A DNA stretch of 64,000 nt, from assembly GCF_000526515.1 (NCBI RefSeq), contig NZ_JAGF01000001.1:3906001-3970000 (forward strand), written 5' to 3'. Below, piece after piece: positions 1 to 64,000 of the stretch. This DNA is from Cellulomonas sp. KRMCY2 (lineage in GTDB: Bacteria > Actinomycetota > Actinomycetes > Actinomycetales > Cellulomonadaceae). Below the pieces are notes generated by a model. That model did not search any database. It was not told the DNA's origin and was given only the letters and a program-made list of their open reading frames with translations. A program made the translations under genes and the position numbers. The number at the start of each line of letters is the position of its first letter. The stretch's first letter is position 1.

Positions 1-1
1 C

Positions 2-3000
2 GGCAAGTCGGTCGTGCCGATGTTCAACATCTTCACCCACGTGCCGATCCCGACACGTCTGCGCGGACTGATCGTGGACGACATCAACTTCTCCACCGAC
101 CCGCGCTCGACGCTCTACGGCGAGAAGCAGGGTGTCCCGTTCGCACCCGTCGGCATCTACGACTTCACCAACCGCCTCGTGCAGACGGTCGAGTCCGACT
201 TCAACGGCATGTACGACGTGCTCCTGCCGTCGACCAACCACATCAGCTGCCCGACGCCCTCCGGCGTCTGCGCCAACATGTACCGGTTCGTCGGCAACGA
301 CCCGGGGATACCCGGGCGGCTCAACCCGAACTTCAACCCCCGGTACCGCACGATCTCGACCGAGTTCGAAGCCCTCCCCGGCCTCATCATCCCCACCGAC
401 CTCGCTCCGACCCAGGTCGGCGTGACCATCGCCTCCCCGACGACGGGCATCACGAACGCCATCGCCTGCTACGTCGACCAGGCCGCACCTCAGCTGTTCG
501 CCGTCTCCCAGCCGTACGTGAACGGGAGTGGATCGTTCACCGTCGCCGGCCTCGGCTTCGGCCCGACCCAGGGCACCGGGAACGTCACCCTCGACGGCAC
601 AGCCCTGCCCACCACCGCATGGAGCGACGCGACGATCACCGTGACGGTCCCGCCCGGCACCCCGGTCGGTCCGCACCAGCTCCGGATCACGGCCGCGAAC
701 GGAATGGCCACGGTCAACGGCCTCACGTTCCACGTGCTCGGCACCGGGTATGCGCCCACCGTGCGCGAGGTCGGTCCCGGCAGGACGTTCGCGACGATCC
801 AGGCCGCGCTCGACGCCGCATTCACCGCCGCCGAGAACGACCTCGTCGTCGTCTACCCGGGTACCCCCGACCTGGTCAACCCGCGGAACAACCCGCGCGG
901 TGCCTACTACGAGAACCTCATCGTCGCCTCGCCCGTCAAGCTCCAGGGCGTCGGCCCCGGCGGCTTCCAGGGGACCACGTTCGTCCCCGGTTCGATCATC
1001 GACGCGAGCGCCTTCGGTGGTGACACCGCCCTGGCCGCCGACTGGTACACGAAGATCGGCACCCTGACCTGGGACGGCAACCAGACCGTCAACGACGGTG
1101 CGGGGATCTACGTCCTCGCCTCGGAGAACGCGACGACGGACGCCGGCCGGGCACGTCAGTTCACCAGCGCCTACCCGGCCGCCATCGACGGCTTCGACAT
1201 CCGCGGAGGTGTCGAGCAGGGCTTCCCCGGGAACATCAACGACCTCACCGGCGCCCCGACCGGCCTGCCGCCGAACATCACCACGCAAGGCGGCGCGATC
1301 TTCGCCAACGCGTACGTCCGTCACCTGCGGATCACCAACAACGTCGTGCAGAACAACGGCAGCGGCTACGGGACGATCCGCATCGGCACCCCCGACCTGG
1401 CCTCGCCGGACACGAACCAGCACAACGAGAGCGTCCGGATCACCGACAACCGCATCATCGCCAACGCGGGCACGAACCTCGCCGGCGGGATCGGGATCTA
1501 CGCCGGCTCGGACGGCTACGAGGTCGCCCGCAACGACATCTGCGGCAACTTCTCGGTCGAGTACGGCGGCGGTCTGAGCGTCTACGGTCTGAGCCCGAAC
1601 GGCGCGATCCACCACAACCGCATCTACCTCAACCAGTCCAACGACGAGGGCGGCGGCATCATGATCGCGGGTGAGCTGCCTGCGACACCTGGTGCCCTCT
1701 CGCCCGGCTCCGGCCCGGTGGACATCTACGCCAACCAGATCCAGTCCAACCTGGCCAACGACGACGGCGGCGGGCTGCGCTTCCTGATGGCCGGCAACTT
1801 CCCGATGAACGTCTACAACAACATGATCGTCGACAACGTCTCGACCCACGAGGGCGGCGGCATCGGCCTCAACGACGCGCCGGACGTGCGGGTGTTCAAC
1901 AACACGATCATGAAGAACCTGACGACGGCCACGGCGCTGACCTCCAACGGCCAGCCGGCACCTGCCGGGCTGTCGACGTCGGTGAACAGCGACCAGCTGC
2001 AGGCCACGCTGCCGGGCGGATCGGCGCTCTTCAGCAACCCGAGTCTCTTCAACAACATCTTCTGGGACAACCGCGCCGGCACGCGGGCGGGCACCACTGT
2101 CACAGGCCTCGGCCTGGTCGGCGATGCGGCCCCGATCGAGCTGTGGGACCTCGGCGTCGCCGGCGGGACCGGGGTGCTCGCACCGACCAGCTCGGTCGTC
2201 CAGCAGGACGCCGGGACCCACCCGTACACGACCAGCCCCACCAACAGCTCCGCGGACCCGGCGGTCGTCGCCTCCTACGACGTGTCCGTCTCCTTCGCCA
2301 CCTGGCGGCAGAACCCCGCCTTCGTCGACGCGACGCTCGTCACCCTCGACGCGCCGCCGAACCTCCTCGGCAACTACCACCTGCCGTCCGGGTCACCCGC
2401 GATCAACCTCGGTGCCGCGACGTCCGGCGGAGTCACCGCACCCGCCACCGACATCGACGACCAAGGACGTCCCGCGGGCGGCGGCTTCGACAGCGGCGCC
2501 GACGAGTTCGGCGCGGTGGCACCCGCGCCGGCCTCGGACCTGTACGTCTCGACGCTCGGCAGCACCAACCCGCCCGGCGTGACCGGCACCGCCGACGACG
2601 CCGACATCTACCGATGGAACGGTTCCGCCTTCAACCGCGCGATCGACCTGACGGCAGCGCCGTACAACGCACCGGCCGTGTCCAACACCGACGGGTTCTC
2701 CCGGGTCGACGACACCCACTTCTACGCCTCCTTCAGCGGCCTGACCGCCCTGGCCGGAGTCGGCCTCGTCCAGGACGAGGACGTCGTCTACTTCAACGGC
2801 ACGGCGTGGTCGATGTGGTTCGACGGCAGCGCGCACGGTGTGGGCGGCGCCATCGACCTCGGCGCGGTGAGCGTCGTCGGCAGCACGCTCTACTTCTCGA
2901 CGAACAACACCGCCGTGCCGCCAGGTGCGGGTGGCACCGGTGACAACGCGGACGTGTACCGGTGGAACGCCAGTGTCCCCGGCAACTCGTACACCCGGGT

Positions 3001-4033
3001 CGTGGATGCCAGCCAGCCGCCGTACAGCCTGCCCAACTCCGGCTCCGCCACGGGCTCGACCAACCCCAACGTCGACGGTCTCGTCTTCGTCGACCCGACG
3101 CACCTGTACGCGTCGTTCAGCAACCCGACCACGACAGTGCCGGGCCTCGGCGCGGTCCAGGACGAGGACGTCCTGTACTTCAACGGTGCGGCCTGGTCGG
3201 TGTTCTTCGACGGCACCGCGCACGGGCTCGGCACGTCCGGGAACCTGGACGTCGACGCGATCTCGTTCACGAGCGGTGCGCTCCCGCCGCCGCCGCTGCC
3301 GCCGTTCCAGCCGCTGTACTTCTCGACCGTCGGAGCGGGCACCGTTTCCGGAGTGGCCGGCCCGTTCGAAGGTGCCGACGTCTACTTCGGCACCGGCAGC
3401 AGCTACAGCCGACTCTTCGACGCCTCGGCCTCGGGGGTGGCGTTCAGCCCGCTGGTCAACGTCGACGGCTACGACCGGATCGACGACACCCACGCCTTCT
3501 TCTCCTTCGCTGACCTCACCCTTCTCTCCGGGCTCGGGTTCGTGCAGGACGAGGACGTCGTCTACTACAACGCCGGCACGTGGTCGCTCTACTTCGACGG
3601 GAGCGTCCACGGGATGGCAACGAGCGGCAACCTGGACCTCGATGCGATCAGTGTCGTCGGTGCCGTCAACGGAACCGGTGGAACGCTGTACTTCTCCACC
3701 CTGGGCAACACCAACCCACCCGGCACCGGCGGGACCGCGGACGATGCGGACATCTACGCCTGGAACGGCACCGTGTACAGCCGGGTGATCGATGCCAGCG
3801 CCGCGCCCTACAGCCTGCCCGGCGGCGCGAACGTCGACGGCTACGTCAGGACCGACGCCACCCATGGGTACTTCTCCTTCAGCTCCGCCAGCACCACGGT
3901 GCCCGGACTCGGGGCGGTCCAGGACGAGGACGTCGTCGGCTACAGCGCTGGTACGTGGTCGGTCTACTTCGACGGCACCACCCAGGGCCTCACCGCGGAC
4001 AACCAGGACCTGGACGCCTTCGATGTCCCGTGA
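2..4033 (+). CDS. Giant secreted right-handed beta-helix protein with four C-terminal DEDV modules (5' partial)
   Basis: The reading frame is open at the left edge, so the true start lies upstream; about 1,343 residues are visible. From the N-terminus I see a Cna-B/carboxypeptidase-regulatory-like stretch, an IPT/TIG-type Ig domain (about residues 160-245), and then a long parallel beta-helix of pectin-lyase type (about 250-830). The helix is rich in short turns such as NNVVQNNGSGYGTI and GGGI. Four tandem modules follow, starting near residues 841, 957, 1099 and 1223, each holding DDADIY-WNG, VPGLG, QDEDV and YFDG motifs. It has no LPXTG motif. It is first in a seven-gene run, 52 nt ahead of a multicopper oxidase, so it is probably an extracellular scaffold or surface protein of that system. 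The exact function is unknown. A polysaccharide-binding or lyase role is possible, but I see no catalytic motif. Confidence 0.75.
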   Translation, partial: GKSVVPMFNIFTHVPIPTRLRGLIVDDINFSTDPRSTLYGEKQGVPFAPVGIYDFTNRLVQTVESDFNGMYDVLLPSTNHISCPTPSGVCANMYRFVGNDPGIPGRLNPNFNPRYRTISTEFEALPGLIIPTDLAPTQVGVTIASPTTGITNAIACYVDQAAPQLFAVSQPYVNGSGSFTVAGLGFGPTQGTGNVTLDGTALPTTAWSDATITVTVPPGTPVGPHQLRITAANGMATVNGLTFHVLGTGYAPTVREVGPGRTFATIQAALDAAFTAAENDLVVVYPGTPDLVNPRNNPRGAYYENLIVASPVKLQGVGPGGFQGTTFVPGSIIDASAFGGDTALAADWYTKIGTLTWDGNQTVNDGAGIYVLASENATTDAGRARQFTSAYPAAIDGFDIRGGVEQGFPGNINDLTGAPTGLPPNITTQGGAIFANAYVRHLRITNNVVQNNGSGYGTIRIGTPDLASPDTNQHNESVRITDNRIIANAGTNLAGGIGIYAGSDGYEVARNDICGNFSVEYGGGLSVYGLSPNGAIHHNRIYLNQSNDEGGGIMIAGELPATPGALSPGSGPVDIYANQIQSNLANDDGGGLRFLMAGNFPMNVYNNMIVDNVSTHEGGGIGLNDAPDVRVFNNTIMKNLTTATALTSNGQPAPAGLSTSVNSDQLQATLPGGSALFSNPSLFNNIFWDNRAGTRAGTTVTGLGLVGDAAPIELWDLGVAGGTGVLAPTSSVVQQDAGTHPYTTSPTNSSADPAVVASYDVSVSFATWRQNPAFVDATLVTLDAPPNLLGNYHLPSGSPAINLGAATSGGVTAPATDIDDQGRPAGGGFDSGADEFGAVAPAPASDLYVSTLGSTNPPGVTGTADDADIYRWNGSAFNRAIDLTAAPYNAPAVSNTDGFSRVDDTHFYASFSGLTALAGVGLVQDEDVVYFNGTAWSMWFDGSAHGVGGAIDLGAVSVVGSTLYFSTNNTAVPPGAGGTGDNADVYRWNASVPGNSYTRVVDASQPPYSLPNSGSATGSTNPNVDGLVFVDPTHLYASFSNPTTTVPGLGAVQDEDVLYFNGAAWSVFFDGTAHGLGTSGNLDVDAISFTSGALPPPPLPPFQPLYFSTVGAGTVSGVAGPFEGADVYFGTGSSYSRLFDASASGVAFSPLVNVDGYDRIDDTHAFFSFADLTLLSGLGFVQDEDVVYYNAGTWSLYFDGSVHGMATSGNLDLDAISVVGAVNGTGGTLYFSTLGNTNPPGTGGTADDADIYAWNGTVYSRVIDASAAPYSLPGGANVDGYVRTDATHGYFSFSSASTTVPGLGAVQDEDVVGYSAGTWSVYFDGTTQGLTADNQDLDAFDVP
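2536..4030 (+). repeat. Four tandem copies of a ~115-residue coding module
   Basis: In-frame units begin at about 2536, 2884, 3313 and 3682. Each encodes an LYFST start, a DDADIY-WNG segment, a VDGY-R-D-TH segment, and then VPGLG, QDEDV-YY, GTWS-YFDG and a closing DLDAI/DAFD. The third unit is the most diverged. The fourth is very close to the units ending the genes at 6760 and 12148. The Trp/Tyr/Asp-rich pattern suggests beta-propeller-like or calcium-binding beta repeats, but this is inference. Confidence 0.75.
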
Positions 4034-4085
4034 CCAGCGACTCCGCCCAGCCACTTCCACGGACGCACTCAAGGGAGACCCCGCC

Positions 4086-5402
4086 ATGAACGAACGGGCA
4101 GGACTCGACCGCCGTCAGTTCCTCAAGGTCGCCGGTGGTGTGGTGGCCGTCGCCGGGAGCGTCGCCTGGGCCGGCCGGGTGCTCGAGCCGGTGCCCGCCC
4201 TCGCGGCAACGGGTGCACCCGACCTCTACCTGGGCGGCACGGACGGGTGGATGTACCTGCCGCCGACGCCGGCGATCGCACCGTTCCATCCCGACGTCCT
4301 CGCGCCGTCCCCCCTGACGACCTACATCTTCGGGTTCCGCAACCTGACCGGGATGGACGACACCCAGAGGGCCAACCAGAAGAACAAGGCACAGCACTCG
4401 GCTCCGTTGTTCTGGGTGAACCAGTTCGACCCTGCGCATCCCGTCGACTTCACGGTGGCGGTCACCAACCTCGGCCTCGCACTGCGACCCGACCTGTTCG
4501 ACGCGCACACGCTGCACTGGCACGGGTTCCGCAACGTGATCCCGTTCTTCGACGGGGAGCCGTCCGGCTCGGTCGCCGTGCGGAGCGGGCGTGAGTTCAC
4601 CTATGTGTACCGGCCACGCGAACCGGGCACCTACATGTACCACTGCCACGTCGAGGACACCGAGCACGTCCACATGGGCATGACCGGCCTGGTGTTCGTC
4701 CGGCCCTTGCAGGACGGGAACACCTCCCACTACCCCAGCGGCAGGTACCTCTACAACGACGGCGACGGCTCGACCGGGTTCGACCGGGAGTTCGCCATGT
4801 TCATGTCCGAGGTGTGGGCAGAAGCGCACTGGGCTGACGCGCACATCCAGCTCCCCGAGTGGAGCGACTACCGCGCCGACTTCAGTCTGCTCAACGGCCG
4901 GGTCTACCCCGACACCATCGCTCCCAACGGCTCGATCGACCCGTTCGGCCCGGTCCACGACGCCGGCGGCGATCTCGTTCCGGTGCCCGGGTTCGAGCAG
5001 CTGAAGTACCAGCCGCACTCGTCGCTCGTGAACTGCAACGCCGGCGAACGCGTGGCCCTGCGGTTCTCCAACCTCGGTTTCCGCGAGCAGGCCATGACCA
5101 TCGCCGGCATCCGCATGCGGGTGGTCGGCCGGGACGCCACCCTGATGCGCGGACGCGACGGCACCGACACCTCCTACGAGACCGACACGCTCAACATCGG
5201 GCCGGGCGAGAGCTACGACGTCGTGTTCACGGCACCGGCCCATCAGGGCCCCGGGGACTACGACACCTACATGCTCTACAACCGCAACTACACCCGGTCG
5301 AACAACCGGGCACCGGGCGGGTTCGGCGGCGCGGCCACCGAGATCCGCGTCTACCAGAGCGGTGTGACCGCGCAGGCGTATCCGAACGACTGGGGGGTCT
5401 GA
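4086..5402 (+). CDS. Tat-exported multicopper oxidase
   Basis: The product is 438 aa. The ATG is preceded by AAGGGAG (4071-4077) at 8 nt. The N-terminus has a twin-arginine signal, DRRQFLKVAGG, followed by a hydrophobic stretch, so the protein is probably exported folded with copper. Copper-ligand motifs are HTLHWHG (H141, H144, H146) and YHCHVEDTEHVHMGM (H186-C187-H188, H194, H196, M197). The C-terminal domain has cupredoxin-like sequence but lacks the usual HPxHxH and second HCH motifs. Laccase-like enzymes of this class oxidise metal ions or phenols with oxygen; the substrate here is unknown. The next gene starts 5 nt downstream and carries the motifs missing here, suggesting the two products act together. 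The call as a multicopper oxidase family member is firm; activity on its own is not. Confidence 0.85.
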   Translation: MNERAGLDRRQFLKVAGGVVAVAGSVAWAGRVLEPVPALAATGAPDLYLGGTDGWMYLPPTPAIAPFHPDVLAPSPLTTYIFGFRNLTGMDDTQRANQKNKAQHSAPLFWVNQFDPAHPVDFTVAVTNLGLALRPDLFDAHTLHWHGFRNVIPFFDGEPSGSVAVRSGREFTYVYRPREPGTYMYHCHVEDTEHVHMGMTGLVFVRPLQDGNTSHYPSGRYLYNDGDGSTGFDREFAMFMSEVWAEAHWADAHIQLPEWSDYRADFSLLNGRVYPDTIAPNGSIDPFGPVHDAGGDLVPVPGFEQLKYQPHSSLVNCNAGERVALRFSNLGFREQAMTIAGIRMRVVGRDATLMRGRDGTDTSYETDTLNIGPGESYDVVFTAPAHQGPGDYDTYMLYNRNYTRSNNRAPGGFGGAATEIRVYQSGVTAQAYPNDWGV

Positions 5403-5407
5403 CCGCC

Positions 5408-6739
5408 ATGACCAGCGACAGCGGAGCCATGAAGATCTGGATGCCCAGGCGCGGCCGGCGCCGTGCGACGACGTTCGCCGCGCTCACGGTCGCCAGCGGC
5501 CTCGCGGCCCTGTCCGTCACACCGGCCGCGGCCGACGCACCTCCCCGGATCGGGATCGTCTGCACGACCGGGACGGCCGGCGTCGCGGACCACCCGGTCT
5601 TCGACCTGACGACCACGACGGGCTACATCAGCCTGCCCGACGGCAACACCGCCTTCATGTGGGGCTACTCGAGCGGCTTCGACTCGTTCCAGCACCCCGG
5701 CCCGGTGCTGTGCGTGAACGAGGGCGACACGGTCACGGTGATCCTGCACAACACGCTGCCCGAGGCCGCCTCGATCGTCTTCCCCGGCCAGGCGGACGTC
5801 CTGGCCGACGGCATCCCGGCGCAGCCGCAGCTCAACGGCAGCGGCGTGATCACCTCGCTGACCGACACGGCGCCGGCGAACGGCGGCACGGTCACCTACA
5901 GCTTCGTCGCCACCGACCCGGGCACGTACCTGTACGAGTCGGGCACCAACCCCGAGAAGCAGGTGCGGATGGGCCTGTTCGGGGCACTGATCGTGCGGCC
6001 GTCGATCGGCGCGGACCACGCGTACAACCGGCCGGACAGCCAGTTCACGCCGTCCGAGGAGTTCATGGTGCTGCTCTCGGAGATCGACCCCTACCAGCAC
6101 CAGGCGGTCGAGCAGGGCACGAGCTTCAACATGAACAACTACCACCCGCGCTACTGGCTGATCAACGGGCGAGGATTCCCCGACAGCATCGCGGACAACG
6201 GCGCCTCGTGGCTCCCGACCCAGCCCTACGGCTCACTCGCCTCGGTGTCCCCGTACGACGCCACCAGCCACCCGTACCCCGGCCTCGCCCGGTACCTCAA
6301 CGTCGGGACCGAGGACTTCCCCTTCCACCCGCACGGCAACAACGGCCTGGTGATCGGCCGGGACGGGCGGCCGCTCGAGGGCCCGACCGGCCAGGACCTC
6401 TCGTTCGAGAAGTTTGCGATCAACCTCGGTCCGGGACAGACGTGGGACGTCCTGTTCAAGTGGTACGACGCGGAAGGGTACGACCCGGTCACGAATCCCG
6501 TGCCGGTGACCGTGCCGAGCCTCACGAACCAGGAGGTCGGCGTCTTCTACAGCGGCAGCCCGTACCTGGGATCCACGCAGGCGATGCCCCCCGGCATCCA
6601 GACCCTGAACCAGTGCGGTGAGTACTACATCATCTCGCACAACCACGCCCTGTTCCAGCTCACCTCATGGGGCACGAACATGACCGGCCCGATCACGTAC
6701 ATGCGGATCAATCCTCCAACGCCCAACAACTGCGGCTAG
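5408..6739 (+). CDS. Secreted multicopper-oxidase-like cupredoxin protein with partial ligand set
   Basis: The product is 443 aa with a basic N-terminus and a Sec-type signal ending near AAADA. The first cupredoxin-like domain has lost the HxH pairs: where an oxidase would have YHSH it reads TYLYESG. The second half keeps FHPHG (H307, H309) and ends with C403 and SHNH (H411, H413), resembling the HPxH and late ligand motifs of multicopper oxidases. It sits 5 nt after the oxidase gene and 20 nt before another cupredoxin gene, so co-expression is very likely. It may be a partner subunit supplying ligands that the upstream protein lacks, or a copper carrier. An in-frame ATG at 5429 is an alternative start, but the SD-like G-run before 5408 fits better. 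Confidence 0.75.
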   Translation: MTSDSGAMKIWMPRRGRRRATTFAALTVASGLAALSVTPAAADAPPRIGIVCTTGTAGVADHPVFDLTTTTGYISLPDGNTAFMWGYSSGFDSFQHPGPVLCVNEGDTVTVILHNTLPEAASIVFPGQADVLADGIPAQPQLNGSGVITSLTDTAPANGGTVTYSFVATDPGTYLYESGTNPEKQVRMGLFGALIVRPSIGADHAYNRPDSQFTPSEEFMVLLSEIDPYQHQAVEQGTSFNMNNYHPRYWLINGRGFPDSIADNGASWLPTQPYGSLASVSPYDATSHPYPGLARYLNVGTEDFPFHPHGNNGLVIGRDGRPLEGPTGQDLSFEKFAINLGPGQTWDVLFKWYDAEGYDPVTNPVPVTVPSLTNQEVGVFYSGSPYLGSTQAMPPGIQTLNQCGEYYIISHNHALFQLTSWGTNMTGPITYMRINPPTPNNCG

Positions 6740-6759
6740 CACGAGAGGTGGGCGGAACG

Positions 6760-9720
6760 ATGACTCGAACCAGGACCCGGACCAACATGGCCTCGTCGAT
6801 CGTGGCCGGCGGAGCGCTGGTGCTGCTGGCGCTCGTGGCGCCGGCCGGACCCGCCGACGCGGCGACCGTACCGTTCGACCTGTACGCGGTCGCCGGGACG
6901 ACCTCGCTGCCGGCCGGTGGTCAGACTGTGACCGTCTGGGGCTACAGCACGACGGACACGCCCGTGGCCGCACCAGGTGGTCCGACGCTGGTCGTCGATC
7001 AGGGCGACACGGTCGAGATCACGCTGCACAACCAGCTGGCGGAGTCCACGGCTCTCCTCTTCCAGGGGCAGGCGATGGTCCCGGACCGAACCGGCGCGGC
7101 ACCGTCCGGGACGAAGGTCTACACCTTCACCGCTGACCGCCCCGGCACCTACCTCTACGAGGCCGGACTGGTGCCCAACGGTGAGCACCAGGTGGCGATG
7201 GGTCTGTACGGTGCCCTCGTCGTCCGCCCGGCGACGGCGGGACAGGCCTACGACGCCGCGACGACCGCGTTCGACGACGAGGCCGTCCTGGTCCTCAGCG
7301 AGATCGACCCGGCGCTGAACAACGCCGCCGACCCGGCGAGCTTCGACATGCGCAGGTACGCGCCGCGGTACTTCCTGGTCAACGGGAAGGCCTATCCGAA
7401 CACCGATGCCATCCCGACGGCAGCCGGCCGCACCGTCCTGCTGCGGTACGTCAACGCCGGCAACCAGTACCACTCCATGGCCGTGCTGGGCGCGCACCAG
7501 ACCGTGATCGCCCTCGACGGCAACCCACTGACCTTCTCGAGCCGGTACGTCGCCGAGACGTTCGGTCCGGGGCAGACGGCGGACGCACTGGTCACCGCCC
7601 CCGCCACGACGGGCGACGCGACGCTGCCCGTCTACGACGGCAGCCTCCTGCTGCACAACAGCACCCTGACCGGCTCCGGCGGCATGCTCACCTTCCTCGC
7701 GGTCACGGGCAGTGGCGGAGGAACGGATGGTGCCGGTCCGGTCGCCACCGACGTCGCCTTCGCCGCCGGCACGCTCACGGCCACCCTCGACGAGACCACA
7801 ACGGGCGGCGCCGTTGTCCAGGCCGCCGAGTACTACCTCGACTCGATGGCCGGGACCGCCACCGCGATGAGTGCAGCCGACGGAGCCTTCGACTCGCCGA
7901 GCGAGGACGTCACGCTCGCCGTGACCGCCCCCTCGGGGAACCACATCCTCTACGTGCGCGGCCAGGACGCACTCGGCACCTGGGGCACCGTCAGCTCGGT
8001 CCTGTTCGGCGGTGGCGACAGCAGCGGTCCGGCCACGACGTTCCCGACGCTGTCCCCCACACCGACGAACGGCTCGGCGGCCGTGACCCTGCACGCCACC
8101 GGGGACGACACCGCCACCGGCGGATCAGCGATCGCGGCAGCCGAGTACTTCGTCGACACCGTCGGCGCCGACGGCTCCGGCACCGCGATGACCGTCAACA
8201 CGCCCGCACCGACCGCCGACCTGAACGCCACGATCCCTGCGACGACGGTGAACGCGCTCGCCGAGGGCGCCCACACGATCGCGATGCACGCGCAGGATGC
8301 CGCAGGCAACTGGGGCCCGACGACCACGATCGGCCTCACGGTCGACAAGACCGGGCCGACAACCGGCGGGCTCTCCGCAGCACCCTCGCCGAACAACGGC
8401 ACGCTGGGCTACACCACGGCGACCCCGTCGGTACGCATCACTGCCACGACGCTGTCCGACGCTCTCGGCACCATCAGCGCGGCCGAAGCCTTCCTCGACA
8501 CGGTCGGTGCGAACGGCACGGGGATCCGGTTCAGCGCAGCCGACGGAACCTTCAACAGCGCGACGGAGGCCGGCTACGCCACGATCCCGTTGTCGACGGT
8601 GGTGCAGCTCGCCGATGGTGGGCACACGATCTTCGTGCACGCCAGGGATGCGGCGGGCAACTGGGGTCCGGTGGCCTCGGTGACGCTGGTCATCGACAAG
8701 GTCCGCCCGGCCCTCGGGGCGCTGTCCGTCACACCGAACCCGACCCAGGGCGCGACCACCGCGACCCTGAGCGCCACGGCCACCGACGCCGCCACGGCGA
8801 TCACCCGCGCCGAGTGGTTCACCGGCCCCGATCCCGGGATCGGTGCCGCGACCGCGATGACCATCACCGGCACCGGGCCCTACACCGCCACCTCGAACCC
8901 GATCGCCGTGGCCGGCTGGGCCGAGGGCACCTACACCCTGACCGTGCGAGCACGCGACGCGGCCGGCAACTGGAGCCCGACCGCCACCACCACCCTGACC
9001 GTGACCGCACCCGTGCACCTGTCCACCGTCGGCAACACCAACCCCCCCGGAGCCGGCGGCACCCCCGACGACGCCGACATCTACACCTGGAACGGGGCCA
9101 CCTACACCCGCCAGTTCGACGCCACGCTGGCCGGGCTCCCCGGCGGCGCGAACATCGACGGCTACGACCGCATCGACGACACCCACTTCTACCTGTCCTT
9201 CGCCGCCACCACCACCACCGTCCCGGGCCTGGGAACCGTCCAGGACGAAGACGTCGTCTACTACAACAACGGCACCTGGTCGACCTACTTCGACGGCACC
9301 GCCCACGGCCTGACCACCGCCAACCACGACCTCGACGCGATCAGCATCGCCGGGGCCGTCAACGGAACCGGCGGAACCCTGTACTTCTCCACCCTGGGCA
9401 ACACCAACCCACCCGGCCTCGGCGGGACCGCCGACGACGCCGACACCTACAGCTGGAACGGCACCACCTACACCCGCATCTGGGACGCCACCGCCAACGC
9501 CCTACCCGCCGCAGCCAACGTCGACGGCTACGTCCGCATCGACGCCGCCCACTTCTACCTGTCCTTCGCCGCCACCACCACCACCGTCCCGGGCCTAGGA
9601 GCCGTCCAAGACGAAGACATCACCTACTACAACAACGGCACCTGGTCGACCTACTTCAACGGCACCGCCCACGGCCTGACCACCGACACCCTCGACATCG
9701 ACGCCTTCGACACCCCCTGA
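6760..9720 (+). CDS. Secreted cupredoxin-domain protein with Ig-like repeats and two DEDV modules
   Basis: The product is 986 aa. The start ATG at 6760 follows GGCGGA at 6751-6756 and begins a basic Sec signal peptide ending near PADA. Residues 35-310 form two cupredoxin-like domains without canonical copper histidines; the best remnant is NQYHSM. Four Ig-like repeats follow, each closing with a DAAGNWGP-type strand (about residues 325-745). Two ~115-residue modules then start near residues 752 and 873. The protein probably sits outside the membrane as a structural or binding partner of the oxidases. Its last 1,020 nt are repeated, with no difference seen by eye, at the end of the subtilisin gene downstream. 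No enzyme activity can be claimed. Confidence 0.75.
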   Translation: MTRTRTRTNMASSIVAGGALVLLALVAPAGPADAATVPFDLYAVAGTTSLPAGGQTVTVWGYSTTDTPVAAPGGPTLVVDQGDTVEITLHNQLAESTALLFQGQAMVPDRTGAAPSGTKVYTFTADRPGTYLYEAGLVPNGEHQVAMGLYGALVVRPATAGQAYDAATTAFDDEAVLVLSEIDPALNNAADPASFDMRRYAPRYFLVNGKAYPNTDAIPTAAGRTVLLRYVNAGNQYHSMAVLGAHQTVIALDGNPLTFSSRYVAETFGPGQTADALVTAPATTGDATLPVYDGSLLLHNSTLTGSGGMLTFLAVTGSGGGTDGAGPVATDVAFAAGTLTATLDETTTGGAVVQAAEYYLDSMAGTATAMSAADGAFDSPSEDVTLAVTAPSGNHILYVRGQDALGTWGTVSSVLFGGGDSSGPATTFPTLSPTPTNGSAAVTLHATGDDTATGGSAIAAAEYFVDTVGADGSGTAMTVNTPAPTADLNATIPATTVNALAEGAHTIAMHAQDAAGNWGPTTTIGLTVDKTGPTTGGLSAAPSPNNGTLGYTTATPSVRITATTLSDALGTISAAEAFLDTVGANGTGIRFSAADGTFNSATEAGYATIPLSTVVQLADGGHTIFVHARDAAGNWGPVASVTLVIDKVRPALGALSVTPNPTQGATTATLSATATDAATAITRAEWFTGPDPGIGAATAMTITGTGPYTATSNPIAVAGWAEGTYTLTVRARDAAGNWSPTATTTLTVTAPVHLSTVGNTNPPGAGGTPDDADIYTWNGATYTRQFDATLAGLPGGANIDGYDRIDDTHFYLSFAATTTTVPGLGTVQDEDVVYYNNGTWSTYFDGTAHGLTTANHDLDAISIAGAVNGTGGTLYFSTLGNTNPPGLGGTADDADTYSWNGTTYTRIWDATANALPAAANVDGYVRIDAAHFYLSFAATTTTVPGLGAVQDEDITYYNNGTWSTYFNGTAHGLTTDTLDIDAFDTP
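8011..9720 (+). repeat. Long duplicated segment, copy 1 (with an extra 351-nt Ig module)
   Basis: 8011-8349 matches 13825-14163 with about five substitutions seen by eye. 8701-9720 matches 14164-15183 with none seen. The stretch 8350-8700 (117 codons, one Ig-like repeat) is present only here and is flanked by the shared bases CGACAAG at both module ends. This is direct-repeat DNA within coding sequence. Confidence 0.85.
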
Positions 9721-9785
9721 CCACACCCGCCCACCGGTCGGCAGCCCGCGCGCTGCCGACCGGCCGGCAGATCGGGAGCGATCCA

Positions 9786-10295
9786 GTGAGCACCGACACC
9801 CTGCCCCAGGTGGACGCCGAGCTGCCGACGAGGCGATCGCGCGCCCGGCGTCCGCATGCGACAGTGCTCGTCACCGTCCTGCTGCTCCTGGTGGTGGGCG
9901 GCGTCACGGCGGTCGCGCTGCGGCCGGCGGACAAGGCAGATGTCCGCGTCGGGACCGCTCTGGTGACCGCCGACGAGATGGCGGCCCGGTACGGGATCGA
10001 CGTCAACCTCATCGGCGTCACGGCAGCCGGCGGCCTGATCGAGTTCCGCTACCAGGTGGTGGATCCGGACAAGGCGGTCCGGATGATCCACGATCCGGAC
10101 CTGCTCCCGGTCCTGGTCATCGAGGACACCGACGAGACCCTGGTGATCTCGACCCCGCACCACACGTCCGAGCTCGAGCTCGGCGGGACGTACTTCTTCC
10201 TGCTCGCCAACGCCCACAACGCCGTCCACGAGGGCTCCCTGGTCACCCTCGTCATGGGTGACGCGCGTACCGAGCACATCGCGGTGCAGGGATGA
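9786..10295 (+). CDS. Membrane-anchored protein of unknown function in the copper operon
   Basis: The product is 169 aa from a GTG start, with GGGAG at 9774-9778 placed 7 nt upstream. An Arg-rich cytoplasmic N-terminus precedes one membrane segment (about residues 27-46). The remaining ~120 residues are predicted to be extracytoplasmic and contain VTAAGGLIEFRYQV, HDPDLLPVLV and a late YFFLLAN. Similar small anchored domains occur as hypothetical proteins in several phyla, as far as I recall, but I cannot name a family. The stop overlaps the start of the CopC-CopD gene (ATGA), implying translational coupling and a role near copper uptake. His and Met are few, so direct copper binding is uncertain. 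Confidence 0.7.
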   Translation: MSTDTLPQVDAELPTRRSRARRPHATVLVTVLLLLVVGGVTAVALRPADKADVRVGTALVTADEMAARYGIDVNLIGVTAAGGLIEFRYQVVDPDKAVRMIHDPDLLPVLVIEDTDETLVISTPHHTSELELGGTYFFLLANAHNAVHEGSLVTLVMGDARTEHIAVQG

Positions 10296-12151
10296 CCTGG
10301 TCCTGGGCGGGGACGCGCACGCGCCGGACGGCGATCCTGCTCGCCACCGTCGTGGTGCTCCTGCTCGGGGCGCCACCTGCGCTGGCGCACGGCGAGCTCG
10401 CCCGCTCGGACCCGCCCGACGGCGGCATGGTCGCAGTGGGCCGGACCTCCTTCAGCCTGTGGTTCACCGACGCCGTCGCACCCGGCGCGAGCACCTTCGG
10501 GCTGCGGACGATCGACGGCGTCGCGGTGGCGGTCGAGGTGGACGCGTCCGGGGCAGACGAGGGGTTCGTCCGGATCACCGCAGAGCCCCTCGCCGAAGGT
10601 ACCTACGTGCTCGAATGGACAGTGCTCTCCGTCGATGACGGCCACGCGTCCCGCGGGTCGGTCCTCTTCGGCGCCGGGATACGGCCCGACCTGCCGCTCT
10701 CGACCGGGGGCGGCCTACCGAGCGCGCCTGGCCTCGTCCTGCGCTGGCTCGACCTCTCCGCGATCATGCTCGCCATCGGCGCGCTCACGGTCTCCGGCCA
10801 CACCCTGGGGTCGATGGACGTTGCAGGGAGAGTCCCGCGCCGTAGGGCTCTGCTCATCGGAGCATCCGCAGCCGGTGTCGCCCTCGTGACCGGCGCGATC
10901 ACGCCCCTGCTGCGCACGTACGGTGCCGGGACCTCCGTCGGCCTCTGGCTCGATGCGACCCGGGTCACGCTGGTCGGCACCGCCTGGGGCCATCTCTGGA
11001 TGGCTCGGGAGGTCGCACTCCTCGTGGGCGCAGCGGTGCTGTGGTGGCGGGCGACCCACCCCGACGGACCCAGCCGGCGGGTCCTGCTCGCGGCCGGCGG
11101 GTGCCTGGTGGCTGCTGCATGGCTGGAGTCGTCGGCCGGCCACTCCTCGACGCTCTCCGCTCGCTCTGCGACGGCCGTCCTCGCCTCCGCGGCCCATCTG
11201 GTCGCCGCGGGGGTCTGGGTCGGTGGGCTCATCACGCTCGCCGTGTGCGTGATCCCGGGGATGCGCCGCGAACCGCAAGCCCGCGGACTCGTGCTCGCCT
11301 CCGTGCTGCGAGCCTTCAGCCCCATCGCGGCGGTCATGGCGGGCGTCGTGGTCGCCACCGGGCTGTACGAGTCCGGCCGCCACGTGCCCGACCTCCGATC
11401 GGTGGCCACCACCGTCTACGGCGGCACCGTGGCCGTCAAGATCGTCCTGGTCGCCGTCGCCCTGACGCTGGCCGGGATGAACACGGCGCTCCTGCACCCC
11501 GGGATCGCCGCGACGGTGGGCCGGGCGCTCGGCCGTCCGGCCGGCTGGGCGCCGATCGGCCCGCGCCACTTCCCGACCGTTGTGGCCGCCGAGGTCGCCG
11601 TCCTGGTCGTCGCCGTGGGCGGTGCTGCCCTGCTCACCTCCGTCGCGACGGCCAGGGAGGTCGGCCTGGCGACCAGCCGGACCACCGTGCACAGCGCCAA
11701 CGTCGACGGGCTTCTCATCACGTTCGAGGAGGTGCCCGCCGGACCGGGATCGAGCCGGCTGGTCGTCCGGACCCGCTCGACCGTCCGACCGGAGCCAGGT
11801 CCCGTCACGGGGGTGTCGGTGGCCCTCGCCGGCTCCGCCGGGGCAGCCACCAACGTTCCCCTGGAACGGATCGAGGCAGGCCGATACGAAGCCGGGACCG
11901 CTGAGCCGGCGCCTGGCGCCTGGACGGCGTCGATCACCGTCGAGCGGGACGGCGTCCCGCCTGCCGTCACCGAGGCGACGTGGACAGTTGTCCCGGCGGT
12001 CGCCACCGGTGCCGGGCGCCTCGAGATCGTGACCAGCGCTCTCGCGCTCCTCGTGCTGCTCGCCACGGTGGGCGCCGGCGTCGCCCGCCGCAGCGAACGC
12101 CCGGCACCGGCCGCGAACCCGCTCGTGGCTGCAACAAGGAGCCCACGATGA
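10292..12151 (+). CDS. CopC-CopD fusion, copper uptake/resistance membrane protein
   Basis: The product is 619 aa. A signal peptide ending in ALA leaves an N-terminal His (ALA/HGEL), as in mature CopC, where this residue ligates copper. The CopC beta-barrel (about 33-125) ends with a DDGH motif that supplies the other typical ligands. A multi-pass CopD region follows (about 145-455, eight or so hydrophobic segments). A periplasmic YtkA-like domain (about 470-580) and a last membrane segment complete the protein. The arrangement is close to YcnJ-type copper importers. Both ends overlap neighbours by 4 nt, so it belongs firmly to this operon and could load copper into, or recover it from, the exported oxidases. 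Confidence 0.85.
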   Translation: MTWSWAGTRTRRTAILLATVVVLLLGAPPALAHGELARSDPPDGGMVAVGRTSFSLWFTDAVAPGASTFGLRTIDGVAVAVEVDASGADEGFVRITAEPLAEGTYVLEWTVLSVDDGHASRGSVLFGAGIRPDLPLSTGGGLPSAPGLVLRWLDLSAIMLAIGALTVSGHTLGSMDVAGRVPRRRALLIGASAAGVALVTGAITPLLRTYGAGTSVGLWLDATRVTLVGTAWGHLWMAREVALLVGAAVLWWRATHPDGPSRRVLLAAGGCLVAAAWLESSAGHSSTLSARSATAVLASAAHLVAAGVWVGGLITLAVCVIPGMRREPQARGLVLASVLRAFSPIAAVMAGVVVATGLYESGRHVPDLRSVATTVYGGTVAVKIVLVAVALTLAGMNTALLHPGIAATVGRALGRPAGWAPIGPRHFPTVVAAEVAVLVVAVGGAALLTSVATAREVGLATSRTTVHSANVDGLLITFEEVPAGPGSSRLVVRTRSTVRPEPGPVTGVSVALAGSAGAATNVPLERIEAGRYEAGTAEPAPGAWTASITVERDGVPPAVTEATWTVVPAVATGAGRLEIVTSALALLVLLATVGAGVARRSERPAPAANPLVAATRSPR

Positions 12152-15100
12152 GGAAGATCCTGGCCGTCACAGCCCTGACGGCCCTGCTTCTCGGTGCCCT
12201 CAGCCCAGCGGCCTCCGGCCGGACGACGGCGACGGACGGCGACAGCGCCCTGAGCCCGGCGGTCCAGACGATCCTCGCCTCGCTCAGCCCGACCGACATG
12301 ACCACCGTCGTCGTGACCCTTCGGCCACGAGCCGACCTGTCGGCGGTGCGGAGATCGAACCGCGCTGCCCGCCTCCAGGACACGATCCGCGCGCTGCGAG
12401 CCACGGCAGACTCCTCCCAGGCACCGATCCGCGCCCGTCTGCGCACGCAGGCGGCCCTCGGAAGGGTCGCCAGGACCGCTCCCCTGTGGGTCGTCAACGG
12501 GATCTCGGTGACCGCCACCGCAGCCGTCATCCGCGAGCTGGCGACGCGCTCGGACGTGGCGAGCATCGCGGCCGACGCGATCACCGTCGTCCCGGCGGCC
12601 GGGCCCGCGGAGCCGAACCTCGTCACGGTCGGCGCCCCGGCGGCCTGGGACCTGGGACTGACCGGCCAGGGCGTCGTCGTCGCGACCCTGGACAGCGGCG
12701 TCGACCTGTCCCACCCGGACCTCGCGAGCCGATGGCGTGGCGGCACCAACAGCTGGTTCGACCCGTACGGCCAGCACCCCACGACGCCGACGGACCTGTC
12801 GGGGCACGGCACGGCCACCACCGGTGTGATCGTCGGCGGTGATGCCGGCGGGACGTCGATCGGCATGGCACCCGGTGCGCAGTGGATCGCGGCCAGGGTC
12901 TTCAACGACCAGGGCGGCGCGACTGCGACGGCCGTCCACCAGGCCTTCCAGTGGGTTCTGGACCCGGACAACGACCCGAGCACTGCCGACGCGCCCCAGG
13001 TCGTCAACGCATCATGGTCGATCGGTACCGGACCCGGGTGCGACCTGTCGTTCCAGCCCGACGTCCGGGCCCTGCTCGCGGCCGGCATCCTGCCCGTCTT
13101 CGCGGCGGGCAACTACGGTTCCGGCGGGTCGACGAGCGCCAGCCCGGCCAACTACCCGGAGTCCCTGGCCGTCGGTGCGCTGAACGGGAACGGGCTCGTC
13201 TTCTCCGCCAGCAGCCGCGGCCCCAGCACCTGCGGCGGACGGTCCGGCGTCTTCCCCGACGTCGTCGCTCCCGGGGTCGACATCCGCACCGCTGACCGCT
13301 ACGGCCTCTACCAGGTCGCCTCCGGGACGTCGATGTCCGCGCCGCACGCGGCGGGAGCACTGACGCTCCTGCTGAGCGCTTTCCCGGGGCTGTCCGTCGA
13401 ACGGCAACGGACCGCACTCCTGGGGACCGCGACCGACCTCGGACCGTCCGGACCGGACACGGCGTACGGCTACGGCCGGCTCGACGTCCTCGCCGCCTAC
13501 CAGTGGGTCGTCGCGGGGCCGGATCTCTCCGTGACGGTCGCTCCGGCCGAGGCGAGCGTGACTGCCGGCGACAGCGCGACGTACACCGTGCAGGTCACCC
13601 CCGTGAACGGCTTCGGCGCCGATGTCCCGTTGTCGTTGTCCGGCGCCGGCCAGGCCACCTGGTCCTTCACGCCGGCGGTGGTGCCTGGCGGCTCGGGCAC
13701 GTCCCAGCTGGTGGTCGTGACCACGAGCTCGACAGCTCCCGGCGCCTACCCCCTGACGATCACCGCCAGCAGCGGCGCGACCATCCGGTCTGCCACCGCG
13801 ACGCTGGCGGTCACCGCGCCCACCGGTGGCGACAGCAGCGGTCCTGCCACGACGTTCCCGACGCTGTCCCCCACCCCGACGAACGGTTCGGCGGCCGTGA
13901 CCCTGCACGCCACCGGGGACGACACCGCCACCGGCGGATCAGCGATCGCAGCAGCCGAGTACTTCGTCGACACCGTCGGCGCCGACAGCTCCGGCACCGC
14001 GATGACCGTCAACACGCCCGCACCGACCGCCGACCTGAACGCCACGATCCCTGCGACGACGGTGAACGCGCTCGCCGAGGGCGCCCACACGATCGCGATG
14101 CACGCGCAGGATGCCGCAGGCAACTGGGGCCCGACGACCACGATCGGCCTCACGGTCGACAAGGTCCGCCCGGCCCTCGGGGCGCTGTCCGTCACACCGA
14201 ACCCGACCCAGGGCGCGACCACCGCGACCCTGAGCGCCACGGCCACCGACGCCGCCACGGCGATCACCCGCGCCGAGTGGTTCACCGGCCCCGATCCCGG
14301 GATCGGTGCCGCGACCGCGATGACCATCACCGGCACCGGGCCCTACACCGCCACCTCGAACCCGATCGCCGTGGCCGGCTGGGCCGAGGGCACCTACACC
14401 CTGACCGTGCGAGCACGCGACGCGGCCGGCAACTGGAGCCCGACCGCCACCACCACCCTGACCGTGACCGCACCCGTGCACCTGTCCACCGTCGGCAACA
14501 CCAACCCCCCCGGAGCCGGCGGCACCCCCGACGACGCCGACATCTACACCTGGAACGGGGCCACCTACACCCGCCAGTTCGACGCCACGCTGGCCGGGCT
14601 CCCCGGCGGCGCGAACATCGACGGCTACGACCGCATCGACGACACCCACTTCTACCTGTCCTTCGCCGCCACCACCACCACCGTCCCGGGCCTGGGAACC
14701 GTCCAGGACGAAGACGTCGTCTACTACAACAACGGCACCTGGTCGACCTACTTCGACGGCACCGCCCACGGCCTGACCACCGCCAACCACGACCTCGACG
14801 CGATCAGCATCGCCGGGGCCGTCAACGGAACCGGCGGAACCCTGTACTTCTCCACCCTGGGCAACACCAACCCACCCGGCCTCGGCGGGACCGCCGACGA
14901 CGCCGACACCTACAGCTGGAACGGCACCACCTACACCCGCATCTGGGACGCCACCGCCAACGCCCTACCCGCCGCAGCCAACGTCGACGGCTACGTCCGC
15001 ATCGACGCCGCCCACTTCTACCTGTCCTTCGCCGCCACCACCACCACCGTCCCGGGCCTAGGAGCCGTCCAAGACGAAGACATCACCTACTACAACAACG

Positions 15101-15183
15101 GCACCTGGTCGACCTACTTCAACGGCACCGCCCACGGCCTGACCACCGACACCCTCGACATCGACGCCTTCGACACCCCCTGA
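12148..15183 (+). CDS. Secreted subtilisin-like serine protease (S8) with Ig-like and DEDV modules
   Basis: The product is 1,011 aa. The ATG overlaps the previous stop and is preceded by AAGGAG (12136-12141). A Sec signal leads into an I9-type propeptide (about 25-150). The S8 catalytic domain has D182 in LDSGVD, H220 in GHGTATTG, oxyanion N322 in AAGNYG and S395 in GTSMSAPH. A NEW1/CARDB-like beta domain follows (about 455-560), then two Ig-like repeats (about 560-775) and two ~115-residue modules from about 777 and 898. All catalytic residues are present, so it should be active. It may process or clear the secreted copper proteins. Its C-terminal half is a near-copy of the protein at 6760, probably from intragenomic recombination. 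Confidence 0.9.
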   Translation: MRKILAVTALTALLLGALSPAASGRTTATDGDSALSPAVQTILASLSPTDMTTVVVTLRPRADLSAVRRSNRAARLQDTIRALRATADSSQAPIRARLRTQAALGRVARTAPLWVVNGISVTATAAVIRELATRSDVASIAADAITVVPAAGPAEPNLVTVGAPAAWDLGLTGQGVVVATLDSGVDLSHPDLASRWRGGTNSWFDPYGQHPTTPTDLSGHGTATTGVIVGGDAGGTSIGMAPGAQWIAARVFNDQGGATATAVHQAFQWVLDPDNDPSTADAPQVVNASWSIGTGPGCDLSFQPDVRALLAAGILPVFAAGNYGSGGSTSASPANYPESLAVGALNGNGLVFSASSRGPSTCGGRSGVFPDVVAPGVDIRTADRYGLYQVASGTSMSAPHAAGALTLLLSAFPGLSVERQRTALLGTATDLGPSGPDTAYGYGRLDVLAAYQWVVAGPDLSVTVAPAEASVTAGDSATYTVQVTPVNGFGADVPLSLSGAGQATWSFTPAVVPGGSGTSQLVVVTTSSTAPGAYPLTITASSGATIRSATATLAVTAPTGGDSSGPATTFPTLSPTPTNGSAAVTLHATGDDTATGGSAIAAAEYFVDTVGADSSGTAMTVNTPAPTADLNATIPATTVNALAEGAHTIAMHAQDAAGNWGPTTTIGLTVDKVRPALGALSVTPNPTQGATTATLSATATDAATAITRAEWFTGPDPGIGAATAMTITGTGPYTATSNPIAVAGWAEGTYTLTVRARDAAGNWSPTATTTLTVTAPVHLSTVGNTNPPGAGGTPDDADIYTWNGATYTRQFDATLAGLPGGANIDGYDRIDDTHFYLSFAATTTTVPGLGTVQDEDVVYYNNGTWSTYFDGTAHGLTTANHDLDAISIAGAVNGTGGTLYFSTLGNTNPPGLGGTADDADTYSWNGTTYTRIWDATANALPAAANVDGYVRIDAAHFYLSFAATTTTVPGLGAVQDEDITYYNNGTWSTYFNGTAHGLTTDTLDIDAFDTP
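13825..15183 (+). repeat. Long duplicated segment, copy 2 (lacks one Ig module)
   Basis: This is the counterpart of 8011-9720. The junction at 14163/14164 joins sequence that in copy 1 is separated by 351 nt, keeping the reading frame. Read by eye, the last 1,020 nt are identical to copy 1. Confidence 0.85.
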
Positions 15184-15296
15184 CCGGGTCGCGCCGACGA
15201 CTCCCGCGGCCGATCGTGGCCCCGTTCCCTCGAAGCCTGTCCGATTTGCCCTAGTATCTGTCGGTTCAAGTCCCTAGACTCGGGCCGGAGGTGCAC

Positions 15297-15977
15297 ATGA
15301 GCAACGTCTTGGTCGTGGACGACGAGCATCGGATCCGCACTCTCATGACGCGGTCCCTCACCGTGGAAGGACACCGCGTCGTCACAGCCGACGACGGCTT
15401 CGCCGCACTGGAGCAGCTCGCCGCAGAGTCCTTCGATCTCGTCCTGCTGGACCTCATCATGCCGCGCTGCAACGGGCTCGCGGTGCTCTCGTTGATGAAC
15501 GAGCTCGGGGACTCGACGCCGGTCATCGTGCTCTCGGGCGTCACCGAGGTCGGGACCCGGGTGCAGGCGCTCGAGCGCGGCGCGGTCGACGTCGTGGCGA
15601 AGCCCTTCTCACTCGTCGAGCTGCTCGCCCGGACGCGCCGCCACCTCTCGACGACGAAGCCCGCCCAGCGCGAGCAGCGCGAGCAGCGCTACCTCGAAGC
15701 AGGTGGGATCCGGTTGGACCTCGACCGGCGGTGTGCCCGGATCAGGTCCCGCGAGGTCCTTCTCTCGGAGCGCGAGTTCTCCCTCCTGGCCCACCTCATG
15801 CGCCGCCGGGGCGAGGTGTGCAGCCGCGAGGAGCTCCTGCGCGACGTCTGGGGGCTGACCTTCGACCCCGGCAGCAACGTCGTGGAGGTCGCCGTCCGTC
15901 GGCTTCGGGCGAAGCTCGAGCCAGATCCACCCATCGAGACGATCCGCCGTGTCGGCTACTACTTCTCCGGCAGCTGA
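15297..15977 (+). CDS. OmpR-family response regulator
   Basis: The product is 226 aa: an N-terminal receiver domain with D8/D9, phosphoacceptor D52 (LLDLIMP) and the conserved Lys in AKPFS, then a C-terminal winged-helix DNA-binding domain ending RRVGYYF. I start it at ATG 15297 because GGAG (15287-15290) is well placed; a GTG two codons earlier is an alternative. TAGACT at 15275-15280 is a possible -10 element. The kinase start lies inside this gene's 3' end, so the pair is co-translated. The signal is unknown. Position next to the copper operon suggests, but does not prove, that it controls it. Confidence 0.9.
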   Translation: MSNVLVVDDEHRIRTLMTRSLTVEGHRVVTADDGFAALEQLAAESFDLVLLDLIMPRCNGLAVLSLMNELGDSTPVIVLSGVTEVGTRVQALERGAVDVVAKPFSLVELLARTRRHLSTTKPAQREQREQRYLEAGGIRLDLDRRCARIRSREVLLSEREFSLLAHLMRRRGEVCSREELLRDVWGLTFDPGSNVVEVAVRRLRAKLEPDPPIETIRRVGYYFSGS

Positions 15978-17175
15978 GGGGTCCGGCGGGGGGCTCGCCC
16001 TGTTCTGGGCCTGGCTGGCGTTCGCCGCGGCCTGCACCGCGGTCATGTGGGTGCGGCCCGGAGAGGAGACGGTCGCCTACCACCTCGCGTGGGCCTCCTT
16101 CGCCCTGCTCTACGGAATCGGCAACTGGCGCCTTCGCGTCGCTGTGGTCGGCGTCGCCCTGTGCACCGTCGCCACGGGAGCGGTGCTCGTCGTGCGTGCG
16201 GCCTCCGGCGTGCTCCCCTGGCAGGAGACCACCGAGATCCCCCTGATGTCCCTGCTGATCTTCCTCGTCGTGTGGCACGTCAGGTTGCGGCAGGTCGCCC
16301 TCGGAACCGTCATCACGATGGCCGAGCGGGAGCGTCAGCTGGCGAACGACCGTGACCGGCTCACCCGGTTGACCTCGCACGAGCTGCGGACCCCGTTGAC
16401 GATCGCGCGAGGCTACGTCGAGCTGCTGCTCCGGCGACCGCACGAGCCGGAGGAACGTCGCGACCTGGCGGTCGTCGAGGACGAGCTGGACCGTCTCGGC
16501 CGCGTGACGGACCGTCTGATGCGGGCGATCAGGTTGCAGGGCGGGACCGACATCGAGTGGGTGGACCTCGACGCCCTGCTCACCCAGACCGTCGAGCGAT
16601 GGATGCAGGTGGCCGAACGGGACTGGGTCCTCGATGCCCGCGGGGGCAGCTACGCAGGCTCGGCCGAGCGCATGCGGGCGACACTGGACACACTCATCGA
16701 GAACGCCCTGCGCTACACCACGGTGGGAGACTCGATCAGGCTCACCGCGTCGCGCGGGGCCGGCCTGGTCGAGGTCACCGTCGCGGACAGCGGGTCCGGT
16801 CTGAGCGCGGACCAGGTGGCCGCGATCAACGACATGGCCGGAGCGAGTGCACCGCCCCGCGACGAGCTGTCGCAGACAGGTCTCGGCCTCGCGCTCGTGC
16901 GGGGGCTGGCGCAGGCTCGTGGCGGTCGACTCCTGGCCGCGATACCACCGGGTGGCGGCGCACTGCTCATCGTGCAGATCCCGGTGGATCCACCAGCGAC
17001 CACGACCCCGGCCGACCTGCCCGCTGCGCCCGACGACGCCGTCCGGAACGACCGCGATGCAGAGGCAGTCCTCGACCGGCGCCTCAGGTTCGAGCCGGCA
17101 CGACGCCGCATCCGCGCGGCGAGCCTCGGCCGACCCGTCCCGGACGTGCTCCACGCGGGCGCGGACGACAGCTGA
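15949..17175 (+). CDS. Membrane sensor histidine kinase
   Basis: The product is 408 aa from GTG 15949, overlapping the regulator gene by 29 nt. About four membrane segments (residues 15-125) have almost no extracytoplasmic loop, so the signal is probably sensed within the membrane. The HisKA box has H144 in SHELRTP. The N box (ENALRY), the DSGSG G1 box and the late TGLGLAL box form the ATP-binding domain. A disordered tail of about 65 residues follows. It should phosphorylate the adjacent OmpR-type regulator. The start is moderately sure, since no strong SD is visible. Confidence 0.85.
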   Translation: MSATTSPAAEGSGGGLALFWAWLAFAAACTAVMWVRPGEETVAYHLAWASFALLYGIGNWRLRVAVVGVALCTVATGAVLVVRAASGVLPWQETTEIPLMSLLIFLVVWHVRLRQVALGTVITMAERERQLANDRDRLTRLTSHELRTPLTIARGYVELLLRRPHEPEERRDLAVVEDELDRLGRVTDRLMRAIRLQGGTDIEWVDLDALLTQTVERWMQVAERDWVLDARGGSYAGSAERMRATLDTLIENALRYTTVGDSIRLTASRGAGLVEVTVADSGSGLSADQVAAINDMAGASAPPRDELSQTGLGLALVRGLAQARGGRLLAAIPPGGGALLIVQIPVDPPATTTPADLPAAPDDAVRNDRDAEAVLDRRLRFEPARRRIRAASLGRPVPDVLHAGADDS

Positions 17176-17229
17176 CGACGCCCGGCGCGGCGACGACCAC
17201 GGCGGAGCTGGCGTCCGGCTCGATGATCT

Positions 17230-18228
17230 CTACCACCAGCCCTGCCGCTTGGCCCAGGCCAGCAGGGAGCTCGACATCGCGACCATGACTGCCAGGGATA
17301 CCGCGAGCGGGATCGGCGTCGTGTGGTCGTTCACGATCAGGTTCATCCCGAGAACCGAGGCGAGTGCGGTGACCGGCAGGGTCACGACGGCGATCACCGC
17401 CAGGCGCTCGGCGGCGATAGTCATCTTCGTGTCGGTCCGGGCCCGGTAGAACTCGATCACGCCCTGCAGGTAGTCCTTCTCGTCCTCCGCAAGGCCGCTG
17501 ACCCGGTCGAACTGGTCGACGAGGTCGTGCACCAGCGGGCGGCTCTCGACCGGGACGAAGCGGGACAGGGTGGCGACCCGTCGGTAGATCTCGCGTGCCT
17601 GCGCCGCCATCGTGCGGACGGCCAGCAGTCCGTGGCGGGTCCGGAAGAGGTCGTCGAGGAATCGTTCGGGAACGCCCATCTGCCCGGCGGTGACGCGCTT
17701 CTCCAGGTCCCAGACGTCCTCGGTCAGCGTCTCGACGAACACCTCCATGCGGCGCACGAGTGCGGAGACGATGGCATGGGAGATGTCGAACGACGTCGTC
17801 GGGTGGAACCGGCCGGCCCGGATCCGTTCCAGGACCTCGGTGGTGTCGCGCAGGCTGACCTCCACGGGCACGGCGGCGTTCGTCGGTCCGTGCACGGTCA
17901 CGAGGAAGCCCGGCCCGATGAACCGGTCGAGCTCGACGTAGTGGACATGGCCGGCCGCGCCCCGCTCGGGCGCGTGCAGGACGATGAACAGGGCGTCGGG
18001 GTAGGCGTGCATCTTGGGCACCCGGTTGCGGACCGCGCAGTCCCGCAACGCCAGCGGGTGGAAGCCGAACACACGGGCCAGGACGTCTGCGGCTTGCTCG
18101 TCCCAGACCGGGATGTCCACCCAGACGAGGCTCTCCGGGACCCCGAGGAGCGTCGGGAGCTCCGCCACGGAGGCGTCACGCACTCCCGCGCTGGTGATCA
18201 CGTGCACGTCCATGTCGGATGCCTCCAT
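17230..18228 (-). CDS. corA: CorA-family divalent cation (Mg/Co) channel
   Basis: The product is 332 aa. A large N-terminal cytoplasmic domain (1-270) is followed by two C-terminal membrane helices. The signature GMN is in SVLGMNLIVND at the end of the first helix; the usual MPEL-type loop is replaced by NLIVND-HTTPIP. The family forms pentameric Mg2+ channels. An internal Met (MDVHV, 18213) is an alternative start. It stands alone: its stop is 54 nt beyond the convergent kinase gene and it starts 93 nt downstream of the ABC permease stop. Transport of Mg, Co or Ni cannot be told apart from sequence. Confidence 0.85.
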   Translation of the reverse strand: MEASDMDVHVITSAGVRDASVAELPTLLGVPESLVWVDIPVWDEQAADVLARVFGFHPLALRDCAVRNRVPKMHAYPDALFIVLHAPERGAAGHVHYVELDRFIGPGFLVTVHGPTNAAVPVEVSLRDTTEVLERIRAGRFHPTTSFDISHAIVSALVRRMEVFVETLTEDVWDLEKRVTAGQMGVPERFLDDLFRTRHGLLAVRTMAAQAREIYRRVATLSRFVPVESRPLVHDLVDQFDRVSGLAEDEKDYLQGVIEFYRARTDTKMTIAAERLAVIAVVTLPVTALASVLGMNLIVNDHTTPIPLAVSLAVMVAMSSSLLAWAKRQGWW

Positions 18229-18321
18229 CCGCGAGGTCCCGCCATCGTCCCACCGGAGGCGACGCCGGAGGCCGCGTTCTGCGCACCGGGCGGGTCGCGT
18301 CGCCCGGGTCGCCCGCGATGA

Positions 18322-19968
18322 TCACGCCGGCCGGATGTCGCGCCGCGCGAAGCGGTCGAGCCCCGTCCAGACGAGCGCTGCGGCGACGAGCGTCATCACG
18401 ACGAGCGGGGTCCACGTCAGCGGCTCGAGTGGCTGGCTCGGCGTCGCCGAGAACGGGAGCAGGTCGAGCAGCCACTCCGGCAGGTGCAGCGCGTCACCGA
18501 TGAAGACGACGAACCACATCGCGGCGAGCAGGCCCCAGGTCAGCGGGACCGCCAGCCGCGGCAGCCACCCGAACAGCGCCACCGCGACGCCGACGAGCAC
18601 CATGACCGCAGGCCAGTACGCCAGCGCGGCGAGCGCCAGCCGGCTCGTCTGCCCCGGGTCGCCGACGAGCGAGCCGTAGCCCGCGCCCATGCCCGCTCCC
18701 CCGACGAGCAGCAGAACCGCCGACCCGACGGCCGGGATGAGCAGACGCTGAACCACCCACCGGGCCCGGGACAGGGCGCCGGCCAGCTGAGGCTCGACGA
18801 TCCCGCTCGCCTCGTCGGCTCGCAGCGAGACCGCTGACTGGAGTGCGAACACCGCCGTGACCATGGCGATCATCACCACGAGCAGCGAGAGCAACGCGTC
18901 GACGCCCGTACCCGCGAGCATCGGCGGCGCGGACGCGGCGTCGTCGAGCAGGTCGGTCATCGCCTCGACCACGGAGCCGAACAGCAGCGCGCACAGGACG
19001 ACCGTGAGGGACCAGCCGATGATGGGGCCGCGCTGGAGTCGCAGCGCCAGGCCGAGCGGTGTGGCGTACCGGGCGGGGGCTCCGGCCGGACCCGGGCGGT
19101 CGGGCGTCAGCCCGGCACCGAGGTCCCGTCGACCCTCCAGCCGGGCCGCCGCAGCGAGCAGGACGGCGGCGAGCAGGACGAGCAGCACGAACGGCCACCA
19201 CCGGTTCGCGCCCCACGGCTGCATCTCCTGGCCCCAGCCGATCGGCGACACCCAGGTCAACCGCCCGTCGCCGAGATCACCGATCATCCGCAGCACGTAG
19301 AACACGCCGAGGACGACGGACCCGAGCGCGTTCGCGCCCCGTGAGGTGGATGCCACCTGACCGGCGACGGCACCGACCCCGAGGGCGACCAGCCCGACCC
19401 CTGCCACCGAAGCGCCCACGACGAGCGAGCCGGTGATCCCCGCACCGGCCGGGTCGAGCCCACCGGCGGCCGAGGCGAGGGCGATGCCCGTGCCGACCGC
19501 GAGGCACAGCGTCGCGTCGACCAGCCACGACGCCGCGGAGTACGCGTGCAGACCGAGCATCCGCGAGCGGAGCAGCTCGGTGCGGCCGACCTCCTCCTCG
19601 GCTCGCCCGTTGCGGGTGACGAGGAAGACGATGCCGAACCCGAGCGACAGCGCGCACGTCATCCAGATCTTGGTCCAGACCGCCCCGCCGAGCGTGTCCG
19701 GGGCCGCCGCGAGGCCACTGAGCGCCGTGATCGAGGGGGTGTTGCTGATCGCCGCGAAGTCGTCGAGCGCCGCCTGGGTGTCGAGGATCTCCGTGTAGTA
19801 GGCGCCGACGTAGGCGAACAGGCCGACGAGCACCACCCACCAGACCGCAAGGCGGACGCGGTTGCGTCGCAGGACGAGCCGGAGCATCGTCCGCGCACCG
19901 GTGATCGTGGCGGTGGCCGGTCGCCGCACGGCCGGCTCGGTCCGATGCGCCGTCGCGGTCGCGGTCAT
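18322..19968 (-). CDS. ABC exporter permease (ABC-2 type, large)
   Basis: The product is 548 aa with about twelve hydrophobic segments, consistent with two fused six-helix halves as in polyketide or antibiotic exporter permeases of actinobacteria. No ATPase motif is present. Its ATG overlaps the stop of the ATPase gene (19965-19968), so the two are translationally coupled. With the TetR gene upstream this is a typical drug or lipid efflux cassette. The substrate is unknown. Confidence 0.85.
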   Translation of the reverse strand: MTATATAHRTEPAVRRPATATITGARTMLRLVLRRNRVRLAVWWVVLVGLFAYVGAYYTEILDTQAALDDFAAISNTPSITALSGLAAAPDTLGGAVWTKIWMTCALSLGFGIVFLVTRNGRAEEEVGRTELLRSRMLGLHAYSAASWLVDATLCLAVGTGIALASAAGGLDPAGAGITGSLVVGASVAGVGLVALGVGAVAGQVASTSRGANALGSVVLGVFYVLRMIGDLGDGRLTWVSPIGWGQEMQPWGANRWWPFVLLVLLAAVLLAAAARLEGRRDLGAGLTPDRPGPAGAPARYATPLGLALRLQRGPIIGWSLTVVLCALLFGSVVEAMTDLLDDAASAPPMLAGTGVDALLSLLVVMIAMVTAVFALQSAVSLRADEASGIVEPQLAGALSRARWVVQRLLIPAVGSAVLLLVGGAGMGAGYGSLVGDPGQTSRLALAALAYWPAVMVLVGVAVALFGWLPRLAVPLTWGLLAAMWFVVFIGDALHLPEWLLDLLPFSATPSQPLEPLTWTPLVVMTLVAAALVWTGLDRFARRDIRPA

Positions 19969-20885
19969 CGGTCCGCCCCGCTCACCGCTGCGAGCTCGTC
20001 GCCGTAGTGGCGCAGGAAGAGCTCCTCGAGGGACGGCGGGTTGGCGACGAGCGACCGCGGCTGGAGCCGGGCGACGGCGGCGAGCACCCCGGGGAGCTCC
20101 GCGTCGTCGACCGCGAAGCTGACATGGCCGTCGAGCACCTGGACGTCGTGCACCCCGGGCAGCGTGGCGAGCCCGCCGGTGCCACCGTCGAGGACGACAG
20201 TCACCTGCGAGCGCGTGAGGTGCCGCAGCTCGGCGATGGTGCCGGACTCGACCGTCACACCGTCACGGATGATCGTCACGCGGTCGGCGAGCTTCTCCAC
20301 CTCGGCGAAGATGTGGCTCGAGAGCAGAACCGAGCGACCGGCGGCCTTGACCTCGCGGATCGACTCCGTGAACGCGGCCTCCATGATCGGGTCGAGGCCC
20401 GAGGTCGGTTCGTCGAGGAGCAGCAGGTCGGCCTCCGACGCGAGCGCCGCGACCAGGGCAACCTTCTGCCGGTTGCCCTTGGAGTACGTCCGGGCCTTCT
20501 TGGTCGGGTCGAGCTCGAACCGTTCGAGCATCGTCCGCTTGCGCGTCGGGTCGAGCGGGCCGGAGAGCCGGGCCAGGATGTCGATCGCCTCGCCGCCGGT
20601 GAGGTTCGGCCACAGGGTGACGTCGCCGGGCACGTAGGCGATCGACCGGTGCAGCCGCACGGCGTCCGCCCAGGGGTCACCACCCAGGACGGTCGCCCGG
20701 CCGCCGTCGGAGCGCAGCAGCCCCAGCAGGATGCGGATCGTCGTCGACTTGCCGGAGCCGTTCGGGCCGAGGAATCCGGTGACCTTGCCGACGGGGACCG
20801 TCAGGTCGAGGCCACGCAGGGCGTGGACGCTGCCGAAGCTCTTCGTCAGGCCCTCGACCTCGACGGCCATCTCGTGTGCGGGCAT
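19965..20885 (-). CDS. ABC exporter ATP-binding protein
   Basis: The product is 306 aa from ATG 20885, preceded by GAGGAA. The Walker A is GPNGSGKST, the signature is replaced by YSKGNRQK, and the Walker B is LLLLDEPTSGLD with an SSH switch. The modified signature is common in DrrA-type drug-efflux ATPases. A longer frame reaches 20939 but would overlap the TetR gene and has no better ribosome site. It energises the permease encoded immediately after it. The C-terminal ~90 residues match the accessory domain of exporter ATPases. Confidence 0.9.
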   Translation of the reverse strand: MPAHEMAVEVEGLTKSFGSVHALRGLDLTVPVGKVTGFLGPNGSGKSTTIRILLGLLRSDGGRATVLGGDPWADAVRLHRSIAYVPGDVTLWPNLTGGEAIDILARLSGPLDPTRKRTMLERFELDPTKKARTYSKGNRQKVALVAALASEADLLLLDEPTSGLDPIMEAAFTESIREVKAAGRSVLLSSHIFAEVEKLADRVTIIRDGVTVESGTIAELRHLTRSQVTVVLDGGTGGLATLPGVHDVQVLDGHVSFAVDDAELPGVLAAVARLQPRSLVANPPSLEELFLRHYGDELAAVSGADR

Positions 20886-20935
20886 GGTTCTTCCTCTTCG
20901 TCTGCGGGGTGGAGCGGCGAGGACGGCGGTCGCCG

Positions 20936-21598
20936 TCACGTGTTCTGCGGCTGGGGTTCAGCCCGGGCCTGGTCGTCCGGGGGCTCCCACAGGTAGCGCA
21001 GGTAGTCGTCGAGCATCGTCGGGCCGGTGAAGAGCCCCTCGGTGTACAGCTCGAGGATCGGCAGGATGGCGTCCTGCCGGCTCGCCCGGAGCGACGCGAC
21101 GAAGGCGTCGGGCGCCGGGTCGGGCGCGGTGAGGAACTGCACGAGCATCGCGCCCATCGTCTGGTAGGTGAGGTAGCGCAGCCGCGCCTCCTCGTCTCGC
21201 GACGGGCGTGCCAGCCCGCTGGCGACGCTCTCGGCCATGATCACGCGAGCGTGGTCGACGAGGCTGTCCAGGAAGTCCCGGGCCGGCTGACCGCCCGCGT
21301 GGATGGCGCGGAGCAGGTAGACGAGGATCGTCGCGGCGGCTCCGGGGACCGCCAGCCGCTCCATCAGGTACCCGCTCGGGTCGCCGATCGCTTCGGTCTT
21401 CAGCGCGTGGTAGCGCCGCAGGACCTCGGCGTCGCACTCCGCCCGGAGCGCGGCCTTCGAGCCGAAGTGGTGTGTGATCAGCCCGGGCGAGACACCGGCG
21501 CGCGCCGCGATCGCGCGGTACGGGGTGTCGAAGCCGGCCTCGGCGAAGGACTCGATGGCCGCGTCGCGGAGCCTCGCCCGCGCCGTCAGGTCGGACAT
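20936..21598 (-). CDS. TetR-family transcriptional regulator
   Basis: The product is 220 aa if started at ATG 21598 (MSDLTARAR). The N-terminal HTH is RAIAARAGVSPGLITHHFGSK, and the rest is an all-helical ligand domain. Another ATG at 21631 (MRIATL) falls inside a direct repeat likely to be the operator, so I prefer 21598. The stop is about 50 nt ahead of the ABC ATPase start, so the repressor and the exporter are probably one transcript, with the exporter induced by its substrate. Confidence 0.85.
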   Translation of the reverse strand: MSDLTARARLRDAAIESFAEAGFDTPYRAIAARAGVSPGLITHHFGSKAALRAECDAEVLRRYHALKTEAIGDPSGYLMERLAVPGAAATILVYLLRAIHAGGQPARDFLDSLVDHARVIMAESVASGLARPSRDEEARLRYLTYQTMGAMLVQFLTAPDPAPDAFVASLRASRQDAILPILELYTEGLFTGPTMLDDYLRYLWEPPDDQARAEPQPQNT

Positions 21599-21620
21599 CG
21601 AGCGGCCGTCCGGCAGCGTG

Positions 21621-21657
21621 GCTATACGCATGACCAGCACGCTATACGCGTGACCAG
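21621..21657 (-). promoter_or_regulatory. Probable TetR operator: two 17-bp direct repeats
   Basis: GCTATACGCATGACCAG (21621-21637) and GCTATACGCGTGACCAG (21641-21657) differ at one base and start 20 bp apart, about two helix turns. Read on the minus strand each holds a CGTATAGC stretch that could be a -10 element. TTGCCG lies 15 bp before the upstream one, which is a short spacing. The site lies directly ahead of the TetR start. Confidence 0.55.
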
Positions 21658-21739
21658 TCGTCGGCAAGCACCCCCGACGGCGACGACGGCTTCGGCCCTT
21701 CGACCCACCCCGACGTCGGGCGCTCGCCCCCACCCGGCC

Positions 21740-22657
21740 TCACGCGTGCTGGTTGGCCTCGTGGACGCCGTGACCGATGGGCTCGAGCTGGAAGGTGCAG
21801 TGGTCGGTGTCGAAGTGCGCGCCGAGGCACTCGGCCAGCGCATCCAGGACCGTCCCGGACAAGCCACGGTCGATGCACTCGTCGTCGACGACCACGTGTG
21901 CGGACAGGGCCGGGACGCCGCTGGTGATGGTCCAGACGTGCAGGTCGTGCACGTCCACGACCCCGGCGACACCACGGATGTGCTGACGCACCTGGTCCAG
22001 GTCGATGTCCTTGGGCGTGGCCTCGAGCAGGACGTCGACGACCTCACGCAGCAGCGACCAGGCACGGGGAAGGATGAACAGCCCGATCGCGACCGAGGCG
22101 ATCACGTCCGCGCGGAGGTACCCGGTGGTGGCGATGACGATGCCGGCGAGGACGACGGCGACCGACCCGATGAGATCGCCCAGGACCTCGAGGTAGGCAC
22201 CGCGGACGTTCAGGCTCTCCTTCTGGGCGCCCCGCAGGATGAGCAGGCTGGTCAGGTTCGCCAGGCCGCCGGTGACGGCAACGACGAGCATCAGACCGGT
22301 CGCAACGTCCGGGGGGTCGTTCCACCGACGGACGGCCTCCACGACGACCCACACCCCGAGGGCCCCCAGGAGCAGGGCGTTGGCCAAGGCCGCGAGGATC
22401 TCGGCGCGCTGCAGCCCGTAGGTGCGGGCCTTGGTCGCGGGGCGCGCCGCGAGTGCGGCCGCGATCAGGGCCACCGCGACGCCGGTGGCGTCGGTGAGCA
22501 TGTGCCCGGCGTCGGCCAGCAGCGCCAAGGATCCGGACAGCAGACCGCCGACGACCTGGACGCCGACGATGCTGAGGGTGATCACCAGGACGAGGACCAA
22601 CCGGCGGCGATGCTTGCCGGTGGCCGTGCCGCGGCCGTGGGTGTGGCCGGTGCCCAT
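21740..22657 (-). CDS. CDF-family metal cation exporter (zinc type)
   Basis: The product is 305 aa from ATG 22657 (a TTG one codon earlier is possible). It has a short His-containing N-terminus (GHTHGRG), six membrane helices and a C-terminal cytoplasmic domain with DVHDLHVW. The helix-2 metal site is HMLTD. The helix-5 site reads EVLGD, where classical zinc exporters have HVLGD; I recall this Glu form from other actinobacterial CDFs. It pumps divalent metal out in exchange for protons. Its neighbours upstream are another cation transporter and a CmtR-type sensor, giving a metal-efflux block. Confidence 0.85.
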   Translation of the reverse strand: MGTGHTHGRGTATGKHRRRLVLVLVITLSIVGVQVVGGLLSGSLALLADAGHMLTDATGVAVALIAAALAARPATKARTYGLQRAEILAALANALLLGALGVWVVVEAVRRWNDPPDVATGLMLVVAVTGGLANLTSLLILRGAQKESLNVRGAYLEVLGDLIGSVAVVLAGIVIATTGYLRADVIASVAIGLFILPRAWSLLREVVDVLLEATPKDIDLDQVRQHIRGVAGVVDVHDLHVWTITSGVPALSAHVVVDDECIDRGLSGTVLDALAECLGAHFDTDHCTFQLEPIGHGVHEANQHA

Positions 22658-22693
22658 CAACGGCCGCCCGCCGGTGCGGCGCCGGCCGCGGTG

Positions 22694-23347
22694 TCAGTCA
22701 TCGTCGTCATCGTCGTCCCCCTCGACCAGCTCGCCGTCCCAGGCTTCACGGCCCTCGTGGACCGCGAACGCGGCGATGACGAAGCCGGCCACCGGGTCCA
22801 GCCAGGTCGCGCCGGTCAGCTCGTACAGCCCCAGCCCCGCCAGGGTGGAGATGCTCAGCAGGACGCAGATCCGCGTCTCGGCAGCGTCGGCAAGGATCAG
22901 GTTGTCGCCCAGACGCAGACCGACGCGGCGCTTCATCGTGGCCAGGACCGGCATGACCAGGATCGAGCCGACGAGCACGGCAACGCCCAGCGGCGAGCCC
23001 TCCGGCTCGCCCCCGCTCGACAGGCTCCGGATGCCTTCGACGGTGACGTAGGCGGCCAGGACGAAGAACGTGACAGCGACCAGGCGCAGGACGACGCGCT
23101 CCTTGTGCTCGTCCGCCTGTCGGTGACGCAGTCGTGCAGCCAGACGCATGCCGACCAGCACCGCGGCGACGGACTCGATGCCCGAGTCGATGCCGAACCC
23201 GATCACCGAGACCAAGCCGGCCAGCACCCCGGCCGTGATCGCGACGATCCCCTCGACGACGTTGTAGGCGACGGTGAACGTCGCCAGTCGCAGCCCCTTC
23301 CGGGTCAGGGCCTCGACCTCGGTGCTGTCCAGCTGCGCCGCGGTCAT
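22694..23347 (-). CDS. CDF-related cation transporter with poly-Asp C-terminus
   Basis: The product is 217 aa from ATG 23347, overlapping the sensor stop by 4 nt. There are six predicted helices. The metal positions are acidic rather than His-rich (GIDSGIES in helix 2, ADAAETR in helix 5), as in the group often annotated simply as cation transporter. It ends in seven Asp residues, which could be a metal-collecting tail. A regulator with Cd/Pb-type ligands is encoded directly upstream and coupled, so cadmium, lead or zinc export is the best guess. Confidence 0.75.
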   Translation of the reverse strand: MTAAQLDSTEVEALTRKGLRLATFTVAYNVVEGIVAITAGVLAGLVSVIGFGIDSGIESVAAVLVGMRLAARLRHRQADEHKERVVLRLVAVTFFVLAAYVTVEGIRSLSSGGEPEGSPLGVAVLVGSILVMPVLATMKRRVGLRLGDNLILADAAETRICVLLSISTLAGLGLYELTGATWLDPVAGFVIAAFAVHEGREAWDGELVEGDDDDDDD

Positions 23348-23781
23348 CGGACGGCCCCGTCCGGCGTCGTGCCGTCCGCGGCGGCCGTCACACCGCCTGC
23401 CACGCGGGCTGACGTGCCGGCCGCCACGCCGTAGACCGGGCACAGGGCGACGGCGTCTCCGGTCAGCCCGAGCAGCCGCTCGGCAGCCGCGAGCAGGTCC
23501 AGGAGAGCCTCGGGCTGGGTCAGGGAGAACACCGATGCGCGCCCGTGCGGGTGGGAGGCGACCAGCCCGCAGTCACGCAGGCACGCCAGGTGCTGGGACA
23601 CGGTCGACTGCGCCAGCCCCAGGTGCCTGGTCAGGTCCACCACCCGGTGCTCGCCCAGGGCGAGGTGGCGCAGGATCGCCAACCGTGAAGGGTCGCCGAA
23701 ACCGCGGAACAGGCACGACGCGACGGTCAGGATGTGCTCCTCGTCCGCCGCGACATCGCCGACTACCCGTGTCATCGTCAT
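23344..23781 (-). CDS. cmtR: CmtR-type ArsR/SmtB metal-sensing repressor
   Basis: The product is 145 aa. The winged helix has the recognition stretch LAQSTVSQHLACLRDCGLV. Cys67 and Cys71 in that helix and Cys114 in ALCPVYG reproduce the C-x3-C plus distal Cys set (C57, C61, C102) known for the Cd/Pb sensor CmtR of mycobacteria. It probably represses itself and the coupled transporter and releases DNA on metal binding. No clear inverted repeat is visible upstream. The family assignment is strong and the metal inferred. Confidence 0.8.
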   Translation of the reverse strand: MTMTRVVGDVAADEEHILTVASCLFRGFGDPSRLAILRHLALGEHRVVDLTRHLGLAQSTVSQHLACLRDCGLVASHPHGRASVFSLTQPEALLDLLAAAERLLGLTGDAVALCPVYGVAAGTSARVAGGVTAAADGTTPDGAVR

Positions 23782-23822
23782 GTGACGATGCTACAGGTGC
23801 ACGCCGTTGCCTTCGCGTCGCG

Positions 23823-25061
23823 TCACGCGCCGGTGACCGTCAGCGCGACCAGGCCGAGGTTCAGCAACGCGACGATCGCCACGACGACCCCCATCGCCCA
23901 GCGCATGGCAGGGCTGTTCGCGTCAGCACCCATGAGTGCCCGGTCGCTGGTCAGACGCAGCAGCGGGACGAGCGCGAACGGGATGCCGAAGCTCAGCACG
24001 ACCTGGCTGATGACCAGCGCCCACGTCGGATCGACGCCGAGGCCCAGCATCGCCAGCGCCGGGATGATCGTGATGAGGCGTCGCAGCAGGAGCGGGATCC
24101 GCCGGTCGATGAGTCCCTGCATGATCGTCGCACCGGCGTAGCAGCCCACCGAGGTGGAGGCCAGTCCGGACGCGAGGAGCCCGATCGCGAAGACGAGCCC
24201 GATCCCAGGACCGAGCGCGGACACCACCGCGGAGTGGGCGCCCTCGATCGTGTCGGTGCCGGCCACGCCTCGCAGGCTCGTCGCGGCCAGGAGCAGCATC
24301 GCGATGTTCACCACGCCGGCGACCCCGAGCGCCCCGATCACGTCCCAGCGGGTCGCTCGCAGCAGGTGGACGTGCCCGTCGAGCAGCCTCGCCGCGTTGT
24401 GCCGGTCCCGCGTCAAGGCCGAGTGGACGTAGATCGCGTGCGGCATCACGGTGGCCCCGAGCATGCTGGTGGCCAGGAGCACGCTGTCGGTCCCGGCGAA
24501 CCGGGGCACCAGACCCGCCGCCACCTCACCCGGGTCCGGCGGGCTGACGACCACACCGGCGACGAAGCCGATCGCGATGATCGCGAGCAGACCGATGATG
24601 ACGGACTCGAAGGGGCGCTGCCCGTACCGGTTCTGGACCGCGAGCATGAGCATCGAGACAACCCCGACGATCACCCCGCCGAGCAGCAGCGGGGTCCCGA
24701 AGAGCAGGTACAGGGCGATCGCACCGCCGATGACCTCGGCGAGATCGGTGGCCGCGGCCACGACCTCGGCCTGCGCCCAGTACGCCAACCGCGCCGGCCG
24801 CCGCAGGCGCTCCCCCACCAGCTCCGGCAGCGTGCGCCCGGTCACCATGCCCAGCTTCGCGGACTGGTACTGCACGAGCACCGCCATTGCGTTGGCCATG
24901 ACCAGAACCCACACCAGGAGGAAGCCGTACCGTGCGCCGGCGGTGAGGTTCGCCGCCACGTTGCCCGGATCGACGTAGGCGATCGCCGCGACGAAGGCGG
25001 GCCCGAGCAGGGGCAGCACCCGACGGTTGCGCGCGGTCACGGAGAGCACACCCGACGCCAC
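23823..25061 (-). CDS. mntH: Nramp-family Mn2+/Fe2+ importer
   Basis: The product is 412 aa in eleven membrane segments. The helix-1 metal motif is DPGN and the helix-6 motif is MPHAIYVHS, both intact. I choose GTG 25061 because the SD AGG of GGGAGG lies 5 nt before it; GTG 25067 overlaps that SD. It imports manganese or iron with protons. A palindrome CTCAG-GTCC-CTGAG (25085-25098) sits just upstream and could be a regulator site. The gene is separate from the sensor and transporter pair by about 40 nt. Confidence 0.9.
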   Translation of the reverse strand: MASGVLSVTARNRRVLPLLGPAFVAAIAYVDPGNVAANLTAGARYGFLLVWVLVMANAMAVLVQYQSAKLGMVTGRTLPELVGERLRRPARLAYWAQAEVVAAATDLAEVIGGAIALYLLFGTPLLLGGVIVGVVSMLMLAVQNRYGQRPFESVIIGLLAIIAIGFVAGVVVSPPDPGEVAAGLVPRFAGTDSVLLATSMLGATVMPHAIYVHSALTRDRHNAARLLDGHVHLLRATRWDVIGALGVAGVVNIAMLLLAATSLRGVAGTDTIEGAHSAVVSALGPGIGLVFAIGLLASGLASTSVGCYAGATIMQGLIDRRIPLLLRRLITIIPALAMLGLGVDPTWALVISQVVLSFGIPFALVPLLRLTSDRALMGADANSPAMRWAMGVVVAIVALLNLGLVALTVTGA

Positions 25062-25206
25062 GACCACCTCCCGGATCGACCACCCTCAGGTCCCTGAGAT
25101 CTGCCGAGGGCAAGTACAGCACGGCAGCCGGAGGCGACGACGTCGCGCGGGATCGTCGGTTCGGCACGCGGAGCGACGATCTGCCCCACCGCTCTCTGAG
25201 ACGACC

Positions 25207-25248
25207 CGAGGGGTGGGTGACGACCCGTGCGTCGTCACCCACCCCTCG
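25207..25248 (-). terminator. Strong hairpin after the sugar operon
   Basis: A perfect 18-bp stem (25207-25224 with 25231-25248) encloses a 6-nt loop. It begins 30 nt after the stop of the binding-protein gene. There is no T-tract, as is common in high-GC actinobacteria. It separates the sugar operon from mntH on the same strand. Confidence 0.7.
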
Positions 25249-25277
25249 GCCCGGCCACCGGAGTGAGCCGTGCGTGC

Positions 25278-26645
25278 CTAGTCGAACAGCCCGTTGATCT
25301 CGTCGTTCGCGGTCGTGTAGGCGTCCGTCTCGGCCTGGAACGACATGAACCGCTCCCCGGCGGCGGTCATCGCCGCCTGGATCTCAGCGAAGTGGTTCGC
25401 GATCGGCGCCAGGTGGGTGGTGCCGTCCTCGACGTGGACCGTGAAGGCGGACACGTCGTAGCCCTTGGCCGTGAACGCGTCGTTGGCGATGTCGAGCGAG
25501 GACTTCACGGCCGGGAAGACCACTGCCTGCCCGGCGACGAGGTCCTGGCACTCGGCCGAGCCGAGGAACTTGACCCACTCCCACGACGCCTCGGGCTCGT
25601 CCGTGCCGATCCAGATCGAGTCGGCCAGGCCGTTGAACAGGCTTGCCCGGACGTCGTTCGGGCCGACCGGCGTCGGGGCGATCGCGGTCGTGACACCCTC
25701 GAGGGTCATGTAGGCGTTGGTGTTCCAGCTGCCCTCGGTGATCATGGCGTAGTTGCCCGCCCCGTAGTTCTCCTGCAGGCTCACGCCGGACTGGGCGATC
25801 TCGAGGGTGGGCATGTAGCCCTTCTCGATGAGCGAGCGCCACCAGACCATGGTGTCCTGGAACTCGGCGGAGTCGAAGTTCCACTCGGTGCCCCACGGGT
25901 TCTGGTTGGCGTACTCGAAGCCGTTGGCCATCGCGTACATGGACCACTCGGTCTGGCCGAAGGCGCCGCCGGAGCCGGCAAGACCCAGGCCGTAGACGGC
26001 CACATTGCTCTTGTCGAAGCCCGCTTCGTTGCCGCGGACGCCGTTGGCGTCGACCGTCATGGCGGCGATCGCCTCTTCGTAGGTGCCGCCGTCGGTCGGG
26101 TTCCAGGTGAGCTCGGCCATCGCCTCCGGGCTGAGTCCGGCTGCCGCGACCATCTCGGTGTTGTAGAACACGGCGATGGTGTCCCAGTCCTTGGGCAGAC
26201 CGTAGCGGGCGCCCTCCTCGTCGACCCAGAGGTCGGCCAGACCGTCCTGGTAGATCGTCAGGTCGACATCGTCCGCCTCGATCATGGGGTTGATGTCCAG
26301 GAGCTGGTCCTGGGACGCGTACTGCGGGTACTGGGACAGGTGATCGGTGAAGACGTCGGGCGCATTGCCGGCGACGAAGTTGTTGGTCAGGCCGCTCCAG
26401 TAGTCGTCCCAGCCGTACTGCTCGATCGTGACCGTGATGCCCGAGGACTCGGCGAACACATCGGCGCACTGCTGGTAGGCAGGCAGCTGGTTGGCGTCCC
26501 AGAGCCAGTAGTTGATCGAGGCGCCTTCGGTGGTGCCGGCGTCCTCACCCTCGGTGGCACCGTCATCGGTGCTGCCGCCTGAGCAGGCCGCAAGGGCGAA
26601 CGGGACGACGGCGAACGCAGCAAGCGCCCGGGTGTGTCGACGCAT
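25278..26645 (-). CDS. Sugar ABC transporter substrate-binding lipoprotein
   Basis: The product is 455 aa from ATG 26645, with AAAGGAA just upstream. The signal peptide ends in a lipobox, LAACSGG, so the protein is tethered to the outer face of the membrane. An acidic linker leads into a family 1 extracellular binding fold containing AVFYNTEM and GNYAMITEGSW. It is last in the operon behind two permeases and an alpha-galactosidase, so the ligand is probably an alpha-galactoside such as melibiose or raffinose. No ATPase gene is present; a shared MsiK-type ATPase elsewhere is likely. Confidence 0.85.
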   Translation of the reverse strand: MRRHTRALAAFAVVPFALAACSGGSTDDGATEGEDAGTTEGASINYWLWDANQLPAYQQCADVFAESSGITVTIEQYGWDDYWSGLTNNFVAGNAPDVFTDHLSQYPQYASQDQLLDINPMIEADDVDLTIYQDGLADLWVDEEGARYGLPKDWDTIAVFYNTEMVAAAGLSPEAMAELTWNPTDGGTYEEAIAAMTVDANGVRGNEAGFDKSNVAVYGLGLAGSGGAFGQTEWSMYAMANGFEYANQNPWGTEWNFDSAEFQDTMVWWRSLIEKGYMPTLEIAQSGVSLQENYGAGNYAMITEGSWNTNAYMTLEGVTTAIAPTPVGPNDVRASLFNGLADSIWIGTDEPEASWEWVKFLGSAECQDLVAGQAVVFPAVKSSLDIANDAFTAKGYDVSAFTVHVEDGTTHLAPIANHFAEIQAAMTAAGERFMSFQAETDAYTTANDEINGLFD

Positions 26646-26720
26646 GGGAGTTCCTTTCATTGGCGGGTGTGCCCACTCGTCGGCCGGGATGCCGTCGGGT
26701 GGTTGAGCTGTGCGGTGGGG

Positions 26721-27671
26721 CTACTTGATGCCCGAGAAGCCGATCGAGTTGATGATTCGGCGGCCCAGGAATGCGTAGAGGACGAGGATGGGCAGGGCGG
26801 CGATGAGCGTGGCGGCCATGAGGCCCGCCCAGTCCGGGCTGCCTTGGGGCGTCTGGGAGCGGAAGATGCCCAGGGCCACGGTGAGGACGCGCACCGATTC
26901 GGCCTTGCCCACCAGGAGCGGCCAGAAGTAGTCGTTCCAGGATGCGATGTACGTCAGAAGGCTCAACGTCGTGATCGGCGCTGCGGACATCGGCAGGATG
27001 ATCGTGAAGAAGACCCGGAACCGGCCCGCGCCGTCGATCATGGCCGCTTCCTCCATCTCCTTGGGGATCCCGAGGAAGAACTGGCGCAGGAAGAAGACGG
27101 AGAACGGCGTCATGAGCAGGGTGGGCAGGACGATGCCGAGGTAGCTGTCGAGCAGGCCGAGGTCCTTGATCAGGATGAAGTTCGGCAGGGTGGTGAAGAT
27201 CGGCGGGACCATCAGCGCCGTGATGAAGGCGAAGAAGAGCTTGTCGCGGCCCGGCCAGGACAAGCGCGCGAAGGCATAGGCGGCCAGTGCGCAGAAGAAG
27301 ACCTGGCCCACGGTGGTGGTCGTGGCCACGACCAGGGAGTTGCGCAGGTACAGCCAGAAGTTGACGTTGGCCCCGGACCCGCCCTGGGCGATCGCCTCGG
27401 CTGTCGTCGACAGGCCCAGCACGCGTTGGAAGGCGCCCAGGGTCAGATCGGCAGGCAGGAACGAGTCGGAGTTGGCAGCCAGCGACTTGGTGTTCGACAA
27501 CGCCGTGCGCAGCATCCAGTAGAACGGGAACAGGGTCATCAACGATGTGAGGACCATGAAGGCCCAGGCCGCTGCCCGACCGAGGGAGATGCGTCCGGTG
27601 GGACGAGTACCTGGCTGCTTGCGGTTCAGGACGGACGGGTCGGTCGTGGCGGCCGCGGGAAGGATGGTCAT
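26721..27671 (-). CDS. Sugar ABC transporter permease (MalG type)
   Basis: The product is 316 aa with six membrane segments and the EAA loop EEAAMIDGAGRFRVFFTIILP-like (residues 205-225), which docks on the ATPase. Such EAA loops mark carbohydrate importers of the CUT1 group. It starts 12 nt after its partner permease and is followed after 60 nt by the binding protein. Confidence 0.9.
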   Translation of the reverse strand: MTILPAAATTDPSVLNRKQPGTRPTGRISLGRAAAWAFMVLTSLMTLFPFYWMLRTALSNTKSLAANSDSFLPADLTLGAFQRVLGLSTTAEAIAQGGSGANVNFWLYLRNSLVVATTTTVGQVFFCALAAYAFARLSWPGRDKLFFAFITALMVPPIFTTLPNFILIKDLGLLDSYLGIVLPTLLMTPFSVFFLRQFFLGIPKEMEEAAMIDGAGRFRVFFTIILPMSAAPITTLSLLTYIASWNDYFWPLLVGKAESVRVLTVALGIFRSQTPQGSPDWAGLMAATLIAALPILVLYAFLGRRIINSIGFSGIK

Positions 27672-27683
27672 GGCAGCCCCCTC

Positions 27684-28604
27684 TCAGGACAGGTCCGACT
27701 CGCCGGCGCGCAGCAGCTTGATCTGCGCGAAGGCGACGGACGCAAGGACGAGGAACAGGACGACGGAGATCGCCGAGGCGTAGCCGAACTCGAATCGGCC
27801 GAACGCGAGCTCGTAGATGTAGTAGTAGATGACCCGGGTGGCGTTGACCGGACCACCCGCAGTGGTGACGGCGACGGTGTCGAAGATCTGGAACGACCCG
27901 GTGACGGTGATGACCAGCACCATGGCCAGCACCGGGCGGAGCAGCGGGATGGTGATCTTGAAGAAGGACCGCACCTCGCCGGCACCGTCCAGGGCAGCGG
28001 CCTCGTACAGGTGCGTCGGGATCGTCTGCAGCCCCGCGAAGATGAGCAGCGCGGTGTAGCCGACGTGACGCCACACGTTGACCATCGCGATCGTCGGGAT
28101 CGCCCAGGCGGAGTCACCGAAGAAGGCGATGCGGCCCAGGCCCACCCAGTCGAGCATCTGGTTGACGATGCCGATCTGGTAGTCGAGCATCCAGAACCAG
28201 AGCAGGGCGACGACCACGTTGGCCACGAGGTAGGGCAGCAGCAGAGTCCCGCGGACGACGACGGACTTGGTGAGCCGGTGCATCAGCACCGCGAGCCCCA
28301 GTGCCAGGACGGTCTGCGCGCCGATGTTGATCAGGACGTACTCGAGAGTGACCCAGAACGCGTTGCGGACGAGGTCGTCGGAGAGCAGCTCCTGGTAGTT
28401 CTCGGTCCCGATCCACTGCGGCGGGCTCAGGACGCTGAAGTCGGTGAAGCTGTAGTACACACCGCGGATCGCCGGCCAGACGTAGAAGACCAGGAACCCG
28501 ATCGTTGCGGGCGCCACGAACACCAGGGCCGCTCGCAGGTCGTTTCGTCGACGTCGACGCGCCCCGGGCAGGGTTGCCTGCGTCCGGCTGGTGAGAGTCA
28601 CCAT
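27684..28604 (-). CDS. Sugar ABC transporter permease (MalF type)
   Basis: The product is 306 aa with six membrane segments and the EAA loop EAAALDGAGEVRSFFKITIP near residues 190-210. It forms the heterodimeric channel with the next gene product. It begins 45 nt after the alpha-galactosidase stop, in the same transcript. Confidence 0.9.
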   Translation of the reverse strand: MVTLTSRTQATLPGARRRRRNDLRAALVFVAPATIGFLVFYVWPAIRGVYYSFTDFSVLSPPQWIGTENYQELLSDDLVRNAFWVTLEYVLINIGAQTVLALGLAVLMHRLTKSVVVRGTLLLPYLVANVVVALLWFWMLDYQIGIVNQMLDWVGLGRIAFFGDSAWAIPTIAMVNVWRHVGYTALLIFAGLQTIPTHLYEAAALDGAGEVRSFFKITIPLLRPVLAMVLVITVTGSFQIFDTVAVTTAGGPVNATRVIYYYIYELAFGRFEFGYASAISVVLFLVLASVAFAQIKLLRAGESDLS

Positions 28605-28649
28605 GCTGAGCTCCTCGCGGGTGGGTGCGGCGGGTCGAGCAGGTCGGTG

Positions 28650-30845
28650 TCAGACCCGCACGAGGTGGACAAGGACGAGCTGCTCCGGCAAGAGCGACGG
28701 TGCCTGGAGGCCGTGCTGGGCCAGAACCCGTCCGGAGAGCACCGGCTGGCCTGACCACCACGGGGTGGCGGTGGCATCTCCGTAGACCGCGACCTCGGCG
28801 GCGATCCCTACCGGGGTGATGCGGTAGCGCGCCTCGGGGTCCAGCCCTGGCAGACGCACCGGGCCGGTGGGAGCCCACACCGACGTCGCGACCGCGACGA
28901 TCGCGAACAGGGCTTCGTCGCCCCCTGCACCGACCACTCCGTGCACCTGGACCGCAGGGTCCGGGTGGTCGACCCGCACGACACGGCCGGTGTGCAGCAA
29001 CGCGCGGTGCTGCTTGTAGAGGGCCACCCACTCGGCCATCCGAGCGCGGTCGTGGGCGGAGGCCGTGCGCAGGTCCCACTCGATGCCGAAGTGGCCGAAG
29101 AGTGCGGTCCCGGCACGGAATGCCAGGTTGTGTGTGCGGCCGGTGGTGTGCGCGACCGGCGCACCGACGTGCGACCCGATCATCTCCGGGGGCACCAGCA
29201 GCCCGGTCCATCGCTCGATCTGCTGCCGTTCGAGTGCGTCGATGCAGTCACTGGCCCAGATCCGGTCCGTACGGTCGAGGATGCCCAGGTCGGCGCGCGC
29301 CCCGCCGGAAGAGCACGACTCGATCTCGAGGTCCGGATGACGCGCCTTGAGCGTGTCGATGAGTCGGTACAGCGCCTGTGTCTGCTCGTGCACCCCCGCC
29401 CGGCCGTGAGCCGCCCGTCCGGGCTCGACGAGGTCGCGGTTGTGGTCCCACTTGATGTAGTCGATCGAGTACTGGCCGACCAGGGAGCTCATCCGCTCGA
29501 GGATGTAGCCGAACGCCTCGGGGCTGGCCAGGTCCAGGACCTGCTGGTGGCGCGACTCGGGCGGAAGACGGTGACCGGCCGACAGGATCCAGTCCGGGTG
29601 CGCGCGAGCCAGGTCGGAGTCGACGTTGATCATCTCCGGTTCGAACCAGAGACCGAACTGCATCCCGCGAGCCCGGACGTGGTCGACCAGGGGCCCCAGG
29701 CCCTGCGGCCACACCCCCTCGTCGACGTACCAGTCGCCCAGGCCCGCGAAGTCGTCGCGCCGGTGCCGGAACCAGCCGTCATCGAGCACGAAGCGCTCCA
29801 CACCGACCTCTGCGGCCGAGTCGGCGAGCTCGCAGAGCGTGGCCAGGTCCTGCTGGAAGTAGACCGCCTCCCAGGTGTTCAGGACCACGGGGCGGGGAGA
29901 TCGAGGGTGCTGCGGACGAGCGCGGAGGTAGTCGTGGAAACGGGCCGACAGCTGATCGATGCCCTGACCCCAGCTGCCGAAGACCCATGGCGTCCGGTAG
30001 GACTCACCGGCCGCCAGAGTCCCCTCGCCCGGGAGCAGGAGCTCTCCACCGGACAGCAGTCCGTCGCCCTGGGGAGTCCGCTCGGCCAGCGTGCGGTGGT
30101 TGCCGCTCCAGGCCACGTGCAGGCCCCAGACCTCGCCCCCGGCGAAGGAGAAGCCTGCGGTTCCGGCGAGCAGCAGGAGCGTGGCGTCAGCGCCGGTCCG
30201 ACCGCGCCGGTTGTCCCGCAGGTGGGTGCCCAGAGTGAAGGTGTGCCGTTGCGGCGAACGCTCGCGCAGATGACGCCCGGAGAAGTCGAGGATCTCCTGC
30301 GCGCTCGTGGGAACCGGCAGAGCCAGCAACAACCCGTCCAGGGTGTACGGCTCGACGTCGTGGGTGTTGGTCACCGTCGCGCGCAGCCGGACGAGGCCCG
30401 AGGCGGTGAGCTCGACCTCGAGGACCATGCCCAGCTGGGCGTTCTCGTCCCGCGTCTCGACGACCACGCGGTGCTCCACCGCCCCGTCCGTCTCGGCTGC
30501 CCGGACCCGCGTCACCGTGAACAGGGAGGAGAACTCCCGGCCGGCACGATGGCCGGTCAGACCCGGGGTGCCCATCCACCCGACGGCCGCCTCCGGTACG
30601 ACGCTCAGCGGGACACCCGCATCGACGGAGTTCGAGACCACCTGCGGCTGGGAGGTCAGGCGGAGTGTCGTCAGGTCCGCACGTGACAGCGCGCCCAGAT
30701 CCGCACCCCAGTGCAGGACCCGAGGCAGGAGCCCCCCGCTCAGGTCGAGGACCAGACTCACACCACCGGCACGGAGGTGGATGAGCTCATCGACAGCAAC
30801 CGAACCTGGCACCGTTACCCCGATCGTGGACTCCGTCGTCACCAC
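28650..30845 (-). CDS. GH36 alpha-galactosidase
   Basis: The product is about 731 aa from GTG 30845 (GTG 30842 also possible). The N-terminal beta-sandwich is followed by a TIM barrel with DDGWF, nucleophile D467 in IKWDHNRD and acid/base D533 in WASDCID, then a C-terminal beta domain. It hydrolyses terminal alpha-galactose. It has no signal peptide, so it acts in the cytoplasm on imported oligosaccharides. An upstream in-frame extension to 30965 would cross the predicted promoter, so I reject it. A weak or absent SD and a ~15-nt leader suggest atypical initiation. Confidence 0.88.
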   Translation of the reverse strand: MVTTESTIGVTVPGSVAVDELIHLRAGGVSLVLDLSGGLLPRVLHWGADLGALSRADLTTLRLTSQPQVVSNSVDAGVPLSVVPEAAVGWMGTPGLTGHRAGREFSSLFTVTRVRAAETDGAVEHRVVVETRDENAQLGMVLEVELTASGLVRLRATVTNTHDVEPYTLDGLLLALPVPTSAQEILDFSGRHLRERSPQRHTFTLGTHLRDNRRGRTGADATLLLLAGTAGFSFAGGEVWGLHVAWSGNHRTLAERTPQGDGLLSGGELLLPGEGTLAAGESYRTPWVFGSWGQGIDQLSARFHDYLRARPQHPRSPRPVVLNTWEAVYFQQDLATLCELADSAAEVGVERFVLDDGWFRHRRDDFAGLGDWYVDEGVWPQGLGPLVDHVRARGMQFGLWFEPEMINVDSDLARAHPDWILSAGHRLPPESRHQQVLDLASPEAFGYILERMSSLVGQYSIDYIKWDHNRDLVEPGRAAHGRAGVHEQTQALYRLIDTLKARHPDLEIESCSSGGARADLGILDRTDRIWASDCIDALERQQIERWTGLLVPPEMIGSHVGAPVAHTTGRTHNLAFRAGTALFGHFGIEWDLRTASAHDRARMAEWVALYKQHRALLHTGRVVRVDHPDPAVQVHGVVGAGGDEALFAIVAVATSVWAPTGPVRLPGLDPEARYRITPVGIAAEVAVYGDATATPWWSGQPVLSGRVLAQHGLQAPSLLPEQLVLVHLVRV

Positions 30846-30866
30846 GGCTGCAGAGCCGAGACCCTT

Positions 30867-30895
30867 ACTATCGTGTCGGAATAAACGAGAGTCAA
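30867..30895 (-). promoter_or_regulatory. Predicted promoter of the alpha-galactosidase operon
   Basis: On the minus strand there is TTGACT (30895-30890), a 17-bp spacer and GATAGT (30872-30867). Transcription would start near 30860, about 15 nt before the start codon. The region is visibly lower in GC than its surroundings. Confidence 0.6.
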
Positions 30896-30986
30896 TACCT
30901 GGGCGTTGCCGTGACCAAATCGTGACTTCTGTGCGCGCCGACACTGCCACCCTGATCATCTTCATTCCGTGCCAGAACTATCGTGA
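30867..30986. promoter_or_regulatory. Repeated ATCGTG motif in the divergent intergenic region
   Basis: ACTATCGTG occurs at 30867-30875 and 30977-30985, and ATCGTGAC recurs at 30919-30926 and 30979-30986. The first copy covers the predicted -10 of the alpha-galactosidase promoter. The copies could be binding sites for the ROK regulator, whose gene starts at 31024. Confidence 0.35.
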
Positions 30987-31023
30987 CCCACTACAGTCGA
31001 GGAGCCGTGCTGAAGGAGCGCCG

Positions 31024-32166
31024 ATGAACCCGACCTGGACCCCGTTGAGCGGGCCGAGCCACGCCCTGGCCCTGGACGTGCTGATCAACGGGCCGCTGTC
31101 ACGCGTCGAGCTCGCCCGGCGGCTCGACCTCTCCCCCGGCTCCTTGACCCGGCTGACGAAACCGCTGGTCGACTCCGGTCTGCTCGTCGAGGTCGACGGC
31201 ACGCGGGCCCAGGGCCAGCGCACCGGGCGGCCGCAGACGCCGCTCGACATCGTCCCGGGCTCCCACCACTTCGTCGGGATCAAGCTCACCGGCGAGATGG
31301 CCTACGGCGTGCTGACGAACCTGCGGGCGGAGGTCGTCGCCACCGAGGACCGCCCCCTGCCCTCGAAGGACCCCACGACGATCGTCTCGGTCATCTCCGA
31401 GCTCGTCGCCACCCTCTCGCGTCGTGCACCGTCGGTCACCGCCGTGGGCATCAGCGTCGGCGGGCAGGCCGCCGACCACGCCACCGTCTCCAGCGCCCCC
31501 TTCCTGGACTGGACCGACGTCCCGCTCGGATCCATGACCCAGAGGGCGACCGGACTGCCGACCGTGGTGGAGAACGACCTGATCGCGCTGACCGAGGCCG
31601 AGCACTGGTTCGGTGCCGGACGCGGTCTCGATCGCTTCGCCGTCCTGACGATCGGCGCCGGCGTCGGGTACGGGCTGGTCATCCGGGGCCAGGTCGTCAC
31701 CAGCAGCGATGCCGGGCTGGGACCCGTCGGGCACATCCCGCTCGACCCCACCGGGCCACTCTGCTTCCTCGGCCATCGGGGGTGCTCGACCGCACTCCTG
31801 TCGATCCCCGCGATCTGCGCGGGTGCTTCGGTCGCCCTGGGGCGCGACGTCGGGTACGACGAGGTGCTCGACCTGGCAGCTGCCGGCAATCCCGCGGCGC
31901 GCAGGATCATCGACGATGCGGGAACAGGCCTGGGCATCCTCATCGCGCTCGTCAGCAACCTCACGATGCCCCAACGGGTCGTCATCTCGGGCGAGGGCGT
32001 CCGACTGGTGGAGTCCGCCCGACCCGCGATCGACGCTGCCATCGGCCGAGTGCGCGATCCTCGTGCGCAGCCGATCGACCTCGACGTCCGCCCGGGCAGC
32101 TTCACCCAGTGGGCCCGCGGAGCCGCTGTGATCGCCATCCAGACGTACGTGCTCGGCGTCGACTGA
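31024..32166 (+). CDS. ROK-family transcriptional regulator
   Basis: The product is 380 aa; the ATG is preceded by GAAGGAG (31012-31018). An N-terminal winged helix (RVELARRLDLSPGSLTRL) is fused to a sugar-kinase-like ROK domain. Glycine-rich phosphate-loop-type (GISVGGQ) and ENDLIAL sequences are visible. The zinc site normally reads CxCGxxGC after GH; here it is CFLGHRGC, so one Cys is replaced by Leu. It is divergent from the alpha-galactosidase operon and is probably its sugar-responsive repressor. Confidence 0.85.
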   Translation: MNPTWTPLSGPSHALALDVLINGPLSRVELARRLDLSPGSLTRLTKPLVDSGLLVEVDGTRAQGQRTGRPQTPLDIVPGSHHFVGIKLTGEMAYGVLTNLRAEVVATEDRPLPSKDPTTIVSVISELVATLSRRAPSVTAVGISVGGQAADHATVSSAPFLDWTDVPLGSMTQRATGLPTVVENDLIALTEAEHWFGAGRGLDRFAVLTIGAGVGYGLVIRGQVVTSSDAGLGPVGHIPLDPTGPLCFLGHRGCSTALLSIPAICAGASVALGRDVGYDEVLDLAAAGNPAARRIIDDAGTGLGILIALVSNLTMPQRVVISGEGVRLVESARPAIDAAIGRVRDPRAQPIDLDVRPGSFTQWARGAAVIAIQTYVLGVD

Positions 32167-32189
32167 TCGAGACCCTCGAGGTCCCGCCC

Positions 32190-34493
32190 CTACTGGACGG
32201 GTGCGGGCTGGTGGCGTGGGCGCTGCGGTGTGGGGTCGTCAGGCGACGGCCGGTCCCGCAGCCAGTCGTCGAGCTCGGCGGCAGGCACGGGCCTGGACAT
32301 GTAGTAGCCCTGAGCCTGGTCGCAGCCCAGACGGGTGAGCTCGGCGTAGGTGACGCCGTCCTCGACGCCTTCGGCGACCATGCGCAGGTCGAGGCTGTGC
32401 GCCAGGGCGATCGTCGAGGCGACCAGCGCGACGGCGCGGGCGTCCTCCGCCATCGGGAAGACGAACGAGCGGTCCAGCTTGAGCTCGTCGATGGGCAGGT
32501 CACGCAGGTAGGACAGCGAGCTGTACCCCGTGCCGAAGTCGTCGACGGCGATCTGGATGCCGCTGCGCCGCAACCGGGTCAGGATGACCTGGGCCCGGTC
32601 GCGGTCGGCCATCAGGAACTCCTCGGTGATCTCGAGCTGCAGAGCCCCCGGCGGGAGGTGTCGGGAGTCGAGCATCGCGGCGACCTCGCCGGGCAGGTCG
32701 ACATCGACGAGGGAGCTGGCCGAGAGGTTGACGGCGACCGTCATGGGTCGGCCGTCGGCGTGCCAGACGGCGGCCTGGTCGAGAGCGATCTGCAGCACCC
32801 CCCGGGTCAGCGCGCGCATCAGTCCGGCGTCCTCGACCCGGTCCAGGAAGCTCCCCGGGTACAGCAGGCCGCGGGTGGGGTGCTCCCAGCGGACCAGGGC
32901 CTCGACGCCGTGGACGGCTCCAGTCGGCAGGTCGATCTTGGGCTGGTAGTGCAGGACGAGCTGGTGGTCGGTCAGAGCGATCCGGAGCTCCTCGGCCACG
33001 CGGAGCCGGGTGGCGCCGTCGTCGTCGGCCTCGCCGTAGACGTGCAGGTCGCCCGAGCCCTTGGCCTTGTTACATCGCGATGTCGGCCTTGCGCAGCAGC
33101 GCGCTGAGGTTGGTGCCGTGGTCGGGGAACAGTGCGATGCCGATGCTGATCGTGCTGTGCACCGTCAGATCCCCCAGCGGGAACGGCTCGGCCAGGGCCG
33201 TGGACAGCGTGCCCGCGACGATACCGGCCTCCTCACGGCCGGCGTCCTCGAGAAGGATCGCGAACTCGTCGCCGCCGAGCCGTACCAGCAGGTCCTCCAC
33301 CCGCAGGTGCTCGGCCAGGCGGGCGCCGACCTGGACCAGGAGCTCGTCCCCTGCGTGGTGGCCGAGGGAGTCGTTGACCTCCTTGAACCTGTCGAGGTCC
33401 AGCATCAGCAGAGCCTGTCGCCGGTGCTGCGGATCCGCCAGCCGCGCGCCTGCCTGAAGGTACAGAGCCCGTCGGTTGGGCAGCCCGGTCAGGTCATCGG
33501 TCGTGGCCTGGTCCTGCACGCGGCGCACCATCCGCACCATCCGCACCATCACCAGCAGCACCAGGACGGCGGAGACGACCACGACCGGGGCCACGCTCAC
33601 CGGGACGCCGGCCACCAGCTGGCCACCGAGGATCGCCGGGCCGATCAGCAGTGCCGCGGCGAGGCCGACCACCTGCCCCTCGTGCAACGTCTCGGAACGT
33701 TCGGGGGCCGGCGCCGACAACGCGCGCATCGCGGGGTGCAGCGCCGCCGCGCCCGCCAGCACGTAGGCCACCAGCCACCTCGGGTCGAGCAGTGACGGGC
33801 GGACGTCGATCAGGGGGACGAAGGTCAGCGCCTGGACCCCACCCTGGACGGCCAGCATCGTGCCGACCAGCACCGCGAGCAGCCGGGATGCGGATCGACC
33901 GGCCCCCGGGGCCTTGGCCAGACGCACCAACGCACCGAAGAGCAGCACGTTGCCGAGCGGGTAGGCGACCTCGACGAGCCGGGCGAGCGTCGAGTCCCCG
34001 GCAGTGGCCCAGCTCGGCTCGATCAGGAACACCCAGGACAGGAGCCCGACACCCAGGGTGAAGATCGCACTGTCCAGGAGGGCCGTCGGCCGCCGCTCGG
34101 GACCGCGGCTCCGCGCGAACAGGAGCAGCCCCACACGACCAGCGGGTACGTGGCGAGGTAGAACACGTCGGCGGGCGAGGCGGAGCCATCGACGCGGCCC
34201 AGATGGAGCTGCCAGGCGTTGATCGCACCGCCCAGGACCCAGGAGGCCATGCCCGCGGCAATGAGGTACCACGCCATCGGCTCGGCAGGCCGGTTCCGAC
34301 GGACACCCAGCACCATCGCCACGGCACCCGAGGCGGCCACGGCGCAGTAGAGGACGTCGCGGCCCAGCCCGGCCGGCAGCACGACGTCTCCGACGGCAAC
34401 GAGGACCCCGACGACCAGGTATCCCGCCCACCGCGCCGCCTTCACACCCACACCGACCCATCGGTCGGCCAGCAGCACAGTTGAAGCGTTCAT
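32190..34493 (-). pseudogene. Membrane GGDEF-EAL cyclic-di-GMP protein, broken by two 1-nt frameshifts
   Basis: Three consecutive open frames make one protein of about 768 codons. The first (from ATG 34493, MNASTV) holds several membrane helices and shifts frame at 34129-34132; one more C restores the frame (YPLVVWG to LLLFARS). The second carries more helices and a GGDEF domain with an RVED I-site. It stops right after ADIAM at 33070-33071 because of one extra T; removing it restores MYKAKGSG. The third carries an intact EAL domain (EALVRW, DDFGTG). All catalytic motifs are intact. It is therefore either a recent pseudogene or two sequencing errors. The EAL part could be translated alone from a GTG at 32999. 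Confidence 0.8.
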
Positions 34494-34654
34494 TGTTCCG
34501 TCTGCACACCGGCCGGCCGCTCCGCCGACCTGCGATGCCGGGGCTGCCGGCAGGGTCCCCGATACGCTCGGGACCGGCACCCGGGCGCGTCGTCCTTCGG
34601 CCGACGGGTACCGACATCGCGGATCGGCCGCGCCCGATCGACCCTGGAGGTCCG

Positions 34655-35557
34655 ATGCCGTCCCAGCCGGCTCCAGCACCGCGTGACCTGCCGTCGTCGG
34701 TGCAGATCGTTCCGGGCGAGGGGGGACTGCCCCTCGTCCGCGTGACCGGCCGCGCCGGCTCGGCCGAGGTCTACCTGCACGGCGCCCACGTCACCGCGTG
34801 GGCACCGGTGGGACGGCAGCCGGTCCTGTGGTTGAGCGCCGCGAGCAGGTTCGCCGACGGGGCTGCCATCCGCGGCGGCGTCCCGATCTGCTTCCCGTGG
34901 TTCGGAGCGGACGCCGGTCACCCCGGTGCCCCGGCGCACGGTTTCGCACGGCTGCTCGACTGGGCGCTGGTCGACGCGCGCGAGGAGCAGGACGACGTGG
35001 TGCTTGCGCTGGGCCTCGCGGACAGCGACGCGACCCGCGCCTCCGTGTGGCCGTACCCGTTCGACGCCCGGTACACCGTCACGATCGGTGAGCGCCTGAC
35101 CCTCGCCCTCCAGGTCACCAACCGGGGCCACGCACCGGTGCGGTTCGAGGCGGCGCTGCACACCTACCTCCGCGTCCAGGACGTTCGCGCCACCGAGGTC
35201 GCAGGCCTGCAGGGCGCGCCCTTCGTCGACCAGCTGGCCGGCCCCGGCGCCCGACCAGGTGAGCACCGCCCGATCCGGTTCGACGCCGAGACGGACCGGG
35301 CCTACCTCGGCACCCGGGCCACCACGACGGTGCACGACGCCGGCGCTCGGCGCACCATCACGGTCGCCAAGGACGCCTCGAACAGCACAGTCGTCTGGAA
35401 CCCATGGATCGCCAAGGCCGCCGCGATGGCCGACTTCGGCGACGACGAGTGGACCGAGATGCTCTGCATCGAGACCTGCAACATCCGCGACGACGCCGTC
35501 GACCTCGCCCCCGGGGAGAGCCGCACGATGACAGCTGTCCTGTCCGTCGGCGGCTGA
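34655..35557 (+). CDS. D-hexose-6-phosphate mutarotase / aldose 1-epimerase-like protein
   Basis: The product is 300 aa from ATG 34655, with TGGAGG at 34645-34650. Features of the YeaD group include GAHVTAWAP, IRGGVPICFPWFG, HGFAR, HTYLRV and NPWIAKAAAM. It should interconvert alpha and beta anomers of glucose-6-phosphate or related sugars in the cytoplasm. It is divergent from the broken GGDEF-EAL gene and stands alone. A longer upstream frame has no ribosome site. Confidence 0.88.
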   Translation: MPSQPAPAPRDLPSSVQIVPGEGGLPLVRVTGRAGSAEVYLHGAHVTAWAPVGRQPVLWLSAASRFADGAAIRGGVPICFPWFGADAGHPGAPAHGFARLLDWALVDAREEQDDVVLALGLADSDATRASVWPYPFDARYTVTIGERLTLALQVTNRGHAPVRFEAALHTYLRVQDVRATEVAGLQGAPFVDQLAGPGARPGEHRPIRFDAETDRAYLGTRATTTVHDAGARRTITVAKDASNSTVVWNPWIAKAAAMADFGDDEWTEMLCIETCNIRDDAVDLAPGESRTMTAVLSVGG

Positions 35558-35591
35558 CGCCCCGCACCGGCGACCCGCTGCAGGCGGGCGG

Positions 35592-35609
35592 CACGGCCGT
35601 CCGGCCGTG
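35592..35609 (+). terminator. Candidate terminator hairpin
   Basis: CACGGCCG-TC-CGGCCGTG is a perfect inverted repeat 35 nt after the mutarotase stop. The formal loop is 2 nt, so the end pair must open. No T-run follows. Confidence 0.4.
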
Positions 35610-35686
35610 GACCGTCCCGCAGGAGGCTGGCGCTGCCCTGCGCCCGGTGCTAGACCGGAATCGTTGCCGGGACGGAGGGCATCGCG

Positions 35687-37060
35687 ATGGTCGTGTTCGC
35701 AGACCGGGTTGCCGCGGGTCGAGAGCTCGCCGGGCTGCTCGAGCATCTCCGAGGCCAGGATCTGGTCGTCCTCGGGCTGCCCCGTGGTGGGGTGCCGGTG
35801 GCCTTCGAGGTGGCGCAGGCGCTGGACGCGCCGCTCGACGTCATCGTCGTCCGCAAGCTCGGGGTGCCGTTCCAGCCTGAGCTCGCCATGGGTGCCATCG
35901 GTGAGGGCGGTGCCCGGGTGCTCGAGACGACTGTGCTGAGGCACGCGGGGATCTCCGACGAGGACCTGGCGACCGTCGAGCGACGCGAACGGGTTCAGCT
36001 CGAGGCGCGCGTCGCCCGCCTGCGACGGGGTCGCCCGCCGGTCGACCTCGCCGGCCGGACCGCAGTCGTCGTCGACGACGGGATCGCCACCGGGTCGACC
36101 GCGCGCGTCGCGTGCGAGGTGGCCCGTCACCTCGGCGCGACAAGGGTCGTCGTCGCCGTGCCGGTCGCCCCCGCCGAGACCGTACAGGACCTGCCGGGAG
36201 CCGACGAGGTCGTCTGCGTCCACACCCCTGCGCACTTCCTGGCGGTCGGCCACCACTACCGCGACTTCTCTGCGACGAGCGACGAGGAGGTGATCGTCCT
36301 GCTCGACGTCGCTGCGCGGCGCGTCCTGGGCGCCGGCGCGATCGGCGACCCGGACGACTGCGACGTCGACGTCGAGATCCCGGTCGGCGTGGTCCGGCTC
36401 CCCGGCCATCTGTACCTGCCCGAACCGGCGACCGCCGTGGTCGTGTTCGCCCACGGCAGCGGCAGCAGTCGGCACAGCCCCCGCAACCGCCTCGTCGCCT
36501 CGGCGCTCCAGCGGGCCGGCCTCGGCACGCTGCTGCTCGACCTGCTCACCCCGTCCGAGGAGCTCGACCGCGCCAACGTCTTCGACATCGAGCTGCTGGC
36601 GGGTCGACTCGCCGCAGCGACCCGGTGGCTCGGCACCCGGCCCGACAGCGCCGCGTGCCGGGTCGGATGGTTCGGCGCGAGCACAGGTGCCGGCGCCGCG
36701 CTGTGGGCTGCCGCCGAGCCGGACCCGCCCGTCGCGGCGATCGTGTCGCGCGGTGGTCGGCCGGACCTGGCCGGAGCACGGCTGGCCCACGTGGTGGCCC
36801 CGACGCTCCTGATCGTCGGCAGCGCGGACCCGGTGGTCCTCGAGCTCAACCGCGAGGCGCGGGCGCAGCTGCGCTGCGTGAACCGCCTGGCCGTCGTCCC
36901 GGATGCCACGCACCTGTTCGAGGAGCCGGGGACCCTGGCGGCGGCCGCGGTCCTCGCGAGCGACTGGTTCACCCGGTACCTCCTGCCGACCGAGCAGGCT
37001 CTACCGTGGGGTCGGTCGGGACCGTGGGGTTCGTCGACGACGCAAGAACCAGAGGAGTGA
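35687..37060 (+). CDS. Phosphoribosyltransferase fused to a dienelactone-hydrolase-like alpha/beta hydrolase
   Basis: The product is 457 aa; the ATG is preceded by GGAGGG (35674-35679). The N-terminal half is a PRTase fold with the PRPP loop VVVDDGIATGSTA. The C-terminal half (about 230-440) is an alpha/beta hydrolase with oxyanion HGSGSS, nucleophile GASTG, acid GSADPVV and DATHLF histidine. Both active sites look intact. The substrates are unknown. It overlaps or abuts the NifX-like gene, whose GTG lies 6 nt past the stop. Confidence 0.82.
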   Translation: MVVFADRVAAGRELAGLLEHLRGQDLVVLGLPRGGVPVAFEVAQALDAPLDVIVVRKLGVPFQPELAMGAIGEGGARVLETTVLRHAGISDEDLATVERRERVQLEARVARLRRGRPPVDLAGRTAVVVDDGIATGSTARVACEVARHLGATRVVVAVPVAPAETVQDLPGADEVVCVHTPAHFLAVGHHYRDFSATSDEEVIVLLDVAARRVLGAGAIGDPDDCDVDVEIPVGVVRLPGHLYLPEPATAVVVFAHGSGSSRHSPRNRLVASALQRAGLGTLLLDLLTPSEELDRANVFDIELLAGRLAAATRWLGTRPDSAACRVGWFGASTGAGAALWAAAEPDPPVAAIVSRGGRPDLAGARLAHVVAPTLLIVGSADPVVLELNREARAQLRCVNRLAVVPDATHLFEEPGTLAAAAVLASDWFTRYLLPTEQALPWGRSGPWGSSTTQEPEE

Positions 37061-37065
37061 CGTCC

Positions 37066-37425
37066 GTGACAGCGCAGGACACGAACGCAACGCCAGTAGT
37101 CATCTGCATCCCGGTCGGCACCGGCCGTCAGGTCGCCGGAAGCTGGGGTCGGGCGCACCGGCTCGCCGTCGCCACCGTCTCGGCGGGTCGGATCGTCGAC
37201 TGGGTCGAGCACGACGTGCACTGGGACACCCTGCACGACTCGGGGACCGAGGGCGCCCACCACGCACGGGTCGCACGCTTCCTGGTCGAGCATCACGTCG
37301 ACGCGGTGGTCGCCTCGCACATGGGTCCGCCGATGGCCCGCATGATCGACACGATGGGCCTTCGGAAGCTCCTCGGCGCGCACGGCGATGCCGAGGCCGC
37401 CGTCATCGCCGCGGCACAGGCCTAG
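37066..37425 (+). CDS. NifX/NifB C-terminal-like (dinitrogenase Fe-Mo cofactor family) small protein
   Basis: The product is 119 aa from GTG 37066, chosen because GAGGAG (37052-37057) lies 8 nt upstream; GTG 37057, overlapping the previous stop, is an alternative. The fold signature is VVICIPVGTGRQVAGSWGRA near the N-terminus and VVASHMGPPMARMIDTMGL near the end, as in PF02579. Members bind Fe-Mo or Fe-S clusters or serve unrelated roles outside nitrogen fixers. No nitrogenase genes are in the window, so the role is unknown. Confidence 0.8.
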   Translation: MTAQDTNATPVVICIPVGTGRQVAGSWGRAHRLAVATVSAGRIVDWVEHDVHWDTLHDSGTEGAHHARVARFLVEHHVDAVVASHMGPPMARMIDTMGLRKLLGAHGDAEAAVIAAAQA

Positions 37426-37674
37426 GACGGACAGGTTCGGCCGAGGGTAGCGACGCCACCGGGACGAATCGTCCGCACGCGCCGGATTTCGATCATGGCG
37501 CGGCGAACGCACCCTTTCCACCGAGATGGGGGACCATTGCTCAAGGTCGCGACCCTGCCGACCGAACACACAATGTATGGCTAGCGCACTCGCCGGTGCC
37601 CGTCGGTCCAGAGGGCATCGCCGGTGGCAGGGTCGGCTCATCGCCGCACGGCCATGACCTCGAGGGGATTCATC
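37426..37674 (+). other. Gene-free leader with possible RNA structure
   Basis: No gene is seen here. A small GGACGA-A-TCGTCC hairpin (37462-37474) may end the upstream operon. CGACCCTGCC (37550-37559) pairs perfectly with GGCAGGGTCG (37626-37635) across a 66-nt loop that itself has pairable GACCG/CGGTC. This could be a structured 5' leader of the microprotein and GGDEF-EAL genes. It does not match the c-di-GMP-I consensus as I remember it. Confidence 0.35.
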
Positions 37675-37785
37675 ATGAACAAGTGGCGCATCGCGAAGAA
37701 CAGCACCATCGTCCGCATCACGGCGAGCGCGGGCACCATCGCCGCCATCGCCGCGCTGGCCGGCGCTGGGTGGAAGTGGATCTGA
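37675..37785 (+). CDS. 36-residue single-helix membrane microprotein
   Basis: A short frame from ATG 37675, with GAGGGG (37662-37667) 7 nt upstream, encodes 36 aa. The first ~14 residues are basic and polar (MNKWRIAKNS); a helix rich in Ala, Ile and Gly follows, and the protein ends GWKWI. It looks like a small inner-membrane protein. The stop lies 8 nt before the preferred GGDEF-EAL start (and overlaps alternative GTG starts), so the two genes are probably translationally coupled. It may modulate that protein. No homologue is known to me. Confidence 0.6.
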   Translation: MNKWRIAKNSTIVRITASAGTIAAIAALAGAGWKWI

Positions 37786-37793
37786 GCAGACTC

Positions 37794-39848
37794 ATGAGCG
37801 GCGGCGGCGGGGCCCGGGGCAGGTTCCTGGCTCCGCCGTCGCTGCTCGACGCCTACGTCGCGCTGGTCTGCGCCACTGGACTCATCGGTCTCGTGCTCGC
37901 GGTCAGGCTGACGTCATGGCCCTCGATCACCTACGTGACGGTGGGCCCGCTGGTGTTCCTGTGTGTCGCCGCGCTCGTCGGCGAGCTGCGGCCGCTGGCC
38001 GTCCCACGTGGTGACGAGCCGGCCGAGTCCGTCTCGACGTCCGCCCCGTTCATCCTCGCCCTCGTCGCGATCGGGGGTCTCGGCCTCGCGGTGCTCGTCC
38101 AGGCGGTCGCCAGCATCGGCGATGACGTCCTGAACCGGCGCGACGCCAAGAAGTCGGCCTTCAACACCGCGCAGTACACGCTCAGCGTGCTGGCGGCCCG
38201 CGCCACGTTCTGCGCCCTGGCGCACGTCCCCTTCTTCGGCGGACCGGTGGTCGTCGAGCCGCGGCATCTCGGCCCCCTGCTGGCGGGCGGGGTGGCGATG
38301 GTCCTCGTCAACCGGCTGCTCGTGGCGATCGTCGTCTCGATCGCGACGTCGCAGCCGCTGCGGACCATCGTGCGTGAGGACGGCCAGTTCCTGGTCGCCA
38401 CCAACGTCGTTCTGCTCTCCATCGGTGCCGTCGCCGCGATCGTCGCCAAGGACGGTGTTGCTGCCCTGGTGTTCCTCGGCGCGCCCGTCGTCGCGACCTA
38501 CTTCACCACTGCCGCCGGGATCCGCCACTCGCACCTGGCGTCGCACGACTCGCTGACCGGTCTGGGCAACCGGGACCGGCTCCAGCGAGAGCTCGAGCAC
38601 GCCTTCGTCGTCGCACAGCGCAACGGGACGCGCGGGCCGGGTCTCGTGCTGCTCGACCTCGACCACTTCAAGGACATCAACGAGACCCTCGGTCACCCCG
38701 TCGGCGACCAGCTGCTCCGCCAGGTGGCCGCCCGCCTGGTGCTGGCCCTCGGCGACGACGAGCGCGCGAGCCGCATCGGCGGTGACGAGTTCGCGGTCGT
38801 GATCAGCGGCGACCTGGCCGACACGCTCCGGATCGCGCACGACCTGCTGGCCTCGCTCGAGGCTCCGATGCGCGTCGGTGAGCTCGAGCTGCTGGTCCGG
38901 ACGAGCGCGGGGGTCGCGGTCGCCCCGATGCACGGCGCCGACGCCGAGACGCTGATGAAGAACGCCGACATCGCGCTGTACCAGGCCAAGCTCGAGCGTG
39001 ACCGCATCACCACCTACTCCCCCGAGTTCCACGTCGACAACCTCGCGCGGCTCCGGCTGCTCGCCGACCTGAGGACGGCCCTCGACTCCGGGCAGCTGGG
39101 CGTCGCGTTCCAGCCGCAGGTGAACCTGGCCACCCGACGGATCGTCGGGGTGGAGGCGCTGATCCGCTGGCAGCACCCGACCCGCGGCTTCGTGCCGCCG
39201 GACGACTTCATCCCGCTGGCCGAGAACTCCGGCCTGATCGGCGAGCTGACCGCCTACGTGCTCGACGCGGCCCTCGGCGCCCTGGCCACGTGGCGCTCGA
39301 CCGGTCACGACCTGCGGATGGCAGTCAACCTGTCGGCCCGCCACATGTCCGACCTCGCGCTGCCGCGCCAGGTGACCGAGGCACTGGCCCGGCACGGCAT
39401 CCCCTCGTCCGCACTGGTGCTCGAGGTGACCGAGACCGGGATCCTGGCGGACCCGGTCAGGGTCGACGTCGTCATCGCGACGCTCCGCAGGCTCGGGATC
39501 GCGATCGCTGTCGACGACTACGGCACCGGGCACGCCTCGCTCAGCTATCTCAAGCGCCTGGAGGTCGACGAGCTGAAGATCGACCGGTCGTTCGTCAGCG
39601 ACATGGCCCAGGACGAGCACGACTTCATCATCGTCCGGTCGACCATCGCCCTCGCCAGGGACCTGGACCTGCGGGTGATCGCCGAGGGCATCGAGGACGA
39701 GGAGACCGCCTTGACCCTGCGCGCGCTCGGCTGCGACGTCGGGCAGGGGTATCACCTGGGCCGACCGACCACGCCCGAGCAGATCCTTCAGCGGCTCGAG
39801 GCCGAGAGCGCGACCCCGGCCCGGGCCGACGAGCCGGCGATCACCTGA
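37794..39848 (+). CDS. Membrane-bound GGDEF-EAL cyclic-di-GMP turnover protein
   Basis: The product is 684 aa from ATG 37794; GTGs at 37770 and 37776 inside the microprotein gene are alternatives. Several membrane helices (residues 15-240, MASE-like) precede a GGDEF domain (about 250-415, RIGGDEF) and an EAL domain (about 425-670, EALIRW and DDYGTG). The RxxD inhibitory site is absent. Both catalytic motifs look functional, so it may be bifunctional or mainly a phosphodiesterase. It closely parallels the broken copy at 32190-34493. Confidence 0.9.
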   Translation: MSGGGGARGRFLAPPSLLDAYVALVCATGLIGLVLAVRLTSWPSITYVTVGPLVFLCVAALVGELRPLAVPRGDEPAESVSTSAPFILALVAIGGLGLAVLVQAVASIGDDVLNRRDAKKSAFNTAQYTLSVLAARATFCALAHVPFFGGPVVVEPRHLGPLLAGGVAMVLVNRLLVAIVVSIATSQPLRTIVREDGQFLVATNVVLLSIGAVAAIVAKDGVAALVFLGAPVVATYFTTAAGIRHSHLASHDSLTGLGNRDRLQRELEHAFVVAQRNGTRGPGLVLLDLDHFKDINETLGHPVGDQLLRQVAARLVLALGDDERASRIGGDEFAVVISGDLADTLRIAHDLLASLEAPMRVGELELLVRTSAGVAVAPMHGADAETLMKNADIALYQAKLERDRITTYSPEFHVDNLARLRLLADLRTALDSGQLGVAFQPQVNLATRRIVGVEALIRWQHPTRGFVPPDDFIPLAENSGLIGELTAYVLDAALGALATWRSTGHDLRMAVNLSARHMSDLALPRQVTEALARHGIPSSALVLEVTETGILADPVRVDVVIATLRRLGIAIAVDDYGTGHASLSYLKRLEVDELKIDRSFVSDMAQDEHDFIIVRSTIALARDLDLRVIAEGIEDEETALTLRALGCDVGQGYHLGRPTTPEQILQRLEAESATPARADEPAIT

Positions 39849-39850
39849 CG

Positions 39851-40405
39851 ATGCTGCTGCTCGCCACGTGCACCCTCGCCCTGCTCTCCCCGTTGCTCGC
39901 GGGTCGCTGGTCCGCCCGGCTGCTGCTGCTCCGGTGGCGGTGGCCGCTGCTGATCTGGGCGACGCTCGCACTCCAGGTCGTCGCCACGGAAGCGCCGATA
40001 CCCGCCACGCTCGCGTCGGTGCTGCACGTGGCGACCTATGCGGCAGCCCTGGCGTTCCTGTGGGCCAACCGGCACGTCGCCGGCGTCCCGGTGGTCACCG
40101 CAGGGGCGGCATCCAACGGGATCACGATCGCGCTCAACGGTGGGGTGCTGCCCGCCTCGGCGAGTGCCCTGGCGGCGGCCGACATCGACCGCACCGCGGG
40201 GTTCGCGAACTCCGCGGTCCTGGACCACCCGGTGCTGCCCTGGCTCGGTGACGTCTTCGCCTGGCCCGCACCGCTGCCGCTGGCCAACACGTTCAGCGTC
40301 GGCGACCTGCTCATCGCCCTCGGCGTCACCCTGGCCGCCTGGACCGGCACGCAACGCCTCGGTCGCCGGCCGGAGCACGACGGCGTCGCCGAGTCCCAGG
40401 CCTGA
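39851..40405 (+). CDS. DUF5317 membrane protein
   Basis: The product is 184 aa starting 2 nt after the GGDEF-EAL stop. It has about five hydrophobic segments. Motifs are FLWANR, NGGVLPAS, FANSAVLDHP, FAWPAPLPLANTFSVGD. These match DUF5317 as I know it. The function is unknown. Tight linkage suggests co-expression with the c-di-GMP protein. Confidence 0.75.
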   Translation: MLLLATCTLALLSPLLAGRWSARLLLLRWRWPLLIWATLALQVVATEAPIPATLASVLHVATYAAALAFLWANRHVAGVPVVTAGAASNGITIALNGGVLPASASALAAADIDRTAGFANSAVLDHPVLPWLGDVFAWPAPLPLANTFSVGDLLIALGVTLAAWTGTQRLGRRPEHDGVAESQA

Positions 40406-40445
40406 CGGTCTCCCGGACGGCCTGCCCTCGGGGCGGCCGGAGCGG

Positions 40446-40841
40446 TCAGCCCGTCGCGGACTCCGGTGACGTCTCGACGTTGAGGATGTTGCCGTCCGGG
40501 TCGGCGAACCAGACGGCCTTCATCTCGCCCATCGTCGCGACCCCGTCCGCCCAGACCATCTCCTCCACCTCGAACGTCTGGAACACCAGTCCGCCGGCGC
40601 GCAACGCCGCCACCTCGGCGTCGAACACGGCTGCGGGGACGGCGAACGACATGGCCGTGGCCTGGTTGGTGCCGGCGTAGGCGGAGGGGTACACGAGGAA
40701 CTGACCGGCACCGGCGGCGTACATCACCCCCTCCGCGGCATCACCGACCGGGGCGAACCCGAGGACACCCTCGTAGAACGCGCGCGCCTGCTCGAGGTCC
40801 GAGACGCCGAGGGTCGGCACGGGTGAGTAGTCGGAGAGCAT
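40446..40841 (-). CDS. VOC (glyoxalase/bleomycin-resistance) family protein
   Basis: The product is 131 aa, a single VOC domain. It opens with VPTLGVSDLEQARAFYEGVLGF and closes with WFADPDGNILNVE. The fold binds a metal through residues that are not clear here. The substrate is unknown; such proteins range from lyases to drug-binding proteins. It stands alone and converges on the DUF5317 gene. Confidence 0.85.
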   Translation of the reverse strand: MLSDYSPVPTLGVSDLEQARAFYEGVLGFAPVGDAAEGVMYAAGAGQFLVYPSAYAGTNQATAMSFAVPAAVFDAEVAALRAGGLVFQTFEVEEMVWADGVATMGEMKAVWFADPDGNILNVETSPESATG

Positions 40842-40955
40842 GTCGGCCTCCCACGCGGACCAGACGACCGTCGGCTGGTCGGCCTTCCGACGGTAGATCC
40901 GCGACCGCCGTGCGGCAACACCCTCGCGAGCATGCGTGCACGCCGAGTGGTGCGC

Positions 40956-41462
40956 TCAGTCGTCGTCGACGTCTCCGGCGGAGGCTCCGGACGAGCTGCC
41001 GGCCGAGGACCACACAGCTGTCGCACCGCTGTGCCCGATCCGGACGGCCTGCACCGTCGTCCCGGTCGCGACCACGAGGCCGGCGACCAGCAGCACGATC
41101 GGGACCCAGGTCGGCCGACGGCGCTCTGCGGCCGTGCGCTCGTTCCAGTGCCACACCAGGAGCGCCGCCGCGACCACCGCGAGGCCGATCGTCCAGGGCA
41201 GCAGGGTCTCGGCGAGCGCCGCGTGCGTCTCGACGAGCGCGGACTCGGCGACCTGCTCCTCGAACGCCTCGCCGGACTGCGTGGACAGCGGCACCAGGAC
41301 GACGGCGGCGGCCGCAAGCCCCAGGGGCAGGTACCCGGCCCACCGACGGAACCGTGGCCAGAGCACCGCGAGGGCCAGCACCAGGGCCGCGAGCGGGACG
41401 ACGACCTCCGTCGCGTGCACGACGAGGGGGTGGAGCGGCAGACCGGCGATGGTGTCGAACAT
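40956..41462 (-). CDS. DUF2231 membrane protein
   Basis: The product is 168 aa with four membrane helices. The family signature GLPLHPLVVHATEVVVPLA opens the protein, with a conserved His pair in and before helix 1. The tail is short and acidic (GDVDDD). The function is unknown; relatives are often near redox or cytochrome genes. There is a 114-nt gap to the VOC gene and 165 nt to RNase J, with nothing recognisable in either. Confidence 0.75.
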   Translation of the reverse strand: MFDTIAGLPLHPLVVHATEVVVPLAALVLALAVLWPRFRRWAGYLPLGLAAAAVVLVPLSTQSGEAFEEQVAESALVETHAALAETLLPWTIGLAVVAAALLVWHWNERTAAERRRPTWVPIVLLVAGLVVATGTTVQAVRIGHSGATAVWSSAGSSSGASAGDVDDD

Positions 41463-41627
41463 CGGTACTCCTGGGAACGAGTCCTCATCAGGTCCGCCGG
41501 GCGGCGGCTCTGATCGAACGTACGCCGAGAGGAAACCAGACGTGCCTGGTCGTTACCTGGATACCACCTGTCAGAGTCCTGAGTGTGGGCTTTGACCGAC
41601 CCGTCGGGACACACCCGGGCGTTACCC

Positions 41628-43355
41628 CTAGGCGTCCACGACGATGGCGATGACGACCGGCTCGCGGCGGTAGGTGCGCTGGATGTACCGGCCGACAGCG
41701 CCGGAGATGGTCGCCTCGAGCTGGTCGACGTCGAGCCTCTGGGTCGAGACCTTGGTCAGGGCCTTGTCGACCTCGGCGGCCGCACCGTCGAACGTGCGGT
41801 CGTCGTGCACGAAACCGCGGGTGAGGAACTCCAACGGCTCGGCCAGGGAGTTGCTGACCGGGTCGACCAGGGCCAGGACGGTGACGACCCCGCCCTCGCG
41901 CAGCAGCCGACGCTCCTTGAGGGTGTCCTCGGTCGCGCGGCCGACGGTGTGGCCGTCGACGTAGACCAGTCCGGCCGGGACCTTGCCGGAGATCGTCGCC
42001 CGGCCGTCGACCAGGTCGATGGTCACGCCGTCGCGGCCGATGATCACCCGGGACGGGTCGACCCCGGTCCGCACGGCGAGCTCGCCGTTGGCGTGCAGGT
42101 GCTTGGACTCACCGTGGATCGGCAGGACGTTGCGTGGCTTGATGATGTTGTAGCAGTAGACGAGCTCGCCGGCGCTGGCGTGGCCCGAGACGTGGACCTT
42201 GGCGTTGCCCTTGTGGACCACCTTGGCGCCCAGGTCTGTGAGCTTGTTGATGATCCCGTAGATGGCGCTCTCGTTGCCCGGGATCAGCGAGCTGGCCAGC
42301 AGCACCGTGTCACCGTCGGAGACCCGGATCTGGTGGTCGCCGTTGGCCATCCGCGACAGCGCCGCCAGCGGCTCGCCCTGTGACCCGGTGCAGATCAGGG
42401 TGACCTTCTCGTCAGGCATGGACTCGAGCTTCTTGAAGTCCACCACCAGCCCGCGCGGGATCGTCAGGTAGCCCAGGTCCCGGGCGATGCCCATGTTGCG
42501 CACCATCGATCGCCCGACGAACGCGACCTTGCGGCCGTGGGTGTGCGCCGCGTCCAGCACCTGCTGGATCCGGTGCACGTGGCTGGCGAAGCTCGAGACG
42601 ATGATCCGCCGCGGAGCTGTGGCGAACACCTGGTCGATCGCCGGGGCGAGCTCCCGCTCGGCCATGGTGAAGCCCGGGACCTCGGCGTTGGTGGAGTCCA
42701 CCATGAACAGGTCGACGCCCTCCTCACCGAAGCGGGCGAACGCGCGCAGGTCGGTGATCCGGTCGTCCAGCGGGAACTGGTCCATCTTGAAGTCCCCGGT
42801 GTTGAGCACCAGCCCGGCACCGGTACGGATCGCCACGGCAAGACCGTCGGGGATCGAGTGGTTGACCGCGGCGAACTCCAGGCCGAAGGGCCCCGCCTGA
42901 TGCACGTCGCCGGCGGCGACCTGCACCGTCATCGGTCGGATGCGGTGCTCCTTGAGCTTGGCCTCGATGAACGCCAGCGTCAGCTGGGAACCGATCACCG
43001 GGATGTCGGCCCGCTCCTTGAGCAGGTACGGGACACCACCGATGTGGTCCTCGTGACCGTGCGTGAGCACGATGGCCTCGATCTGGTCGAGGCGGTCCCG
43101 CAGCGACGTGAAGTCGGGCAGGATCACGTCGATGCCCGGCTGGTGGTCCTCGGGGAAGAGCACTCCGCAGTCCACGACGAGCAGCTTGCCGGCGTGCTCG
43201 AAGACTGTCATGTTGCGGCCGATCTCACCCAGGCCGCCGAGGGGCGTGATGCGCAGCGCGCCAGGCGCCAGCGGCGGCGGCGCAGTGAGGTCGTCGAGAT
43301 GTGTGGAGATCATGTCCTCGATCTTCTGTTGTTCGGGACCTCCGGAGGAGGTCAT
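41628..43355 (-). CDS. rnj: Ribonuclease J
   Basis: The product is 575 aa. The metallo-beta-lactamase motif is HGHEDHIGG (H99, H101, D103, H104); GDFKMD, the beta-CASP domain with SSFASHVHR and SGHASAGE, and a C-terminal domain follow. It acts as a 5'-3' exonuclease and endonuclease in RNA maturation and decay. An internal ATG (MISTHLDD, 43313) is an alternative start. Its start lies 16 nt past the stop of the hydrogenase-like large subunit, which is unusual; actinobacterial rnj is more often next to dapA as I recall. Confidence 0.93.
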   Translation of the reverse strand: MTSSGGPEQQKIEDMISTHLDDLTAPPPLAPGALRITPLGGLGEIGRNMTVFEHAGKLLVVDCGVLFPEDHQPGIDVILPDFTSLRDRLDQIEAIVLTHGHEDHIGGVPYLLKERADIPVIGSQLTLAFIEAKLKEHRIRPMTVQVAAGDVHQAGPFGLEFAAVNHSIPDGLAVAIRTGAGLVLNTGDFKMDQFPLDDRITDLRAFARFGEEGVDLFMVDSTNAEVPGFTMAERELAPAIDQVFATAPRRIIVSSFASHVHRIQQVLDAAHTHGRKVAFVGRSMVRNMGIARDLGYLTIPRGLVVDFKKLESMPDEKVTLICTGSQGEPLAALSRMANGDHQIRVSDGDTVLLASSLIPGNESAIYGIINKLTDLGAKVVHKGNAKVHVSGHASAGELVYCYNIIKPRNVLPIHGESKHLHANGELAVRTGVDPSRVIIGRDGVTIDLVDGRATISGKVPAGLVYVDGHTVGRATEDTLKERRLLREGGVVTVLALVDPVSNSLAEPLEFLTRGFVHDDRTFDGAAAEVDKALTKVSTQRLDVDQLEATISGAVGRYIQRTYRREPVVIAIVVDA

Positions 43356-43371
43356 CGGGCCGGTGCGAGCA

Positions 43372-44865
43372 TCAGAGGTCGTTCCCGGCGTACGAGTTGT
43401 TGAAGCTCTTGTTGACCACGGGGAAGTCCGCGACGATCGTCCCGTTGAGGGCGACCGGGAGCGCGGGCCAGGTCATGAATGATGGATCGACGATCTTGAG
43501 GCGGGCCAGTCTCCCGTCGGCCCCGATCTCGACCCGGTGGACCATGGTCCCACGCCAACCCTCGACCAGCCCAACCCCGGAGACCTGACCGCCCGGCAGT
43601 CGTCGCGGGCGGTCCCGCAGCACCGTTCCCGGTCGGGCGTCGCGCAGCAGGATCGCGAGCAGGGCGACGCTCGCCTGCACCTCCCCCGCACGGACGAGGA
43701 ATCGCGCCAGGACGTCACCCTCGGTGCGCACGACGGAGGCGACCTGCGTCGTGGCGGCGTGGAAGGGGTGGTCCCGGCGGGCGTCGATGTCGACGCCGCT
43801 GGCCCGGGCCGCGAACCCGAGGGCGCCGATCTCCCGGACCTGGTCGGCCCGGAGCACCGCGGTGCCGGTGAACCGGTCCAGCACGACGCTGTTGCGCAGG
43901 GCGAGGTCGACGATCTCCGCGACCTCCGCCGCGATGCCGGCCAGCAGCGCGGGCTCCGGCAGGTGCATGACCGTCGCTCCGCCGAGCTGGACGCCGCCGC
44001 GCAGCAGCCGGTGACCGGTGACCTCCTGGTTGAGGCGCAGCAGCTGCTCGCGGATCCGCATCGTGTGCGCGTGCAGGATGGAGTAGCCGACGTCGTTGCA
44101 CAGTGCGCCGAGGTCCGCGACATGGTTGTAGAGGCGCTCGAGCTCGAGCAGCACGGCACGCAGCAGAGCGGCCTCCTTCGGGACCGACCAGTCGTACGCC
44201 TCCTCGACGGCGAGGCTGAAGGCCAGTGCGTGACCGACTGTCGTGTCACCGCTCACGCGCTCGGCGAGCGGGAACGCTGCCGTCGGCGTGCGTGACTCGG
44301 CGAGCTTCTCGATGCCCTTGTGGGTGAACCACAGGCGCGCCTTGAGCTTGAGGATGGTCTCTCCCACCACCGAGAAGCGGAAGTGGCCCGGCTCGATCAG
44401 CCCGGCGTGGACCGGCCCGACCGGGATCTCGTAGACCCCCGGTCCCTGGACCCGCAGGAAGGGGTACGTCTGCTCGGACGAGGCGAACGGGGGCGGCGGA
44501 CCGGCGTCCGAGCGCATCGGGTACCAGCCGGTCGGCCAGTGCTGGTGGCGGACCAGCCGTCGCGGCAGCGGGTGGTGCAGCGGCACGATGCCGTGCAGGT
44601 CACGCATCTCCCGTTCGAAGCGGCCGGCGGGGAAGGACAGACCGGCCAGGCTCGGGACCTGCGGCGCGTCGTGCTCCGTGCGCAGCTCCAGCTCGACCCG
44701 CCGGTCGGGTGAGCCGGCGGTGAACAGGTACACCACGCGGAACCCGTCGGGGTCCTCGTGCGCCGCGACGAGCGCCAGACGGAAGCCGTCGGCCAGCAGC
44801 GCCGCGGCCTCGGTCGGCAGGTCGGCGGCGCTGACCGGTCGCGGACGGCGGCGGATGCTGGTCAT
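43372..44865 (-). CDS. Hydrogenase-like large subunit (NuoCD/HyfG fusion) lacking NiFe ligands
   Basis: The product is 497 aa: an N-terminal NuoC-like part (to about 140) fused to a NuoD/HycE-like part. The ATG overlaps the previous stop. Where [NiFe] enzymes read RVCGxC this has RVSGDT (S205, T208), and the C-terminal DPCxxC is DPSFMT (S462, T465). All four metal-binding cysteines are gone, so it cannot be a hydrogenase. This is the hallmark of energy-converting hydrogenase-related (Ehr) complexes. It probably couples an electron reaction of unknown kind to ion pumping. Confidence 0.85.
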   Translation of the reverse strand: MTSIRRRPRPVSAADLPTEAAALLADGFRLALVAAHEDPDGFRVVYLFTAGSPDRRVELELRTEHDAPQVPSLAGLSFPAGRFEREMRDLHGIVPLHHPLPRRLVRHQHWPTGWYPMRSDAGPPPPFASSEQTYPFLRVQGPGVYEIPVGPVHAGLIEPGHFRFSVVGETILKLKARLWFTHKGIEKLAESRTPTAAFPLAERVSGDTTVGHALAFSLAVEEAYDWSVPKEAALLRAVLLELERLYNHVADLGALCNDVGYSILHAHTMRIREQLLRLNQEVTGHRLLRGGVQLGGATVMHLPEPALLAGIAAEVAEIVDLALRNSVVLDRFTGTAVLRADQVREIGALGFAARASGVDIDARRDHPFHAATTQVASVVRTEGDVLARFLVRAGEVQASVALLAILLRDARPGTVLRDRPRRLPGGQVSGVGLVEGWRGTMVHRVEIGADGRLARLKIVDPSFMTWPALPVALNGTIVADFPVVNKSFNNSYAGNDL

Positions 44866-46382
44866 GAGGTCCCCGCAATGATCGAGGCGGCGTGCAGGAG
44901 GACGTCGAGCGGCCAGGCGACCACACCGAGGATCGCCAGCGCGATCAGGCCGGTGACCAGCGGCGCGGCAGCTGCCCGGGTGCTCGTCGGCGCCGCCGTC
45001 GCGAGCCCGGACGGCGCTGCCCCGAAGAGCATCCCGGCGGCGTGGCCGGCGATCGCGACGAAGACCACGAGCAGCAGGACCAGCGCGACGGCGACCGCCC
45101 AGAACACGCCCGCGTCGGCAGCGGCCCTCGCCAGAGCCAGCTCGCTGACGAAGAGGCTGAACGGCGGAAGACCGAGGAGCGCCGCGAGCCCGAGCGCGAA
45201 GGAGCCCGCAAGGACGGGCCGACGTGCGAGCAGACCCCGGACGTCTGCGATCCGGGTCGTCCCCTCGGAGGCGAGGATCTGCCCCGAGGCACAGAACAGG
45301 ACCGCCTTGGCCAGGCCGTGCCCGAGGATGTGCAGCAGCAGGGCGGCCACGGCCAACGGGGTCCCGATCGCCACACCGATGATGACCAGCCCCATGTGCT
45401 CGATGCTCGAGTAGGCCAGGAGCCGCTTGTAGTCGCGTTGCGCGAGCAGCAGGGATGCCGCAAGGGCCACCGAGGCGAGGCCGACGACGAGCAGCAGGTT
45501 CCGCACGAACTCCCCGTCCAGGGCTGCGACGGCGATCACCCGGTACCGGAGCAGCGCATAGACGGCGACCGACAGCAGGACCCCGGACATCAGGGCCGAG
45601 ACGGGTGCCGGCGCCTGGCTGTGCGCGTCCGGCAGCCAGCTGTGCATCGGGACGAGCCCCACCTTGGTGCCGAAGCCCAGCACGAGCAGGGGGACAGCGA
45701 TCCGCATCACACCGGGGTCGAGCTGATCGGCCTGGGCGACCAGGACGGTCCAGTCGAGCGAACCCGCCTCCCCGGTGCCGGTGTGCTGCGAGGCGTAGTA
45801 CACGAGCACCGTGCCCAGGTACGCCAATGCGATGCCGACCGAGCAGATGATCACGTACTTCCAGGTCGCCTCGACCGCCGCGCGTCCACCGCGGTGCCCG
45901 ACGAGGAAGGCGGTCACGATCGTGGTGGCCTCGACGGCGGCCCACAGCACGCCGAGGTTGCTCGCCTCGACCGCCAGCACCATGGCGGTGAGGAACAGCG
46001 GGACCAGCAGCCCGTAGCGCTGCGCACCCCGCGCGTCGGTGTGCTCGGCAGCGATCTCGTGGTCGATGTAGCCCACCCCGGACCAGGTGGCCACGACCGC
46101 GACGACGCCGATGACCAGCAGCATCACCGCTGACAGGGCGTCGACCCGCAGCATCCCGCCGACGGTCAGCTCCGACCCGTCGCTGGTGGCGACCGCAGCA
46201 ACCACACCGGAACCCAGGATGGCGACGGACGCGGCGACCGTCGACCAGGCGACAGCCGGACGCCACCCGACCACGACCGCGGCGACCGCGACCAGCATCG
46301 GCGCGAGCAACGGGACCAGGAGGACGGCCGCGGCTACCGGGTCACTCCCGGCAGCGACCCGCACCAGCTCCTCGAACGGCAT
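44862..46382 (-). CDS. Proton-translocating membrane subunit (HyfF/NuoL-M-N type)
   Basis: The product is 506 aa with about fourteen membrane helices of the Mrp/NuoN antiporter fold. Typical segments are TWKYVIICSVGIALAYLGT, KVGLVPMHSWLPDAHSQAP and LLAYSSIEHMGL. It starts at ATG 46382 (a GTG one codon earlier is possible) and ends overlapping the large subunit gene. It belongs to the membrane arm of the Ehr-like complex. Confidence 0.88.
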   Translation of the reverse strand: MPFEELVRVAAGSDPVAAAVLLVPLLAPMLVAVAAVVVGWRPAVAWSTVAASVAILGSGVVAAVATSDGSELTVGGMLRVDALSAVMLLVIGVVAVVATWSGVGYIDHEIAAEHTDARGAQRYGLLVPLFLTAMVLAVEASNLGVLWAAVEATTIVTAFLVGHRGGRAAVEATWKYVIICSVGIALAYLGTVLVYYASQHTGTGEAGSLDWTVLVAQADQLDPGVMRIAVPLLVLGFGTKVGLVPMHSWLPDAHSQAPAPVSALMSGVLLSVAVYALLRYRVIAVAALDGEFVRNLLLVVGLASVALAASLLLAQRDYKRLLAYSSIEHMGLVIIGVAIGTPLAVAALLLHILGHGLAKAVLFCASGQILASEGTTRIADVRGLLARRPVLAGSFALGLAALLGLPPFSLFVSELALARAAADAGVFWAVAVALVLLLVVFVAIAGHAAGMLFGAAPSGLATAAPTSTRAAAAPLVTGLIALAILGVVAWPLDVLLHAASIIAGTS

Positions 46383-46449
46383 CACCGTGAACCTGCCCTT
46401 CCGCGCGTCGATGTCCCCGGCTGTCGGTCAGCCATCCGTCGGTCAGCCA

Positions 46450-47109
46450 TCAGTCACGCAGCTCTCGGAGCTCGTCCAGGTCGGTGCGGCCGAACGTCAG
46501 ACGCATCCTGGCCGCAAGGACCTGCAGCACGAGGACCACCAGCAGGACGTCGAGGGACACGCCGAGCTCGACCACCAGCGGGACGCCCGCCGTGGCGAGG
46601 AACGCGGTCGTCGTGATCCCGTTGTCAAGGAGCAGGAAGCCGATGACCTGCGACAGCGCGCGGCGGCGGGTCACCAGGACGAAGAAGCCCAGGAGGACGA
46701 CGGCCAGCCCGACGGGAAGGGCCCGGGTGGTCGCCGACGGCGCCAGGAGCACGAGCGGACGGCTGATGCCGTAGGCGAGCAGGGTGAGCAGCGCGGCCGC
46801 GAGCAGCGACGTCGTGACGTTGACGAGCGGCTCGGCCTCGCGCGCCTCCCCGGAGTCACGCAGCACCCGGCGCAGCACGGCGGGCAGCACGATCGCCTTG
46901 AGCACCAGGACCCCGGCGGCCGCGACGTAGAGCTCCGTGCTGTGCTCACGGGCGCCGAGCAGGGCTGCGAGCAGGGCGAGCAGGATCCCCTGGGCGACGA
47001 GCAGGCGCACGATGGCGGCCAGCTCCCGGCGCCAGAGCGACAGCACGGCGGTCAGCAGCACACCACCGCAGATCAGGTCGAGCAGCTGGACGAAGACGGC
47101 CTCAGTCAT
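46450..47109 (-). CDS. HyfE-like membrane subunit
   Basis: The product is 219 aa with six or seven membrane helices. It is similar in size and layout to HyfE, including GFLLLDNGI near the later helices and a charged end (TDLDELRELRD). It lies between the HyfC- and HyfF-like genes, in the usual order of group 4 hydrogenase operons. It has 66-67-nt gaps on either side. Confidence 0.82.
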   Translation of the reverse strand: MTEAVFVQLLDLICGGVLLTAVLSLWRRELAAIVRLLVAQGILLALLAALLGAREHSTELYVAAAGVLVLKAIVLPAVLRRVLRDSGEAREAEPLVNVTTSLLAAALLTLLAYGISRPLVLLAPSATTRALPVGLAVVLLGFFVLVTRRRALSQVIGFLLLDNGITTTAFLATAGVPLVVELGVSLDVLLVVLVLQVLAARMRLTFGRTDLDELRELRD

Positions 47110-47175
47110 CGGTGCTCGACCTCCCGGCGGCAGGCTGCGCGACGACCGGTCGGGTCGGCCATGTCTCGGGGCCTC

Positions 47176-48132
47176 TCATGCGAGGAAGAAGGACACGGAC
47201 ACGGCGAGCAGCCCGAACAGGAAGGACGCGGCGAGCAGCTCCGGCACGCGGAACAGGCGCCACTTGGCGATGAACACCTCGAACACGGCGAGGCCCGCCC
47301 CCAGGACACCCACCTTGACGACGAGGGCGACCAGCGCGACCAGCAGGGCAAGCGGCTCGACGCTCGTCGCGATGCCCCACGGGAGGAAGAGGTTCGCACC
47401 CAGACCCAGGAGGACCGTCAGCCGCATGGCTGCGGCGAGCTCGACCGCCGCAAGGTCACGCCCGGCGTACTCGAGGACCATCGCCTCGTGGATCATCGTG
47501 AGCTCGAGGTGCGTCGCCGGGTTGTCGACCGGCAGTCGACCCGTCTCGGCGATGATCACGACGGCGAACGCGATCGCCGCCAGGAGGCTCGCCGGGGACA
47601 GGATCCTGGCGGGTGACGTCAACGTGCCCGCCACGATGTCGGCCAGGTTCGAGGACCCCACCCGGGCCGACAGGGCGAAGACCGCCAGCAGGATCGTCGG
47701 CTCGGAGAGCGCGGCGATCGTCATCTCACGGCTGGCACCCATCCCGCCGAACGCCGTCCCCGTGTCGAGCCCGGCAAGGGCGAGCGACACCGTGCCGAGC
47801 ATGAGCAGGGCGACCACCGCGAAGAGGTCGGCTGCACCGTCGGCCGGCGAGATGGTCGACAGGAAGGGCGCGACAGCCGCGATGACCAGGGTCGAGGCGA
47901 GCAGCACCAGCGGCGCGGCGGTGAAGACCCAGCTCGAACCCTCGGGCCGGATCGCCTCCTTGCCCAGGAGCTTGCGCAGGTCGCGCCACGGCTGGCCGAT
48001 GCCGGCACCCGCCCGACCCTCCGCCGTGGCCCGCACCTGCCGCATCACGCCGACGAGCAGCGGGGCACCGCCGACCACCAGGACGAGCTGCCCGGCAGAC
48101 GCAGCGACGGCACCGACCATCTGAGCACTCAT
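47176..48132 (-). CDS. HyfC/NuoH-like membrane subunit
   Basis: The product is 318 aa from ATG 48132, overlapping the previous stop by 4 nt. About eight helices are visible, with WRDLRKLLGKE, ETGRLPVDNPATHLELTMIHE (the NuoH cytoplasmic loop) and KWRLFRVPE. NuoH-type subunits connect the electron-transfer arm to the pump subunits. The acidic loop residues are retained, so coupling to ion transport seems possible. Confidence 0.88.
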   Translation of the reverse strand: MSAQMVGAVAASAGQLVLVVGGAPLLVGVMRQVRATAEGRAGAGIGQPWRDLRKLLGKEAIRPEGSSWVFTAAPLVLLASTLVIAAVAPFLSTISPADGAADLFAVVALLMLGTVSLALAGLDTGTAFGGMGASREMTIAALSEPTILLAVFALSARVGSSNLADIVAGTLTSPARILSPASLLAAIAFAVVIIAETGRLPVDNPATHLELTMIHEAMVLEYAGRDLAAVELAAAMRLTVLLGLGANLFLPWGIATSVEPLALLVALVALVVKVGVLGAGLAVFEVFIAKWRLFRVPELLAASFLFGLLAVSVSFFLA

Positions 48133-50252
48133 GCGCTGATCCCGACCACGATCATGACGCCCAGCAGGCCGAGGAAGCCGTAGGCGAGGTAGCGGTGCAC
48201 GCTGCCGTCGGCCAGCCGGCGCGACCACTGACCCCACCGACCGGCGGCGGCGAGCAGCGGCGGGTACAGGCGTGCCTCGAGCCGATCAGGCACCCGCTGC
48301 CGGAACCGGACGCTCTCGATGAGGTACCTCGACTCGGTGAAGGGCGTCACGTCGATGTCCTGCTCGGGACCCAGGACGTCGTCGAAGACCCGGGTGAGCG
48401 GTTCGGCGAAGGAGGTCGCCGTGAGCTCCATCCGCGCGTCGAGCCGAGCCCCACCACACCCCCACGCCGGCGCGACCCGCCGCGCCCGACCCCGGGAGAC
48501 CCACCGCGACAGGAGCGCGACGCCGACCCCGGCGACGACCAGACCGAGGGCGATGAACAGCGGCGACATCGATCCGGCGATGCCGGCAAGGCGCAGGGCC
48601 ACGCCGCTGCCGGCCAGCGGCGCGCCGTCGCGCACCGAGGGCAGCACCTGGAGCAGGTGCACGAGCGGCTCCCCGGCCGCAGCGGGGACAAGGGCGAGTC
48701 CCAGGCACGCCGCTGCCGCAGCGGCCATCCCGGCCCGCATGGCCATCGGGCTCTCGGTGGCCGACTCGGCCATCAGGGACCGGGGTCGTGCGAGGAACCC
48801 GACACCGAAGGCCTTGACGAAGGTGGCCACACCGAGCCCGGCGGTCAGGGCGACCACGCCGACCGCGAGCGGGATGCTCACGGCGACGAGGACGGACGGC
48901 GAGCCGGTCGCGGTCACGCTGTGGATCAGTCCCTGCAGGAGGATCCACTCGGAGACGAAGCCGTTGCCGGGCGGCAGCGCCGCTGCGCCGAGCGCGCCGA
49001 CGGCGAACAGTGCCGTCGTGACCGGCATCCGGCCGGCGAGCCCACCGAGCAGGTCGAGGTTGCGCAGGCCGGTGGCCCGCAGGACCGACCCGGCGCCGAG
49101 GAAGAGCAGCGTCTTGAAGGCGGCGTGGTTCACGGCGTGCAGCACGGCCGCGGCCATCAGCAGGCTCGCCAGGACCCGGTTCCCGTCGGCGGCGAAGATG
49201 CCCGCTGCGCCGATCCCGATCAGGATCAGGCCGACGTTCTCGGTCGTGGAGTACGCGAGGAGCCGCTTGAGGTCCACCGCGACGCTGGCCTGCAGGACGC
49301 CGTAGAGGGCGGAGACGCCACCGACCGTCAGGACGAGCAGGCCCCACCACCGGGGCCCTCCGCCGAGCAGGTCGAACCCGACCCGGATCAGGCCGTACAC
49401 ACCGAGCTTGACCATGGCGGCCGACATCAGCGCCGAGACGTGGCTGGGTGCCTCGGGGTGAGCCCGGGGCAACCAGACGTGCAGCGGGACCATCCCGGCC
49501 TTCGAGCCGAAGCCGAGGAAGACCAGCACGAAGATCAGCGAGCGGGTCGACGGCGGCAGGTCCGCGGCGCCGGCCCGCAGGGCTGCGAACGACTCGCCGC
49601 CCGCGCCGGCGGCGAAGGCGACCAGACCGAGCATGATCGCGACCAGTCCGGCATGGGTCATCCCGGCGTACCAGAGCCCGGCGTCGCGGACCGAGGCGCG
49701 CAACCGGTGCTCGGCGAGCACAAGGACGAGGGATGTCAGCGCCATCAGCTCCCACAGGACCAGCAGCGTCGTGACGCTCGCGGCGGCCGGCACGAGCAGC
49801 ATCGTCGCGACGAACAACGGGAGCATCGACTGGGAGGTGCGCGATGCTGCGCCCTCGACGTGCGCCGCGGGCCGCACGGCACCCGGCCCGGCCGCGACGG
49901 ACGTGCCGACGGTGCCGCTGTCCTCGGCGGCGTGCCGGCCACCCGGTTGGGTGTAGCCGATGCTGTAGAGACCTGCTGCGACCGCGACGGCACCGACGAG
50001 AAGCAGGAAGGCGCCCGAGAGTGCGTCCACCGCCAGGACGAGGGAACCGAGCGGCAGCAGCCCCGTGACCGTCAGCGACCACTCCTGCCCGCCGAGCCCG
50101 CCGACGCCGGCGACCACACCACCGATGCCGACCAACGCCGTCAGACCACCGGCCGCCAGTGGCCGGCGGCTGCGTGGGACGACGAGCACCAGGACGAACC
50201 CGACGACGGCTCCCGCGGCGACCAGGGCCAGGCCTGTGGCGACCAGGTTCAT
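48129..50252 (-). CDS. HyfB/NuoL-like proton-translocating membrane subunit
   Basis: The product is 707 aa from ATG 50252; a longer frame would overlap the small subunit. There are about sixteen helices with KAGMVPLHVWLPRAHPEAPS and LLAYSTTENVGL, the classic antiporter sequences. The C-terminal extension ends in one more helix, as in HyfB. Its gene is coupled to both neighbours by 4-nt overlaps. Confidence 0.88.
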   Translation of the reverse strand: MNLVATGLALVAAGAVVGFVLVLVVPRSRRPLAAGGLTALVGIGGVVAGVGGLGGQEWSLTVTGLLPLGSLVLAVDALSGAFLLLVGAVAVAAGLYSIGYTQPGGRHAAEDSGTVGTSVAAGPGAVRPAAHVEGAASRTSQSMLPLFVATMLLVPAAASVTTLLVLWELMALTSLVLVLAEHRLRASVRDAGLWYAGMTHAGLVAIMLGLVAFAAGAGGESFAALRAGAADLPPSTRSLIFVLVFLGFGSKAGMVPLHVWLPRAHPEAPSHVSALMSAAMVKLGVYGLIRVGFDLLGGGPRWWGLLVLTVGGVSALYGVLQASVAVDLKRLLAYSTTENVGLILIGIGAAGIFAADGNRVLASLLMAAAVLHAVNHAAFKTLLFLGAGSVLRATGLRNLDLLGGLAGRMPVTTALFAVGALGAAALPPGNGFVSEWILLQGLIHSVTATGSPSVLVAVSIPLAVGVVALTAGLGVATFVKAFGVGFLARPRSLMAESATESPMAMRAGMAAAAAACLGLALVPAAAGEPLVHLLQVLPSVRDGAPLAGSGVALRLAGIAGSMSPLFIALGLVVAGVGVALLSRWVSRGRARRVAPAWGCGGARLDARMELTATSFAEPLTRVFDDVLGPEQDIDVTPFTESRYLIESVRFRQRVPDRLEARLYPPLLAAAGRWGQWSRRLADGSVHRYLAYGFLGLLGVMIVVGISA

Positions 50253-50764
50253 CGGCCGGTCAGCCCGCGCAGCGCTGCGATCAGCGCGTCCGGGGTCGGC
50301 GGGCACCCCGGGACCTCGACATCGACCGGGACGACGTCGGCGACGGTGCCCTGGACGCCGTGGCCACCGGCGAACACCCCGCAGCTGAGCGCGCAGTCAC
50401 CGACCGCGACGACGAGCCTCGGTGCCGGGGTCGCGTCGTAGGTGGCCCGGAGCGGGTCGGCCATGTTGCGCGTCACCGGGCCGGTCACCAGCAACGCGTC
50501 GGCGTGCCGGGGAGACGCCACCAGACGCACCCCGTAGCGTTCCGCGTCGTACACCGGACCGAAGGCGGAGGCGATCTCGAGCTCGCACCCGTTGCACGAC
50601 CCGGCGTCCACGTGACGGAGCTGCACCGACCCGGTCAGCCGTGCCGCAGTCCGTGGTGCGGCTGCGTCCGTGGTCTCGGCACCGTCGACCCCGACGGCTG
50701 ACGGTGCCGGGGGCGCCGGCTCGGCGACCCGGCCGGTCCGGATGATCTTGCGCAGGAGGCTCAT
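50249..50764 (-). CDS. NuoB/HycG-like small subunit with a [4Fe-4S] site
   Basis: The product is 171 aa. After a ~45-residue non-conserved N-terminus it has GSCNGCELE (C57, C60), GDCALSCG (C124) and VPGCPP (C154), the four cysteines of the proximal cluster (N2 in complex I). The cluster is therefore retained although the partner large subunit has lost NiFe ligands. It is first of the six subunit genes. No ferredoxin-type subunit (HyfH/HyfA) is encoded here. Confidence 0.88.
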   Translation of the reverse strand: MSLLRKIIRTGRVAEPAPPAPSAVGVDGAETTDAAAPRTAARLTGSVQLRHVDAGSCNGCELEIASAFGPVYDAERYGVRLVASPRHADALLVTGPVTRNMADPLRATYDATPAPRLVVAVGDCALSCGVFAGGHGVQGTVADVVPVDVEVPGCPPTPDALIAALRGLTGR

Positions 50765-50798
50765 CGCCGGCCCACCGGCTCCCGGCGCACGACGCGGC

Positions 50799-51182
50799 TC
50801 ACGAGGCCGGCTCGGCTCGCCGTGGCTGTGCCGTCGCAGGCTGGGCAGCGTCCAGCTCCTCGGCCCGAAGGTCGCTCAGCAGCTCCATCTGCACGCCCAA
50901 CAGCTCGGTGCGCAGCCGGCGGGCCACGGCCAGCAGCTCCGCGACCCGCGGGCTGGTCACCGAGTAGTACACCGCCGACGCCTCGCGTCGGCTCGACACC
51001 AGCCCCGCACCCCGCAGCACGGCCAGCTGCTGAGACAGTGCGGACGCCTCGACACCGATCTCGGCGAGCATCTCCCCCACCGAGTGCTCACGCTCGCAGA
51101 GCAGCTCGAGCACCCGGATGCGCAGCGGGTTGCCCAGGGCCTTGAACAGGTCCGCCTTCAGCTGGTGCAACGGTGTCGGCAC
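50799..51182 (-). CDS. ArsR-family regulator heading the Ehr-like operon
   Basis: The product is 127 aa. The winged helix is SALSQQLAVLRGAGLVSSRREASAVYY-like, with a single Cys (CEREHSVGE) and no obvious metal site. It lies 34 nt before the small-subunit gene on the same strand and probably regulates the operon. Lack of metal ligands suggests a redox or other signal. Confidence 0.85.
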   Translation of the reverse strand: MPTPLHQLKADLFKALGNPLRIRVLELLCEREHSVGEMLAEIGVEASALSQQLAVLRGAGLVSSRREASAVYYSVTSPRVAELLAVARRLRTELLGVQMELLSDLRAEELDAAQPATAQPRRAEPAS

Positions 51183-51248
51183 AGCACCCTCGACTCTCGG
51201 CGTTCAGCCCATGGATCCTTGCGGTGACTTCTCCGGTCAATCATGTCA

Positions 51249-51263
51249 CAACTCTCTCAGTTG
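51249..51263 (-). promoter_or_regulatory. Candidate operator of the ArsR-type regulator
   Basis: CAACT-CTCTC-AGTTG is an inverted repeat 67 nt upstream of the ArsR start, in a stretch of lower GC. TTGCAG on the minus strand nearby could be a -35 element. Confidence 0.4.
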
Positions 51264-51324
51264 CGAAAGTCTGCAAGTCGGTGATCCCTCGTACCCGTCG
51301 TCCCCGTCGTCCCCGTCGCGCCCG

Positions 51325-53145
51325 TCACGCCGAGGGAGTCGGGGCCGCGCGCTCGTCCTGGTAGAGGCGGTCGATCTGCTCGGCGAAGTCGGCCAGCACG
51401 ACGTCCCGGCGAACCTTGAACGACGGTGTCAGGTACCCGTTCGCCAGGGTGAGGTCGACGTCGAGCACGGCGAACTTGCGGATCGACTCCGAGCGGGAGA
51501 CCGCCTCGTTGGTCCGGTCGACCGCGCGCTGCAGCGCAGCGAGCACGAACGCGTCGGTCCGGGCCTCGTCGACAGACATCGGCGGCCGACCGTGATGGGC
51601 GAGCCAGCCTGGCAGGGTCTCGGCGTCGAGGGCGATCAGCATCGCGATGAACGGTCGGTGGTCGCCGACGAGAACGCACTGCGACACCAGCGGGTGTCCG
51701 CGCAGCCGGTCCTCGAGGATCGCCGGCGAGACGTTCTTGCCGCTGGCCGTGACGATGAGCTCCTTGATCCGACCGGTGATGCGCAGGTAGCCGTCCTCGT
51801 CGAAGGCCCCGATGTCGCCCGTCCGGAACCAACCGTCGACGAACGCCTCAGCGGTCGCCTCGGGGTCGTTGTGGTAGCCGCGGAACACGTGCGGCCCCTT
51901 GACCTGGATCTCGCCGTCCGGCGCGATCCGCGCGGCGGTACCGGCGGTCACCGGTCCGACCGTGCCGATCCGGTTGGCCTCGATCAGGTTGCAGGTCGTG
52001 GGCGCCGTCGTCTCGGTCAGGCCGTAGCCCTCCACGATCGTCAGACCGATCCCCCGGAAGAAGTGCCCGAGCCGCTCCCCGAGCGGCGCACCGGCCGAGA
52101 ACGAGTACCGGAGCTCACCGCCGAGGGACCGGTGGATCGCGCGGTACACCAGCCGGTCCGCCAGCGCATGCTGCACCCGCAGCGGCCAGGCGGGACCGTG
52201 TGCCGTGTCACGGGCCCGTGAGTGGTCGATCGCGACCCGCGCCGACCACCGGAAGATCCGCAGCGTGAGCCCACCACCGGCCTTGAGCTCAGCGCCGCCG
52301 TAGACCTTCTCGAAGACGCGGGGCACAGCCACGATGGCCGTCGGCCGGAACGCCTGCAGGACCTCGATCAGGCGTGCCTGGTTCGGGCAGTGCCCGATCA
52401 CGGCGCCGTTGCCGACCATCAGGACCTGGATCAGCCGGGCGAAGACATGGGCGAGCGGCAGGAAGACGAGGTGCCGCGACTCGGGGCGGGCGCAGGCCGG
52501 AGCCATCTCGAAGCCGACGTTCGCCGAGATGAACACGAAGCACTCGTGGGTCAGCTCGACGCCCTTGGGCCGGCCGGTGGTACCCGAGGTGTAGATGATC
52601 GTCGCGAGGTCCGTCAGCCGGACGGCGTCGCGGCGCACGGCCAGATCGGCGTCGGGCACGCCCTGCCCGGCCGACCGCAGTCCGGCGAGGCCAGCCGCGT
52701 CGATCCGCCACACGTGCTCGAGGCGCGGGAGCTCCGCGTGCATCTCGTCGACCAGGTCGGCATGCTCCTGCTGCCCGACGAACACGGCCCGGACGCCCGC
52801 GTCCGAGCAGATCCACTGGACCTGCTCGATCGACGAGCTCTCGTAGATCGGGACGCCGACAGCCCCTGCGGCCCAGATCGCGAAGTCGACCAGCATCCAC
52901 TCGTAGCTCGTCCCGGCCATGATCGCGACGCTGTCGCCGGCCCGGATCCCAGCCGCCATCAGACCCTTGGCCACGGCGCCGACCTCGGCGACGAACTGCG
53001 TCCCGCTCATGGCCCGCCAGCCACCGCTTTCCTCGATCTCGACGAGCGTCCGGTCGGGGTCCTTGGCTACGCGGTGGTCGAGCATCGTGTTGATGCTCCA
53101 GGTCGGGTCGGGCTCGACGTGTGCCGGTCGGGTGAAGACGTCCAT
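51325..53145 (-). CDS. Long-chain fatty-acid-CoA ligase (AMP-binding)
   Basis: The product is 606 aa. The AMP-binding motif is YTSGTTGRPKG, with EGYGLTET, GWFRTGD and the late KELIVTASGKNVSP. Gene length and motifs fit bacterial FadD/FAA-type ligases, which activate fatty acids through an acyl-adenylate. It is monocistronic, 142 nt past the ArsR gene. The chain-length preference is not visible. Confidence 0.9.
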   Translation of the reverse strand: MDVFTRPAHVEPDPTWSINTMLDHRVAKDPDRTLVEIEESGGWRAMSGTQFVAEVGAVAKGLMAAGIRAGDSVAIMAGTSYEWMLVDFAIWAAGAVGVPIYESSSIEQVQWICSDAGVRAVFVGQQEHADLVDEMHAELPRLEHVWRIDAAGLAGLRSAGQGVPDADLAVRRDAVRLTDLATIIYTSGTTGRPKGVELTHECFVFISANVGFEMAPACARPESRHLVFLPLAHVFARLIQVLMVGNGAVIGHCPNQARLIEVLQAFRPTAIVAVPRVFEKVYGGAELKAGGGLTLRIFRWSARVAIDHSRARDTAHGPAWPLRVQHALADRLVYRAIHRSLGGELRYSFSAGAPLGERLGHFFRGIGLTIVEGYGLTETTAPTTCNLIEANRIGTVGPVTAGTAARIAPDGEIQVKGPHVFRGYHNDPEATAEAFVDGWFRTGDIGAFDEDGYLRITGRIKELIVTASGKNVSPAILEDRLRGHPLVSQCVLVGDHRPFIAMLIALDAETLPGWLAHHGRPPMSVDEARTDAFVLAALQRAVDRTNEAVSRSESIRKFAVLDVDLTLANGYLTPSFKVRRDVVLADFAEQIDRLYQDERAAPTPSA

Positions 53146-53435
53146 GCTGGCTCCGATACGCGAGTTCGACGGTGTGGGGCATCACGTCCGGACCTGGAGC
53201 CGTGCGCCGCCGGGGCTCACGGCTCGGCGAGGAACGGGACGATCTCCGGGATCAGTCACCACCCGACGAACGAGCAGACAGCACCCAGCCTAGCCAGCCA
53301 CCGCGGCACGCGGAGCACGAACTCCCAGCCATCGGCGCACGCCTCGCTCGACCCGTCGACCGATAGGATCGTGCTCGGTGCGCCGGGAAGTCTGGTCGGC
53401 AGTGTTGTCGTCGACCCCGAAGAAGGGCTCCACCC
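53146..53435. other. Intergenic region between ligase and nhaA
   Basis: This gap of 290 nt is divergent between two genes. I see no gene here. It must hold both promoters. A 64-codon minus-strand frame within it (53256-53450) has no ribosome site and overlaps nhaA. Confidence 0.5.
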
Positions 53436-54743
53436 ATGCGCACTCGCCACCCCAGCCGGGTCCTGCTCGCCCGCGGTTCATGGGCGGAGGCAGCGCGGGT
53501 CTCCGCGATCCTGCGCAAGGAGACCGTCGGTGGCGCGCTGCTGCTGACCGCGACCGTCGTGGCCCTCGTCTGGGCGAACTCGCCGTTCGCAGACTCCTAC
53601 GCCGCGCTCCGCGACCTCGAGGTCGGCCCGGAGTCGCTCCACCTGCGGCTGTCGCTCGGCGCCTGGGCCGCCGACGGGCTGCTGGCGATCTTCTTCTTCG
53701 TCGTCGGCCTCGAGCTCAAGCGCGAGTTCGTCGCAGGCGACCTGCGTGACCCGCGCCGTGCGGCGCTGCCCATCCTGGCCGCGGTCGGCGGCATGGTCGC
53801 CCCGGCGCTCGTGTACCTGGCCGTCAACGCCGGATCGGACCCGGGCGCTCTGCGCGGGTGGGCGATCCCCACCGCCACCGACATCGCCTTCGCCCTGGCG
53901 GTGCTGGCCGTCATCAGCACGCACCTGCCGGCCGCCCTGCGGACCTTCCTGCTCACCCTGGCCGTGGTCGACGACCTCCTCGCCGTCACGATCATCGCGA
54001 TCTTCTACACCGGCGAGGTCCAGGTGTTCCCGCTGCTGGCCGCGCTCCTGCCGCTCGGGCTGTTCACCGTCGCGGTGCAGCGACGGATCCGATCCTGGTG
54101 GCTGCTGCTCCCGCTGGCCGCGGCCACGTGGGGGCTGGTGCACGCCTCCGGGGTGCACGCCACCGTCGCCGGGGTGCTGCTCGGCTTCGCCGTGCCGGTC
54201 ATCCGCAGCCGCGCCGCCGGCGGACCCGAAGCCGGACCTGGGCTCGCCGAGCACCTCGAGCACCGCTTCCGGCCGATCTCGGCGGGTCTCGCCGTCCCGG
54301 TCTTCGCGTTCTTCGCTGCCGGCGTCACCGTCGGCGGTCTGTCCGGCCTGGTCGACGCGCTGACCGACCGGGTCGCGCTGGGCATCGTCGCCGGCCTCGT
54401 GGTCGGCAAGACCGCCGGGATCGTCGGCGCGACCTACCTGGTCGCGAGGTTCACCCGCGCCAGCCTGGACGCGAGCCTGCGCTGGCTCGACGTGCTGAGC
54501 ATCGCGATGCTCGGCGGTGTCGGCTTCACGGTCTCGCTGCTGATCGGCGAGCTCGCCTTCGGCGCCGGGACCGCCCAGGACGAGCACGTCAAGATCGGCG
54601 TCCTGGTCGGCTCGGTGACCGCCGCCCTCCTGGCCGCCGTCCTGCTGCGCTCCCGCAACCGCACCTACCGGCGCATCGAGGAGCTCGAACGCATCGACAC
54701 CGACGCCGACGGCGTCCCCGACGCCTTCGAGCGCACCGCATAG
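53436..54743 (+). CDS. nhaA: Na+/H+ antiporter NhaA
   Basis: The product is 435 aa with twelve membrane helices. The ion-binding Asp pair is VVDDLLAV, and [13 protein letters not shown] and [15 protein letters not shown] are typical. The acidic C-terminal tail ([16 protein letters not shown]) resembles a short calcium-binding loop. It exchanges external protons for internal sodium or lithium. The gene is single and converges on the VanY-type gene after 55 nt. Confidence 0.93.
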
Positions 54744-54798
54744 GCCGGCGGGCCGGGATCCCCGGTACGCCGAACCTGACCGGGCCGGGCCTGACAGA

Positions 54799-55926
54799 TC
54801 AGCCCTGCGGGGGGACCTGCACCGGAGCGGGGACGTGTACCGGCTCCGGTGGACCGAACTCCCAGTGCCAGGGCTCCAGCGGTCCGGTGCCGCCCGGCTC
54901 CATGATGCGGGGATGGTGCCACCCGAACGCCTGGGCGTGCACCTTGAGCCACAGGTAGCCCGGGGCGTCGAACACCCCCACACCACCCACTCCGCCGACG
55001 TCCACGGCGATCCCGAGACCGTGGTTCGACGTCCCGGGCCGGGCCGCGAGGGCGCCCCGCGCCTGGGCGACGGCCACCTGGTCGGCGAGACTGCGGTACG
55101 AGCTGACGATCACGAGGTCGGTACCGACGTCGGCGCGGTACCGCTCGTTGAGGCGCTCGAGCGCGACGGCGGCGTCGCACCGCAGGAGCGCGTCGGTGGC
55201 GAAGGTCAGGTTGCACAGCATCTGCGTCGGGAACTCGCCGTTCGGCCAGACGCTGAGCGGGAGCGGCGTCAGCTCCGTCCCGCTGAAGGCCGCGACCGCC
55301 CGATCGGCCGCAGCGGCGGACTCCGACGCGACGGTCAGCGAGGCGAGGCGCGCCGCCGCACCGTCGTCGACCGCGTTGAGCGTGGCGGCACCGATGTGCA
55401 TCGACAGCCCGAAGATCTCGCTCGCGGTGGCCCGGATCCCGGCGACGACCTCGACATCGGTCGGTTCCGGGAGCATCACACCTCGCTGTCCCCGATCGCG
55501 GCCCGGCCATGATCCGCGGGCCAGGTCGGCCAACGCCGCTGCCGCCTGGTCGAGCTCCGCCAGCCGCTCGGGATCGACGCCCGGCTCCGCCGCCTCGAGC
55601 GCATCATCCGCACAGTCGAGGGCGGCGGCGGCGAGAACCGACGCGTCGGCGCGCTCGACCCGCACGTAGGCCCGTGCCTGTGCCGTGAGCCGGGTCGTCA
55701 CGGCGGCGGCCTGCGCACCGGTACGGGCCGACGCCACCCGGAGAGCCTGGGCCGCGCGATCTGGACCTGCGTCCCCGGTCGGGTTCGCGGCGGCGCCGTC
55801 GGCGCTCACCGGACCCGTCAGGACGCTGACCACGAGCACGGCGACGAGCCCGAGCTCCGCGGGCCGGCGAACCCGTCCGGCTGGACGCTGCCCGGATGGG
55901 CGGGCGGGTTCCCGACCTCGTGCCAT
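54799..55926 (-). CDS. VanY-type D-alanyl-D-alanine carboxypeptidase (M15), exported
   Basis: The product is 375 aa from ATG 55926, with GAGG at 6 nt. An Arg/Pro-rich N-terminus precedes one hydrophobic segment, a signal or anchor. A ~180-residue Ala-rich helical region follows. The C-terminal M15 domain (about 225-365) has YRSLADQ, SNHGLGIAVD (metal His and Asp) and EPWHWEF (metal His). It trims peptidoglycan stem peptides. A frame open to 56064 has no better start. Confidence 0.85.
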   Translation of the reverse strand: MARGREPARPSGQRPAGRVRRPAELGLVAVLVVSVLTGPVSADGAAANPTGDAGPDRAAQALRVASARTGAQAAAVTTRLTAQARAYVRVERADASVLAAAALDCADDALEAAEPGVDPERLAELDQAAAALADLARGSWPGRDRGQRGVMLPEPTDVEVVAGIRATASEIFGLSMHIGAATLNAVDDGAAARLASLTVASESAAAADRAVAAFSGTELTPLPLSVWPNGEFPTQMLCNLTFATDALLRCDAAVALERLNERYRADVGTDLVIVSSYRSLADQVAVAQARGALAARPGTSNHGLGIAVDVGGVGGVGVFDAPGYLWLKVHAQAFGWHHPRIMEPGGTGPLEPWHWEFGPPEPVHVPAPVQVPPQG

Positions 55927-56117
55927 CCTGGTCCTCGGCCATCTCGCGGCGGTCCGCAGGTCGACCGGCTCGTCGACGCACGCACCTGGGGCGTGCGGGA
56001 CCTGGATCGACGCCTGCTCGCTCGCTCCGGATCGCGCTCTTAGGGTGTCCTGCCACACAAGCACTGGTGTCGCCCGATTTCAACCCTTATGTGGAGATTC
56101 ACCCCGACCAACCGACC

Positions 56118-57326
56118 TCAGCCCTTGAGCGCCTCGGCCAGCTTCATCCGACCACCGGTGTGCAGCACACCGCGCTGGTACACCCGGGCGGCCACCCAGA
56201 TCAGCACGGGGATGGTGGCGAGCGCGATCACCACGGACAGGGCGAGCTCCCACCCGAGGAGGCCACCGAAGGCGTCCCGGACCGGCATCATGAACGGCGC
56301 GAAGAGCGGGATCTGCGACAGGACCCGCACGACCGACCCGTTGGGGTCCTCCGGCACGAGGAACATCGTCGTGTAGAACGGCACGAAGAGCATGAACATG
56401 AGCGGGGTCGTGACCGAGCCGATGTCCTCCTGACGGGAGACCAGCGCAGCGAACCCGCCGAAGAGCAGCGCGAAGATCGCGTAGCCGATGAGGAACCAGA
56501 CGATCAGCATGATCAGCGCAGCGCCGAGGTTCATCTCGAGGTCGTCCGTGAGACCGAGCGCGACCAGCGCGAGGGCCATCGCTCCGCCCAGCACGACGAT
56601 CTGGAACATGCCGAAGATGCCGATCCCGAGGATCTTGCCGGCCAGCAGCTGGGTCGGCTTGATCGTCGAGAGCAGGATCTCGACCACGCGTGAGGTCTTC
56701 TCCTCGACGACGCCCATCGCGATCACCGAGCCGGAGCTGATCAGGGCGAAGAGCAGCAGCGAGATCATCACCATCGACACGCCGTAGGCCGGCCCGTCGA
56801 ACCTTCCCATGTCCGGCTGCTCCAGCGGCTCCACCTGCGGGACGGCACCGGCCATCGCCTGCTCGAAGTTGCCGGGGTCACCGCCGAGGGCGCCGATCTG
56901 GTCGGTGATGACGTACGTGCGGACGGCCGCGCTGACCACGGCAAGGACGTCGGCCCTGGTCTCGCTCGCCACGACCATGGTCGGCGCGGCCGGGTCGCCG
57001 GTCAGGAAGGCGTCGAGCGTGCTCTCACCGTCGTCGGGGGCGAGGGCCTGCTCCGCCTCGGCCGCCGTCATCGTCGTGATCTCGAGGTCGATCTCCTGCT
57101 CGGCGGCGGCCGTCACCAGGTGCGGTTCGAGCCCCGAGAGGGCCTGCTCGACCGCGATGTGGCGCGTCGGCGGCGCGCTGTCGCGGGTGAGGAAGTAGTT
57201 GCCCACAACGGAGCCGACGACGATGAGCAGGAGCATCACGGCCATCGAGATGATGTTCGCCTTGGTGAGCATGCGCGTCTTGATCTCGCGCCACGCCACC
57301 ATCCACACGACGCTGCGGGTCCTCAT
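56118..57326 (-). CDS. ABC exporter permease (NatB-like)
   Basis: The product is 402 aa. One N-terminal helix, a ~150-residue extracytoplasmic domain and five C-terminal helices are visible, with GVVEEKTSRVVEILLSTIKP as in NatB/YhaP permeases. Its ATG overlaps the ATPase stop (57323-57326). NatAB of Bacillus exports sodium; here the substrate is open. Confidence 0.88.
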   Translation of the reverse strand: MRTRSVVWMVAWREIKTRMLTKANIISMAVMLLLIVVGSVVGNYFLTRDSAPPTRHIAVEQALSGLEPHLVTAAAEQEIDLEITTMTAAEAEQALAPDDGESTLDAFLTGDPAAPTMVVASETRADVLAVVSAAVRTYVITDQIGALGGDPGNFEQAMAGAVPQVEPLEQPDMGRFDGPAYGVSMVMISLLLFALISSGSVIAMGVVEEKTSRVVEILLSTIKPTQLLAGKILGIGIFGMFQIVVLGGAMALALVALGLTDDLEMNLGAALIMLIVWFLIGYAIFALLFGGFAALVSRQEDIGSVTTPLMFMLFVPFYTTMFLVPEDPNGSVVRVLSQIPLFAPFMMPVRDAFGGLLGWELALSVVIALATIPVLIWVAARVYQRGVLHTGGRMKLAEALKG

Positions 57327-58309
57327 GACGCCACCTTCTTCCGGCCGTACGTGCGTCGGGTGCCACGGCCGCCCACGGCCTCGTCGTGGTGCTCGGGCTC
57401 GTCCGCGGAAACCACGTCGCGGAAGAGGTCGACCAGGGTGGGACGCACCCGCGAGAACTCGCGGACCACCCCGAGGCGCAGGGCCCCGGTGAGCAGCTCC
57501 TGCTCGCCGCCCGGGGCGTCGAGCTCGACGACTGCTGCCCCCGGCCGGTCGGCCACCGGCGTGACCACGGCGCCGGGGACCTGCTCGAGCAGCCCGACGA
57601 GTACCGACGTCTCGACGTCGACGTCGAGGAGCCACCGACGGCGATCCGTCGAGCGCAGCTCCTCGATCGTGCCGAGCGCCTCCATCTGGCCCGAGCGGAT
57701 GATGCCGACCCGGTCGCAGAGCCGCTCGACGAGGTCGAGCTGGTGCGAGGAGAAGATGACCGGCACCCCGGCGTCGGCCCGCTCGCGCAGCACGGCGCTC
57801 ATCACGTCGACCGCCACCGGGTCGAGCCCGGAGAACGGCTCGTCCAGGACCAGGACGTCCGGGTGGTGGATCAGGGCCGCGGCCAGCTGGACGCGCTGCT
57901 GGTTGCCGAGCGAGAGCTTCTCGACGTTGTCCCCACGCCGGTGCCCGACCCCGAGCCGGTCGGTCCAGCTGTCGACGGCGGTCGCGGCGTCTGCCGGCGT
58001 CATCCCGTGCAGGCCCGCAAGGAAGCGCAGCTGCTCACCGACCTTCATCCTCGGGTAGAGGCCACGCTCCTCCGGCATGTACCCGACCCGGCGGCGAGCC
58101 TCCAGGTCCAGCTCTCGACCGTTCCAGCGCACCTGCCCGGAGTCCGCGGCGAGGACACCGAGCATGATCCGCATCGCCGTCGTCTTGCCTGCCCCGTTCG
58201 AGCCGACGAAGCCGAAGATCTCACCGGCCTTGACATCGAAGGTCAGGTCGCGCAGGGCGCGCAGCGAACCGTAGGACTTGTTGACGTGATCGATCTCCAG
58301 CGCACTCAC
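57323..58309 (-). CDS. ABC exporter ATP-binding protein (NatA-like)
   Basis: The product is 328 aa. I choose GTG 58309 because GGAGGG (58322-58317) lies 7 nt before it; ATG 58327 lacks such a site. The Walker A is GSNGAGKTT, the signature LSLGNQQR, and the Walker B VLVLDEPFSGLDP. A C-terminal DUF4162-like domain follows. It works with the coupled permease. Confidence 0.88.
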   Translation of the reverse strand: MSALEIDHVNKSYGSLRALRDLTFDVKAGEIFGFVGSNGAGKTTAMRIMLGVLAADSGQVRWNGRELDLEARRRVGYMPEERGLYPRMKVGEQLRFLAGLHGMTPADAATAVDSWTDRLGVGHRRGDNVEKLSLGNQQRVQLAAALIHHPDVLVLDEPFSGLDPVAVDVMSAVLRERADAGVPVIFSSHQLDLVERLCDRVGIIRSGQMEALGTIEELRSTDRRRWLLDVDVETSVLVGLLEQVPGAVVTPVADRPGAAVVELDAPGGEQELLTGALRLGVVREFSRVRPTLVDLFRDVVSADEPEHHDEAVGGRGTRRTYGRKKVAS

Positions 58310-58663
58310 ACCCGTGCCCTCCGCCATGCCCTGAGGACGTCTCGGCATACCGGTCGCGATGCAGCCCTGCTCATGGTGCTCTCTTGCCCTTCGTCGTCGT
58401 GTTCCCGCAGGCCACACCTAACCACGACGTGACCACGAGTGGGCCACGCGGCACGCCGCCGCTTGACGACCGGCATCGGTCCCCGTTCACTCAGGGCATG
58501 GCGGATCCTGCGAGTCCCACCGACCCGACCTGGACGTCAGCCGCACGGCGGAACCGATCGGCAGGCACGCGCGTTGATGACCCTGACGTCCGGCGACCCT
58601 GACGTCCACAGCACCCGCGCCCCGCGCCCCGAGCCCGACGCCCACTGAGAGAGAGCTGGTCCC
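58310..58663. other. Divergent intergenic region with a 13-bp direct repeat
   Basis: No gene is supported in these 354 nt. GACCCTGACGTCC occurs at 58579-58591 and 58595-58607, with a looser copy (GACCTGGACGTCA) near 58538. They lie about 60-85 nt upstream of the terC-like start and may be regulator sites. I see no yybP-ykoY-type riboswitch. Confidence 0.4.
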
Positions 58664-59860
58664 ATGACGGTCACCCCGCTCGTCTGGACGCTGACGATCC
58701 TGGCGATCCTCGCCCTGCTCGCGTTCGACTTCGTCTTCCACGTCCGCAAGGCACACACCCCGACCCTGCGCGAGGCAGCCATCTGGTCGTCGGTCTACGT
58801 CGGGCTCGCATTGCTCTTCGGCGTCGGGGTCGCCATCCTCGGCGGCGGCCAGATGGGGTCGGAGTACTTCGCCGGCTACGTGACCGAGAAGGCGCTCTCG
58901 GTCGACAACCTCTTCGTCTTCCTCATCATCATCTCCGCGTTCCGGGTCCCACGGGACGACCAGCAGAAGGTCCTGCTGTTCGGCATCGTCCTGGCCCTGA
59001 TCGCACGCAGCGGATTCATCCTGCTCGGTGCGGCGTTGATCAACAGCTTCGCGTGGGTGTTCTACCTCTTCGGCCTGGTGCTGCTCCTGACCGCAGGGAA
59101 CATGCTCAAGCCCGAGGGCGAGGAGGAGCACTCCGCCGACAACTTCGTGATCCGGCTCGCCAAGAGGGTCTTCCACACGACGGACCACTACGACGGGGAC
59201 AGGCTGTTCACGATCAAGGACGGCCGTCGCGCCCTGACGCCGATGCTGCTCGTCATGGTCGCCATCGGCGGCACCGACATCCTGTTCGCGCTCGACTCGA
59301 TCCCGGCGATCTTCGGTCTGACGCAGAACGTGTACGTCGTGTTCACCGCGACGGCCTTCTCGCTGATGGGCCTGCGCCAGCTGTACTTCCTGATCGACGG
59401 CCTCCTCGACCGGCTGATCTACCTCTCGTACGGCCTCGCCGCGATCCTCGGTTTCATCGGGGTCAAGCTGATCCTGCACGCGCTGCACGAGAACAACCTG
59501 CCGTTCGTCAACGATGGCGGGCCCGTCCCGGTCATCGAGATCAGCACCGGCCTCTCGCTGACGGTGATCGTAGGAACCCTCGTCGTGACGGTGCTCGCCT
59601 CGGTCCTGAGCCCCGAGGGCAAGGCGCGCAACGCGCTCGCCAACGCCCGTCGGCACGCCGCCTCGTACCTCGACCTGGAGTACACCTCCGACCCGGCGGA
59701 GCGGCAGCGGATCTACGCCGCGCTCCTGCACGAGGAGGCCCAGGTGCTCGCGCTCCGCACGACCCGGCCGGCCATGCTGGCCGAGCACGACGAGCTGTTC
59801 GAGCTCATCGAGAGTGCCCATGTCGCACACCGCGACCACCACGGGTCCCTGGACGGCTGA
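58664..59860 (+). CDS. TerC-family integral membrane protein
   Basis: The product is 398 aa with about nine membrane helices and conserved acidic motifs EKALSVDNLFVF and GGTDILFALDSIPAIFG. The family includes tellurite-resistance TerC and the manganese exporter Alx/MeeF. A hydrophilic C-terminal tail of ~70 residues follows. Mn2+ export or support of metallated exported proteins is likely. The SD is weak (GAGAG, 58648-58654). Confidence 0.85.
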   Translation: MTVTPLVWTLTILAILALLAFDFVFHVRKAHTPTLREAAIWSSVYVGLALLFGVGVAILGGGQMGSEYFAGYVTEKALSVDNLFVFLIIISAFRVPRDDQQKVLLFGIVLALIARSGFILLGAALINSFAWVFYLFGLVLLLTAGNMLKPEGEEEHSADNFVIRLAKRVFHTTDHYDGDRLFTIKDGRRALTPMLLVMVAIGGTDILFALDSIPAIFGLTQNVYVVFTATAFSLMGLRQLYFLIDGLLDRLIYLSYGLAAILGFIGVKLILHALHENNLPFVNDGGPVPVIEISTGLSLTVIVGTLVVTVLASVLSPEGKARNALANARRHAASYLDLEYTSDPAERQRIYAALLHEEAQVLALRTTRPAMLAEHDELFELIESAHVAHRDHHGSLDG

Positions 59861-59908
59861 TCGACTGCCGTCGGGCGCCTGGTCTACTATCTGCATATGG
59901 ATGCAGAT
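59861..59908 (+). promoter_or_regulatory. Promoter and palindromic operator covering the KmtR-type start codon
   Basis: ATCTGCAT-ATGG-ATGCAGAT (59889-59908) is a perfect 8-bp inverted repeat of the form bound by ArsR/SmtB proteins. TACTAT (59885-59890) is a good -10 and TCGACT (59861-59866) a fair -35 at 18 bp. The start of transcription then falls at 59897, the A of the ATG, so the mRNA would be leaderless. Confidence 0.7.
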
Positions 59909-60292
59909 ACGCAGCATAGACCGGCGCTCGACGAGGACCAGGTCCTGCTCGCGGTCGAGGTCTTCCGCATGCTCGCGGACCCGACCCGGGTTCGGCTGCT
60001 GTGGGTGCTGATCGGCCAGGAGCTGCCGGTCAACGAGCTCGCTGCGCAGGTCGGCAAGCCGGCAGCCGCTGTCTCCCAGCACCTGGCCAAGCTGCGGATG
60101 GCCCGGCTCGTGCAGACCCGCCGGGTCGGCACGAGCGTCTACTACCGCGTCGCCAACGACCACATCGAGCAGCTCGTGACCGATGCGGTCCACAACGCCG
60201 AGCACGCGTCCTCCGACGCGCCGAGCCATCACCGTGACCCCGCCCCGGCGCGGGCACCCCTGACCGCCCGCAGCGGCGAGGAGACCTCATGA
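59897..60292 (+). CDS. kmtR: KmtR-type nickel/cobalt-sensing ArsR repressor
   Basis: The product is 131 aa. A winged helix with KPAAAVSQHLAKLRMARLV is followed by a C-terminal helix. H89, E102, H103, H111 and H112 match in spacing the Ni/Co ligands of mycobacterial KmtR (H88, E101, H102, H110, H111, as I recall). It should repress itself and the coupled CDF exporter, whose ATG overlaps its stop. The operator covers its own start codon. Confidence 0.82.
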   Translation: MDADTQHRPALDEDQVLLAVEVFRMLADPTRVRLLWVLIGQELPVNELAAQVGKPAAAVSQHLAKLRMARLVQTRRVGTSVYYRVANDHIEQLVTDAVHNAEHASSDAPSHHRDPAPARAPLTARSGEETS

Positions 60293-61341
60293 CCGAGCGA
60301 CCGCACGACCACGACCACGCGCACGACCACGACCACGGGCACGACCACGACCACGGGCACGACCACCCGACAGGGCTCCGTGGGGTGTTCCACGGCCTGT
60401 TCTCACCGCACAGCCATGACCCCTCCGACTCCGTCGACGACGCCCTGGAGGGCAGCGCCCGCGGCATCCGAGCGGTGAAGGTGAGCCTGGTCGCGCTCGG
60501 CGTGACGGCCGTGCTGCAGCTCGCGGTCGTCGGGGTCACCGGATCGGTCGCCCTGCTCGCCGACACCGTGCACAACTTCTCCGACGCGTTGACCGCGATC
60601 CCCCTGTGGATAGCCTTCGCGCTCGCCCGTCGTGCACCGAGCCGTCGGTACACCTACGGCTTCGGTCGCGCGGAGGACCTCGCCGGTCTGTTCATCGTCG
60701 CGATGATCGCCCTGTCGGCAGTCGTCGCCGGTGTGGAGTCCGTCCGTCGGCTCATCGACCCGGTCGCCATCGAGAACGTGTGGTGGGTCGCCGTCGCCGG
60801 CGTGATCGGCTTCGCCGGCAACGAGGCCGTCGCGGTCTACCGGATCCGGGTCGGACGCCAGATCGGCTCGGCAGCCCTGATCGCGGACGGTCTGCACGCC
60901 CGGACCGACGGCCTCACGTCGCTCGCGGTCCTCGTCGGGGCGTTGGGGGTCGCGGCAGGCTTCCCGCTCGCCGACCCGCTCATCGGCCTGGTGATCACGG
61001 CCGCCATCCTCGTCCTGCTGCGCAGCGCGGCGCGCGACGTCTTCCGCCGCCTGATGGACGGCGTCGACCCCGAGCTCGTCCACCGTGCGGAGCACGTGCT
61101 CGCGTCGGTCCCCGGTGTCGAGGGTGTCCGGCGCGTCCGGATGCGCTGGGTCGGTCACGAGCTGCACGCGGACGCCGAGCTGGACATCGCGGCGGCAACC
61201 ACGCTCACCGACGCGCACGCGATCGCCCACGCGGCCGAGCGCACCGTCAGGTCGCGGGTCCCCCGGCTCGGCGAGGTCGTCGTGCACGCCTACCCGCATC
61301 CCGAGGTCGCGGCCGTCGGGGTGGGCCGGTCGGGCACCTAG
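60289..61341 (+). CDS. CDF metal exporter with His-rich N-terminus (probable Ni/Co)
   Basis: The product is 350 aa. The first ~25 residues are mostly His-Asp pairs and another His cluster follows, suited to capture Ni, Co or Zn. Six helices carry HNFSD (helix 2) and HARTD (helix 5), both intact, followed by a C-terminal domain. In mycobacteria KmtR controls a CDF exporter, so this pair matches a known pattern. The stop codon TAG includes the TA where an IS inserted. Confidence 0.88.
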   Translation: MTERPHDHDHAHDHDHGHDHDHGHDHPTGLRGVFHGLFSPHSHDPSDSVDDALEGSARGIRAVKVSLVALGVTAVLQLAVVGVTGSVALLADTVHNFSDALTAIPLWIAFALARRAPSRRYTYGFGRAEDLAGLFIVAMIALSAVVAGVESVRRLIDPVAIENVWWVAVAGVIGFAGNEAVAVYRIRVGRQIGSAALIADGLHARTDGLTSLAVLVGALGVAAGFPLADPLIGLVITAAILVLLRSAARDVFRRLMDGVDPELVHRAEHVLASVPGVEGVRRVRMRWVGHELHADAELDIAAATTLTDAHAIAHAAERTVRSRVPRLGEVVVHAYPHPEVAAVGVGRSGT

Positions 61342-61387
61342 GGCGTGTCTCCCTAGTTGAGCGGGTCTGGGCGTTGATGCTGGTCGG

Positions 61388-62267
61388 GTGAGTCGTAGGC
61401 AGGAACTCAGTGAAGCCCAGTGGGAGCGGATCGCACCGCTGATGCCGCAGGTCAGGGGCCGTTCTCGACCGTTTCGGGATCACCGGCAGGTGGTCGAGGG
61501 CATCGTGTTCCGGTATCGCTGCGGGCTCGCGTGGCGGGACGTGCCCGAGCGGTTCGGGCCGTGGCAGACGCTCTGGAAGCGCCACAAGCGGTTCAGCGCG
61601 GACGGCACGTGGGACAAGATCTTCACCTCACTGCTGGCCGAGGCCGACGCTGCCGGGGACATCGACTGGGCGGTCAGCATCGACTCCACGATCAACCGTG
61701 CCCATCAGCACGCGACGACCCTGCCGCGCCTCACAGGGGGATCTGCCGAATCACACGAATCTGCGGACCGAGCCCGGTGATCATGCGATCGGGCGGTCCC
61801 GCGGCGGGTTGAGCACCAAGATCCACCACGCCGTGGACGGCAAGGGACGGCCGTTGGCGGTCCTGATCGGCCCAGGTCAAAGCGGTGACGCACCGATGTG
61901 CCTGCCCGTGCTGAACGCGATCCGGGTCCCACGCCCGGGTCCGGGTCGCCCGCGCACCCGACCCGACGCGGTCCTGGCCGACAAGGCGTACTCCTCGCGG
62001 GCGATCCGCACCGAGCTGCGCCGCCGCGGCGTCGTGGCGGTCATCCCCGAGCCACGCGACCAGCAAGGCAACCGCAAGCGCCGCGGGCGCCGCGGTGGAC
62101 GACCGGTTACCTACGACCCCGTTCTCTACAAGGGCCGCAACGTCGTCGAACGCGCCTTCTGCCTGCTCAAGCAGTGGCGCGGGCTCGCCACCCGCTACGA
62201 CAAGCACGCCATCAACTACCGCGGCGCCGTCATCCTGGCCGCCATCCTCACCTGGCTACGCACGTAG
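61388..62267 (+). CDS. IS5/IS427-type transposase in two overlapping frames
   Basis: The first frame starts at GTG 61388 and ends at 61780. The second runs to 62267 in the +1 frame and overlaps the first by about 80 nt. GGGGG at 61736-61740 is a possible slip site. The DDE residues are D in SIDSTINRAHQ, D in VLADKAYSS and E in NVVERAFCLLKQWR; the last two are in the second frame. Programmed frameshifting is usual in this group, so the enzyme may be active. If not programmed, it is a frameshifted copy. Confidence 0.85.
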
Positions 62268-62308
62268 ACGCAGAGTCACCTGACGGTGGGCAGCCGTGGT
62301 CTGCAGCA

Positions 62309-62650
62309 TCAGTCCGACCGGGTCGTCACGGTGACGGCGCCCCCTGTGAGGGACCGGTCCAGGCAGCCCAAAACCCGGCGGACATCCTCCTCACGCGCCC
62401 CACGTGTGAAGGTGGCCGTCGCACTGGAGGCGGGCATGTCGGCGGTCATCAACGCCTCTGCGACGGAGTCGTCCTCGAAACACCCGGCCCACTCGCCCTG
62501 CGGGTAGCCGATGCCGACGACCCAGACGTCGTCCTCTCCGGCTTCCGGTATCTCCGCCGGCACCCCCGCCGCGCATCCAGCAAGGAGCGCCACCACAACC
62601 ATCAGCGGGAGTCCGCCCGCAGCGGCGACCTGCCGACGTCTGGCACGCAT
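62309..62650 (-). CDS. Small lipoprotein inside the IS ends
   Basis: The product is 113 aa. GGGAGG lies shortly before ATG 62650. An Arg-rich N-terminus and hydrophobic helix end in a lipobox, LLAGCAAG. The mature part has VVGIGYPQGEWAGCFED and a second Cys (VLGCLD), perhaps a disulfide. No family is recognised. Its position within the element's inverted ends suggests a passenger gene, though an old flanking gene caught by a misread end is possible. Confidence 0.65.
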   Translation of the reverse strand: MRARRRQVAAAGGLPLMVVVALLAGCAAGVPAEIPEAGEDDVWVVGIGYPQGEWAGCFEDDSVAEALMTADMPASSATATFTRGAREEDVRRVLGCLDRSLTGGAVTVTTRSD

Positions 62651-62794
62651 ACCTACCTCCCGCCCTCACAGCATCCATGTTGTCGAACGCCGTCCGCTTG
62701 CAGCTACGCCACGCCGCACTTGGGAGACACGTCCTAGCCCGCCGAGCGGCTGCGGTCCGGGGATCGGCCAGGCCGCACCAGGGCCGACGTCCGG

Positions 62795-63460
62795 TCAGTT
62801 CTTGACCTCGACGCCACCCATGATCGCCGTGATGTTGACCACGAGAACCGGGGCGTTGGGATCGGCCGGCACGACGGTCTTGTCCTCCCAGCCGCCGAGC
62901 ACGGGCAGCCCGCCGGCCTGGACCCGCCAGGTCGGCGGCACCTTGATCTCGACGCCACCCCAGAAGACGAAGACCGAGACCTCCGCATGCTCGACGATGT
63001 CGGCCTGGCGCAGGTCCACGTCGATGCCGCCCATGATCGCGCTGAGGCTCCCGCCCCGGAAGTCCTGCGACGTCGTCCGGCGCTCGGACCCCCACCACAT
63101 CACCGCGGAGTTGATCATCTGCTCGTCGGTCCCGTGCGAGCCGAACCGGGTGATCAACGACAGACCGACCAGGATGATCGCGACGGGCCACAGGAGCTCC
63201 CAGACGTCGACCTCGACCAGGCCGAGGTTCGAGAGCATGAGGAAGGTCCCGACGGCGATCACCCCGACCGGACCGATCCACGCTCTCGGGGTGCCCAGCA
63301 GAGACGTGAAGCCGACCACGATGATCGCCATCGGCCACCAGGTGCCGAGGATCTCGCCGAGGCTCACGTCGACGATGTCGAGGGCCCCCAGCAGCGCGGC
63401 GACCCCGACCGCGACGATGAGGATGCCGAGGACGACCTGCTGCAGCGGGCGACGGTTCAT
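62795..63460 (-). CDS. LiaF-like membrane protein with cell-wall-response C-terminal domain
   Basis: The product is 221 aa from ATG 63460. Four N-terminal helices arranged as two pairs (LGTWWPMAIIVVG, LLWPVAIILVG) precede a beta-rich C-terminal domain. That domain repeats SAIMGGIDVDLR, VFWGGVEIKVP and TAIMGGVEVKN. It resembles LiaF-type inhibitors of envelope-stress two-component systems. No LiaRS pair is next to it in the window. Confidence 0.8.
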   Translation of the reverse strand: MNRRPLQQVVLGILIVAVGVAALLGALDIVDVSLGEILGTWWPMAIIVVGFTSLLGTPRAWIGPVGVIAVGTFLMLSNLGLVEVDVWELLWPVAIILVGLSLITRFGSHGTDEQMINSAVMWWGSERRTTSQDFRGGSLSAIMGGIDVDLRQADIVEHAEVSVFVFWGGVEIKVPPTWRVQAGGLPVLGGWEDKTVVPADPNAPVLVVNITAIMGGVEVKN

Positions 63461-63513
63461 GGTTGACACGCTAGAGCAGGGGCGCTGCCCTGTGGGGGCG
63501 GCGCACGGCTCCA

Positions 63514-63519
63514 TAGACT
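63514..63519 (+). promoter_or_regulatory. -10 element of the patatin-like gene
   Basis: TAGACT lies 7 nt before the GTG at 63526, so transcription may begin at the start codon (leaderless). No clear -35 is seen. Confidence 0.4.
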
Positions 63520-63525
63520 CGTCGC

Positions 63526-64000
63526 GTGACGAGCCCACGTCCACCGACCCGGACCGGCGGTACCGGGCCGGTCGCCTTCGTCCTCGGTGGCGGAGGTGTG
63601 CTCGGCGCCGCGGAGGTCGGCATGGTGCGCGCCCTGCTCGTGGCGGGCATCCGGCCGGACATCGTGGTCGGCACGTCCGTCGGGGCGATCAACGGTGCGA
63701 TGGTCGCGGCCGATCCCACCGTTCGGGTCACCGACCGGCTGGCTCGCCTGTGGTCCTCGCACAAGGCGCGCGAGGTCTACAGCGACACCGTGACGCGGCA
63801 GGTGCACCGGTTCGCGTCCCGCAGCCACCTGCTCTCCTCCGACCCGTTGCGCCGACTCCTCGAGCACTCGCTCGGTGGGAAGACCGACTTCGCCGACCTC
63901 GTCGTGCCGTTCCGGTGCTGCGCGGCGAGCATCGAGCGGGCCGCTGAGCACTGGTTCAGCGAGGGCCCGTTGGTCGACGCGGTGCTCGCATCGGCCGCAG
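63526..64000 (+). CDS. Patatin-like phospholipase (3' partial)
   Basis: The frame from GTG 63526 is open to the window end (158 codons). LGGGGVLGAAEVG gives the oxyanion loop and GTSVGAINGA the GxSxG nucleophile. CCAASIERAA and the closing EGPLVDAVLASAA match the RssA/YchK group. The catalytic Asp would lie beyond the edge. It probably hydrolyses membrane lipids. The gene is divergent from the LiaF-like gene. Confidence 0.85.
   Translation, partial: MTSPRPPTRTGGTGPVAFVLGGGGVLGAAEVGMVRALLVAGIRPDIVVGTSVGAINGAMVAADPTVRVTDRLARLWSSHKAREVYSDTVTRQVHRFASRSHLLSSDPLRRLLEHSLGGKTDFADLVVPFRCCAASIERAAEHWFSEGPLVDAVLASAA

Follow-up and report, generated by a model that had tools for sequence, protein, structure and literature searches.

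A putative surface-tethered multicopper oxidase whose four-copper site appears to be divided between two genes of a conserved operon

In multicopper oxidases, the ligands of the copper sites are normally all supplied by copies of a single gene product. In Cellulomonas sp. KRMCY2, three consecutive genes of one operon encode related cupredoxin-type proteins, and such a ligand set appears to be divided over two of them. The locus raises the question of whether an oxidase could be encoded in separate parts, and what the neighbouring genes would contribute to it. The window (the whole 64,000-nt stretch of DNA that was analysed) lies within a 4.5 Mb genome on a single contig. The operon extends from approximately window position -2818 to 15183 and comprises seven genes, P1 to P7, all on the plus strand. 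The stop-to-start spacings from P1 to P7, calculated from the called starts, were +52, +5, +20, +65, -4 and -4 nt, in agreement with the seven genes and the gaps of -4 to +65 nt described in the initial annotation. The P1 start placed there at position 2 had to be moved, as the frame opens upstream of the window, with the first GTG after a stop codon at about -2818, and encodes 2283 aa. Scanning of positions 3900-17400 revealed no promoter-like sites and 2 terminator-like sites, both on the other strand, compared with 2.1 expected. The features are as follows.

2-4033, plus strand: in-window part of P1, a secreted giant of 2283 aa (Pfam/NCBIfam), with SdrD_B/prealbumin-like, TIG, right-handed beta-helix, choice-of-anchor Q and C-terminal module repeats in that order
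4086-5402, plus strand: P2, two-domain copper oxidase subunit with a Tat signal; domain 1 predicted to hold the type-1 site and the first trinuclear half-site
4506-4523, plus strand: HTLHWH ligand motif of P2, residues 141-146 (homologue alignment)
4641-4682, plus strand: HCHVEDTEHVHMGM ligand motif of P2, residues 186-199 (homologue alignment)
5408-6739, plus strand: P3, reciprocal two-domain subunit; domain 2 predicted to hold the second trinuclear half-site (alignment, model, Foldseek)
6326-6334, plus strand: HPH pair of P3, H307 and H309 (homologue alignment)
6638-6646, plus strand: HNH pair of P3, H411 and H413 (homologue alignment)
6760-9720, plus strand: P4, two-domain cupredoxin fold without copper ligand motifs, followed by Ig-like repeats and two C-terminal modules
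9786-10295, plus strand: P5, 169 aa, probable membrane helix and beta-sandwich (predicted structure)
10292-12151, plus strand: P6, CopC-CopD fusion (PF04234 and PF05425 above cut-off)
12148-15183, plus strand: P7, secreted S8 protease with Ig-like repeats and two C-terminal modules (Pfam)
15291-15977, plus strand: OmpR-type response regulator, after the operon
15949-17175, plus strand: histidine kinase, after the response regulator

The domain assignments of the initial annotation were broadly borne out by Pfam and NCBIfam. P1 matched SdrD_B and TIG above cut-off, choice-of-anchor Q, and a beta-helix weakly and below cut-off. P2 matched Cu-oxidase domains and, weakly, a Tat signal; both P3 and P4 matched Cu-oxidase_3, P6 CopC and CopD, and P7 Peptidase_S8.

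One genome from each of 84,980 species was scanned, and 330 stretches were found to encode relatives of P2. The best 80 of the 330 yielded 79 loci, to which 8 loci from further genomes were added. The resulting set of 87 includes at least two duplicates (L030 is L110 and L032 is L120), giving about 85 distinct loci, and also contains near-copies such as L087/L088. The initial annotation had staked its reading on conserved synteny. Indeed, the order and strand of those P1-P5 genes that were present were kept in 86 of the 87 loci, supporting an operon that is more than a chance arrangement; in the exception, L069, a P5-like match lies upstream on the opposite strand. P1 was present in 79 loci, P3 in 84, P4 in 78 and P5 in 64. 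Each of the three loci lacking P3 has at most 308 bp remaining after P2, and P1 was missing solely where the sequence upstream of P2 is 506 bp or less. Among the nine loci lacking P4, eight have no more than 346 bp after P3 or end before P3, and L082 lacks P4 despite 3 kb of downstream sequence. The gaps in P5 likewise fall mostly at locus ends, with L059 as an exception. P6 was found in 35 of the 87 loci and the S8 protease in 31, counts from which contig ends may hide some copies. The proposal of a self-contained extracellular system stood for a conserved, secreted, copper-related oxidase with copper supply genes; the protease and CopC-CopD were found less often than the core.

P2, P3 and P4 are paralogues with a two-domain laccase fold. 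Profile alignments to two laccases of the type C two-domain class, 2zwn and 3g5w, fixed their register; these were the best PDB matches of the P2 profile and aligned with both domains of P2. Domain 1 of P2 carries the type-1 ligands H141, C187, H194 and M199 and the trinuclear-type histidines H144, H146, H186 and H188. All three histidines of HTLHWH were invariant (each in 87 of 87 homologues), as were C187, H188, H194 and M199; H186 was kept in 86, with leucine in L102. In P2 domain 2, the four columns that hold trinuclear histidines in laccases mostly carried T, A/D, Y and R residues, and histidine turned up there once. P3 presented the reverse pattern. H307 and H309 were histidine in 84 of 84 homologues, and H411 and H413 in 82, with gaps in the other two. 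None of the seven His/Cys columns of domain 1 contained H or C in the 83 P3 homologues with letters there, and the type-1 Met column was leucine in 76 and methionine in 7 of these 83.

By sequence alone, domain 2 of P3 matched 2zwn and 3g5w weakly (10.4 and 2.8 bits). A model of P3 predicted from the window protein and 56 of its 74 usable homologues (pLDDT 87.1, residues 1-41 low) had 2zwn and 3g5w as its best Foldseek matches, aligned over 373-393 columns with TM-scores of 0.74-0.76 by target length and 0.54-0.55 by query length. The modelled fold is thus consistent with a two-domain laccase. P3 had been described as a degenerate cupredoxin protein, a description that no longer fits a chain apparently holding the complementary half of an active site. 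That P3 and P4 are equally degenerate was ruled out, both HxH pairs being kept in P3.

As 79 of the 87 P2 loci had been retrieved with patterns that include the ligand motifs, a search starting from P3 provided a fair test of the split. In 14 loci from 13 other genomes found with the P3 query, the adjoining P2 had eight of eight ligands, and its four domain-2 columns all lacked histidine. Two matches in genome G732 were left out of this scoring. For L135 the contig itself opens within P3; for L134 the locus edge truncates P2 at residue 141, and P3 is spread over two frames. The same division was read from alignments of Cupriavidus metallidurans CH34 and Paraburkholderia caribensis MBA4: P2 there has the eight domain-1 ligands but lacks histidine at the domain-2 positions, and P3 has histidine at its four domain-2 positions and neither His nor Cys at the seven domain-1 columns. 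These copies are only about 33-35% identical to those of the window.

In a tree of 22 loci and the window, P3 formed one clade (98/76) and P4 another (100/99), and P2 was interrupted solely by L012, one of two outgroup rows (with L013) that were taken as the longest frame of their locus and look like wrong-frame translations. Because P3 and P4 are single clades and P2 is broken by this junk row alone, the triplication looks older than the spread of the cassette.

Neither HCH nor HxHG occurred in any of 78 P4 homologues, and cupredoxin-type homology spans both domains. Single histidines are conserved in P4 (H238 in 69 of 78, H90 in 64 of 78) and a stray HxH occurs somewhere in 34 of the 78 open frames, so that the term copper-free is not to be taken strictly. 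In CH34 and MBA4 the gene order is P2, P3, a P4-P1 fusion and P5, the fusion protein (2708 or 2744 aa) having a P4-like start and a P1-like remainder. This fusion in Cupriavidus and Paraburkholderia points to P4 as the link between the oxidase and the extracellular scaffold P1. A P2-P3 fusion, which might have served as proof of contact, was seen in none of the 87 loci; the fusion observed was P4-P1, in two proteobacterial replicons. The sole frame to match two of P2, P3 and P4 was the P4 of L089, in which the P3 match overlaps the P4 matches, a paralogue cross-match. Upstream of the CH34 cluster lie genes for T2SS G, F and E, further pseudopilins with N-methylation motifs, and a secretin; this proximity of T2SS genes is consistent with an oxidase acting outside the cell. 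Downstream of it is a cytochrome c-like gene just under cut-off (21.1 vs 21.3 bits).

The scaffold itself was aligned over the 53 homologues, among the 79, that were long enough. E1460, D1488/E1489, D1527/D1528 and H1556/E1557 of P1 were invariant in 53 of 53. A metal site formed by the invariant acidic residues of the beta-helix was considered and set aside, as these are lost in the Cupriavidus and Paraburkholderia versions; it remains a lead. The C-terminal module of about 120 aa per repeat, which the initial annotation had noticed in three proteins, is indeed common to P1, P4 and P7; a search of the 4.5 Mb genome at E <= 1e-5 recovered it from no further open frame. The final 1147 bp of P7 and the end of P4 are 96.8% identical in DNA and their module protein is identical, which suggests that P4 and P7 exchanged ends recently. 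The module was present in some loci only of the 79 from the best 80 of 330. Neither the subtilisin nor the shared module was accepted as a core part, as each was not found in many of the loci searched.

Taken together, the gene order, the reciprocal ligands and the P4-P1 fusion, all read from sequence, favour a surface-tethered extracellular multicopper oxidase with one four-copper site split over P2 and P3 and with P4 as a copper-free third subunit, a reading given a probability of roughly 0.7. The type-1 copper in domain 1 of P2 (H141, C187, H194, M199) would accept electrons from the substrate. P2 would contribute four of the eight trinuclear histidines (H144, H146, H186, H188) and domain 2 of P3 the other four (H307, H309, H411, H413). 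Once P2 and P3 met outside the membrane, the cluster would form at their interface and reduce O2 to water. Two-domain oxidases are described as trimers in which domain 1 of each protomer and domain 2 of its neighbour together hold a trinuclear site (PMC13151041). Since the site of two-domain laccases spans domains 1 and 2 of neighbouring subunits, a single P2-P3 site is the best reading here, and one complete site per P2-P3 pair the simplest. P4 would take the third place in a laccase-type trimer and join the oxidase to the beta-helix scaffold P1. P5 and P6 probably assist copper supply, P7 probably processes P1 or P4, and obvious candidate substrates would be a metal ion or phenolic compounds. 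The stricter proposal, an obligately heteromeric oxidase with its trinuclear cluster built from two paralogues and anchored to a giant extracellular scaffold by a third paralogue devoid of copper, is put at slightly better than an even bet.

Four other readings were weighed against this evidence. P2 might be an electron-transfer protein with a type-1 site, and P3 an independent protein that binds or delivers copper; the half-sites would then be relics or single-copper sites, and there would be no oxidase at all. A complete trinuclear site is indeed present in no single chain, CopC-CopD is encoded in the operon, and in two proteobacterial loci (L078 and L089) a cytochrome c gene above cut-off follows the cluster, accompanied in L089 by SCO1/SenC. 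Relics decay, yet the histidines missing from P2 are those kept in P3, even at about 33-35% identity, and P2 retains four trinuclear-type histidines although type-1 chemistry requires just the four other ligands; a non-oxidase role was accordingly judged improbable. If the split oxidase exists, it could also consist of P2-P3 heterodimers or heterohexamers that are active without P4, which would merely be an adhesin. The lack of copper ligand motifs in P4 and its own long Ig-like tail fit such an arrangement. Against it stand the cupredoxin-type character of both P4 domains, the clade of its own that P4 forms (100/99; 22 loci and the window), and its presence in 78 of 87 loci, with eight of the nine misses attributable to loci with <= 346 bp after P3 or ending before it. 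A P4-free complex is therefore possible, if rather doubtful.

The other two readings concern what a split P2-P3 oxidase would act upon. Oxidation of Mn(II) or Fe(II) is a tentative option, on the unlikely side: some known bacterial Mn oxidases are multicopper oxidases, and T2SS genes adjoin the cluster in CH34 and cytochrome c genes in L078 and L089, but no metal substrate site was identified, and the acidic residues of P1 that are invariant in 53 of 53 long homologues are lost in Cupriavidus and Paraburkholderia. Cross-linking of P1 and its neighbours to form a coat or sheath on the cell surface, in which P7 would be the maturation protease and oxidation of external substrates a secondary activity, would accord with the P4-P1 fusion, with the restriction of the module to P1, P4 and P7, and with the absence of P1 solely where <= 506 bp precede P2. 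This was nevertheless considered unlikely, as P7 and the C-terminal module were not found in many loci.

Comparison with known systems placed the predicted oxidase close to type C two-domain multicopper oxidases, represented by the metagenomic laccase 2zwn and the blue copper oxidase 3g5w of Nitrosomonas europaea. These have two cupredoxin domains, as here, with the type-1 site and HxxHxH/HCH in domain 1 and HxH pairs in domain 2. In type C oxidases the ligand set is on one gene product, whereas here the halves fall in P2 and P3: type-1 ligands in domain 1 occur in P2 and not in P3 or P4, and the eight trinuclear histidines are distributed as four in P2 and four in P3, with neither motif in P4. 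Six-domain oxidases such as ceruloplasmin and MnxG-like proteins carry six domains on one chain, in contrast to the three separate open frames of P2, P3 and P4; in PMC3600357 they are traced to the triplication of a two-domain unit, with no more than one trinuclear site surviving. CopA/PcoA-type copper-resistance oxidases also adjoin CopC and CopD. The CopA-type family TIGR01480 scored 37.2, 34.5 and 41.7 bits with P2, P3 and P4, respectively, compared with a cut-off of 478.95, and CopA/PcoA-type systems are not known to include the giant P1 or P5. In agreement with the initial annotation, which recognised no named system, no description of a heteromeric split multicopper oxidase or of this operon was found in the literature covered, namely open-licence full texts and few subscription papers.

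P6 matched CopC with 46.6 bits (cut-off 23.3) and CopD with 43.9 bits (cut-off 32.1) in Pfam, and did not reach the NCBIfam equivalog cut-offs for either. Its predicted mature CopC begins with histidine and keeps the D-x-H motif; regular expressions found a similar N-terminal histidine and D-x-H in 31 and 30, respectively, of 35 P6 homologues. P5, modelled from the window protein and 44 of its 58 usable homologues (mean pLDDT 90.4), was predicted to form a helix at residues 24-44 followed by strands; the model had no PDB match at E <= 0.001, and nothing in Pfam or NCBIfam scored above cut-off. P7 matched Peptidase_S8 with 172.2 bits and the mycosin family TIGR03921 with 112.8 bits, below the cut-off of 278.75. 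A loose Tat-like pattern was found in 82 of 84 P2, 25 of 83 P3 and 8 of 78 P4 proteins, and a strict pattern in 45, 0 and 0; no such motif was visible in the P2 of Cupriavidus and Paraburkholderia. Because the motif is common in P2 and rarer in P3, the two halves may be exported by different routes in many hosts. In 16 of the 79 loci from the best 80 of 330, and also in L028 and L030, a homologous regulator-kinase pair is found upstream of P1 in divergent orientation, and on this basis the response regulator and histidine kinase may regulate the operon.

The 79 loci from the best 80 of 330 comprised 41 from Actinomycetota, 33 from Chloroflexota, 2 from Pseudomonadota, 1 from Myxococcota and 2 unassigned. 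With P3 as the query, 6 of 297 genomes of an order sample (own genome included) had a strong P3 match with adjoining P2 and P4 homologues; the other 3 of nine P3 matches were weak (E 3e-11 to 9e-9). P3 was found in 8 of 394 genomes of a class sample and 3 of 396 of a phylum sample, own genome included in each; in G388 of the phylum sample the P4-P5-P6 part is on a separate contig. The distribution is patchy, as the same query did not find the cluster in the sole other genome of the genus or in the 19 same-family genomes listed. Over the best segment, P2 from some Chloroflexota MAGs shares 70-74% identity with that of the window, which suggests either that the cassette moved between phyla or that contigs were misbinned. 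A tblastn search of a plasmid collection with P3 returned 8 records, all from Cupriavidus or Paraburkholderia, of which 2, those of CH34 and MBA4, were examined.

If the split-site reading is correct, the operon would encode a separate-subunit counterpart of ceruloplasmin and MnxG in a cassette conserved over several phyla. It would parallel the route from two-domain trimer to six-domain protein with one surviving site, as proposed in PMC3600357, and would show how assembly of an O2-reducing cluster can be delayed until its parts come together outside the cell. P2 expressed alone would falsely seem inactive, and calling P3 or P4 alone an oxidase would be misleading. As many as 330 P2-like stretches in public genomes, of which 79 loci were examined, would then belong to an undescribed surface oxidation system.

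The 3′ ends of the genes for P4, a laccase-fold protein, and P7, the secreted S8 protease, share 1147 bp at 96.8% identity (window 8576-9722 against 14039-15185), and a further stretch of 368 bp is 95.7% identical (8010-8377 against 13824-14191). The C-terminal module encoded by the two copies is identical in protein sequence. Gene conversion between these ends is likely, and, as a direct repeat, they could permit loss of P5, the small protein, and P6, the CopC-CopD fusion, by looping out.

Within P1, the giant beta-helix protein, acidic or histidine residues precede the GGG turns of the helix (residues 1460, 1488/1489, 1527/1528 and 1556/1557; window ~1559-1852). These were invariant in all 53 long homologues and were not kept in the Cupriavidus and Paraburkholderia versions, and may form a clade-specific metal or sugar site.

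A response regulator/histidine kinase pair lies divergently upstream of P1 in actinobacterial loci L028, L030, L094, L095, L097, L099, L101, L104-L107, L109, L110, L113, L117-L119 and L121. In the window the pair instead follows P7, as it does in L061, where it is on the other strand.

Additional copies were observed. At locus L092, from Oscillochloris sp. ZM17-4, the first P1-P2 set is followed by another. Two copies (L038, L039) are present in genome G500, and G732 carries more than one (L133-L135), with P3 of one copy spread over two frames.

In Chloroflexota, a second P5-like domain is preceded by an apparent multi-helix membrane segment at two loci:

L056 16300-17295, second P5-like domain (no match in a Pfam comparison)
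L060 15977-17110, second P5-like domain

Three proteobacterial loci have in common a downstream c-type cytochrome-like gene, with a product of ~560-600 aa:

L078 18221-19999, c-type cytochrome-like gene
L089 18229-20076, c-type cytochrome-like gene
L136 25717-27510, c-type cytochrome-like gene

The encoded protein is a possible electron partner.
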